From positions 274,857-338,856 of the forward strand of contig CAKAJK010000008.1 of NCBI GenBank assembly GCA_916610825.1: 64,000 nucleotides of DNA, read 5' to 3'. This DNA comes from Haliclystus octoradiatus (Eukaryota; Cnidaria; Staurozoa; Stauromedusae; Haliclystidae). Under the pieces are notes generated by a model. That model ran no database searches. It was not told where the DNA came from and saw only the letters and a program-made list of their open reading frames with translations. This document shows positions 1-64,000 of the stretch, one piece after another. The position numbers and the translations under genes were made by a program. Within the stretch, counting starts at the first letter, position 1, and every line of letters begins with the position of its first letter.

Positions 1-598
1 TAACTCGAGAAATTGTTGTTTTAGTTTGACATACAAAACTTTGTTAAAATTCGAAATTTCAAAACTGTACATTTTAAACTTTTGAGAACTTTTTTCTTGT
101 TCAAAATTTTGCACTGATTCCAAATATACTATTTGTGAAATGATTGCTCAACTATAACTCAAGTAATTCGTGTTTGAAGATTTCCTTTGTTTAAAGTTGA
201 AAATTTGAAACTGTAAAATAGAAGTTTTGAATACAATATTCTTGTTCAGAATTTTTCACTGATTCCAAATATACTATTTGTGAAATGATTGCTCAACTAT
301 AACTCGAGTAATTCGTGTTTGAAGATTTCCTTTGTTTAAAGTTGAAAATTTGAAACTGTTAAATAGAAGTTTTGAATACAATATTCTTGTTCAGAATTTT
401 TCACTGATTCCAAATATACTATTTGTGAAACGATTAAGCCATTATAACTCGAGAAATTCTTGTTTTAGTTTGACGTACAAAACTTTGTTAAAATTCGAAA
501 TTTCAAAACTGTACATTTTAAAATTTTGAGAACATTATTCTTGTTCAGAATTTTGCACTGATTCCAAATATACTATTTGTGAAACGATTACGCCATTA
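1..598 (+). repeat. Partial HOR: A7-B1-B4-A2' (four monomers)
   Basis: The left edge holds A7 (1-154), B1 (155-299), B4 (300-444) and A2' (445-598). The same order closes the 1042-bp HOR, for example at 3299-3896, giving an offset of 3298 bp. Differences include TAACTCAAG at 155, which loses the CTCGAG hexamer, GAACTTTTTTC in the first monomer, AAAATTTTG for AAACTTTTG near 520, and an A-type rather than B-type end on the fourth monomer. The array clearly continues to the left of the window. Confidence 0.88.
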
Positions 599-1495
599 TT
601 ACTCGAGAAATTGTTGTTTTAGTTTGACGTACAAAACTTTGTTAAAATTCGAAATTTCAAAACTGTACATTTTAAACTTTTGAGAACATTTTTCTTGTTC
701 AGAATTTTGCACTGATTCCAAATATACTATTTGTGAAATGATTGCTCAACTATAACTCGAGTAATTCGTGTTTGAAGATTTCCTTTGTTTAAAGTTGAAA
801 ATTTGAAACTGTAAAATAGAAGTTTTGAATACAATATTCTTGTTCAGAATTTTTCACTGATTCCAAATATACTATTTGTGAAACGATTACGCCATTATAA
901 CTCGAGAAATTCTTGTTTTAGTTTGACGTACAAAACTTTGTTAAAATTCGAAATTTCAAAACTGTACATTTTAAACTTTTGAGAACATTATTCTTGTTCA
1001 CAATTTTGCACTGATTCCAAATATACTATTTGTGAAATGATTGCTCAACTATAACTCGAGTAATTCGTGTTTGAAGATTTCCTTTGTTTAAAGTTGAAAA
1101 TTTGAAACTGTAAAATAGAAGTTTTGAATACAATATTCTTGTTCAGAATTTTTCACTGATTCCAAATATACTATTTGTGAAACGATTACGCCATTATAAC
1201 TCGAGAAATTGTTGTTTTAGTTTGACATACAAAACTTTGTTAAAATTCGAAATTTCAAAACTGTACATTTTAAACTTTTGAGAACATTTTTCTTGTTCAA
1301 AATTTTGCACTGATTCCAAATATACTATTTGTGAAATGATTGCTCAACTATAACTCGAGTAATTCGTGTTTGAAGATTTCCTTTGATTAAAGTTGAAAAT
1401 TTGAAACTGTAAAATAGAAGTTTTGAATACAATATTCTTGTTCAGAATTTTTCACTGATTCCAAATATACTATTTGTGAAATGATTGCTCAACTA

Positions 1496-1649
1496 TAACT
1501 CGAGTAATTGTTGTTTTAGTTTGACGTACAAAACTTTGTTAAAATTCGAAATTTCAAAACTGTGCATTTTAAACTTTTGAGAACATTATTCTTGTTCAGA
1601 ATTTTTCACTGATTCCAAATATACTATTTGTGAAACGATTACGCCATTA
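1496..1649 (+). repeat. Hybrid monomer: B head joined to A3 body
   Basis: This 154-bp unit is entered through the B-type segment TGATTGCTCAACTA and starts TAACTCGAGTAATT as B does, then continues GTTGTTTTAG as A. Its body is A3 (GTGCATTTT, ACATTATT) and its box reads TTTTTCAC as in B. A3 monomers with the same TTTTTCAC, but with a normal A head, occur at 5981 and 7929. The switch lies in the near-identical stretch 1496-1509. Comparison with 5682-6134 (B4, A2', A3) suggests a B4-like head fused to the A3 body with loss of 299 bp. Confidence 0.85.
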
Positions 1650-2292
1650 TAACTCGAGAAATTCTTGTTTTAGTTTGACGTACAAAACTTTGTTAAAATT
1701 CGAAATTTCAAAACTGTACATTTTAAACTTTTGAGAACATTATTCTTGTTCACAATTTTGCACTGATTCCAAATATACTATTTGTGAAATGATTGCTCAA
1801 CTATAACTCGAGTAATTCGTGTTTGAAGATTTCCTTTGTTTAAAGTTGAAAATTTGAAACTGTAAAATAGAAGTTTTGAATACAATATTCTTGTTCAGAA
1901 TTTTTCACTGATTCCAAATATACTATTTGTGAAACGATTACGCCATTATAACTCGAGAAATTGTTGTTTTAGTTTGACGTACAAAACTTTGTTAAAATTC
2001 GAAATTTCAAAACTGTACATTTTAAACTTTTGAGAACATTTTTCTTGTTCAGAATTTTGCACTGATTCCAAATATACTATTTGTGAAATGATTGCTCAAC
2101 TATAACTCGAGTAATTCGTGTTTGAAGATTTCCTTTGTTTAAAGTTGAAAATTTGAAACTGTAAAATAGAAGTTTTGAATACAATATTCTTGTTCAAAAT
2201 TTTTCACTGATTCCAAATATACTATTTGTGAAACGATTACGCCATTATAACTCGAGAAATTGTTGTTTTAGTTTGACGTACAAAACTTTGTT

Positions 2293-2306
2293 AAATTTCG
2301 AAATTT
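2293..2306. repeat. Perfect 14-bp palindrome AAATTTCGAAATTT
   Basis: A single A-to-T change in an A1 monomer (TTAAATTTCG for TTAAAATTCG) extends the usual TTCGAA core to a perfect 14-bp palindrome. The same change recurs at 7675-7688. Most other A monomers have only the 6-bp core, flanked by a mismatch. Confidence 0.9.
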
Positions 2307-2854
2307 CAAAACTGTACATTTTAAACTTTTGAGAACATTTTTCTTGTTCAGAATTTTGCACTGATTCCAAATATACTATTTGTGAAATGATTGCTCAACT
2401 ATAACTCGAGTAATTCGTGTTTGAAGATTTCCTTTGTTTAAAGTTGAAAATTTGAAACTGTAAAATAGAAGTTTTGAATACAATATTCTTGTTCAGAATT
2501 TTTCACTGATTCCAAATATACTATTTGTGAAACGATTACGCCATTATAACTCGAGAAATTGTTGTTTTAGTTTGACGTACAAAACTTTGTTAAAATTCGA
2601 AATTTCAAAACTGTGCATTGTAAACTTTTGAGAACATTATTCTTGTTCACAATTTTGCACTGATTCCAAATATACTATTTGTGAAACGATTACGCCATTA
2701 TTACTCGAGAAATTGTTGTTTTAGTTTGACGTACAAAACTTTGTTAAAATTCTAAATTTCAAAACTGTACATTTTAAACTTTTGAGAACATTTTTCTTGT
2801 TCAGAATTTTGCACTGATTCCAAATATACTATTTGTGAAATGATTGCTCAACTA

Positions 2855-5800
2855 TAACTCGAGTAATTCGTGTTTGAAGATTTCTTTTGTTTAAAGTTGA
2901 AAATTTGAAACTGTAAAATATAAGTTTTGAATACAATATTCTTGTTCAGAATTTTTCAATGATTCCAAATATACTATTTGTGAAACGATTACGCCATTAT
3001 AACTCGAGAAATTCTTGTTTTAGTTTGACGTACAAAACTTTGTTAAAATTCGAAATTTCAAAACTGTACATTTTAAACTTTTGAGAACATTATTCTTGTT
3101 CACAATTTTGCACTGATTCCAAATATACTATTTGTGAAATGATTGCTCAACTATAACTCGAGTAATTCGTGTTTGAAGATTTCCTTTGTTTAAAGTTGAA
3201 AATTTGAAACTGTAAAATAGAAGTTTTGAATACAATATTCTTGTTCAGAATTTTTCACTGATTCCAAATATACTATTTGTGAAACGATTACGCCATTATA
3301 ACTCGAGAAATTGTTGTTTTAGTTTGACATACAAAACTTTGTTAAAATTCGAAATTTCAAAACTGTACATTTTAAACTTTTGAGAACATTTTTCTTGTTC
3401 AAAATTTTGCACTGATTCCAAATATACTATTTGTGAAATGATTGCTCAACTATAACTCGAGTAATTCGTGTTTGAAGATTTCCTTTGTTTAAAGTTGAAA
3501 ATTTGAAACTGTAAAATAGAAGTTTTGAATACAATATTCTTGTTCAGAATTTTTCACTGATTCCAAATATACTATTTGTGAAATGATTGCTCAACTATAA
3601 CTCGAGTAATTCGTGTTTGAAGATTTCCTTTGTTTAAAGTTGAAAATTTGAAACTGTTAAATAGAAGTTTTGAATACAATATTCTTGTTCAGAATTTTTC
3701 ACTGATTCCAAATATACTATTTGTGAAACGATTAAGCCATTATAACTCGAGAAATTCTTGTTTTAGTTTGACGTACAAAACTTTGTTAAAATTCGAAATT
3801 TCAAAACTGTACATTTTAAACTTTTGAGAACATTATTCTTGTTCAGAATTTTGCACTGATTCCAAATATACTATTTGTGAAATGATTGCTCAACTATAAC
3901 TCGAGTAATTCGTGTTTGAAGATTTCTTTTGTTTAAAGTTGAAAATTTGAAACTGTAAAATATAAGTTTTGAATACAATATTCTTGTTCAGAATTTTTCA
4001 ATGATTCCAAATATACTATTTGTGAAACGATTACGCCATTATAACTCGAGAAATTCTTGTTTTAGTTTGACGTACAAAACTTTGTTAAAATTCGAAATTT
4101 CAAAACTGTACATTTTAAACTTTTGAGAACATTATTCTTGTTCACAATTTTGCACTGATTCCAAATATACTATTTGTGAAATGATTGCTCAACTATAACT
4201 CGAGTAATTCGTGTTTGAAGATTTCCTTTGTTTAAAGTTGAAAATTTGAAACTGTAAAATAGAAGTTTTGAATACAATATTCTTGTTCAGAATTTTTCAC
4301 TGATTCCAAATATACTATTTGTGAAACGATTACGCCATTATAACTCGAGAAATTGTTGTTTTAGTTTGACATACAAAACTTTGTTAAAATTCGAAATTTC
4401 AAAACTGTACATTTTAAACTTTTGAGAACATTTTTCTTGTTCAAAATTTTGCACTGATTCCAAATATACTATTTGTGAAATGATTGCTCAACTATAACTC
4501 GAGTAATTCGTGTTTGAAGATTTCCTTTGTTTAAAGTTGAAAATTTGAAACTGTAAAATAGAAGTTTTGAATACAATATTCTTGTTCAGAATTTTTCACT
4601 GATTCCAAATATACTATTTGTGAAATGATTGCTCAACTATAACTCGAGTAATTCGTGTTTGAAGATTTCCTTTGTTTAAAGTTGAAAATTTGAAACTGTT
4701 AAATAGAAGTTTTGAATACAATATTCTTGTTCAGAATTTTTCACTGATTCCAAATATACTATTTGTGAAACGATTAAGCCATTATAACTCGAGAAATTCT
4801 TGTTTTAGTTTGACGTACAAAACTTTGTTAAAATTCGAAATTTCAAAACTGTACATTTTAAACTTTTGAGAACATTATTCTTGTTCAGAATTTTGCACTG
4901 ATTCCAAATATACTATTTGTGAAATGATTGCTCAACTATAACTCGAGTAATTCGTGTTTGAAGATTTCTTTTGTTTAAAGTTGAAAATTTGAAACTGTAA
5001 AATATAAGTTTTGAATACAATATTCTTGTTCAGAATTTTTCAATGATTCCAAATATACTATTTGTGAAACGATTACGCCATTATAACTCGAGAAATTCTT
5101 GTTTTAGTTTGACGTACAAAACTTTGTTAAAATTCGAAATTTCAAAACTGTACATTTTAAACTTTTGAGAACATTATTCTTGTTCACAATTTTGCACTGA
5201 TTCCAAATATACTATTTGTGAAATGATTGCTCAACTATAACTCGAGTAATTCGTGTTTGAAGATTTCCTTTGTTTAAAGTTGAAAATTTGAAACTGTAAA
5301 ATAGAAGTTTTGAATACAATATTCTTGTTCAGAATTTTTCACTGATTCCAAATATACTATTTGTGAAACGATTACGCCATTATAACTCGAGAAATTGTTG
5401 TTTTAGTTTGACGTACAAAACTTTGTTAAAATTCGAAATTTCAAAACTGTACATTTTAAACTTTTGAGAACATTATTCTTGTTCACAATTTTGCACTGAT
5501 TCCAAATATACTATTTGTGAAATGATTGCTCAACTATAACTCGAGTAATTCGTGTTTGAAGATTTCCTTTGTTTAAAGTTGAAAATTTGAAACTGTAAAA
5601 TAGAAGTTTTGAATACAATATTCTTGTTCAGAATTTTTCACTGATTCCAAATATACTATTTGTGAAATGATTGCTCAACTATAACTCGAGTAATTCGTGT
5701 TTGAAGATTTCCTTTGTTTAAAGTTGAAAATTTGAAACTGTTAAATAGAAGTTTTGAATACAATATTCTTGTTCAGAATTTTTCACTGATTCCAAATATA

Positions 5801-5980
5801 CTATTTGTGAAACGATTAAGCCATTATAACTCGAGAAATTCTTGTTTTAGTTTGACGTACAAAACTTTGTTAAAATTCGAAATTTCAAAACTGTACATTT
5901 TAAACTTTTGAGAACATTATTCTTGTTCAGAATTTTGCACTGATTCCAAATATACTATTTGTGAAACGATTACGCCATTA
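2855..5980 (+). repeat. 1042-bp seven-monomer higher-order repeat, three tandem copies
   Basis: Copies are 2855-3896, 3897-4938 and 4939-5980. Unit order is B2 (with TTCAATGATT), A2, B1, A7, B1, B4, A2', and 3x154 + 4x145 = 1042. Each copy contains a B-B doublet (B1-B4), which is rare elsewhere in the window. Copies 1 and 2 look nearly identical by eye. In copy 3 the A7 position (5383) is replaced by an A with GACGTAC, ACATTATT and CACAA, and its last monomer ends CGATTACGCC so that another A follows. The tight identity points to recent tandem amplification. Confidence 0.93.
3598..3742 (+). repeat. B4 monomer with stop-removing substitution (non-coding)
   Basis: B4 differs from B1 by CTGTTAAATAG for CTGTAAAATAG, and it ends CGATTAAGCC rather than CGATTACGCC. 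Copies lie at 300, 3598, 4640 and 5682. In one forward frame the first change turns a TAA into TTA, which opens a 65-codon frame beginning at a TTG inside the monomer (332, 3630, 4672 and 5714) and running into the following A2'. The frame has no ATG start and exists only because of one base change in a satellite monomer. I regard it as fortuitous rather than a gene. Confidence 0.9.
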
Positions 5981-8900
5981 TAACTCGAGAAATTGTTGTT
6001 TTAGTTTGACGTACAAAACTTTGTTAAAATTCGAAATTTCAAAACTGTGCATTTTAAACTTTTGAGAACATTATTCTTGTTCAGAATTTTTCACTGATTC
6101 CAAATATACTATTTGTGAAACGATTACGCCATTATAACTCGAGAAATTCTTGTTTTAGTTTGACGTACAAAACTTTGTTAAAATTCGAAATTTCAAAACT
6201 GTACATTTTAAACTTTTGAGAACATTATTCTTGTTCACAATTTTGCACTGATTCCAAATATACTATTTGTGAAATGATTGCTCAACTATAACTCGAGTAA
6301 TTCGTGTTTGAAGATTTCCTTTGTTTAAAGTTGAAAATTTGAAACTGTAAAATTGAAGTTTTGAATACAATATTCTTGTTCAGAATTTTTCACTGATTCC
6401 AAATATACTATTTGTGAAACGATTACGCCATTATAACTCGAGAAATTGTTGTTTTAGTTTGACGTACAAAACTTTGTTAAAATTCGAAATTTCAAAACTG
6501 TACATTTTAAACTTTTGAGAACATTTTTCTTGTTCAGAATTTTGCACTGATTCCAAATATACTATTTGTGAAATGATTGCTCAACTATAACTCGAGTAAT
6601 TCGTGTTTGAAGATTTCCTTTGTTTAAAGTTGAAAATTTGAAACTGTAAAATAGAAGTTTTGAATACAATATTCTTGTTCAAAATTTTTCACTGATTCCA
6701 AATATACTATTTGTGAAACGATTACGCCATTATAACTCGAGAAATTCTTGTTTTAGTTTGACGTACAAAACTTTGTTAAAATTCGAAATTTCAAAACTGT
6801 ACATTTTAAACTTTTGAGAACATTATTCTTGTTCACAATTTTGCACTGATTCCAAATATACTATTTGTGAAATGATTGCTCAACTATAACTCGAGTAATT
6901 CGTGTTTGAAGATTTCCTTTGTTTAAAGTTGAAAATTTGAAACTGTAAAATAGAAGTTTTGAATACAATATTCTTGTTCAGAATTTTTCACTGATTCCAA
7001 ATATACTATTTGTGAAACGATTACGCCATTATAACTCGAGAAATTGTTGTTTTAGTTTGACGTACAAAACTTTGTTAAAATTCGAAATTTCAAAACTGTA
7101 CATTTTAAACTTTTGAGAACATTTTTCTTGTTCAGAATTTTGCACTGATTCCAAATATACTATTTGTGAAATGATTGCTCAACTATAACTCGAGTAATTC
7201 GTGTTTGAAGATTTCCTTTGTTTAAAGTTGAAAATTTGAAACTGTAAAATAGAAGTTTTGAATACAATATTCTTGTTCAGAATTTTTCACTGATTCCAAA
7301 TATACTATTTGTGAAACGATTACGCCATTATAACTCGAGAAATTGTTGTTTTAGTTTGACGTACAAAACTTTGTTAAAATTCGAAATTTCAAAACTGTAC
7401 ATTTTAAACTTTTGAGAACATTTTTCTTGTTCAGAATTTTGCACTGATTCCAAATATACTATTTGTGAAATGATTGCTCAACTATAACTCGAGTAATTCG
7501 TGTTTGAAGATTTCCTTTGTTTAAAGTTGAAAATTTGAAACTGTAAAATAGAAGTTTTGAATACAATATTCTTGTTCAAAATTTTTCACTGATTCCAAAT
7601 ATACTATTTGTGAAACGATTACGCCATTATAACTCGAGAAATTGTTGTTTTAGTTTGACCTACAAAACTTTGTTAAATTTCGAAATTTCAAAACTGTACA
7701 TTTTAAACTTTTGAGAACATTTTTCTTGTTCAGAATTTTGCACTGATTCCAAATATACTATTTGTGAAATGATTGCTCAACTATAACTCGAGTAATTCGT
7801 GTTTGAAGATTTCCTTTGTTTAAAGTTGAAAATTTGAAACTGTAAAATAGAAGTTTTGAATACAATATTCTTGTTCAAAATTTTTCACTGATTCCAAATA
7901 TACTATTTGTGAAACGATTACGCCATTATAACTCGAGAAATTGTTGTTTTAGTTTGACGTACAAAACTTTGTTAAAATTCGAAATTACAAAACTGTGCAT
8001 TTTAAACTTTTGAGAACATTATTCTTGTTCAGAATTTTTCACTGATTCCAAATATACTATTTGTGAAACGATTACGCCATTATAACTCGAGAAATTCTTG
8101 TTTTAGTTTGACGTACAAAACTTTGTTAAAATTCGAAATTTCAAAACTGTACATTTTAAACTTTTGAGAACATTATTCTTGTTCACAATTTTGCACTGAT
8201 TCCAAATATACTATTTGTGAAATGATTGCTCAACTATAACTCGAGTAATTCGTGTTTGAAGATTTCCTTTGTTTAAAGTTGAAAATTTGAAACTGTAAAA
8301 TAGAAGTTTTGAATACAATATTCTTGTTCAGAATTTTTCACTGATTCCAAATATACTATTTGTGAAACGATTACGCCATTATAACTCGAGAAATTGTTGT
8401 TTTAGTTTGACGTACAAAACTTTGTTAAAATTCGAAATTTCAAAACTGTACATTTTAAACTTTTGAGAACATTTTTCTTGTTCAGAATTTTGCACTGATT
8501 CCAAATATACTATTTGTGAAATGATTGCTCAACTATAACTCGAGTAATTCGTGTTTGAAGATTTCCTTTGTTAAAAGTTGAAAATTTGAAACTGTAAAAT
8601 AGAAGTTTTGAATACAATATTCTTGTTCAAAATTTTTCACTGATTCCAAATATACTATTTGTGAAACGATTACGCCATTATAACTTGAGAAATTCTTGAT
8701 TTAGTTTGACGTACAAAACTTTGTTAAAATTCGAAATTTCAAAACTGTACATTTTAAACTTTTGAGAACATTATTCTTGTTCACAATTTTGCACTGATTC
8801 CAAATATACTATTTGTGAAATGATTGCTCAACTATAACTCGAGTAATTCGTGTTTGAAGATTTCCTTTGTTTAAAGTTGAAAATTTGAAACTGTAAAATA

Positions 8901-10175
8901 GAAGTTTTGAATACAATATTCTTGTTCAGAATTTTTCACTGATTCCAAATATACTATTTGTGAAACGATTACGCCATTATAACTCGAGAAATTGTTGTTT
9001 TAGTTTGACGTACAAAACTTTGTTAAAATTCGAAATTTCAAAACTGTACATTTTAAACTTTTGAGAACATTTTTCTAGTTCAGAATTTTGCACTGATTCC
9101 AAATATACTATTTGTGAAATGATTGCTCAACTATAACTCGAGTAATTCGTGTTTGAAGATTTCCTTTGTTTAAAGTTGAAAATTTGAAACTGTAAAATAG
9201 AAGTTTTGAATACAATATTCTTGTTCAGAATTTTTCACTGATTCCAAATATACTATTTGTGAAACGATTACGCCATAATAACTCGAGAAATTCTTGTTTT
9301 AGTTTGACGTACAAAACTTTGTTAAAATTCGAAATTTCAAAACTGTACATTTTAAACTTTTGAGAACATTTTTCTTGTTCAGAATTTTGCACTGATTCCA
9401 AATATACTATTTGTGAAATGATTGCTCAACTATAACTCGAGTAATTCGTGTTTGAAGATTTCCTTTGTTTAAAGTTGAAAATTTGAAACTGTAAAATAGA
9501 AGTTTTGAATACAATATTCTTGTTCAAAATTTTTCACTGATTCCAAATATACTATTTGTGAAACGATTACGCCATTATAACTTGAGAAATTCTTGTTTTA
9601 GTTTGACGTACAAAACTTTGTTAAAATTCGAAATTTCAAAACTGTACATTTTAAACTTTTGAGAACATTATTCTTGTTCACAATTTTGCACTGATTCCAA
9701 ATATACTATTTGTGAAATGATTGCTCAACTATAACTCGAGTAATTCGTGTTTGAAGATTTCCTTTGTTTAAAGTTGAAAATTTGAAACTGTAAAATAGAA
9801 GTTTTGAATACAATATTCTTGTTCAGAATTTTTCACTGATTCCAAATATACTATTTGTGAAACGATTACGCCATTATAACTCGAGAAATTGTTGTTTTAG
9901 TTTGACGTACAAAACTTTGTTAAAATTCGAAATTTCAAAACTGTACATTTTAAACTTTTGAGAACATTTTTCTTGTTCAGAATTTTGCACTGATTCCAAA
10001 TATACTATTTGTGAAATGATTGCTCAACTATAACTCGAGTAATTCGTGTTTGAAGATTTCCTATGTTTAAAGTTGAAAATTTGAAACTGTAAAATAGAAG
10101 TTTTGAATACAATATTCTTGTTCAAAATTTTTCACTGATTCCAAATATACTATTTGTGAAACGATTACGCCATTA
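5981..10175 (+). repeat. Dimer-rich HOR of about 1948 bp starting at an A3
   Basis: The first unit, 5981-7928, is A3 A2 B1 A1 B1 A2 B1 A1 B1 A1 B1 A1 B1 (thirteen monomers, 1948 bp). The second, from 7929, starts with the same A3 A2 B1 A1 B1 A2 B1 A1 B1 and continues to 10175 with further A-B dimers. Both start with an A3 carrying the B-like TTTTTCAC. Several B monomers here read TTGTTCAAAATT. Two A2 monomers, at 8681 and 9578, begin TAACTTGAG and so lack CTCGAG; they lie 897 bp apart and mark a local triple-dimer duplication. Confidence 0.85.
7675..7688. repeat. Second perfect 14-bp palindrome AAATTTCGAAATTT
   Basis: Same variant as at 2293-2306, in an A1 monomer (7630-7783) that also has the private change GACCTAC. 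Sharing of the rare palindrome links this monomer to the one at 2248, and both follow a B1 with TTGTTCAAAATT. Confidence 0.88.
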
Positions 10176-13100
10176 TAACTCGAGAAATTGTTGTTTTAGT
10201 TTGACGTACAAAACTTTGTTAAAATTCGAAATTTCAAAACTGGGCATTTTAAACTTTTGAGAACATTATTCTTGTTCAGAATTTTGCACTGATTCCAAAT
10301 ATACTATTTGTGAAATGATTGCTCAACTTTAACTCGAGTAATTCGTGTTTGAAGATTTCTTTTGTTTAAAGTTGAAAATTTGAAACTGTAAAATATAAGT
10401 TTTGAATACAATATTCTTGTTTAGAATTTTTCACTGATTCCAAATATACTATTTGTGAAACGATTACGCCATTATAACTCGAGAAATTGTTGTTTTAGTT
10501 TGACGTACAAAACTTTGTTAAAATTCGAAATTTCAAAACTGTGCATTGTAAACTTTTGAGAACATTATTCTTGTTTAGAATTTTGCACTGATTCCAAATA
10601 TACTATTTGTGAAGTGATTGCTCAACTATAACTCGAGTAATTCGTGTTTGAAGATTTCTTTTGTTTAAAGTTGAAAATTTGAAACTGTAAAATATAAGTT
10701 TTGAATACAATATTCTTGTTCAGAATTTTTCACTGATTCCAAATATACTATTTGTGAAACGATTACGCCATTATAACTCGAGAAATTCTTGTTTTAGTTT
10801 GACTTACAAAACTTTGTTAAAATTCGAAATTTCAAAACTGTACATTTTAAACTTTTGAGAACATTATTCTTGTTCACAATTTTGCACTGATTCCAAATAT
10901 ACTATTTGTGAAATGATTGCTCAACTATAACTCGAGTAATTCGTGTTTGAAGATTTCCTTTGTTTAAAGTTGAAACTTTGAAACTGTAAAATAGAAGTTT
11001 TGAATACAATATTCTTGTTCAGAATTTTTCACTGATTCCAAATATACTATTTGTGAAACGATTACGCCATTATAACTCGAGAAATTGTTGTTTTAGTTTG
11101 ACGTACAAAACTTTGTTAAAATTCGAAATTTCAAAACTGTGCATTTTAAACTTTTGAGAACATTATTCTTGTTCAGAATTTTGCACTGATTCCAAATATA
11201 CTATTTGTGAAATGATTGCTCAACTATAACTCGAGTAATTCGTGTTTGAAGATTTCTTTTGTTTAAAGTTGAAAATTTGAAACTGTAAAATATAAGTTTT
11301 GAATACAATATTCTTGTTTAGAATTTTTCATTGATTCCAAATATACTATTTGTGAAACGATTACGCCATTATAACTCGAGAAATTGTTGTTTTAGTTTGA
11401 CGTACAAAACTTTGTTAAAATTCGAAATTTCAAAACTGTGCATTGTAAACTTTTGAGAACATTATTCTTGTTTAGAATTTTGCACTGATTCCAAATATAC
11501 TATTTGTGAAATGATTGCTCAACTATAACTCGAGTAATTCGTGTTTGAAGATTTCTTTTGTTTAAAGTTGAAAATTTGAAACTGTAAAATATAAGTTTTG
11601 AATACAATATTCTTGTTCAAAATTTTTCACTGATTCCAAATATACTATTTGTGAAACGATTACGCCATTATAACTCGAGAAATTCTTGTTTTAGTTTGAC
11701 GTACAAAACTTTGTTAAAATTCGAAATTTCAAAACTGTACATTTTAAACTTTTGAGAACATTATTCTTGTTCAGAATTTTGCACTGATTCCAAATATACT
11801 ATTTGTGAAATGATTGCTCAACTATAACTCGAGTAATTCGTGTTTGAAGATTTCTTTTGTTTAAAGTTGAAAATTTGAAACTGTAAAATATAAGTTTTGA
11901 ATATAATATTCTTGTTCAGAATTTTTCACTGATTCCAAATATACTATTTGTGAAACGATTACGCCATTATAACTCGAGAAATTGTTGTTTTAGTTTGACG
12001 TACAAAACTTTGTTAAAATTCGAAATTTCAAAACTGTGCATTTTAAACTTTTGAGAACATTATTCTTGTTCAGAATTTTGCACTGATTCCAAATATACTA
12101 TTTGTGAAATGATTGCTCAACTATAACTCGAGTAATTCGTGTTTGAAGATTTCTTTTGTTTAAAGTTGAAAATTTGAAACTGTAAAATATAAGTTTTGAA
12201 TACAATATTCTTGTTTAGAATTTTTCACTGATTCCAAATATACTATTTGTGAAACGATTACGCCATTATAACTCGAGAAATTGTTGTTTTAGTTTGACGT
12301 ACAAAACTTTGTTAAAATTCGAAATTTCAAAACTGTGCATTGTAAACTTTTGAGAACATTATTCTTGTTTAGAATTTTGCACTGATTCCAAATATACTAT
12401 TTGTGAAATGATTGCTCAACTATAACTCGAGTAATTCGTGTTTGAAGATTTCTTTTGTTTAAAGTTGAAAATTTGAAACTGTAAAATATAAGTTTTGAAT
12501 ACAATATTCTTGTTCAAAATTTTTCACTGATTCCAAATATACTATTTGTGAAACGATTACGCCATTATAACTCGAGAAATTCTTGTTTTAGTTTGACTTA
12601 CAAAACTTTGTTAAAATTCGAAATTTCAAAACTGTACATTTTAAACTTTTGAGAACATTATTCTTGTTCACAATTTTGCACTGATTCCAAATATACTATT
12701 TGTGAAATGATTGCTCAACTATAACTCGAGTAATTCGTGTTTGAAGATTTCCTTTGTTTAAAGTTGAAAATTTGAAACTGTAAAATAGAAGTTTTGAATA
12801 CTATATTCTTGTTCAGAATTTTTCACTGATTCCAAATATACTATTTGTGAAACGATTACGCCATTATAACTCGAGAAATTGTTGTTTTAGTTCGACGTAC
12901 AAAACTTTGTTAAAATTCGAAATTTCAAAACTGTACATTTTAAACTTTTGAGAACATTTTTCTTGTTCAGAATTTTGCACTGATTCCAAATATACTATTT
13001 GTGAAATGATTGCTCAACTATAACTCGAGTAATTCGTGTTTGAAGATTTCCTTTGTTTAAAGTTGAAAATTTGAAACTGTAAAATAGAAGTTTTGAATAC

Positions 13101-13464
13101 AATATTCTTGTTCAGAATTTTTCACTGATTCCAAATATACTATTTGTGAAACGATTACGCCATTATAACTCGAGAAATTGTTGTTTTAGTTTGACGTACA
13201 AAACTTTGTTAAAATTCGAAATTTCAAAACTGTGCATTTTAAACTTTTGAGAACATTATTCTTGTTCAGAATTTTGCACTGATTCCAAATATACTATTTG
13301 TGAAATGATTGCTCAACTATAACTCGAGTAATTCGTGTTTGAAGATTTCCTTTGTTTAAAGTTGAAAATTTGAAACTGTAAAATAGAAGTTTTGAATACT
13401 ATATTCTTGTTCAGAATTTTTCACTGATTCCAAATATACTATTTGTGGAACGATTACGCCATTA

Positions 13465-13618
13465 TAACTCGAGAAATTGTTGTTTTAGTTTGACGTACAA
13501 AACTTTGTTAAAATTCGAAATTTCAAAACTGTACATTTTAAACTTTTGAGAACATTTTTCTTGTTCAGAATTTTGCACTGATTCCAAATATACTATTTGT
13601 GAAATGATTGCTCAACTA
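13465..13618 (+). repeat. Representative A monomer (A1), 154 bp
   Basis: A clean example of the A1 subtype. It starts with TAACTCGAG, then AAATTGTTG, GACGTAC, CTTTGTTAAA, TTCGAA, GTACATTTT and ACATTTTTC, followed by the 50-bp box shared with B at 13560-13609. It ends with the TGATTGCTCAACTA segment that precedes a B monomer. Compared with B it carries 9 extra bases around the GACGTAC stretch. A1 is the least modified A form and occurs in every region of the window. The chosen start is conventional; the true evolutionary boundary probably lies just after TTTGTGAAA, some 14 bp upstream (see findings). Confidence 0.95.
13560..13609. repeat. 50-bp box conserved between A and B monomers, with imperfect dyad
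   Basis: This segment, from CTTGTTCAG to GATT, is nearly identical in A and B while the remaining two thirds of the monomers differ widely. Only two positions regularly separate the types: TTTTG versus TTTTT at 13575, and the base before GATT at 13605. It contains a dyad at 13582-13603: arms TTCCAAATA and TATTTG-T-GAA around the spacer TAC, with one bulged T. Conservation could reflect a protein-binding site or recurrent gene conversion; the sequence does not decide between them. It does not match the mammalian CENP-B box (TTCG....A..CGGG). Confidence 0.8.
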
Positions 13619-13763
13619 TAACTCGAGTAATTCGTGTTTGAAGATTTCCTTTGTTTAAAGTTGAAAATTTGAAACTGTAAAATAGAAGTTTTGAATACAA
13701 TATTCTTGTTCAGAATTTTTCACTGATTCCAAATATACTATTTGTGAAACGATTACGCCATTA
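13619..13763 (+). repeat. Representative B monomer (B1), 145 bp
   Basis: A clean B1 example. TAACTCGAG is followed by TAATTCGTG, TTTCCTTTG, AAATTTGAAACTG, ATAGAAG and TTGAATACAATATT, then the same CTTGTTCAGAA...TTTGTGAAA box found in A. It ends with CGATTACGCCATTA, the segment that precedes an A monomer. Apart from the box and the TAACTCGAG joint, B is clearly diverged from A and 9 bp shorter, so A and B look like ancient duplicates later amplified together as a dimer. Its A-box base is TTTTTCAC where A has TTTTGCAC. Confidence 0.95.
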
Positions 13764-15267
13764 TAACTCGAGAAATTCTTGTTTTAGTTTGACTTACAAA
13801 ACTTTGTTAAAATTCGAAATTTCAAAACTGTACATTTTAAACTTTTGAGAACATTATTCTTGTTCACAATTTTGCACTGATTCCAAATATACTATTTGTG
13901 AAATGATTGCTCAACTATAACTCGAGTAATTCGTGTTTGAAGATTTCCTTTGTTTAAAGTTGAAAATTTGAAACTGTAAAATAGAAGTTTTGAATACAAT
14001 ATTCTTGTTCAGAATTTTTCACTGATTCCAAATATACTATTTGTGAAACGATTACGCCATTATAACTCGAGAAATTGTTGTTTTAGTTTGACGTACAAAA
14101 CTTTGTTAAAATTCGAAATTTCAAAACTGTACATTTTAAACTTTTGAGAACATTTTTCTTGTTCAGAATTTTGCACTGATTCCAAATATACTATTTGTGA
14201 AATGATTGCTCAACTATAACTCGAGTAATTCGTGTTTGAAGATTTCCTTTGTTTAAAGTTGAAAATTTGAAACTGTAAAATAGAAGTTTTGAATACAATA
14301 TTCTTGTTCAAAATTTTTCACTGATTCCAAATATACTATTTGTGAAACGATTACGCCATTATAACTCGAGAAATTGTTGTTTTAGTTTGACGTACAAAAC
14401 TTTGTTAAAATTCGAAATTTCAAAACTGTGCATTTTAAACTTTTGAGAACATTATTCTTGTTCAGAATTTTGCACTGATTCCAAATATACTATTTGTGAA
14501 ATGATTGCTCAACTATAACTCGAGTAATTCATGTTTGAAGATTTCTTTTGTTTAAAGTTGAAAATTTGAAACTGTAAAATATAAGTTTTGAATACAATAT
14601 TCTTGTTCAGAATTTTTCACTGATTCCAAATATACTATTTGTGAAACGATTACGCCATTATAACTCGAGAAATTGTTGTTTTAGTTTGACGTACAAAACT
14701 TTGTTAAAATTCGAAATTTCAAAACTGTACATTTTAAACTTTTGAGAACATTTTTCTTGTTCAGAATTTTGCACTGATTCCAAATATACTATTTGTGAAA
14801 TGATTGCTCAACTATAACTCGAGTAATTCGTGTTTGAAGATTTCTTTTGTTTAAAGTTGAAAATTTGAAACTGTAAAATATAAGTTTTGAATACAATATT
14901 CTTGTTCAGAATTTTTCACTGATTCCAAATATACTATTTGTGAAACGATTACGCCATTATAACTCGAGAAATTGTTGTTTTAGTTTGACGTACAAAACTT
15001 TGTTAAAATTCGAAATTTTAAAACTGTGCATTGTAAACTTTTGAGAACATTATTCTTGTTCAGAATTTTGCACTGATTCCAAATATACTATTTGTGAAAC
15101 GATTACGCCATTATAACTCGAGAAATTGTTGTTTTAGTTTGACGTACAAAACTTTGTTAAAATTCGAAATTTCAAAACTGTACATTTTAAACTTTTGAGA
15201 ACATTTTTCTTGTTCAGAATTTTGCACTGATTCCAAATATACTATTTGTGAAATGATTGCTCAACTA

Positions 15268-18200
15268 TAACTCCAGTAATTTGTGTTTGAAGATTTCCTT
15301 TGTTTAAAGTTGAAAATTTGAAACTGTAAAATAGAAGTTTTGAATACAATATTCTTGTTTAGAATTTTTCACTGATTCCAAATATACTATTTGTGAAACG
15401 ATTACGCCATTATAACTCGAGAAATTGTTGTTTTAGTTTGACGTACAAAACTTTGTTAAAATTCGAAATTTCAAAACTGTGCATTGTAAACTTTTGAGAA
15501 CATTATTCTTGTTTAGAATTTTGCACTGATTCCAAATATACTATTTGTGAAATGATTGCTCAACTATAACTCGAGTAATTCGTGTTTGAAGATTTCTTTT
15601 GTTTAAAGTTGAAAATTTGAAACTGTAAAATATAAGTTTTGAATACAATATTCTTGTTCAAAATTTTTCACTGATTCCAAATATACTATTTGTGAAACGA
15701 TTACGCCATTATAACTCGAGAAATTCTTGTTTTAGTTTGACTTACAAAACTTTGTTAAAATTCGAAATTTCAAAACTGTACATTTTAAACTTTTGAGAAC
15801 ATTATTCTTGTTCACAATTTTGCACTGATTCCAAATATACTATTTGTGAAATGATTGCTCAACTATAACTCGAGTAATTCGTGTTTGAAGATTTCCTTTG
15901 TTTAAAGTTGAAAATTTGAAACTGTAAAATAGAAGTTTTGAATACTATATTCTTGTTCAGAATTTTTCACTGATTCCAAATATACTATTTGTGAAACGAT
16001 TACGCCATTATAACTCGAGAAATTGTTGTTTTAGTTTGACGTACAAAACTTTGTTAAAATTCGAAATTTCAAAACTGTACATTCTAAACTTTTGAGAACA
16101 TTTTTCTTGTTCAGAATTTTGCACTGATTCCAAATATACTATTTGTGAAATGATTGCTCAACTATAACTCGAGTAATTCGTGTTTGAAGATTTCCTTTGT
16201 TTAAAGTTGAAAATTTGAAACTGTAAAATAGAAGTTTTGAATACAATATTCTTGTTCAGAATTTTTCACTGATTCCAAATATACTATTTGTGAAACGATT
16301 ACGCCATTATAACTCGAGAAATTGTTGTTTTAGTTTGACGTACAAAACTTTGTTAAAATTCGAAATTTCAAAACTGTACATTTTAAACTTTTGAGAACAT
16401 TTTTCTTGTTCAGAATTTTGCACTGATTCCAAATATACTATTTGTGAAATGATTGCTCAACTATAACTCGAGTAATTCGTGTTTGAAGATTTCCTTTGTT
16501 TAAAGTTGAAAATTTGAAACTGTAAAATAGAAGTTTTGAATACAATATTCTTGTTCAAAATTTTTCACTGATTCCAAATATACTATTTGTGAAACGATTA
16601 CGCCATTATAACTCGAGAAATTGTTGTTTTAGTTTGACGTACAAAACTTTGTTAAAATTCGAAATTTCAAAACTGTGCATTTTAAACTTTTGAGAACATT
16701 ATTCTTGTTCAGAATTTTGCACTGATTCCAAATATACTATTTGTGAAATGATTGCTCAACTTTAACTCGAGTAATTCGTGTTTGAAGATTTCTTTTGTTT
16801 AAAGTTGAAAATTTGAAACTGTAAAATAGAAGTTTTGAATACAATATTCTTGTTTAGAATTTTTCACTGATTCCAAATATACTATTTGTGAAACGATTAC
16901 GCCATTATAACTCGAGAAATTGTTGTTTTAGTTTGACGTACAAAACTTTGTTAAAATTCGAAATTTCAAAACTGTGCATTGTAAACTTTTGAGAACATTA
17001 TTCTTGTTTAGAATTTTGCACTGATTCCAAATATACTATTTGTGAAATGATTGCTCAACTATAACTCGAGTAATTCGTGTTTGAAGATTTCTTTTGTTTA
17101 AAGTTGAAAATTTGAAACTGTAAAATATAAGTTTTGAATACAATATTCTTGTTCAAAATTTTTCACTGATTCCAAATATACTATTTGTGAAACGATTACG
17201 CCATTATAACTCGAGAAATTCTTGTTTTAGTTTGACGTACAAAACTTTGTTAAAATTCGAAATTTCAAAACTGTACATTTTAAACTTTTGAGAACATTTT
17301 TCTTGTTCAGAATTTTGCACTGATTCCAAATATACTATTTGTGAAATGATTGCTCAACTATAACTCGAGTAATTTGTGTTTGAAGATTTCCTTTGTTTAA
17401 AGTTGAAAATTTGAAACTGTAAAATAGAAGTTTTGAATACAATATTCTTGTTTAGAATTTTTCACTGATTCCAAATATACTATTTGTGAAACGATTACGC
17501 CATTATAACTCGAGAAATTGTTGTTTTAGTTTGACGTACAAAACTTTGTTAAAATTCGAAATTTCAAAACTGTGCATTGTAAACTTTTGAGAACATTATT
17601 CTTGTTTAGAATTTTGCACTGATTCCAAATATACTATTTGTGAAATGATTGCTCAACTATAACTCGAGTAATTCGTGTTTGAAGATTTCTTTTGTTTAAA
17701 GTTGAAAATTTGAAACTGTAAAATATAAGTTTTGAATACAATATTCTTGTTCAAAATTTTTCACTGATTCCAAATATACTATTTGTGAAACGATTACGCC
17801 ATTATAACTCGAGAAATTCTTGTTTTAGTTTGACTTACAAAACTTTGTTAAAATTCGAAATTTCAAAACTGTACATTTTAAACTTTTGAGAACATTATTC
17901 TTGTTCACAATTTTGCACTGATTCCAAATATACTATTTGTGAAATGATTGCTCAACTATAACTCGAGTAATTCGTGTTTGAAGATTTCCTTTGTTTAAAG
18001 TTGAAAATTTGAAACTGTAAAATAGAAGTTTTGAATACTATATTCTTGTTCAGAATTTTTCACTGATTCCAAATATACTATTTGTGAAACGATTACGCCA
18101 TTATAACTCGAGAAATTGTTGTTTTAGTTTGACGTACAAAACTTTGTTAAAATTCGAAATTTCAAAACTGTACATTTTAAACTTTTGAGAACATTTTTCT

Positions 18201-19000
18201 TGTTCAGAATTTTGCACTGATTCCAAATATACTATTTGTGAAATGATTGCTCAACTATAACTCGAGTAATTCGTGTTTGAAGATTTCCTTTGTTTAAAGT
18301 TGAAAATTTGAAACTGTAAAATAGAAGTTTTGAATACAATATTCTTGTTCAGAATTTTTCACTGATTCCAAATATACTATTTGTGAAACGATTACGCCAT
18401 TATAACTCGAGAAATTGTTGTTTTAGTTTGACGTACAAAACTTTGTTAAAATTCGAAATTTCAAAACTGTACATTTTAAACTTTTGAGAACATTTTTCTT
18501 GTTCAGAATTTTGCACTGATTCCAAATATACTATTTGTGAAATGATTGCTCAACTATAACTCGAGTAATTCGTGTTTGAAGATTTCCTTTGTTTAAAGTT
18601 GAAAATTTGAAACTGTAAAATAGAAGTTTTGAATACAATATTCTTGTTCAAAATTTTTCACTGATTCCAAATATACTATTTGTGAAACGATTACGCCATT
18701 ATAACTCGAGAAATTGTTGTTTTAGTTTGACGTACAAAACTTTGTTAAAATTCGAAATTTCAAAACTGTGCATTTTAAACTTTTGAGAACATTATTCTTG
18801 TTCAGAATTTTGCACTGATTCCAAATATACTATTTGTGAAATGATTGCTCAACTTTAACTCGAGTAATTCGTGTTTGAAGATTTCTTTTGTTTAAAGTTG
18901 AAAATTTGAAACTGTAAAATATAAGTTTTGAATACAATATTCTTGTTTAGAATTTTTCACTGATTCCAAATATACTATTTGTGAAACGATTACGCCATTA
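15268..19000 (+). repeat. 2093-bp fourteen-monomer unit, second copy nearly complete
   Basis: 15268-17360 and the sequence from 17361 run in parallel at an offset of 2093 bp (7 dimers): B1 (AATTTGTG, TTTAG) A4 B2 A2 B1 (AATACTATA) A1 B1 A1 B1 A3 (CAACTTTAAC) B2. The match ends near 19000, where an additional A3-B2 dimer appears in the second copy (19001-19299). The first B of copy 1 starts TAACTCCAG, losing CTCGAG; copy 2 keeps it. A duplication followed by small local changes explains the pattern. Confidence 0.87.
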
Positions 19001-19598
19001 TAACTCGAGAAATTGTTGTTTTAGTTTGACGTACAAAACTTTGTTAAAATTCGAAATTTCAAAACTGTGCATTTTAAACTTTTGAGAACATTATTCTTGT
19101 TCAGAATTTTGCACTGATTCCAAATATACTATTTGTGAAATGATTGCTCAACTTTAACTCGAGTAATTCGTGTTTGAAGATTTCTTTTGTTTAAAGTTGA
19201 AAATTTGAAACTGTAAAATATAAGTTTTGAATACAATATTCTTGTTTAGAATTTTTCACTGATTCCAAATATACTATTTGTGAAACGATTACGCCATTAT
19301 AACTCGAGAAATTGTTGTTTTAGTTTGACGTACAAAACTTTGTTAAAATTCGAAATTTCAAAACTGTGCATTGTAAACTTTTGAGAACATTATTCTTGTT
19401 TAGAATTTTGCACTGATTCCAAATATACTATTTGTGAAGTGATTGCTCAACTATAACTCGAGTAATTCGTGTTTGAAGATTTCCTTTGTTTAAAGTTGAA
19501 AATTTGAAACTGTAAAATAGAAGTTTTGAATACAATATTCTTGTTCAAAATTTTTCACTGATTCCAAATATACTATTTGTGAAACGATTACGCCATTA
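19001..19598 (+). repeat. Linking dimers: extra A3-B2 then A4-B1
   Basis: Monomers 19001-19299 (A3, B2) repeat the dimer at 18702-19000, including CAACTTTAAC at the end of the A3, so a one-dimer (299-bp) duplication is likely. A4 at 19300 ends GAAGTGATTG, a mark shared with the A4 monomers at 10475, 19898, 21692 and 52533. The B1 at 19454 reads TTGTTCAAAATT. No other sequence is present. Confidence 0.82.
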
Positions 19599-22500
19599 TA
19601 ACTCGAGAAATTGTTGTTTTAGTTTGACGTACAAAACTTTGTTAAAATTCGAAATTTCAAAACTGTGCATTTTAAACTTTTGAGAACATTATTCTTGTTC
19701 AGAATTTTGCACTGATTCCAAATATACTATTTGTGAAATGATTGCTCAACTTTAACTCGAGTAATTCGTGTTTGAAGATTTCTTTTGTTTAAAGTTGAAA
19801 ATTTGAAACTGTAAAATATAAGTTTTGAATACAATATTCTTGTTTAGAATTTTTCACTGATTCCAAATATACTATTTGTGAAACGATTACGCCATTATAA
19901 CTCGAGAAATTGTTGTTTTAGTTTGACGTACAAAACTTTGTTAAAATTCGAAATTTCAAAACTGTGCATTGTAAACTTTTGAGAACATTATTCTTGTTTA
20001 GAATTTTGCACTGATTCCAAATATACTATTTGTGAAGTGATTGCTCAACTATAACTCGAGTAATTCGTGTTTGAAGATTTCTTTTGTTTAAAGTTGAAAA
20101 TTTGAAACTGTAAAATATAAGTTTTGAATACAATATTCTTGTTCAGAATTTTTCACTGATTCCAAATATACTATTTGTGAAACGATTACGCCATTATAAC
20201 TCGAGAAATTCTTGTTTTAGTTTGACTTACAAAACTTTGTTAAAATTCGAAATTTCAAAACTGTACATTTTAAACTTTTGAGAACATTATTCTTGTTCAC
20301 AATTTTGCACTGATTCCAAATATACTATTTGTGAAATGATTGCTCAATTATAACTCGAGTAATTCGTGTTTGAAGATTTCCTTTGTTTAAAGTTGAAACT
20401 TTGAAACTGTAAAATAGAAGTTTTGAATACAATATTCTTGTTCAGAATTTTTCACTGATTCCAAATATACTATTTGTGAAACGATTACGCCATTATAACT
20501 CGAGAAATTGTTGTTTTAGTTTGACGTACAAAACTTTGTTAAAATTCGAAATTTCAAAACTGTACATTTTAAACTTTTGAGAACATTTTTCTTGTTCAGA
20601 ATTTTGCACTGATTCCAAATATACTATTTGTGAAATGATTGCTCAACTATAACTCGAGTAATTCGTGTTTGAAGATTTCCTTTGTTTAAAGTTGAAAATT
20701 TGAAACTGTAAAATAGAAGTTTTGAATACAATATTCTTGTTCAAAATTTTTCACTGATTCCAAATATACTATTTGTGAAACGATTACGCCATTATAACTC
20801 GAGAAATTGTTGTTTTAGTTTGACGTACAAAACTTTGTTAAAATTCGAAATTTCAAAACTGTGCATTTTAAACTTTTGAGAACATTATTCTTGTTCAGAA
20901 TTTTGCACTGATTCCAAATATACTATTTGTGAAATGATTGCTCAACTATAACTCGAGTAATTCGTGTTTGAAGATTTCTTTTGTTTAAAGTTGAAAATTT
21001 GAAACTGTAAAATATAAGTTTTGAATATAATATTCTTGTTCAGAATTTTTCACTGATTCCAAATTTACTATTTGTGAAACGATTACGCCATTATAACTCG
21101 AGAAATTGTTGTTTTAGTTTGACGTACAAAACTTTGTTAAAATTCGAAATTTCAAAACTGTGCATTTTAAACTTTTGAGAACATTATTCTTGTTCAGAAT
21201 TTTGCACTGATTCCAAATATACTATTTGTGAAATGATTGCTCAACTATAACTCGAGTAATTCGTGTTTGAAGATTTCTTTTGTTTAAAGTTGAAAATTTG
21301 AAACTGTAAAATATAAGTTTTGAATACAATATTCTTGTTTAGAATTTTTCACTGATTCCAAATATACTATTTGTGAAACGATTACGCCATTATAACTCGA
21401 GAAATTGTTGTTTTAGTTTGACGTACAAAACTTTGTTAAAATTCGAAATTTCAAAACTGTGCATTGTAAACTTTTGAGAACATTATTCTTGTTTAGAATT
21501 TTGCACTGATTCCAAATATACTATTTGTGAAATGATTGCTCAACTATAACTCGAGTAATTCGTGTTTGAAGATTTCTTTTGTTTAAAGTTGAAAATTTGA
21601 AACTGTAAAATATAAGTTTTGAATACAATATTCTTGTTCAAAATTTTTCACTGATTCCAAATATACTATTTGTGAAACGATTACGCCATTATAACTCGAG
21701 AAATTGTTGTTTTAGTTTGACGTACAAAACTTTGTTAAAATTCGAAATTTCAAAACTGTGCATTGTAAACTTTTGAGAACATTATTCTTGTTTAGAATTT
21801 TGCACTGATTCCAAATATACTATTTGTGAAGTGATTGCTCAACTATAACTCGAGTAATTCGTGTTTGAAGATTTCTTTTGTTTAAAGTTGAAAATTTGAA
21901 ACTGTAAAATATAAGTTTTGAATACAATATTCTTGTTCAGAATTTTTCACTGATTCCAAATATACTATTTGTGAAACGATTACGCCATTATAACTCGAGA
22001 AATTCTTGTTTTAGTTTGACTTACAAAACTTTGTTAAAATTCGAAATTTCAAAACTGTACATTTTAAACTTTTGAGAACATTATTCTTGTTCACAATTTT
22101 GCACTGATTCCAAATATACTATTTGTGAAATGATTGCTCAATTATAACTCGAGTAATTCGTGTTTGAAGATTTCCTTTGTTTAAAGTTGAAACTTTGAAA
22201 CTGTAAAATAGAAGTTTTGAATACAATATTCTTGTTCAGAATTTTTCACTGATTCCAAATATACTATTTGTGAAACGATTACGCCATTATAACTCGAGAA
22301 ATTGTTGTTTTAGTTTGACGTACAAAACTTTGTTAAAATTCGAAATTTCAAAACTGTACATTTTAAACTTTTGAGAACATTTTTCTTGTTCAGAATTTTG
22401 CACTGATTCCAAATATACTATTTGTGAAATGATTGCTCAACTATAACTCGAGTAATTCGTGTTTGAAGATTTCCTTTGTTTAAAGTTGAAAATTTGAAAC

Positions 22501-23485
22501 TGTAAAATAGAAGTTTTGAATACAATATTCTTGTTCAAAATTTTTCACTGATTCCAAATATACTATTTGTGAAACGATTACGCCATTATAACTCGAGAAA
22601 TTGTTGTTTTAGTTTGACGTACAAAACTTTGTTAAAATTCGAAATTTCAAAACTGTGCATTTTAAACTTTTGAGAACATTATTCTTGTTCAGAATTTTGC
22701 ACTGATTCCAAATATACTATTTGTGAAATGATTGCTCAACTATAACTCGAGTAATTCGTGTTTGAAGATTTCTTTTGTTTAAAGTTGAAAATTTGAAACT
22801 GTAAAATATAAGTTTTGAATATAATATTCTTGTTCAGAATTTTTCACTGATTCCAAATTTACTATTTGTGAAACGATTACGCCATTATAACTCGAGAAAT
22901 TGTTGTTTTAGTTTGACGTACAAAACTTTGTTAAAATTCGAAATTTCAAAACTGTGCATTTTAAACTTTTGAGAACATTATTCTTGTTCAGAATTTTGCA
23001 CTGATTCCAAATATACTATTTGTGAAATGATTGCTCAACTATAACTCGAGTAATTCGTGTTTGAAGATTTCTTTTGTTTAAAGTTGAAAATTTGAAACTG
23101 TAAAATATAAGTTTTGAATACAATATTCTTGTTTAGAATTTTTCACTGATTCCAAATATACTATTTGTGAAACGATTACGCCATTATAACTCGAGAAATT
23201 GTTGTTTTAGTTTGACGTACAAAACTTTGTTAAAATTCGAAATTTCAAAACTGTGCATTGTAAACTTTTGAGAACATTATTCTTGTTTAGAATTTTGCAC
23301 TGATTCCAAATATACTATTTGTGAAATGATTGCTCAACTATAACTCGAGTAATTCGTGTTTGAAGATTTCTTTTGTTTAAAGTTGAAAATTTGAAACTGT
23401 AAAATATAAGTTTTGAATACAATATTCTTGTTCAAAATTTTTCACTGATTCCAAATATACTATTTGTGAAACGATTACGCCATTA
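19599..23485 (+). repeat. 897-bp hexamer followed by 1794/1495-bp tandem units
   Basis: 19599-20495 is the hexamer A3 B2 A4 B2 A2 B1. From 20197 a twelve-monomer unit of 1794 bp runs to 21990 (A2 B1 A1 B1 A3 B2 A3 B2 A4 B2 A4 B2). A second copy, 21991-23485, lacks the last A4-B2 dimer and is 1495 bp. Both copies share two private changes, TCAATTATAAC before the first B and AAATTTACTA in the first B2. These marks are absent from the related block at 53131, so this tandem duplication probably came after the larger duplication, or the marks arose later. Confidence 0.87.
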
Positions 23486-25134
23486 TAACTCGAGAAATTC
23501 TTGTTTTAGTTTGACTTACAAAACTTTGTTAAAATTCGAAATTTCAAAACTGTACATTTTAAACTTTTGAGAACATTATTCTTGTTCACAATTTTGCACT
23601 GATTCCAAATATACTATTTGTGAAATGATTGCTCAACTATAACTCGAGTAATTCGTGTTTGAAGATTTCCTTTGTTTAAAGTTGAAAATTTGAAACTGTA
23701 AAATAGAAGTTTTGAATACAATATTCTTGTTCAGAATTTTTCACTGATTCCAAATATACTATTTGTGAAACGATTACGCCATTATAACTCGAGAAATTGT
23801 TGTTTTAGTTTGACGTACAAAACTTTGTTAAAATTCGAAATTTCAAAACTGTACATTTTAAACTTTTGAGAACATTTTTCTTGTTCAGAATTTTGCACTG
23901 ATTCCAAATATACTATTTGTGAAATGATTGCTCAACTATAACTCGAGTAATTCGTGTTTGAAGATTTCCTTTGTTTAAAGTTGAAAATTTGAAACTGTAA
24001 AATAGAAGTTTTGAATACAATATTCTTGTTCAAAATTTTTCACTGATTCCAAATATACTATTTGTGAAACGATTACGCCATTATAACTCGAGAAATTGTT
24101 GTTTTAGTTTGACGTACAAAACTTTGTTAAAATTCGAAATTTCAAAACTGTGCATTTTAAACTTTTGAGAACATTATTCTTGTTCAGAATTTTGCACTGA
24201 TTCCAAATATACTATTTGTGAAATGATTGCTCAACTATAACTCGAGTAATTCATGTTTGAAGATTTCTTTTGTTTAAAGTTGAAAATTTGAAACTGTAAA
24301 ATATAAGTTTTGAATACAATATTCTTGTTCAGAATTTTTCACTGATTCCAAATATACTATTTGTGAAACGATTACGCCATTATAACTCGAGAAATTGTTG
24401 TTTTAGTTTGACGTACAAAACTTTGTTAAAATTCGAAATTTCAAAACTGTACATTTTAAACTTTTGAGAACATTTTTCTTGTTCAGAATTTTGCACTGAT
24501 TCCAAATATACTATTTGTGAAATGATTGCTCAACTATAACTCGAGTAATTCGTGTTTGAAGATTTCTTTTGTTTAAAGTTGAAAATTTGAAACTGTAAAA
24601 TATAAGTTTTGAATACAATATTCTTGTTCAGAATTTTTCACTGATTCCAAATATACTATTTGTGAAACGATTACGCCATTATAACTCGAGAAATTGTTGT
24701 TTTAGTTTGACGTACAAAACTTTGTTAAAATTCGAAATTTTAAAACTGTGCATTGTAAACTTTTGAGAACATTATTCTTGTTCAGAATTTTGCACTGATT
24801 CCAAATATACTATTTGTGAAACGATTACGCCATTATAACTCGAGAAATTGTTGTTTTAGTTTGACGTACAAAACTTTGTTAAAATTCGAAATTTCAAAAC
24901 TGTACATTTTAAACTTTTGAGAACATTTTTCTTGTTCAGAATTTTGCACTGATTCCAAATATACTATTTGTGAAATGATTGCTCAACTATAACTCGAGTA
25001 ATTTGTGTTTGAAGATTTCCTTTGTTTAAAGTTGAAAATTTGAAACTGTAAAATAGAAGTTTTGAATACAATATTCTTGTTTAGAATTTTTCACTGATTC
25101 CAAATATACTATTTGTGAAACGATTACGCCATTA
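23486..25134 (+). repeat. 1649-bp block duplicated from, or to, 13764-15412
   Basis: Order A2 B1 A1 B1 A3 B2 (AATTCATGTTTG) A1 B2 A4 (GAAATTTTAAAAC) A1 B1 (AATTTGTG, TTTAG) is the same, with the same private marks, as 13764-15412 at an offset of 9722 bp. By eye the one clear difference is TAACTCCAG at 15268 against TAACTCGAG at 24990. Monomers on either side do not match, so both ends of the duplicated block are defined. A third copy, lacking 453 bp, starts at 54626. Confidence 0.88.
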
Positions 25135-26040
25135 TAACTCGAGAAATTGTTGTTTTAGTTTGACGTACAAAACTTTGTTAAAATTCGAAATTTCAAAACT
25201 GTACATTTTAAACTTTTGAGAACATTATTCTTGTTCAGAATTTTGCACTGATTCCAAATATACTATTTGTAAAATGATTGCTCAACTATAACTCGAGAAA
25301 TTGTTGTTTTAGTTTGACGTACAAAACTTTGTTAAAATTCGAAATTTCAAAACTGTACATTTTAAACTTTTGAGAACATTTTTCTTGTTCAGAATTTTGC
25401 ACTGATTCCAAATATACTATTTGTGAAATGATTGCTCAACTATAACTCGAGTAATTCGTGTTTGAAGATTTCCTTTGTTTAAAGTTGAAAATTTGAAACT
25501 GTAAAATAGAAGTTTTGAATACAATATTCTTGTTCAGAATTTTTCACTGATTCCAAATATACTATTTGTGAAACGATTACGCCATTATAACTCGAGAAAT
25601 TGTTGTTTTAGTTTGACGTACAAAACTTTGTTAAAATTCGAAATTTCAAAACTGTGCATTGTAAACTTTTGAGAACATTATTCTTGTTCAGAATTTTGCA
25701 CTGATTCCAAATATACTATTTGTGAAACGATTACGCCATTATAACTCGAGAAATTGTTGTTTTAGTTTGACGTACAAAACTTTGTTAAAATTCGAAATTT
25801 CAAAACTGTACATTTTAAACTTTTGAGAACATTTTTCTTGTTCAGAATTTTGCACTGATTCCAAATATACTATTTGTGAAATGATTGCTCAACTATAACT
25901 CGAGTAATTCGTGTTTGAAGATTTCCTTTGTTTAAAGTTGAAAATTTGAAACTGTAAAATAGAAGTTTTGAATACAATATTCTTGTTCAGAATTTTTCAC
26001 TGATTCCAAATATACTACTTGTGAAACGATTACGCCATTA
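25135..26040 (+). repeat. Transition from dimer family to A4/B3 family, with hybrid monomer
   Basis: Order is an A with GTACATTTT, ACATTATT and TTTGTAAAATG (25135), hybrid A (25289), B1 (25443), A4 (25588), A1 (25742), and the first B3 (25896). The hybrid starts with the B-type head TGATTGCTCAACTA and switches to AAATTGTTG within TAACTCGAG at 25289-25297. The corresponding stretch at 55822-56573 reads A, B1, A4, A1, B1, so the hybrid is what a 299-bp deletion of B1+A4 across the shared TAACTCGAG would leave. From 25896 onward nearly all B monomers carry TACTACTTG. Confidence 0.85.
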
Positions 26041-29000
26041 TAACTCGAGAAATTGTTGTTTTAGTTTGACGTACAAAACTTTGTTAAAATTCGAAATTTC
26101 AAAACTGTGCATTGTAAACTTTTGAGAACATTATTCTTGTTCAGAATTTTGCACTGATTCCAAATATACTATTTGTGAAACGATTACGCCATTATAACTC
26201 GAGAAATTGTTGTTTTAGTTTTACGTACAAAACTTTGTTAAAATTCGAAATTTCAAAACTGTACATTTTAAACTTTTGAGAACATTTTTCTTGTTCAGAA
26301 TTTTGCACTGATTCCAAATATACTATTTGTGAAATGATTGCTCAACTATAACTCGAGTAATTCGTGTTTGAAGATTTCCTTTGTTTAAAGTTGAAATTTT
26401 GAAACTGTAAAATAGAAGTTTTGAATACAATATTCTTGTTCAGAATTTTTCACTGATTCCAAATATACTACTTGTGAAACGATTACGCCATTATAACTCG
26501 AGAAATTGTTGTTTTAGTTTGACGTACAAAACTTTCTTAAAATTCGAAATTTCAAAACTGTACATTTTAAACTTTTGAGAACATTATTCTTGTTCAGAAT
26601 TTTGCACTGATTCCAAATATACTATTTGTGAAATGATTGCTCAACTATAACTCGAGTAATTCGTGTTTGAAGATTTCCTTTGTTTAAAGTTGAAAATTTG
26701 AAACTGTAAAATAGAAGTTTTGAATACAATATTCTTGTTCAGAATTTTTCACTGATTCCAAATATACTACTTGTGAAACGATTACGCCATTATAACTCGA
26801 GAAATTGTTGTTTTAGTTTGACGTACAAAACTTTGTTAAAATTCGAAATTTCAAAACTGTGCATTGTAAACTTTTGAGAACATTATTCTTGTTCAGAATT
26901 TTGCACTGATTCCAAATATACTATTTGTGAAACGATTACGCCATTATAACTCGAGAAATTGTTGTTTTAGTTTGACGTACAAAACTTTGTTAAAATTCGA
27001 AATTTCAAAACTGTACATTTTAAACTTTTGAGAACATTTTTCTTGTTCAGAATTTTGCACTGATTCCAAATATACTATTTGTGAAATGATTGCTCAACTA
27101 TAACTCGAGTAATTCGTGTTTGAAGATTTCCTTTGTTTAAAGTTGAAAATTTGAAACTGTAAAATAGAAGTTTTGAATACAATATTCTTGTTCAGAATTT
27201 TTCACTGATTCCAAATATACTACTTGTGAAACGATTACGCCATTATAACTCGAGAAATTGTTGTTTTAGTTTGACGTACAAAACTTTGTTAAAATTCGAA
27301 ATTTCAAAACTGTGCATTGTAAACTTTTGAGAACATTATTCTTGTTCAGAATTTTGCACTGATTCCAAATATACTATTTGTGAAATGATTGCTCAACTAT
27401 AACTCGAGTAATTCGTGTTTGAAGATTTCCTTTGTTTAAAGTTGAAAATTTGAAACTGTAAAATAGAAGTTTTGAATACAATATTCTTGTTCAGAATTTT
27501 TCACTGATTCCAAATATACTACTTGTGAAACGATTACGCCATTATAACTCGAGAAATTGTTGTTTTAGTTTGACGTACAAAACTTTCTTAAAATTCGAAA
27601 TTTCAAAACTGTACATTTTAAACTTTTGAGAACATTATTCTTGTTCAGAATTTTGCACTGATTCCAAATATACTATTTGTGAAATGATTGCTCAACTATA
27701 ACTCGAGTAATTCGTGTTTGAAGATTTCCTTTGTTTAAAGTTGAAAATTTGAAACTGTAAAATAGAAGTTTTGAATACAATATTCTTGTTCAGAATTTTT
27801 CACTGATTCCAAATATACTACTTGTGAAACGATTACGCCATTATAACTCGAGAAATTGTTGTTTTAGTTTGACGTACAAAACTTTGTTAAAATTCGAAAT
27901 TTCAAAACTGTGCATTGTAAACTTTTGAGAACATTATTCTTGTTCAGAATTTTGCACTGATTCCAAATATACTATTTGTGAAACGATTACGCCATTATAA
28001 CTCGAGAAATTGTTGTTTTAGTTTTACGTACAAAACTTTGTTAAAATTCGAAATTTCAAAACTGTACATTTTAAACTTTTGAGAACATTTTTCTTGTTCA
28101 GAATTTTGCACTGATTCCAAATATACTATTTGTGAAATGATTGCTCAACTATAACTCGAGTAATTCGTGTTTGAAGATTTCCTTTGTTTAAAGTTGAAAA
28201 TTTGAAACTGTAAAATAGAAGTTTTGAATACAATATTCTTGTTCAGAATTTTTCACTGATTCCAAATATACTACTTGTGAAACGATTACGCCATTATAAC
28301 TCGAGAAATTGTTGTTTTAGTTTGACGTACAAAACTTTGTTAAAATTCGAAATTTCAAAACTGTGCATTGTAAACTTTTGAGAACATTATTCTTGTTCAG
28401 AATTTTGCACTGATTCCAAATATACTATTTGTGAAATGATTGCTCAACTATAACTCGAGTAATTCGTGTTTGAAGATTTCCTTTGTTTAAAGTTGAAAAT
28501 TTGAAACTGTAAAATAGAAGTTTTGAATACAATATTCTTGTTCAGAATTTTTCACTGATTCCAAATATACTACTTGTGAAACGATTACGCCATTATAACT
28601 CGAGAAATTGTTGTTTTAGTTTGACGTACAAAACTTTCTTAAAATTCGAAATTTCAAAACTGTACATTTTAAACTTTTGAGAACATTATTCTTGTTCAGA
28701 ATTTTGCACTGATTCCAAATATACTATTTGTGAAATGATTGCTCAACTATAACTCGAGTAATTCGTGTTTGAAGATTTCCTTTGTTTAAAGTTGAAAATT
28801 TGAAACTGTAAAATAGAAGTTTTGAATACAATATTCTTGTTCAGAATTTTTCACTGATTCCAAATATACTACTTGTGAAACGATTACGCCATTATAACTC
28901 GAGAAATTGTTGTTTTAGTTTGACGTACAAAACTTTGTTAAAATTCGAAATTTCAAAACTGTGCATTGTAAACTTTTGAGAACATTATTCTTGTTCAGAA

Positions 29001-32000
29001 TTTTGCACTGATTCCAAATATACTATTTGTGAAACGATTACGCCATTATAACTCGAGAAATTGTTGTTTTAGTTTTACGTACAAAACTTTGTTAAAATTC
29101 GAAATTTCAAAACTGTACATTTTAAACTTTTGAGAACATTTTTCTTGTTCAGAATTTTGCACTGATTCCAAATATACTATTTGTGAAATGATTGCTCAAC
29201 TATAACTCGAGTAATTCGTGTTTGAAGATTTCCTTTGTTTAAAGTTGAAAATTTGAAACTGTAAAATAGAAGTTTTGAATACAATATTCTTGTTCAGAAT
29301 TTTTCACTGATTCCAAATATACTACTTGTGAAACGATTACGCCATTATAACTCGAGAAATTGTTGTTTTAGTTTGACGTACAAAACTTTCTTAAAATTCG
29401 AAATTTCAAAACTGTACATTTTAAACTTTTGAGAACATTATTCTTGTTCAGAATTTTGCACTGATTCCAAATATACTATTTGTGAAATGATTGCTCAACT
29501 ATAACTCGAGTAATTCGTGTTTGAAGATTTCCTTTGTTTAAAGTTGAAAATTTGAAACTGTAAAATAGAAGTTTTGAATACAATATTCTTGTTCAGAATT
29601 TTTCACTGATTCCAAATATACTACTTGTGAAACGATTACGCCATTATAACTCGAGAAATTGTTGTTTTAGTTTGACGTACAAAACTTTGTTAAAATTCGA
29701 AATTTCAAAACTGTGCATTGTAAACTTTTGAGAACATTATTCTTGTTCAGAATTTTGCACTGATTCCAAATATACTATTTGTGAAACGATTACGCCATTA
29801 TAACTCGAGAAATTGTTGTTTTAGTTTGACGTACAAAACTTTGTTAAAATTCGAAATTTCAAAACTGTACATTTTAAACTTTTGAGAACATTTTTCTTGT
29901 TCAGAATTTTGCACTGATTCCAAATATACTATTTGTGAAATGATTGCTCAACTATAACTCGAGTAATTCGTGTTTGAAGATTTCCTTTGTTTAAAGTTGA
30001 AAATTTGAAACTGTAAAATAGAAGTTTTGAATACAATATTCTTGTTCAGAATTTTTCACTGATTCCAAATATACTACTTGTGAAACGATTACGCCATTAT
30101 AACTCGAGAAATTGTTGTTTTAGTTTGACGTACAAAACTTTGTTAAAATTCGAAATTTCAAAACTGTGCATTGTAAACTTTTGAGAACATTATTCTTGTT
30201 CAGAATTTTGCACTGATTCCAAATATACTATTTGTGAAACGATTACGCCATTATAACTCGAGAAATTGTTGTTTTAGTTTTACTTACAAAAATTTGTTAA
30301 AATTCGAAATTTCAAAACTGTACATTTTAAACTTTTGAGAACATTTTTCTTGTTCAGAATTTTGCACTGATTCCAAATATACTATTTGTGAAATGATTGC
30401 TCAACTATAACTCGAGTAATTCGTGTTTGAAGATTTCCTTTGTTTAAAGTTGAAAATTTGAAACTGTAAAATAGAAGTTTTGAATACAATATTCTTGTTC
30501 AGAATTTTTCACTGATTCCAAATATACTACTTGTGAAACGATTACGCCATTATAACTCGAGAAATTGTTGTTTTAGTTTGACGTACAAAACTTTCTTAAA
30601 ATTCGAAATTTCAAAACTGTACATTTTAAACTTTTGAGAACATTATTCTTGTTCAGAATTTTGCACTGATTCCAAATATACTATTTGTGAAACGATTACG
30701 CCATTATAACTCGAGAAATTGTTGTTTTAGTTTTACGTACAAAACTTTGTTAAAATTCGAAATTTCAAAACTGTACATTTTAAACTTTTGAGAACATTTT
30801 TCTTGTTCAGAATTTTGCACTGATTCCAAATATACTATTTGTGAAATGATTGCTCAACTATAACTCGAGTAATTCGTGTTTGAAGATTTCCTTTGTTTAA
30901 AGTTGAAAATTTGAAACTGTAAAATAGAAGTTTTGAATACAATATTCTTGTTCAGAATTTTTCACTGATTCCAAATATACTACTTGTGAAACGATTACGC
31001 CATTATAACTCGAGAAATTGTTGTTTTAGTTTGACGTACAAAACTTTCTTAAAATTCGAAATTTCAAAACTGTACATTTTAAACTTTTGAGAACATTATT
31101 CTTGTTCAGAATTTTGCACTGATTCCAAATATACTATTTGTGAAATGATTGCTCAACTATAACTCGAGTAATTCGTGTTTGAAGATTTCCTTTGTTTAAA
31201 GTTGAAAATTTGAAACTGTAAAATAGAAGTTTTGAATACAATATTCTTGTTCATAATTTTTCACTGATTCCAAATATACTACTTGTGAAACGATTACGCC
31301 ATTATAACTCGAGGAATTGTTGTTTTAGTTTGACGTACAAAACTTTGTTAAAATTCGAAATTTCAAAACTGTGCATTGTAAACTTTTGAGAACATTATTC
31401 TTGTTCAGAATTTTGCACTGATTCCAAATATACTATTTGTGAAACGATTACGCCATTATAACTCGAGAAATTGTTGTTTTAGTTTGACGTACAAAACTTT
31501 GTTAAAATTCGAAATTTCAAAACTGTACATTTTAAACTTTTGAGAACATTTTTCTTGTTCACAATTTTGCACTGATTCCAAATATACTATTTGTGAAATG
31601 ATTGCTCAACTATAACTCGAGTAATTCGTGTTTGAAGATTTCCTTTGTTTAAAGTTGAAAATTTGAAACTGTAAAATAGAAGTTTTGAATACAATATTCT
31701 TGTTCAGAATTTTTCACTGATTCCAAATATACTACTTGTGAAACGATTACGCCATTATAACTCGAGAAATTGTTGTTTTAGTTTGACGTACAAAACTTTC
31801 TTAAAATTCGAAATTTCAAAACTGTACATTTTAAACTTTTGAGAACATTATTCTTGTTCAGAATTTTGCACTGATTCCAAATATACTATTTGTGAAATGA
31901 TTGCTCAACTATAACTCGAGTAATTCGTGTTTGAAGATTTCCTTTGTTTAAAGTTGAAAATTTGAAACTGTAAAATAGAAGTTTTGAATACAATATTCTT

Positions 32001-35000
32001 GTTCAGAATTTTTCACTGATTCCAAATATACTACTTGTGAAACGATTACGCCATTATAACTCGAGAAATTGTTGTTTTAGTTTGACGTACAAAACTTTCT
32101 TAAAATTCGAAATTTCAAAACTGTACATTTTAAACTTTTGAGAACATTATTCTTGTTCAGAATTTTGCACTGATTCCAAATATACTATTTGTGAAATGAT
32201 TGCTCAACTATAACTCGAGTAATTCGTGTTTGAAGATTTCCTTTGTTTAAAGTTGAAAATTTGAAACTGTAAAATAGAAGTTTTGAATACAATATTCTTG
32301 TTCAGAATTTTTCACTGATTCCAAATATACTACTTGTGAAACGATTACGCCATTATAACTCGAGAAATTGTTGTTTTAGTTTGACGTACAAAACTTTGTT
32401 AAAATTCGAAATTTCAAAACTGTGCATTGTAAACTTTTGAGAACATTATTCTTGTTCAGAATTTTGCACTGATTCCAAATATACTATTTGTGAAACGATT
32501 ACGCCATTATAACTCGAGAAATTGTTGTTTTAGTTTGACGTACAAAACTTTGTTAAAATTCGAAATTTCAAAACTGTACATTTTAAACTTTTGAGAACAT
32601 TTTTCTTGTTCAGAATTTTGCACTGATTCCAAATATACTATTTGTGAAATGATTGCTCAACTATAACTCGAGTAATTCGTGTTTGAAGATTTCCTTTGTT
32701 TAAAGTTGAAAATTTGAAACTGTAAAATAGAAGTTTTGAATACAATATTCTTGTTCAGAATTTTTCACTGATTCCAAATATACTACTTGTGAAACGATTA
32801 CGCCATTATAACTCGAGAAATTGTTGTTTTAGTTTGACGTACAAAACTTTGTTAAAATTCGAAATTTCAAAACTGTGCATTGTAAACTTTTGAGAACATT
32901 ATTCTTGTTCAGAATTTTGCACTGATTCCAAATATACTATTTGTGAAATGATTGCTCAACTATAACTCGAGTAATTCGTGTTTGAAGATTTCCTTTGTTT
33001 AAAGTTGAAAATTTGAAACTGTAAAATAGAAGTTTTGAATACAATATTCTTGTTCAGAATTTTTCACTGATTCCAAATATACTACTTGTGAAACGATTAC
33101 GCCATTATAACTCGAGAAATTGTTGTTTTAGTTTGACGTACAAAACTTTCTTAAAATTCGAAATTTCAAAACTGTACATTTTAAACTTTTGAGAACATTA
33201 TTCTTGTTCAGAATTTTGCACTGATTCCAAATATACTATTTGTGAAATGATTGCTCAACTATAACTCGAGTAATTCGTGTTTGAAGATTTCCTTTGTTTA
33301 AAGTTGAAAATTTGAAACTGTAAAATAGAAGTTTTGAATACAATATTCTTGTTCAGAATTTTTCACTGATTCCAAATATACTACTTGTGAAACGATTACG
33401 CCATTATAACTCGAGAAATTGTTGTTTTAGTTTGACGTACAAAACTTTGTTAAAATTCGAAATTTCAAAACTGTGCATTGTAAACTTTTGAGAACATTAT
33501 TCTTGTTCAGAATTTTGCACTGATTCCAAATATACTATTTGTGAAACGATTACGCCATTATAACTCGAGAAATTGTTGTTTTAGTTTTACGTACAAAACT
33601 TTGTTAAAATTCGAAATTTCAAAACTGTACATTTTAAACTTTTGAGAACATTTTTCTTGTTCAGAATTTTGCACTGATTCCAAATATACTATTTGTGAAA
33701 TGATTGCTCAACTATAACTCGAGTAATTCGTGTTTGAAGATTTCCTTTGTTTAAAGTTGAAAATTTGAAACTGTAAAATAGAAGTTTTGAATACAATATT
33801 CTTGTTCAGAATTTTTCACTGATTCCAAATATACTACTTGTGAAACGATTACGCCATTATAACTCGAGAAATTGTTGTTTTAGTTTGACGTACAAAACTT
33901 TCTTAAAATTCGAAATTTCAAAACTGTACATTTTAAACTTTTGAGAACATTATTCTTGTTCAGAATTTTGCACTGATTCCAAATATACTATTTGTGAAAT
34001 GATTGCTCAACTATAACTCGAGTAATTCGTGTTTGAAGATTTCCTTTGTTTAAAGTTGAAAATTTGAAACTGTAAAATAGAAGTTTTGAATACAATATTC
34101 TTGTTCAGAATTTTTCACTGATTCCAAATATACTACTTGTGAAACGATTACGCCATTATAACTCGAGAAATTGTTGTTTTAGTTTGACGTACAAAACTTT
34201 GTTAAAATTCGAAATTTCAAAACTGTGCATTGTAAACTTTTGAGAACATTATTCTTGTTCAGAATTTTGCACTGATTCCAAATATACTATTTGTGAAACG
34301 ATTACGCCATTATAACTCGAGAAATTGTTGTTTTAGTTTGACGTACAAAACTTTGTTAAAATTCGAAATTTCAAAACTGTACATTTTAAACTTTTGAGAA
34401 CATTTTTCTTGTTCAGAATTTTGCACTGATTCCAAATATACTATTTGTGAAATGATTGCTCAACTATAACTCGAGTAATTCGTGTTTGAAGATTTCCTTT
34501 GTTTAAAGTTGAAAATTTGAAACTGTAAAATAGAAGTTTTGAATACAATATTCTTGTTCAGAATTTTTCACTGATTCCAAATATACTACTTGTGAAACGA
34601 TTACGCCATTATAACTCGAGAAATTGTTGTTTTAGTTTGACGTACAAAACTTTGTTAAAATTCGAAATTTCAAAACTGTGCATTGTAAACTTTTGAGAAC
34701 ATTATTCTTGTTCAGAATTTTGCACTGATTCCAAATATACTATTTGTGAAACGATTACGCCATTATAACTCGAGAAATTGTTGTTTTAGTTTTACGTACA
34801 AAACTTTGTTAAAATTCGAAATTTCAAAACTGTACATTTTAAACTTTTGAGAACATTTTTCTTGTTCAGAATTTTGCACTGATTCCAAATATACTATTTG
34901 TGAAATGATTGCTCAACTATAACTCGAGTAATTCGTGTTTGAAGATTTCCTTTGTTTAAAGTTGAAAATTTGAAACTGTAAAATAGAAGTTTTGAATACA

Positions 35001-35363
35001 ATATTCTTGTTCAGAATTTTTCACTGATTCCAAATATACTACTTGTGAAACGATTACGCCATTATAACTCGAGAAATTGTTGTTTTAGTTTGACGTACAA
35101 AACTTTCTTAAAATTCGAAATTTCAAAACTGTACATTTTAAACTTTTGAGAACATTATTCTTGTTCAGAATTTTGCACTGATTCCAAATATACTATTTGT
35201 GAAATGATTGCTCAACTATAACTCGAGTAATTCGTGTTTGAAGATTTCCTTTGTTTAAAGTTGAAAATTTGAAACTGTAAAATAGAAGTTTTGAATACAA
35301 TATTCTTGTTCAGAATTTTTCACTGATTCCAAATATACTACTTGTGAAACGATTACGCCATTA
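26041..35363 (+). repeat. A4/A5/A6/B3 HOR family, first part
   Basis: Units, each started at an A4: 26041 A4 A5 B3 A6 B3 (752) | 26793 A4 A1 B3 A4 B3 A6 B3 (1051) | 27844 A4 A5 B3 A4 B3 A6 B3 (1051) | 28895 A4 A5 B3 A6 B3 | 29647 A4 A1 B3 (453) | 30100 A4 A5 B3 A6 A5 B3 A6 B3 (1205) | 31305 A4 A1 B3 A6 B3 A6 B3 (1051) | 32356 A4 A1 B3 A4 B3 A6 B3 (1051) | 33407 A4 A5 B3 A6 B3 | 34159 A4 A1 B3 A4 A5 B3 A6 B3 (1205). A-A doublets are frequent, unlike the previous region. The A5 at 30254 has two private changes (TTTTACTTAC and AAAAATTTG). Confidence 0.87.
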
Positions 35364-38300
35364 TAACTCGAGAAATTGTTGTTTTAGTTTGACGTACAAA
35401 ACTTTGTTAAAATTCGAAATTTCAAAACTGTGCATTGTAAACTTTTGAGAACATTATTCTTGTTCAGAATTTTGCACTGATTCCAAATATACTATTTGTG
35501 AAACGATTACGCCATTATAACTCGAGAAATTGTTGTTTTAGTTTGACGTACAAAACTTTGTTAAAATTCGAAATTTCAAAACTGTACATTTTAAACTTTT
35601 GAGAACATTTTTCTTGTTCAGAATTTTGCACTGATTCCAAATATACTATTTGTGAAATGATTGCTCAACTATAACTCGAGTAATTCGTGTTTGAAGATTT
35701 CCTTTGTTTAAAGTTGAAAATTTGAAACTGTAAAATAGAAGTTTTGAATACAATATTCTTGTTCAGAATTTTTCACTGATTCCAAATATACTACTTGTGA
35801 AACGATTACGCCAATATAACTCGAGAAATTGTTGTTTTAGTTTGACGTACAAAACTTTCTTAAAATTCGAAATTTCAAAACTGTACATTTTAAACTTTTG
35901 AGAACATTATTCTTGTTCAGAATTTTGCACTGATTCCAAATATACTATTTGTGAAACGATTACGCCATTATAACTCGAGAAATTGTTGTTTTAGTTTTAC
36001 GTACAAAACTTTGTTAAAATTCGAAATTTCAAAACTGTACATTTTAAACTTTTGAGAACATTTTTCTTGTTCAGAATTTTGCACTGATTCCAAATATACT
36101 ATTTGTGAAATGATTGCTCAACTATAACTCGAGTAATTCGTGTTTGAAGATTTCCTTTGTTTAAAGTTGAAAATTTGAAACTGTAAAATAGAAGTTTTGA
36201 ATACAATATTCTTGTTCAGAATTTTTCACTGATTCCAAATATACTACTTGTGAAACGATTACGCCATTATAACTCGAGAAATTGTTGTTTTAGTTTGACG
36301 TACAAAACTTTCTTAAAATTCGAAATTTCAAAACTGTACATTTTAAACTTTTGAGAACATTATTCTTGTTCAGAATTTTGCACTGATTCCAAATATACTA
36401 TTTGTGAAATGATTGCTCAACTATAACTCGAGTAATTCGTGTTTGAAGATTTCCTTTGTTTAAAGTTGAAAATTTGAAACTGTAAAATAGAAGTTTTGAA
36501 TACAATATTCTTGTTCAGAATTTTTCACTGATTCCAAATATACTACTTGTGAAACGATTACGCCATTATAACTCGAGAAATTGTTGTTTTAGTTTGACGT
36601 ACAAAACTTTGTTAAAATTCGAAATTTCAAAACTGTGCATTGTAAACTTTTGAGAACATTATTCTTGTTCAGAATTTTGCACTGATTCCAAATATACTAT
36701 TTGTGAAACGATTACGCCATTATAACTCGAGAAATTGTTGTTTTAGTTTTACGTACAAAACTTTGTTAAAATTCGAAATTTCAAAACTGTACATTTTAAA
36801 CTTTTGAGAACATTATTCTTGTTCAGAATTTTGCACTGATTCCAAATATACTATTTGTGAAACGATTACGCCATTATAACTCGAGAAATTGTTGTTTTAG
36901 TTTTACGTACAAAACTTTGTTAAAATTCGAAATTTCAAAACTGTACATTTTAAACTTTTGAGAACATTTTTCTTGTTCAGAATTTTGCACTGATTCCAAA
37001 TATACTATTTGTGAAATGATTGCTCAACTATAACTCGAGTAATTCGTGTTTGAAGATTTCCTTTGTTTAAAGTTGAAAATTTGAAACTGTAAAATAGAAG
37101 TTTTGAATACAATATTCTTGTTCAGAATTTTTCACTGATTCCAAATATACTACTTGTGAAACGATTACGCCATTATAACTCGAGAAATTGTTGTTTTAGT
37201 TTGACGTACAAAACTTTCTTAAAATTCGAAATTTCAAAACTGTACATTTTAAACTTTTGAGAACATTTTTCTTGTTCAGAATTTTGCACTGATTCCAAAT
37301 ATACTATTTGTGAAATGATTGCTCAACTATAACTCGAGTAATTCGTGTTTGAAGATTTCCTTTGTTTAAAGTTGAAAATTTGAAACTGTAAAATAGAAGT
37401 TTTGAATACAATATTCTTGTTCAGAATTTTTCACTGATTCCAAATATACTACTTGTGAAACGATTACGCCATTATAACTCGAGAAATTGTTGTTTTAGTT
37501 TGACGTACAAAACTTTGTTAAAATTCGAAATTTCAAAACTGTGCATTGTAAACTTTTGAGAACATTATTCTTGTTCAGAATTTTGCACTGATTCCAAATA
37601 TACTATTTGTGAAACGATTACGCCATTATAACTCGAGAAATTGTTGTTTTAGTTTTACGTACAAAACTTTGTTAAAATTCGAAATTTCAAAACTGTACAT
37701 TTTAAACTTTTGAGAACATTTTTCTTGTTCAGAATTTTGCACTGATTCCAAATATACTATTTGTGAAATGATTGCTCAACTATAACTCGAGTAATTCGTG
37801 TTTGAAGATTTCCTTTGTTTAAAGTTGAAAATTTGAAACTGTAAAATAGAAGTTTTGAATACAATATTCTTGTTCAGAATTTTTCACTGATTCCAAATAT
37901 ACTACTTGTGAAACGATTACGCCATTATAACTCGAGAAATTGTTGTTTTAGTTTGACGTACAAAACTTTCTTAAAATTCGAAATTTCAAAACTGTACATT
38001 TTAAACTTTTGAGAACATTATTCTTGTTCAGAATTTTGCACTGATTCCAAATATACTATTTGTGAAATGATTGCTCAACTATAACTCGAGTAATTCGTGT
38101 TTGAAGATTTCCTTTGTTTAAAGTTGAAAATTTGAAACTGTAAAATAGAAGTTTTGTATACAATATTCTTGTTCAGAATTTTTCACTGATTCCAAATATA
38201 CTACTTGTGAAACGATTACGCCATTATAACTCGAGAAATTGTTGTTTTAGTTTGACGTACAAAACTTTGTTAAAATTCGAAATTTCAAAACTGTGCATTG

Positions 38301-41243
38301 TAAACTTTTGAGAACATTATTCTTGTTCAGAATTTTGCACTGATTCCAAATATACTATTTGTGAAACGATTACGCCATTATAACTCGAGAAATTGTTGTT
38401 TTAGTTTGACGTACAAAACTTTGTTAAAATTCGAAATTTCAAAACTGTACATTTTAAACTTTTGAGAACATTTTTCTTGTTCAGAATTTTGCACTGATTC
38501 CAAATATACTATTTGTGAAATGATTGCTCAACTATAACTCGAGTAATTCGTGTTTGAAGATTTCCTTTGTTTAAAGTTGAAAATTTGAAACTGTAAAATA
38601 GAAGTTTTGAATACAATATTCTTGTTCAGAATTTTTCACTGATTCCAAATATACTACTTGTGAAACGATTACGCCAATATAACTCGAGAAATTGTTGTTT
38701 TAGTTTGACGTACAAAACTTTCTTAAAATTCGAAATTTCAAAACTGTACATTTTAAACTTTTGAGAACATTATTCTTGTTCAGAATTTTGCACTGATTCC
38801 AAATATACTATTTGTGAAACGATTACGCCATTATAACTCGAGAAATTGTTGTTTTAGTTTTACGTACAAAACTTTGTTAAAATTCGAAATTTCAAAACTG
38901 TACATTTTAAACTTTTGAGAACATTTTTCTTGTTCAGAATTTTGCACTGATTCCAAATATACTATTTGTGAAATGATTGCTCAACTATAACTCGAGTAAT
39001 TCGTGTTTGAAGATTTCCTTTGTTTAAAGTTGAAAATTTGAAACTGTAAAATAGAAGTTTTGAATACAATATTCTTGTTCAGAATTTTTCACTGATTCCA
39101 AATATACTACTTGTGAAACGATTACGCCATTATAACTCGAGAAATTGTTGTTTTAGTTTGACGTACAAAACTTTCTTAAAATTCGAAATTTCAAAACTGT
39201 ACATTTTAAACTTTTGAGAACATTATTCTTGTTCAGAATTTTGCACTGATTCCAAATATACTATTTGTGAAATGATTGCTCAACTATAACTCGAGTAATT
39301 CGTGTTTGAAGATTTCCTTTGTTTAAAGTTGAAAATTTGAAACTGTAAAATAGAAGTTTTGAATACAATATTCTTGTTCAGAATTTTTCACTGATTCCAA
39401 ATATACTACTTGTGAAACGATTACGCCATTATAACTCGAGAAATTGTTGTTTTAGTTTGACGTACAAAACTTTGTTAAAATTCGAAATTTCAAAACTGTG
39501 CATTGTAAACTTTTGAGAACATTATTCTTGTTCAGAATTTTGCACTGATTCCAAATATACTATTTGTGAAACGATTACGCCATTATAACTCGAGAAATTG
39601 TTGTTTTAGTTTTACGTACAAAACTTTGTTAAAATTCGAAATTTCAAAACTGTACATTTTAAACTTTTGAGAACATTATTCTTGTTCAGAATTTTGCACT
39701 GATTCCAAATATACTATTTGTGAAACGATTACGCCATTATAACTCGAGAAATTGTTGTTTTAGTTTTACGTACAAAACTTTGTTAAAATTCGAAATTTCA
39801 AAACTGTACATTTTAAACTTTTGAGAACATTTTTCTTGTTCAGAATTTTGCACTGATTCCAAATATACTATTTGTGAAATGATTGCTCAACTATAACTCG
39901 AGTAATTCGTGTTTGAAGATTTCCTTTGTTTAAAGTTGAAAATTTGAAACTGTAAAATAGAAGTTTTGAATACAATATTCTTGTTCAGAATTTTTCACTG
40001 ATTCCAAATATACTACTTGTGAAACGATTACGCCATTATAACTCGAGAAATTGTTGTTTTAGTTTGACGTACAAAACTTTCTTAAAATTCGAAATTTCAA
40101 AACTGTACATTTTAAACTTTTGAGAACATTATTCTTGTTCAGAATTTTGCACTGATTCCAAATATACTATTTGTGAAATGATTGCTCAACTATAACTCGA
40201 GTAATTCGTGTTTGAAGATTTCCTTTGTTTAAAGTTGAAAATTTGAAACTGTAAAATAGAAGTTTTGAATACAATATTCTTGTTCAGAATTTTTCACTGA
40301 TTCCAAATATACTACTTGTGAAACGATTACGCCATTATAACTCGAGAAATTGTTGTTTTAGTTTGACGTACAAAACTTTGTTAAAATTCGAAATTTCAAA
40401 ACTGTGCATTGTAAACTTTTGAGAACATTATTCTTGTTCAGAATTTTGCACTGATTCCAAATATACTATTTGTGAAACGATTACGCCATTATAACTCGAG
40501 AAATTGTTGTTTTAGTTTTACGTACAAAACTTTGTTAAAATTCGAAATTTCAAAACTGTACATTTTAAACTTTTGAGAACATTATTCTTGTTCAGAATTT
40601 TGCACTGATTCCAAATATACTATTTGTGAAACGATTACGCCATTATAACTCGAGAAATTGTTGTTTTAGTTTTACGTACAAAACTTTGTTAAAATTCGAA
40701 ATTTCAAAACTGTACATTTTAAACTTTTGAGAACATTTTTCTTGTTCAGAATTTTGCACTGATTCCAAATATACTATTTGTGAAATGATTGCTCAACTAT
40801 AACTCGAGTAATTCGTGTTTGAAGATTTCCTTTGTTTAAAGTTGAAAATTTGAAACTGTAAAATAGAAGTTTTGAATACAATATTCTTGTTCAGAATTTT
40901 TCACTGATTCCAAATATACTACTTGTGAAACGATTACGCCATTATAACTCGAGAAATTGTTGTTTTAGTTTGACGTACAAAACTTTCTTAAAATTCGAAA
41001 TTTCAAAACTGTACATTTTAAACTTTTGAGAACATTATTCTTGTTCAGAATTTTGCACTGATTCCAAATATACTATTTGTGAAATGATTGCTCAACTATA
41101 ACTCGAGTAATTCGTGTTTGAAGATTTCCTTTGTTTAAAGTTGAAAATTTGAAACTGTAAAATAGAAGTTTTGAATACAATATTCTTGTTCAGAATTTTT
41201 CACTGATTCCAAATATACTACTTGTGAAACGATTACGCCATTA
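35364..41243 (+). repeat. 2863-bp tandem duplication and 906-bp hexamers
   Basis: 35364-38226 (A4 A1 B3 A6 A5 B3 A6 B3 | A4 A5 A5 B3 A6 B3 | A4 A5 B3 A6 B3) is followed from 38227 by the same first fourteen monomers, an offset of 2863 bp. Both copies carry the private mark GCCAATATAAC (near 35812 and 38675). The 906-bp hexamer A4 A5 A5 B3 A6 B3, in which the first A5 has ACATTATT, lies at 36569, 39432 and 40338, the last two in tandem. The A6 at 37176 unusually has ACATTTTTC. Confidence 0.87.
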
Positions 41244-44200
41244 TAACTCGAGAAATTGTTGTTTTAGTTTGACGTACAAAACTTTGTTAAAATTCGAAAT
41301 TTCAAAACTGTGCATTGTAAACTTTTGAGAACATTATTCTTGTTCAGAATTTTGCACTGATTCCAAATATACTATTTGTGAAACGATTACGCCATTATAA
41401 CTCGAGAAATTGTTGTTTTAGTTTTACGTACAAAACTTTGTTAAAATTCGAAATTTCAAAACTGTACATTTTAAACTTTTGAGAACATTTTTCTTGTTCA
41501 GAATTTTGCACTGATTCCAAATATACTATTTGTGAAATGATTGCTCAACTATAACTCGAGTAATTCGTGTTTGAAGATTTCCTTTGTTTAAAGTTGAAAA
41601 TTTGAAACTGTAAAATAGAAGTTTTGAATACAATATTCTTGTTCAGAATTTTTCACTGATTCCAAATATACTACTTGTGAAACGATTACGCCATTATAAC
41701 TCGAGAAATTGTTGTTTTAGTTTGACGTACAAAACTTTCTTAAAATTCGAAATTTCAAAACTGTACATTTTAAACTTTTGAGAACATTATTCTTGTTCAG
41801 AATTTTGCACTGATTCCAAATATACTATTTGTGAAATGATTGCTCAACTATAACTCGAGTAATTCGTGTTTGAAGATTTCCTTTGTTTAAAGTTGAAAAT
41901 TTGAAACTGTAAAATAGAAGTTTTGAATACAATATTCTTGTTCAGAATTTTTCACTGATTCCAAATATACTACTTGTGAAACGATTACGCCATTATAACT
42001 CGAGAAATTGTTGTTTTAGTTTGACGTACAAAACTTTGTTAAAATTCGAAATTTCAAAACTGTGCATTGTAAACTTTTGAGAACATTATTCTTGTTCAGA
42101 ATTTTGCACTGATTCCAAATATACTATTTGTGAAACGATTACGCCATTATAACTCGAGAAATTGTTGTTTTAGTTTGACGTACAAAACTTTGTTAAAATT
42201 CGAAATTTCAAAACTGTACATTTTAAACTTTTGAGAACATTATTCTTGTTCAGAATTTTGCACTGATTCCAAATATACTATTTGTGAAATGATTGCTCAA
42301 CTATAACTCGAGTAATTCGTGTTTGAAGATTTCCTTTGTTTAAAGTTGAAAATTTGAAACTGTAAAATAGAAGTTTTGAATACAATATTCTTGTTCAGAA
42401 TTTTTCACTGATTCCAAATATACTACTTGTGAAACGATTACGCCATTATAACTCGAGAAATTGTTGTTTTAGTTTGACGTACAAAACTTTGTTAAAATTC
42501 GAAATTTCAAAACTGTGCATTGTAAACTTTTGAGAACATTATTCTTGTTCAGAATTTTGCACTGATTCCAAATATACTATTTGTGAAACGATTACGCCAT
42601 TATAACTCGAGAAATTGTTGTTTTAGTTTTACGTACAAAACTTTGTTAAAATTCGAAATTTCAAAACTGTACATTTTAAACTTTTGAGAACATTTTTCTT
42701 GTTCAGAATTTTGCACTGATTCCAAATATACTATTTGTGAAATGATTGCTCAACTATAACTCGAGTAATTCGTGTTTGAAGATTTCCTTTGTTTAAAGTT
42801 GAAAATTTGAAACTGTAAAATAGAAGTTTTGAATACAATATTCTTGTTCAGAATTTTTCACTGATTCCAAATATACTACTTGTGAAACGATTACGCCATT
42901 ATAACTCGAGAAATTGTTGTTTTAGTTTGACGTACAAAACTTTCTTAAAATTCGAAATTTCAAAACTGTACATTTTAAACTTTTGAGAACATTATTCTTG
43001 TTCAGAATTTTGCACTGATTCCAAATATACTATTTGTGAAATGATTGCTCAACTATAACTCGAGTAATTCGTGTTTGAAGATTTCCTTTGTTTAAAGTTG
43101 AAAATTTGAAACTGTAAAATAGAAGTTTTGAATACAATATTCTTGTTCAGAATTTTTCACTGATTCCAAATATACTACTTGTGAAACGATTACGCCATTA
43201 TAACTCGAGAAATTGTTGTTTTAGTTTGACGTACAAAACTTTGTTAAAATTCGAAATTTCAAAACTGTGCATTGTAAACTTTTGAGAACATTATTCTTGT
43301 TCAGAATTTTGCACTGATTCCAAATATACTATTTGTGAAACGATTACGCCATTATAACTCGAGAAATTGTTGTTTTAGTTTTACGTACAAAACTTTGTTA
43401 AAATTCGAAATTTCAAAACTGTACATTTTAAACTTTTGAGAACATTTTTCTTGTTCAGAATTTTGCACTGATTCCAAATATACTATTTGTGAAATGATTG
43501 CTCAACTATAACTCGAGTAATTCGTGTTTGAAGATTTCCTTTGTTTAAAGTTGAAAATTTGAAACTGTAAAATAGAAGTTTTGAATACAATATTCTTGTT
43601 CAGAATTTTTCACTGATTCCAAATATACTACTTGTGAAACGATTACGCCATTATAACTCGAGAAATTGTTGTTTTAGTTTGACGTACAAAACTTTCTTAA
43701 AATTCGAAATTTCAAAACTGTACATTTTAAACTTTTGAGAACATTATTCTTGTTCAGAATTTTGCACTGATTCCAAATATACTATTTGTGAAATGATTGC
43801 TCAATTATAACTCGAGTAATTCGTGTTTGAAGATTTCCTTTGTTTAAAGTTGAAAATTTGAAACTGTAAAATAGAAGTTTTGAATACAATATTCTTGTTC
43901 AGAATTTTTCACTGATTCCAAATATACTACTTGTGAAACGATTACGCCATTATAACTCGAGAAATTGTTGTTTTAGTTTGACGTACAAAATATTGTTAAA
44001 ATTCGAAATTTCAAAACTGTGCATTGTAAACTTTTGAGAACATTATTCTTGTTCAGAATTTTGCACTGATTCCAAATATACTATTTGTGAAACGATTACG
44101 CCATTATAACTCGAGAAATTGTTGTTTTAGTTTGACGTACAAAACTTTGTTAAAATTCGAAATTTCAAAACTGTACATTTTAAACTTTTGAGAACATTTT

Positions 44201-47200
44201 TCTTGTTCAGAATTTTGCACTGATTCCAAATATACTATTTGTGAAATGATTGCTCAACTATAACTCGAGTAATTCGTGTTTGAAGATTTCCTTTGTTTAA
44301 AGTTGAAAATTTGAAACTGTAAAATAGAAGTTTTGAATACAATATTCTTGTTCAGAATTTTTCACTGATTCCAAATATACTACTTGTGAAACGATTATGC
44401 CATTATAACTCGAGAAATTGTTGTTTTAGTTTGACGTACAAAACTTTGTTAAAATTCGAAATTTCAAAACTGTGCATTGTAAACTTTTGAGAACATTATT
44501 CTTGTTCAGAATTTTGCACTGATTCCAAATATACTATTTGTGAAACGATTACGCCATTATAACTCGAGAAATTGTTGTTTTAATTTTACGTACAAAACTT
44601 TGTTAAAATTCGAAATTTCAAAACTGTACATTTTAAACTTTTGAGAACATTTTTCTTGTTCAGAATTTTGCACTGATTCCAAATATACTATTTGTGAAAT
44701 GATTGCTCAACTATAACTCGAGTAATTCGTGTTTGAAGATTTCCTTTGTTTAAAGTTGAAAATTTGAAACTGTAAAATAGAAGTTTTGAATACAATATTC
44801 TTGTTCAGAATTTTTCACTGATTCCAAATATACTACTTGTGAAACGATTACGCCATTATAACTCGAGAAATTGTTGTTTTAGTTTGACGTACAAAACTTT
44901 CTTAAAATTCGAAATTTCAAAACTGTACATTTTAAACTTTTGAGAACATTATTCTTGTTCAGAATTTTGCACTGATTCCAAATATACTATTTGTGAAATG
45001 ATTGCTCAACTATAACTCGAGTAATTCGTGTTTGAAGATTTCCTTTGTTTAAAGTTGAAAATTTGAAACTGTAAAATAGAAGTTTTGAATACAATATTCT
45101 TGTTCAGAATTTTTCACTGATTCCAAATATACTACTTGTGAAACGATTACGCCATTATAACTCGAGAAATTGTTGTTTTAGTTTGACGTACAAAACTTTG
45201 TTAAAATTCGAAATTTCAAAACTGTGCATTGTAAACTTTTGAGAACATTATTCTTGTTCAGAATTTTGCACTGATTCCAAATATACTATTTGTGAAACGA
45301 TTACGCCATTATAACTCGAGAAATTGTTGTTTTAGTTTGACGTACAAAACTTTGTTAAAATTCGAAATTTCAAAACTGTACATTTTAAACTTTTGAGAAC
45401 ATTTTTCTTGTTCAGAATTTTGCACTGATTCCAAATATACTATTTGTGAAATGATTGCTCAACTATAACTCGAGTAATTCGTGTTTGAAGATTTCCTTTG
45501 TTTAAAGTTGAAAATTTGAAACTGTAAAATAGAAGTTTTGAATACAATATTCTTGTTCAGAATTTTTCACTGATTCCAAATATACTATTTGTGAAACGAT
45601 TACGCCATTATAACTCGAGAAATTGTTGTTTTAGTTTGACGTACAAAACTTTGTTAAAATTCGAAATTTCAAAACTGTACATTTTAAACTTTTGAGAACA
45701 TTTTTCTTGTTCAGAATTTTGCACTGATTCCAAATATACTATTTGTGAAATGATTGCTCAACTATAACTCGAGTAATTCGTGTTTGAAGATTTCCTTTGT
45801 TTAAAGTTGAAAATTTGAAACTGTAAAATAGAAGTTTTGAATACAATATTCTTGTTCAGAATTTTTCACTGATTCCAAATATACTACTTGTGAAACGATT
45901 ACGCCATTATAACTCGAGAAATTGTTGTTTTAGTTTGACGTACAAAACTTTCTTAAAATTCGAAATTTCAAAACTGTACATTTTAAACTTTTGAGAACAT
46001 TATTCTTGTTCAGAATTTTGCACTGATTCCAAATATACTATTTGTGAAATGATTGCTCAACTATAACTCGAGTAATTCGTGTTTGAAGATTTCCTTTGTT
46101 TAAAGTTGAAAATTTGAAACTGTAAAATAGAAGTTTTGAATACAATATTCTTGTTCAGAATTTTTCACTGATTCCAAATATACTACTTGTGAAACGATTA
46201 CGCCATTATAACTCGAGAAATTGTTGTTTTAGTTTGACGTACAAAACTTTGTTAAAATTCGAAATTTCAAAACTGTGCATTGTAAACTTTTGAGAACATT
46301 ATTCTTGTTCAGAATTTTGCACTGATTCCAAATATACTATTTGTGAAACGATTACGCCATTATAACTCGAGAAATTGTTGTTTTAGTTTTACGTACAAAA
46401 CTTTGTTAAAATTCGAAATTTCAAAACTGTACATTTTAAACTTTTGAGAACATTATTCTTGTTCAGAATTTTGCACTGATTCCAAATATACTATTTGTGA
46501 AACGATTACGCCATTATAACTCGAGAAATTGTTGTTTTAGTTTTACGTACAAAACTTTGTTAAAATTCGAAATTTCAAAACTGTACATTTTAAACTTTTG
46601 AGAACATTTTTCTTGTTCAGAATTTTGCACTGATTCCAAATATACTATTTGTGAAATGATTGCTCAACTATAACTCGAGTAATTCGTGTTTGAAGATTTC
46701 CTTTGTTTAAAGTTGAAAATTTGAAACTGTAAAATAGAAGTTTTGAATACAATATTCTTGTTCAGAATTTTTCACTGATTCCAAATATACTACTTGTGAA
46801 ACGATTACGCCATTATAACTCGAGAAATTGTTGTTTTAGTTTGACGTACAAAACTTTGTTAAAATTCGAAATTTCAAAACTGTGCATTGTAAACTTTTGA
46901 GAACATTATTCTTGTTCAGAATTTTGCACTGATTCCAAATATACTATTTGTGAAACGATTACGCCATTATAACTCGAGAAATTGTTGTTTTAGTTTTACG
47001 TACAAAACTTTGTTAAAATTCGAAATTTCAAAACTGTACATTTTAAACTTTTGAGAACATTATTCTTGTTCAGAATTTTGCACTGATTCCAAATATACTA
47101 TTTGTGAAACGATTACGCCATTATAACTCGAGAAATTGTTGTTTTAGTTTTACGTACAAAACTTTGTTAAAATTCGAAATTTCAAAACTGTACATTTTAA

Positions 47201-48319
47201 ACTTTTGAGAACATTTTTCTTGTTCAGAATTTTGCACTGATTCCAAATATACTATTTGTGAAATGATTGCTCAACTATAACTCGAGTAATTCGTGTTTGA
47301 AGATTTCCTTTGTTTAAAGTTGAAAATTTGAAACTGTAAAATAGAAGTTTTGAATACAATATTCTTGTTCAGAATTTTTCACTGATTCCAAATATACTAC
47401 TTGTGAAACGATTACGCCATTATAACTCGAGAAATTGTTGTTTTAGTTTGACGTACAAAACTTTCTTAAAATTCGAAATTTCAAAACTGTACATTTTAAA
47501 CTTTTGAGAACATTATTCTTGTTCAGAATTTTGCACTGATTCCAAATATACTATTTGTGAAATGATTGCTCAACTATAACTCGAGTAATTCGTGTTTGAA
47601 GATTTCCTTTGTTTAAAGTTGAAAATTTGAAACTGTAAAATAGAAGTTTTGAATACAATATTCTTGTTCAGAATTTTTCACTGATTCCAAATATACTACT
47701 TGTGAAACGATTACGCCATTATAACTCGAGAAATTGTTGTTTTAGTTTTACGTACAAAACTTTGTTAAAATTCGAAATTTCAAAACTGTACATTTTAAAC
47801 TTTTGAGAACATTTTTCTTGTTCAGAATTTTGCACTGATTCCAAATATACTATTTGTGAAATGATTGCTCAACTATAACTCGAGTAATTCGTGTTTGAAG
47901 ATTTCCTTTGTTTAAAGTTGAAAATTTGAAACTGTAAAATAGAAGTTTTGAATACAATATTCTTGTTCAGAATTTTTCACTGATTCCAAATATACTACTT
48001 GTGAAACGATTACGCCATTATAACTCGAGAAATTGTTGTTTTAGTTTGACGTACAAAACTTTCTTAAAATTCGAAATTTCAAAACTGTACATTTTAAACT
48101 TTTGAGAACATTATTCTTGTTCAGAATTTTGCACTGATTCCAAATATACTATTTGTGAAATGATTGCTCAACTATAACTCGAGTAATTCGTGTTTGAAGA
48201 TTTCCTTTGTTTAAAGTTGAAAATTTGAAACTGTAAAATAGAAGTTTTGAATACAATATTCTTGTTCAGAATTTTTCACTGATTCCAAATATACTACTTG
48301 TGAAACGATTACGCCATTA

Positions 48320-48473
48320 TAACTCGAGAAATTGTTGTTTTAGTTTGACGTACAAAACTTTCTTAAAATTCGAAATTTCAAAACTGTGCATTGTAAACTT
48401 TTGAGAACATTATTCTTGTTCAGAATTTTGCACTGATTCCAAATATACTATTTGTGAAACGATTACGCCATTA
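48320..48473 (+). repeat. Hybrid monomer A6/A4
   Basis: The left half has the A6 mark CTTTCTTAAA (C at 48362) and the right half has the A4 mark GTGCATTGT (G at 48388). The switch therefore lies within 26 bp around TTCGAAATTTCAAAAC. It follows A6-B3 and precedes A1-B3, so a parent A6-B3-A4 run losing one 299-bp dimer would give this product. The same kind of hybrid occurs at 57480. Confidence 0.85.
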
Positions 48474-49524
48474 TAACTCGAGAAATTGTTGTTTTAGTTT
48501 GACGTACAAAACTTTGTTAAAATTCGAAATTTCAAAACTGTACATTTTAAACTTTTGAGAACATTATTCTTGTTCAGAATTTTGCACTGATTCCAAATAT
48601 ACTATTTGTGAAATGATTGCTCAACTATAACTCGAGTAATTCGTGTTTGAAGATTTCCTTTGTTTAAAGTTGAAAATTTGAAACTGTAAAATAGAAGTTT
48701 TGAATACAATATTCTTGTTCAGAATTTTTCACTGATTCCAAATATACTACTTGTGAAACGATTACGCCATTATAACTCGAGAAATTGTTGTTTTAGTTTG
48801 ACGTACAAAACTTTGTTAAAATTCGAAATTTCAAAACTGTGCATTGTAAACTTTTGAGAACATTATTCTTGTTCAGAATTTTGCACTGATTCCAAATATA
48901 CTATTTGTGAAACGATTACGCCATTATAACTCGAGAAATTGTTGTTTTAGTTTTACGTACAAAACTTTGTTAAAATTCGAAATTTCAAACCTGTACATTT
49001 TAAACTTTTGAGAACATTTTTCTTGTTCAGAATTTTGCACTGATTCCAAATATACTATTTGTGAAATGATTGCTCAACTATAACTCGAGTAATTCGTGTT
49101 TGAAGATTTCCTTTGTTTAAAGTTGAAAATTTGAAACTGTAAAATAGAAGTTTTGAATACAATATTCTTGTTCAGAATTTTTCACTGATTCCAAATATAC
49201 TACTTGTGAAACGATTACGCCATTATAACTCGAGAAATTGTTGTTTTAGTTTGACGTACAAAACTTTCTTAAAATTCGAAATTTCAAAACTTTACATTTT
49301 AAACTTTTGAGAACATTATTCTTGTTCAGAATTTTGCACTGATTCCAAATATACTATTTGTGAAATGATTGCTCAACTATAACTCGAGTAATTCGTGTTT
49401 GAAGATTTCCTTTGTTTAAAGTTGAAAATTTGAAACTGTAAAATAGAAGTTTTGAATACAATATTCTTGTTCAGAATTTTTCACTGATTCCAAATATACT
49501 ACTTGTGAAACGATTACGCCATTA

Positions 49525-49823
49525 TAACTCGAGAAATTGTTGTTTTAGTTTGACGTACAAAACTTTGTTAAAATTCGAAATTTCAAAACTGTGCATTGTA
49601 AACTTTTGAGAACATTATTCTTGTTCAGAATTTTGCACTGATTCCAAATATACTATTTGTGAAACGATTGCTCAACTATAACTCGAGTAATTCGTGTTTG
49701 AAGATTTCCTTTGTTTAAAGTTGAAAATTTGAAACTGTAAAATAGAAGTTTTGAATACAATATTCTTGTTCAGAATTTTTCACTGATTCCAAATATACTA
49801 CTTGTGAAATGATTACGCCATTA
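49525..49823 (+). repeat. A4-B3 pair with switched junction GAAACGATTGCTC
   Basis: A4 normally ends CGATTACGCC and is followed by an A. Here the joint reads ACGATTGCTC (C at 49665, G at 49670): it has the A-head first base and then the B head. The change falls inside the four bases GATT (49666-49669). Loss of one 154-bp A1 from an A4-A1-B3 run explains it. The following B3 ends AATGATTACGCC (T at 49810), the opposite combination, which may be a separate C-to-T change at a CpG. Confidence 0.82.
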
Positions 49824-52233
49824 TAACTCGAGAAATTGTTGTTTTAGTTTGACGTACAAAACTTTGTTAAAATTCGAAATTTCAAAACTGTGCATTGTAA
49901 ACTTTTGAGAACATTATTCTTGTTCAGAATTTTGCACTGATTCCAAATATACTATTTGTGAAACGATTACGCCATTATAACTCGAGAAATTGTTGTTTTA
50001 GTTTTACGTACAAAACTTTGTTACAATTCGAAATTTCAAAACTGTACATTTTAAACTTTTGAGAACATTTTTCTTGTTCAGAATTTTGCACTGATTCCAA
50101 ATATACTATTTGTGAAATGATTGCTCAACTATAACTCGAGTAATTCGTGTTTGAAGATTTCCTTTGTTTAAAGTTGAAAATTTGAAACTGTAAAATAGAA
50201 GTTTTGAATACAATATTCTTGTTCAGAATTTTTCACTGATTCCAAATATACTACTTGTGAAACGATTACGCCATTATAACTCGAGAAATTGTTGTTTTAG
50301 TTTGACGTACAAAACTTTCTTAAAATTCGAAATTTCAAAACTGTACATTTTAAACTTTTGAGAACATTATTCTTGTTCAGAATTTTGCACTGATTCCAAA
50401 TATACTATTTGTGAAATGATTGCTCAACTATAACTCGAGTAATTCGTGTTTGAAGATTTCCTTTGTTTAAAGTTGAAAATTTGAAACTGTAAAATAGAAG
50501 TTTTGAATACAATATTCTTGTTCAGAATTTTTCACTGATTCCAAATATACTACTTGTGAAACGATTACGCCATTATAACTCGAGAAATTGTTGTTTTAGT
50601 TTGACGTACAAAACTTTGTTAAAATTCGAAATTTCAAAACTGTGCATTGTAAACTTTTGAGAACATTATTCTTGTTCAGAATTTTGCACTGATTCCAAAT
50701 ATACTATTTGTGAAACGATTACGCCATTATAACTCGAGAAATTGTTGTTTTAGTTTGACGTACAAAACTTTGTTAAAATTCGAAATTTCAAAACTGTACA
50801 TTTTAAACTTTTGAGAACATTTTTCTTGTTCAGAATTTTGCACTGATTCCAAATATACTATTTGTGAAATGATTGCTCAACTATAACTCGAGTAATTCGT
50901 GTTTGAAGATTTCCTTTGTTTAAAGTTGAAAATTTGAAACTGTAAAATAGAAGTTTTGAATACAATATTCTTGTTCAGAATTTTTCACTGATTCCAAATA
51001 TACTACTTGTGAAACGATTACGCCATTATAACTCGAGAAATTGTTGTTTTAGTTTGACGTACAAAACTTTGTTAAAATTCGAAATTTCAAAACTGTGCAT
51101 TGTAAACTTTTGAGAACATTATTCTTGTTCAGAATTTTGCACTGATTCCAAATATACTATTTGTGAAACGATTACGCCATTATAACTCGAGAAATTGTTG
51201 TTTTAGTTTTACGTACAAAACTTTGTTACAATTCGAAATTTCAAAACTGTACATTTTAAACTTTTGAGAACATTTTTCTTGTTCAGAATTTTGCACTGAT
51301 TCCAAATATACTATTTGTGAAATGATTGCTCAACTATAACTCGAGTAATTCGTGTTTGAAGATTTCCTTTGTTTAAAGTTGAAAATTTGAAACTGTAAAA
51401 TAGAAGTTTTGAATACAATATTCTTGTTCAGAATTTTTCACTGATTCCAAATGTACTACTTGTGAAACGATTACGCCATTATAACTCGAGAAATTGTTGT
51501 TTTAGTTTGACGTACAAAACTTTCTTAAAATTCGAAATTTCAAAACTGTACATTTTAAACTTTTGAGAACATTATTCTTGTTCAGAATTTTGCACTGATT
51601 CCAAATATACTATTTGTGAAATGATTGCTCAACTATAACTCGAGTAATTCGTGTTTGAAGATTTCCTTTGTTTAAAGTTGAAAATTTGAAACTGTAAAAT
51701 AGAAGTTTTGAATACAATATTCTTGTTCAGAATTTTTCACTGATTCCAAATATACTACTTGTGAAACGATTACGCCATTATAACTCGAGAAATTGTTGTT
51801 TTAGTTTGACGTACAAAACTTTGTTAAAATTCGAAATTTCAAAACTGTGCATTGTAAACTTTTGAGAACATTATTCTTGTTCAGAATTTTGCACTGATTC
51901 CAAATATACTATTTGTGAAACGATTACGCCATTATAACTCGAGAAATTGTTGTTTTAGTTTGACGTACAAAACTTTGTTAAAATTCGAAATTTCAAAACT
52001 GTACATTTTAAACTTTTGAGAACATTTTTCTTGTTCAGAATTTTGCACTGATTCCAAATATACTATTTGTGAAATGATTGCTCAACTATAACTCGAGTAA
52101 TTCGTGTTTGAAGATTTCCTTTGTTTAAAGTTGAAAATTTGAAACTGTAAAATAGAAGTTTTGAATACAATATTCTTGTTCAGAATTTTTCACTGATTCC
52201 AAATATACTACTTGTGAAACGATTACGCCATTA

Positions 52234-55200
52234 TAACTCGAGAAATTGTTGTTTTAGTTTGACGTACAAAACTTTGTTAAAATTCGAAATTTCAAAACTG
52301 TGCATTTTAAACTTTTGAGAACATTATTCTTGTTCAGAATTTTGCACTGATTCCAAATATACTATTTGTGAAATGATTGCTCAACTTTAACTCGAGTAAT
52401 TCGTGTTTGAAGATTTCTTTTGTTTAAAGTTGAAAATTTGAAACTGTAAAATATAAGTTTTGAATACAATATTCTTGTTTAGAATTTTTCACTGATTCCA
52501 AATATACTATTTGTGAAACGATTACGCCATTATAACTCGAGAAATTGTTGTTTTAGTTTGACGTACAAAACTTTGTTAAAATTCGAAATTTCAAAACTGT
52601 GCATTGTAAACTTTTGAGAACATTATTCTTGTTTAGAATTTTGCACTGATTCCAAATATACTATTTGTGAAGTGATTGCTCAACTATAACTCGAGTAATT
52701 CGTGTTTGAAGATTTCTTTTGTTTAAAGTTGAAAATTTGAAACTGTAAAATATAAGTTTTGAATACAATATTCTTGTTCAGAATTTTTCACTGATTCCAA
52801 ATATACTATTTGTGAAACGATTACGCCATTATAACTCGAGAAATTCTTGTTTTAGTTTGACTTACAAAACTTTGTTAAAATTCGAAATTTCAAAACTGTA
52901 CATTTTAAACTTTTGAGAACATTATTCTTGTTCACAATTTTGCACTGATTCCAAATATACTATTTGTGAAATGATTGCTCAACTATAACTCGAGTAATTC
53001 GTGTTTGAAGATTTCCTTTGTTTAAAGTTGAAACTTTGAAACTGTAAAATAGAAGTTTTGAATACAATATTCTTGTTCAGAATTTTTCACTGATTCCAAA
53101 TATACTATTTGTGAAACGATTACGCCATTATAACTCGAGAAATTGTTGTTTTAGTTTGACGTACAAAACTTTGTTAAAATTCGAAATTTCAAAACTGTAC
53201 ATTTTAAACTTTTGAGAACATTTTTCTTGTTCAGAATTTTGCACTGATTCCAAATATACTATTTGTGAAATGATTGCTCAACTATAACTCGAGAAATTCG
53301 TGTTTGAAGATTTCCTTTGTTTAAAGTTGAAAATTTGAAACTGTAAAATAGAAGTTTTGAATACAATATTCTTGTTCAAAATTTTTCACTGATTCCAAAT
53401 ATACTATTTGTGAAACGATTACGCCATTATAACTCGAGAAATTGTTGTTTTAGTTTGACGTACAAAACTTTGTTAAAATTCGAAATTTCAAAACTGTGCA
53501 TTTTAAACTTTTGAGAACATTATTCTTGTTCAGAATTTCGCACTGATTCCAAATATACTATTTGTGAAATGATTGCTCAACTATAACTCGAGTAATTCGT
53601 GTTTGAAGATTTCTTTTGTTTAAAGTTGAAAATTTGAAACTGTAAAATATAAGTTTTGAATATAATATTCTTGTTCAGAATTTTTCACTGATTCCAAATA
53701 TACTATTTGTGAAACGATTACGCCATTATAACTCGAGAAATTGTTGTTTTAGTTTGACGTACAAAACTTTGTTAAAATTCGAAATTTCAAAACTGTGCAT
53801 TTTAAACTTTTGAGAACATTATTCTTGTTCAGAATTTTGCACTGATTCCAAATATACTATTTGTGAAATGATTGCTCAACTATAACTCGAGTAATTCGTG
53901 TTTGAAGATTTCTTTTGTTTAAAGTTGAAAATTTGAAACTGTAAAATATAAGTTTTGAATATAATATTCTTGTTCAGAATTTTTCACTGATTCCAAATAT
54001 ACTATTTGTGAAACGATTACGCCATTATAACTCGAGAAATTGTTGTTTTAGTTTGACGTACAAAACTTTGTTAAAATTCGAAATTTCAAAACTGTGCATT
54101 TTAAACTTTTGAGAACATTATTCTTGTTCAGAATTTTGCACTGATTCCAAATATACTATTTGTGAAATGATTGCTCAACTATAACTCGAGTAATTCGTGT
54201 TTGAAGATTTCTTTTGTTTAAAGTTGAAAATTTGAAACTGTAAAATATAAGTTTTGAATACAATATTCTTGTTTAGAATTTTTCACTGATTCCAAATATA
54301 CTATTTGTGAAACGATTACGCCATTATAACTCGAGAAATTGTTGTTTTAGTTTGACGTACAAAACTTTGTTAAAATTCGAAATTTCAAAACTGTGCATTG
54401 TAAACTTTTGAGAACATTATTCTTGTTTAGAATTTTGCACTGATTCCAAATATACTATTTGTGAAATGATTGCTCAACTATAACTCGAGTAATTCGTGTT
54501 TGAAGATTTCTTTTGTTTAAAGTTGAAAATTTGAAACTGTAAAATATAAGTTTTGAATACAATATTCTTGTTCAAAATTTTTCACTGATTCCAAATATAC
54601 TATTTGTGAAACGATTACGCCATTATAACTCGAGAAATTCTTGTTTTAGTTTGACTTACAAAACTTTGTTAAAATTCGAAATTTCAAAACTGTACATTTT
54701 AAACTTTTGAGAACATTATTCTTGTTCACAATTTTGCACTGATTCCAAATATACTATTTGTGAAATGATTGCTCAACTATAACTCGAGTAATTCGTGTTT
54801 GAAGATTTCCTTTGTTTAAAGTTGAAAATTTGAAACTGTAAAATAGAAGTTTTGAATACAATATTCTTGTTCAGAATTTTTCACTGATTCCAAATATACT
54901 ATTTGTGAAACGATTACGCCATTATAACTCGAGAAATTGTTGTTTTAGTTTGACGTACAAAACTTTGTTAAAATTCGAAATTTCAAAACTGTACATTTTA
55001 AACTTTTGAGAACATTTTTCTTGTTCAGAATTTTGCACTGATTCCAAATATACTATTTGTGAAATGATTGCTCAACTATAACTCGAGTAATTCGTGTTTG
55101 AAGATTTCCTTTGTTTAAAGTTGAAAATTTGAAACTGTAAAATAGAAGTTTTGAATACAATATTCTTGTTCAAAATTTTTCACTGATTCCAAATATACTA

Positions 55201-56881
55201 TTTGTGAAACGATTACGCCATTATAACTCGAGAAATTGTTGTTTTAGTTTGACGTACAAAACTTTGTTAAAATTCGAAATTTCAAAACTGTGCATTTTAA
55301 ACTTTTGAGAACATTATTCTTGTTCAGAATTTTGCACTGATTCCAAATATACTATTTGTGAAATGATTGCTCAACTATAACTCGAGTAATTCATGTTTGA
55401 AGATTTCTTTTGTTTAAAGTTGAAAATTTGAAACTGTAAAATATAAGTTTTGAATACAATATTCTTGTTCAGAATTTTTCACTGATTCCAAATATACTAT
55501 TTGTGAAACGATTACGCCATTATAACTCGAGAAATTGTTGTTTTAGTTTGACGTACAAAACTTTGTTAAAATTCGAAATTTCAAAACTGTACATTTTAAA
55601 CTTTTGAGAACATTTTTCTTGTTCAGAATTTTGCACTGATTCCAAATATACTATTTGTGAAATGATTGCTCAACTATAACTCGAGTAATTTGTGTTTGAA
55701 GATTTCCTTTGTTTAAAGTTGAAAATTTGAAACTGTAAAATAGAAGTTTTGAATACAATATTCTTGTTTAGAATTTTTCACTGATTCCAAATATACTATT
55801 TGTGAAACGATTACGCCATTATAACTCGAGAAATTGTTGTTTTAGTTTGACGTACAAAACTTTGTTAAAATTCGAAATTTCAAAACTGTACATTTTAAAC
55901 TTTTGAGAACATTATTCTTGTTCAGAATTTTGCACTGATTCCAAATATACTATTTGTAAAATGATTGCTCAACTATAACTCGAGTAATTCGTGTTTGAAG
56001 ATTTCCTTTGTTTAAAGTTGAAAATTTGAAACTGTAAAATAGAAGTTTTGAATACAATATTCTTGTTCAGAATTTTTCACTGATTCCAAATATACTATTT
56101 GTGAAACGATTACGCCATTATAACTCGAGAAATTGTTGTTTTAGTTTGACGTACAAAACTTTGTTAAAATTCGAAATTTCAAAACTGTGCATTGTAAACT
56201 TTTGAGAACATTATTCTTGTTCAGAATTTTGCACTGATTCCAAATATACTATTTGTGAAACGATTACGCCATTATAACTCGAGAAATTGTTGTTTTAGTT
56301 TGACGTACAAAACTTTGTTAAAATTCGAAATTTCAAAACTGTACATTTTAAACTTTTGAGAACATTTTTCTTGTTCAGAATTTTGCACTGATTCCAAATA
56401 TACTATTTGTGAAATGATTGCTCAACTATAACTCGAGTAATTCGTGTTTGAAGATTTCCTTTGTTTAAAGTTGAAAATTTGAAACTGTAAAATAGAAGTT
56501 TTGAATACAATATTCTTGTTCAGAATTTTTCACTGATTCCAAATATACTATTTGTGAAACGATTACGCCATTATAACTCGAGAAATTGTTGTTTTAGTTT
56601 GACGTACAAAACTTTGTTAAAATTCGAAATTTCAAAACTGTGCATTGTAAACTTTTGAGAACATTATTCTTGTTCAGAATTTTGCACTGATTCCAAATAT
56701 ACTATTTGTGAAACGATTACGCCATTATAACTCGAGAAATTGTTGTTTTAGTTTGACGTACAAAACTTCGTTAAAATTCGAAATTTCAAAACTGTACATT
56801 TTAAACTTTTGAGAACATTTTTCTTGTTCAGAATTTTGCACTGATTCCAAATATACTATTTGTGAAATGATTGCTCAACTA
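52234..56881 (+). repeat. Return of the dimer family: second copy of the 19599-25.9 kb region
   Basis: At 52234 the B3/A5/A6 family stops abruptly and A3 B2 A4 B2 A2 B1 resumes, as at 19599 (offset 32635). It continues A1 B1 A3 B2 A3 B2 A3 B2 A4 B2 | 54626 A2 B1 A1 B1 A3 B2 (AATTCATG) A1 B1 (AATTTGTG) A (TTTGTAAAATG) B1 A4 A1 B1 A4 A1. Relative to 19599-25.9 kb it lacks the 1794-bp tandem copy and a 453-bp trimer at 24537-24989, has one extra A3-B2 dimer, and keeps the 299 bp that are missing at 25289. The B1 at 53285 starts TAACTCGAGAAATTCGTG, with one A-type base. Confidence 0.87.
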
Positions 56882-59800
56882 TAACTCGAGTAATTCGTGT
56901 TTGAAGATTTCCTTTGTTTAAAGTTGAAAATTTGAAACTGTAAAATAGAAGTTTTGAATACAATATTCTTGTTCAGAATTTTTCACTGATTCCAAATATA
57001 CTACTTGTGAAACGATTACGCCATTATAACTCGAGAAATTGTTGTTTTAGTTTGACGTACAAAACTTTGTTAAAATTCGAAATTTCAAAACTGTGCATTG
57101 TAAACTTTTGAGAACATTATTCTTGTTCAGAATTTTGCACTGATTCCAAATATACTATTTGTGAAACGATTACGCCATTATAACTCGAGAAATTGTTGTT
57201 TTAGTTTTACGTACAAAACTTTGTTAAAATTCGAAATTTCAAAACTGTACATTTTAAACTTTTGAGAACATTTTTCTTGTTCAGAATTTTGCACTGATTC
57301 CAAATATACTATTTGTGAAATGATTGCTCAACTATAACTCGAGTAATTCGTGTTTGAAGATTTCCTTTGTTTAAAGTTGAAAATTTGAAACTGTAAAATA
57401 GAAGTTTTGAATACAATATTCTTGTTCAGAATCTTTCACTGATTCCAAATATACTACTTGTGAAACGATTACGCCATTATAACTCGAGAAATTGTTGTTT
57501 TAGTTTGACGTACAAAACTTTCTTAAAATTCGAAATTTCAAAACTGTGCATTGTAAACTTTTGAGAACATTATTCTTGTTCAGAATTTTGCACTGATTCC
57601 AAATATACTATTTGTGAAACGATTACGCCATTATAACTCGAGAAATTGTTGTTTTAGTTTGACGTACAAAACTTTGTTAAAATTCGAAATTTCAAAACTG
57701 TACATTTTAAACTTTTGAGAACATTTTTCTTGTTCAGAATTTTGCACTGATTCCAAATATACTATTTGTGAAATGATTGCTCAACTATAACTCGAGTAAT
57801 TCGTGTTTGAAGATTTCCTTTGTTTAAAGTTGAAAATTTGAAACTGTAAAATAGAAGTTTTGAATACAATATTCTTGTTCAGAATTTTTCACTGATTCCA
57901 AATATACTACTTGTGAAACGATTACGCCATTATAACTCGAGAAATTGTTGTTTTAGTTTGACGTACAAAACTTTCTTAAAATTCGAAATTTCAAAACTGT
58001 ACATTTTAAACTTTTGAGAACATTATTCTTGTTCAGAATTTTGCACTGATTCCAAATATACTATTTGTGAAATGATTGCTCAACTATAACTCGAGTAATT
58101 CGTGTTTGAAGATTTCCTTTGTTTAAAGTTGAAAATTTGAAACTGTAAAATAGAAGTTTTGAATACAATATTCTTGTTCAGAATTTTTCACTGATTCCAA
58201 ATATACTACTTGTGAAACGATTACGCCATTATAACTCGAGAAATTGTTGTTTTAGTTTGACGTACAAAACTTTGTTAAAATTCGAAATTTCAAAACTGTG
58301 CATTGTAAACTTTTGAGAACATTATTCTTGTTCAGAATTTTGCACTGATTCCAAATATACTATTTGTGAAACGATTACGCCATTATAACTCGAGAAATTG
58401 TTGTTTTAGTTTGACGTACAAAACTTTGTTAAAATTCGAAATTTCAAAACTGTACATTTTAAACTTTTGAGAACATTTTTCTTGTTCAGAATTTTGCACT
58501 GATTCCAAATATACTATTTGTGAAATGATTGCTCAACTATAACTCGAGTAATTCGTGTTTGAAGATTTCCTTTGTTTAAAGTTGAAAATTTGAAACTGTA
58601 AAATAGAAGTTTTGAATACAATATTCTTGTTCAGAATTTTTCACTGATTCCAAATATACTACTTGTGAAACGATTACGCCATTATAACTCGAGAAATTGT
58701 TGTTTTAGTTTGACGTACAAAACTTTGTTAAAATTCGAAATTTCAAAACTGTGCATTGTAAACTTTTGAGAACATTATTCTTGTTCAGAATTTTGCACTG
58801 ATTCCAAATATACTATTTGTGAAACGATTACGCCATTATAACTCGAGAAATTGTTGTTTTAGTTTTACGTACAAAACTTTGTTAAAATTCGAAATTTCAA
58901 AACTGTACATTTTAAACTTTTGAGAACATTTTTCTTGTTCAGAATTTTGCACTGATTCCAAATATACTATTTGTGAAATGATTGCTCAACTATAACTCGA
59001 GTAATTCGTGTTTGAAGATTTCCTTTGTTTAAAGTTGAAAATTTGAAACTGTAAAATAGAAGTTTTGAATACAATATTCTTGTTCAGAATTTTTCACTGA
59101 TTCCAAATATACTACTTGTGAAACGATTACGCCATTATAACTCGAGAAATTGTTGTTTTAGTTTGACGTACAAAACTTTCTTAAAATTCGAAATTTCAAA
59201 ACTGTACATTTTAAACTTTTGAGAACATTATTCTTGTTTAGAATTTTGCACTGATTCCAAATATACTATTTGTGAAACGATTACGCCATTATAACTCGAG
59301 AAATTGTTGTTTTAGTTTTACGTACAAAACTTTGTTAAAATTCGAAATTTCAAAACTGTACATTTTAAACTTTTGAGAACATTTTTCTTGTTCAGAATTT
59401 TGCACTGATTCCAAATATACTATTTGTGAAATGATTGCTCAACTATAACTCGAGTAATTCGTGTTTGAAGATTTCCTTTGTTTAAAGTTGAAAATTTGAA
59501 ACTGTAAAATAGAAGTTTTGAATACAATATTCTTGTTCAGAATTTTTCACTGATTCCAAATATACTACTTGTGAAACGATTACGCCATTATAACTCGAGA
59601 AATTGTTGTTTTAGTTTGACGTACAAAACTTTCTTAAAATTCGAAATTTCAAAACTGTACATTTTAAACTTTTGAGAACATTATTCTTGTTCAGAATTTT
59701 GCACTGATTCCAAATATACTATTTGTGAAATGATTGCTCAACTATAACTCGAGTAATTCGTGTTTGAAGATTTCCTTTGTTTAAAGTTGAAAATTTGAAA

Positions 59801-62800
59801 CTGTAAAATAGAAGTTTTGAATACAATATTCTTGTTCAGAATTTTTCACTGATTCCAAATATACTACTTGTGAAACGATTACGCCATTATAACTCGAGAA
59901 ATTGTTGTTTTAGTTTGACGTACAAAACTTTGTTAAAATTCGAAATTTCAAAACTGTGCATTGTAAACTTTTGAGAACATTATTCTTGTTCAGAATTTTG
60001 CACTGATTCCAAATATACTATTTGTGAAACGATTACGCCATTATAACTCGAGAAATTGTTGTTTTAGTTTGACGTACAAAACTTTGTTAAAATTCGAAAT
60101 TTCAAAACTGTACATTTTAAACTTTTGAGAACATTTTTCTTGTTCAGAATTTTGCACTGATTCCAAATATACTATTTGTGAAATGATTGCTCAACTATAA
60201 CTCGAGTAATTCGTGTTTGAAGATTTCCTTTGTTTAAAGTTGAAAATTTGAAACTGTAAAATAGAAGTTTTGAATACAATATTCTTGTTCAGAATTTTTC
60301 ACTGATTCCAAATATACTACTTGTGAAACGATTACGCCATTATAACTCGAGAAATTGTTGTTTTAGTTTGACGTACAAAACTTTGTTAAAATTCGAAATT
60401 TCAAAACTGTGCATTGTAAACTTTTGAGAACATTATTCTTGTTCAGAATTTTGCACTGATTCCAAATATACTATTTGTGAAACGATTACGCCATTATAAC
60501 TCGAGAAATTGTTGTTTTAGTTTTACGTACAAAACTTTGTTAAAATTCGAAATTTCAAAACTGTACATTTTAAACTTTTGAGAACATTTTTCTTGTTCAG
60601 AATTTTGCACTGATTCCAAATATACTATTTGTGAAATGATTGCTCAACTATAACTCGAGTAATTCGTGTTTGAAGATTTCCTTTGTTTAAAGTTGAAAAT
60701 TTGAAACTGTAAAATAGAAGTTTTGAATACAATATTCTTGTTCAGAATTTTTCACTGATTCCAAATATACTACTTGTGAAACGATTACGCCATTATAACT
60801 CGAGAAATTGTTGTTTTAGTTTGACGTACAAAACTTTCTTAAAATTCGAAATTTCAAAACTGTACATTTTAAACTTTTGAGAACATTATTCTTGTTCAGA
60901 ATTTTGCACTGATTCCAAATATACTATTTGTGAAACGATTACGCCATTATAACTCGAGAAATTGTTGTTTTAGTTTTACGTACAAAACTTTGTTAAAATT
61001 CGAAATTTAAAAACTGTACATTTTAAACTTTTGAGAACATTTTTCTTGTTCAGAATTTTGCACTGATTCCAAATATACTATTTGTGAAATGATTGCTCAA
61101 CTATAACTCGAGTAATTCGTGTTTGAAGATTTCCTTTGTTTAAAGTTGAAAATTTGAAACTGTAAAATAGAAGTTTTGAATACAATATTCTTGTTCAGAA
61201 TTTTTCACTGATTCCAAATATACTACTTGTGAAACGATTACGCCATTATAACTCGAGAAATTGTTGTTTTAGTTTGACGTACAAAACTTTCTTAAAATTC
61301 GAAATTTCAAAACTGTACATTTTAAACTTTTGAGAACATTATTCTTGTTCAGAATTTTGCACTGATTCCAAATATACTATTTGTGAAATGATTGCTCAAC
61401 TATAACTCGAGTAATTCGTGTTTGAAGATTTCCTTTGTTTAAAGTTGAAAATTTGAAACTGTAAAATAGAAGTTTTGAATACAATATTCTTGTTCAGAAT
61501 TTTTCACTGATTCCAAATATACTACTTGTGAAACGATTACGCCATTATAACTCGAGAAATTGTTGTTTTAGTTTGACGTACAAAACTTTGTTAAAATTCG
61601 AAATTTCAAAACTGTGCATTGTAAACTTTTGAGAACATTATTCTTGTTCAGAATTTTGCACTGATTCCAAATATACTATTTGTGAAACGATTACGCCATT
61701 ATAACTCGAGAAATTGTTGTTTTAGTTTGACGTACAAAACTTTGTTAAAATTCGAAATTTCAAAACTGTACATTTTAAACTTTTGAGAACATTTTTCTTG
61801 TTCAGAATTTTGCACTGATTCCAAATATACTATTTGTGAAATGATTGCTCAACTATAACTCGAGTAATTCGTGTTTGAAGATTTCCTTTGTTTAAAGTTG
61901 AAAATTTGAAACTGTAAAATAGAAGTTTTGAATACAATATTCTTGTTCAGAATTTTTCACTGATTCCAAATATACTACTTGTGAAACGATTACGCCATTA
62001 TAACTCGAGAAATTGTTGTTTTAGTTTGACGTACAAAACTTTGTTAAAATTCGAAATTTCAAAACTGTGCATTGTAAACTTTTGAGAACATTATTCTTGT
62101 TCAGAATTTTGCACTGATTCCAAATATACTATTTGTGAAACGATTACGCCATTATAACTCGAGAAATTGTTGTTTTAGTTTTACGTACAAAACTTTGTTA
62201 AAATTCGAAATTTCAAAACTGTACATTTTAAACTTTTGAGAACATTTTTCTTGTTCAGAATTTTGCACTGATTCCAAATATACTATTTGTGAAATGATTG
62301 CTCAACTATAACTCGAGTAATTCGTGTTTGAAGATTTCCTTTGTTTAAAGTTGAAAATTTGAAACTGTAAAATAGAAGTTTTGAATACAATATTCTTGTT
62401 CAGAATTTTTCACTGATTCCAAATATACTACTTGTGAAACGATTACGCCATTATAACTCGAGAAATTGTTGTTTTAGTTTGACGTACAAAACTTTCTTAA
62501 AATTCGAAATTTCAAAACTGTACATTTTAAACTTTTGAGAACATTATTCTTGTTCAGAATTTTGCACTGATTCCAAATATACTATTTGTGAAATGATTGC
62601 TCAACTATAACTCGAGTAATTCGTGTTTGAAGATTTCCTTTGTTTAAAGTTGAAAATTTGAAACTGTAAAATAGAAGTTTTGAATACAATATTCTTGTTC
62701 AGAATTTTTCACTGATTCCAAATATACTACTTGTGAAACGATTACGCCATTATAACTCGAGAAATTGTTGTTTTAGTTTGACGTACAAAACTTTGTTAAA

Positions 62801-63957
62801 ATTCGAAATTTCAAAACTGTGCATTGTAAACTTTTGAGAACATTATTCTTGTTCAGAATTTTGCACTGATTCCAAATATACTATTTGTGAAACGATTACG
62901 CCATTATAACTCGAGAAATTGTTGTTTTAGTTTGACGTACAAAACTTTGTTAAAATTCGAAATTTCAAAACTGTACATTTTAAACTTTTGAGAACATTTT
63001 TCTTGTTCAGAATTTTGCACTGATTCCAAATATACTATTTGTGAAATGATTGCTCAACTATAACTCGAGTAATTCGTGTTTGAAGATTTCCTTTGTTTAA
63101 AGTTGAAAATTTGAAACTGTAAAATAGAAGTTTTGAATACAATATTCTTGTTCAGAATTTTTCACTGATTCCAAATATACTACTTGTGAAACGATTACGC
63201 CATTATAACTCGAGAAATTGTTGTTTTAGTTTGACGTACAAAACTTTGTTAAAATTCGAAATTTCAAAACTGTGCATTGTAAACTTTTGAGAACATTATT
63301 CTTGTTCAGAATTTTGCACTGATTCCAAATATACTATTTGTGAAACGATTACGCCATTATAACTCGAGAAATTGTTGTTTTAGTTTTACGTACAAAACTT
63401 TGTTAAAATTCGAAATTTCAAAACTGTACATTTTAAACTTTTGAGAACATTTTTCTTGTTCAGAATTTTGCACTGATTCCAAATATACTATTTGTGAAAT
63501 GATTGCTCAACTATAACTCGAGTAATTCGTGTTTGAAGATTTCCCTTGTTTAAAGTTGAAAATTTGAAACTGTAAAATAGAAGTTTTGAATACAATATTC
63601 TTGTTCAGAATTTTTCACTGATTCCAAATATACTACTTGTGAAACGATTACGCCATTATAACTCGAGAAATTGTTGTTTTAGTTTGACGTACAAAACTTT
63701 CTTAAAATTCGAAATTTCAAAACTGTACATTTTAAACTTTTGAGAACATTATTCTTGTTCAGAATTTTGCACTGATTCCAAATATACTATTTGTGAAATG
63801 ATTGCTCAACTATAACTCGAGTAATTCGTGTTTGAAGATTTCCTTTGTTTAAAGTTGAAAATTTGAAACTGTAAAATAGAAGTTTTGAATACAATATTCT
63901 TGTTCAGAATTTTTCACTGATTCCAAATATACTACTTGTGAAACGATTACGCCATTA
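56882..63957 (+). repeat. A4/A5/A6/B3 family resumes, with 1658- and 1205-bp units
   Basis: After the first B3 (56882) come A4 A5 B3, A6/A4 hybrid (57480), A1 B3 A6 B3. Then two copies of an eleven-monomer 1658-bp unit, A4 A1 B3 A4 A5 B3 A6 A5 B3 A6 B3, lie at 58232-59889 and 59890-61547. Two copies of the eight-monomer 1205-bp unit A4 A1 B3 A4 A5 B3 A6 B3 follow at 61548-62752 and 62753-63957. The 1658-bp unit is the 1205-bp unit plus an A6 A5 B3 trimer (453 bp). Private marks include AATCTTTCAC at 57433, TTTAG in the A6 at 59138 and TTTCCCTTG at 63545. Confidence 0.88.
57480..57633 (+). repeat. Second A6/A4 hybrid monomer
   Basis: CTTTCTTAAA (C at 57522) is combined with GTGCATTGT (G at 57548) in one 154-bp monomer. 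In the first copy of this region the run is A6 (26494) B3 A4 (26793) A1. Here a single hybrid takes the place of A6-B3-A4, so exactly 299 bp are missing. The breakpoint lies within 57522-57548. Confidence 0.87.
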
Positions 63958-64000
63958 TAACTCGAGAAATTGTTGTTTTAGTTTGACGTACAAAACTTTG
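63958..64000 (+). repeat. Partial A monomer at the right edge
   Basis: The first 43 bases of an A monomer with GACGTAC and CTTTG. By position in the 1205-bp unit it should be A4, but the diagnostic bases lie beyond the window. The array continues to the right. Confidence 0.9.

Follow-up and report, generated by a model that had tools for sequence, protein, structure and literature searches.

Satellite arrays are known to grow by the copying of blocks, and the available part of PMC11034957 names both unequal sister exchange and break-induced copying as models for such arrays. In human centromeres, relics of older higher-order repeats (HORs) lie among newly spread HORs (PMC11062924, available part). 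Here, we describe a joint in a satellite array of the stalked jellyfish Haliclystus octoradiatus at which a homogeneous HOR family (B3) passes into an older family (A'), after which the array runs once more from A' through a transition to B3. The event that we propose for it, a block duplication within the array, is of a known kind.

The joint resembles unequal crossover in tandem repeats (Smith 1976, as cited in the available part of PMC11034957) in its direct tandem copies, its in-register exchange within homology, and its blocks of many units, but it differs in that the collinearity of B3 is not locus-specific and the reciprocal product is unseen. It is also comparable to expansion by break-induced replication in human centromeric arrays (same part of PMC11034957), where a fork restarted in a satellite can yield duplications; the jellyfish case, however, is known from sequence alone and is indistinguishable from crossover. 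Like centromeric-type HOR arrays, the array has a homogeneous HOR family beside older families and older sequence among new HORs, and it also has the trait of near-nucleosome-length monomers (145/154 bp) organized in higher-order units (1,205 bp). In contrast to those arrays, its sequence, built of 145/154-bp monomers, is different, and no match to the strict CENP-B box (the human consensus, which is not required of all centromeres) was found on the + strand of the window. The macro-dyad satellite arrays of the beetle Tribolium madens (PMC13081366, available part) are likewise built of subunits in an invertebrate, and the jellyfish satellite is present in both orientations on another scaffold, C12. 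The beetle unit lengths differ, however, the likeness is one of description, and the joint studied here reads as a direct duplication.

The published assembly, jrHalOcto1.1, comprises 33 scaffolds with a longest scaffold of 39,977,743 bp, an N50 of 28,991,210 bp, and a total of 261,898,343 bp; it was built by HiCanu from 68-fold HiFi data sheared to 12 to 20 kb, was polished with 10X reads, and is incompletely phased (PMC9975415). The genome assembly used here comprises 262 Mb (261,861,806 bp, 36,537 bp fewer than published) in 33 sequences, including C1 (39,977,743 bp) and C5 (28,991,210 bp). The window, by which we mean the whole stretch of DNA analyzed, is the last 64,000 bases of scaffold C17 (338,856 bp), so that position 64,000 is the final base of the scaffold. 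Because of its size compared to the nine chromosomes of 16.7 to 40 Mb, we regard C17 as an unplaced scaffold. Positions below are those of the window unless a scaffold is named.

C17 has the monomer spacing of the satellite everywhere, on one strand and without N, in the three stretches covered (1 to 10,000, 100,001 to 110,000, and 190,001 to 338,856), and a 29-base core of the satellite has 6,790 + 4,975 occurrences assembly-wide. Monomer decomposition of C17:190,001-338,856 yielded 990 monomers (572 of 154 bp, 406 of 145 bp, 11 of 148 bp, and 1 of 155 bp). The main unit of B3 is 1,205 bp long and consists of 8 monomers (2a 1a 0b 2a 4a 0b 3a 0b), and variants of it are present. The 145-bp monomers of B3 are very uniform, with 0.23 and 0.33 differences per pair (C17, 300 to 320 kb) compared to 0.95 to 3.43 in other stretches of C17; apart from these monomers, there was no clear divergence gradient along the scaffold. 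No description of this satellite was found in the limited literature searched (monomer sequence words; Haliclystus; cnidarian centromere/satellite), and the available text of PMC9975415 and PMC9112765 does not describe it. The parts of the window, all on the + strand, are as follows.

1..10178 (right edge approximate), +: older satellite families with 145/154-bp monomers, left of the block, from monomer decomposition; they extend upstream in the scaffold
10179..25137 (edges approximate), +: the older A' family, which forms higher-order repeats of its own and contains 5 of the 7 A' marker sites
19602..25137, +: within A', the best-scoring source for the A' part of copy 2, by monomer alignment
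25138..26351 (right edge approximate), +: copy 1, transition into B3
26352..52236, +: copy 1, B3 family (main unit of 1,205 bp)
52212..52306, +: joint from B3 to A', 95 bp shared identically by both parents
52237..55824, +: A' of copy 2, 24 monomers
55825..57337 (right edge approximate), +: transition of copy 2, with two monomers absent from copy 1
57338..64000, +: B3 of copy 2, truncated by the scaffold end

An earlier note on this DNA had placed an abrupt switch from B3 to the older sequence at 52,234. We found that the switch, at 52,234/52,237, leads into A' and that the changeover, which is present in the assembly, lies inside 52,212 to 52,306. Reading from left to right, differences from the A' parent end at 52,211. 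Differences from B3 begin at 52,307 where B3 runs 1a-0b-2a (3 of 8 compared B3 places) and at 52,276 in the single compared place followed by 3a; the other 4 places, whose left sides were not in register, were uninformative for this edge. The resulting 95-bp tract is the same in A' and in 1a-0b-2a B3 and has 76 occurrences on the + strand of the window. Monomer register is preserved across the joint, which thus sits in register inside perfect homology, and this counts for a block duplication. Counting against it, the exact cross-joint pattern has two occurrences assembly-wide, one at the joint itself and one at C17:213,068, at which a B3-like array likewise gives way to a different family. Since the window contains no N, the joint is not a scaffolding gap.

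To compare the two copies, we aligned monomers with affine gaps, using scores weighted by the rarity of each monomer type. The A' sequence after the joint has its best upstream alignment from 19,602 (an offset of 32,635), and the order A', transition, B3 indeed recurs from the joint to 64,000. Of the 78 copy-2 monomers (52,237 to the end), 73 pair in order with 19,602 to 35,366, both on the + strand, in nine blocks separated by eight whole-monomer indels and with 15 single nucleotide polymorphisms (SNPs). The score of 146.2 is far above that of 30 shuffles that preserved the a/b monomer pattern (mean, 12.3; maximum, 18.8) and that of the reversed order (13.7). A constant offset of 32,635, as would appear in a self dot plot, fails after about 56 kb, and the block offsets drift from 32,635 to 28,594. 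In 500-bp bins, ungapped identity at 32,635 is 98.2 to 99.8% between 52.0 and 56.0 kb; it falls to 71% and then 44% over the following two bins and stays at 30 to 34% up to the end. Because the second alignment block (from 53,732) is already at an offset of 31,140, part of the 98% identity reflects the general likeness of in-register monomers.

Across A' and the transition, alignment of 4,802 bases revealed 6 SNPs between the two copies. Copy 1 contains a duplication of 1,794 bp with 12 identical monomers, and each of its two units carries two SNPs that separate monomer types 31 and 32 (copy 1) from types 10 and 24 (copy 2). Types 10 and 24 are found at 10 to 14 kb as well, so copy 2 seems to retain the older state at these SNPs. 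The block duplication would have preceded the 1,794-bp duplication. By SNPs alone, the A' of copy 2 is nearer to 10.2 to 15 kb (1 SNP in 18 monomers, but with three gaps and a score of 53.9) than to the sequence from 19.6 kb (5 SNPs in 22 monomers, with one gap and a score of 70.2), and for this reason the left breakpoint is uncertain.

B3 was less specific. When the B3 of copy 2 was anchored at 126 starts in copy 1, the best was 33,410 (score, 73.8); the predicted start, 26,044, ranked 12th (66.8), and its neighbor 25,591 ranked 3rd (70.4). Free local alignment favored 33.3 to 43 kb (74.8), and comparison with five overlapping segments of copy 1 gave, from left to right, 55.2 (the predicted 25.6 to 34.5 kb), 56.3, 63.8 (34.5 to 43.4 kb), 45.1, and 38.6. 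Copy-2 B3 therefore matches other B3 positions as well as or better than the predicted one, and we rejected it as independent support for the duplication; by these scores, it appears to resemble the left and middle of copy-1 B3 more than the right end. A rare monomer-19 trimer between 4a-like monomers at 60.8 kb recurs at its aligned partner at 30.6 kb, which favors a duplication, whereas a second trimer of copy 2, at 59.1 kb, is not matched in this way by the alignment and speaks against it.

These results bear on the size of the event. Copy 2 is visible over 11.8 kb before the scaffold ends, collinear with copy 1 in A' and the transition. Since the offset drifts and copy-2 B3 shows no preference for the predicted part, the figure of 32.6 kb describes how far apart the copies now lie rather than a demonstrated event size. 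Accepting the B3 alignment as it stands, the block would have included at least 15.8 kb of copy 1; by the present spacing, it would measure about 32.6 kb. Of the ~32.6-kb duplication by one exchange proposed in the earlier note, we thus retain a tandem, in-register block duplication as the best reading, but neither its size nor its being a single event, as B3 favors 33.4 kb and copy 2 ends after 11.8 kb.

Exact markers were used to look for other sources of copy 2. A 29-base A' marker occurs at 7 places assembly-wide, all 7 in C17: one at -22.2 kb relative to the window, five at 10.3 to 19.7 kb, and one in copy 2. A 36-base marker of monomer 4a occurs at 34 places, with 24 and 7 in the two B3 blocks of the window, 1 at C17:45,183, and 2 in C12. 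Searching the whole assembly with these exact markers, which an altered marker would escape, we found no other assembled array that carries both and thus no other candidate source. A', and A' together with 4a-bearing B3, appear to tie both copies to one array or its alleles. Other queries were less specific: a monomer 0b marker occurs at 137 places (C17 and C19 among the 100 matches listed), a 197-base transition pattern occurs at 18 places in C17, C19, C21, and C23, and a 301-bp query that spans the joint finds 97 to 99% matches in C12 and C19 besides C17. Arrays at roughly C17:201-212 kb and at the beginning of C19 are similar in appearance, but because the alignment scores are low (19.1 and 16.0; the shuffle maximum of 18.8 came from a longer query than these alignments), we name no source for the transition.

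We assign a probability of roughly 0.55 to a real tandem block duplication, whatever its size, within one satellite array, as suggested by the alignment and the joint. It would have arisen by homologous exchange in monomer register, through either unequal exchange between sister chromatids or the restart of a broken fork on the sister with a shift of about 30 kb. In this event, a B3 monomer at about 52.2 kb would have aligned with the homologous site in an A' monomer at about 19.6 kb, from which copying would have resumed; afterwards, whole monomers and higher-order units would have been gained and lost in both copies about as often as point mutations. We infer this molecular route, as well as a block that held most of B3; unequal sister exchange and break-induced copying leave identical local sequence. 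That copy-2 B3 fails to single out a matching part of copy 1 would also be expected if an older, smaller duplication had carried A', the transition, and a short B3 seed, with B3 then expanding separately in each copy and 32.6 kb being the resulting spacing. The eight whole-monomer indels compared to 15 SNPs indicate fast unit turnover and fit such a history too. We nevertheless consider it unlikely. The transition and B3 of copy 1 have 0.66 private SNPs per kb and lineage and A' plus the transition have 6 SNPs in 4.8 kb between two lineages, which suggests similar ages, albeit with a wide error, and the monomer-19 trimer is present in both copies, although such hybrids could arise twice. A third reading, in which a tract of about 5 kb (A' and the transition) was copied into a continuing B3 by two-ended gene conversion or template switching and no large block was duplicated, draws on the fact that only A' and the order from A' to transition are specific to the locus; its second end, lying within B3, would be traceless. 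This reading is very improbable, as it requires two switches where one suffices, and the monomer-19 trimer at aligned places weakly favors some B3 having been carried along.

The joint might also be an artifact, namely, a chimeric read or a haplotype switch within the array at a weakly supported scaffold end. The joint lies 11.76 kb from that end, about one HiFi fragment and within reach of a single one sheared to 12 to 20 kb, and a divergence of 0.12% plus differences in unit number is also possible between two alleles. Against this, the homology at the joint is 95 bp and is flanked by differing sequence, whereas HiFi assemblers require near-exact overlaps longer than that, and a chance ligation would not be expected to keep the register, as the joint does. 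Private SNPs, defined as monomer types seen once in C17 from 190 to 339 kb, number 0.56 per kb in the A' of copy 2 and 0.62 in the rest of copy 2, compared to 0.66 in the transition and B3 of copy 1; values are 0.00 in 19.6 to 25.1 kb and 0.58 to 3.25 in stretches further left. Copy 2 thus has no excess over the transition and B3 of copy 1 and gives no sign of poor consensus at the scaffold end, and 978 of the 990 monomers in C17:190,001-338,856 are exactly 145 or 154 bp long. The misjoin that the earlier note had offered as an alternative is therefore weakened by the in-register 95-bp homology and the absence of a SNP excess, and we rate it as quite unlikely. Because the joint is about one read length from the scaffold end, it needs read support.

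Block copying is habitual in the C17 array, and the joint at 52.2 kb is not singular. Between 190 and 339 kb of C17, we counted 116 off-diagonal runs that extend without gaps over 10 or more monomers and contain no more than 1 SNP per monomer (repeats of HORs at short offsets being counted); long runs include 36 monomers at an offset of 16,771 and 29 at 7,956. A second large-block joint lies at -2.1 kb (C17:272.76 kb), where the sequence of -22.0 kb (C17:252.8 kb) is taken up again in three blocks with offsets of 19,924, 12,422, and 11,670, together 54 monomers with 9 SNPs. These other copies within the same 149 kb count in favor of a block duplication at 52.2 kb. The tandem block duplication at 52.2 kb would thus be part of a readable stalked-jellyfish example of satellite growth, with in-register joints, block copies, fast unit turnover, and few point mutations, and it cautions that the present spacing of copies differs from the size of the originating event. 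It is improbable that a super-repeat of about 30 kb (an island of the old family, a transition, and a B3 block) recurs past the scaffold end; if it did, large blocks, and not single HORs, would be the unit of array growth in a staurozoan.

Several observations concern the satellite and the assembly elsewhere. C17 at about 201 to 212 kb and C19:1-10000 carry a B3-like repeat with the orders 33a 5b 2a and 1a 0b 3a 0b 2a, and the 4a marker is absent from both among the places listed. C12 (933 kb) has the same satellite at 349 to 663 kb (-) and from 696.7 kb (+), among the places listed. The satellite probably reverses orientation somewhere from roughly 663 to 697 kb, and by analogy this reversal may perhaps be a large dyad as in T. 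madens. Interstitial TTAGG-like and GCTAT-like pentamers lie at C5:11,186,001-11,187,200, and C1 starts with CCCTAA (TTAGGG) repeats. C33 (18,316 bp) bears mitochondrial cox1, and frames opposite to cox1 read as what we take to be cox2, atp8, and atp6. The mitochondrial genome of jrHalOcto1.1 is 18.3 kb (PMC9975415).
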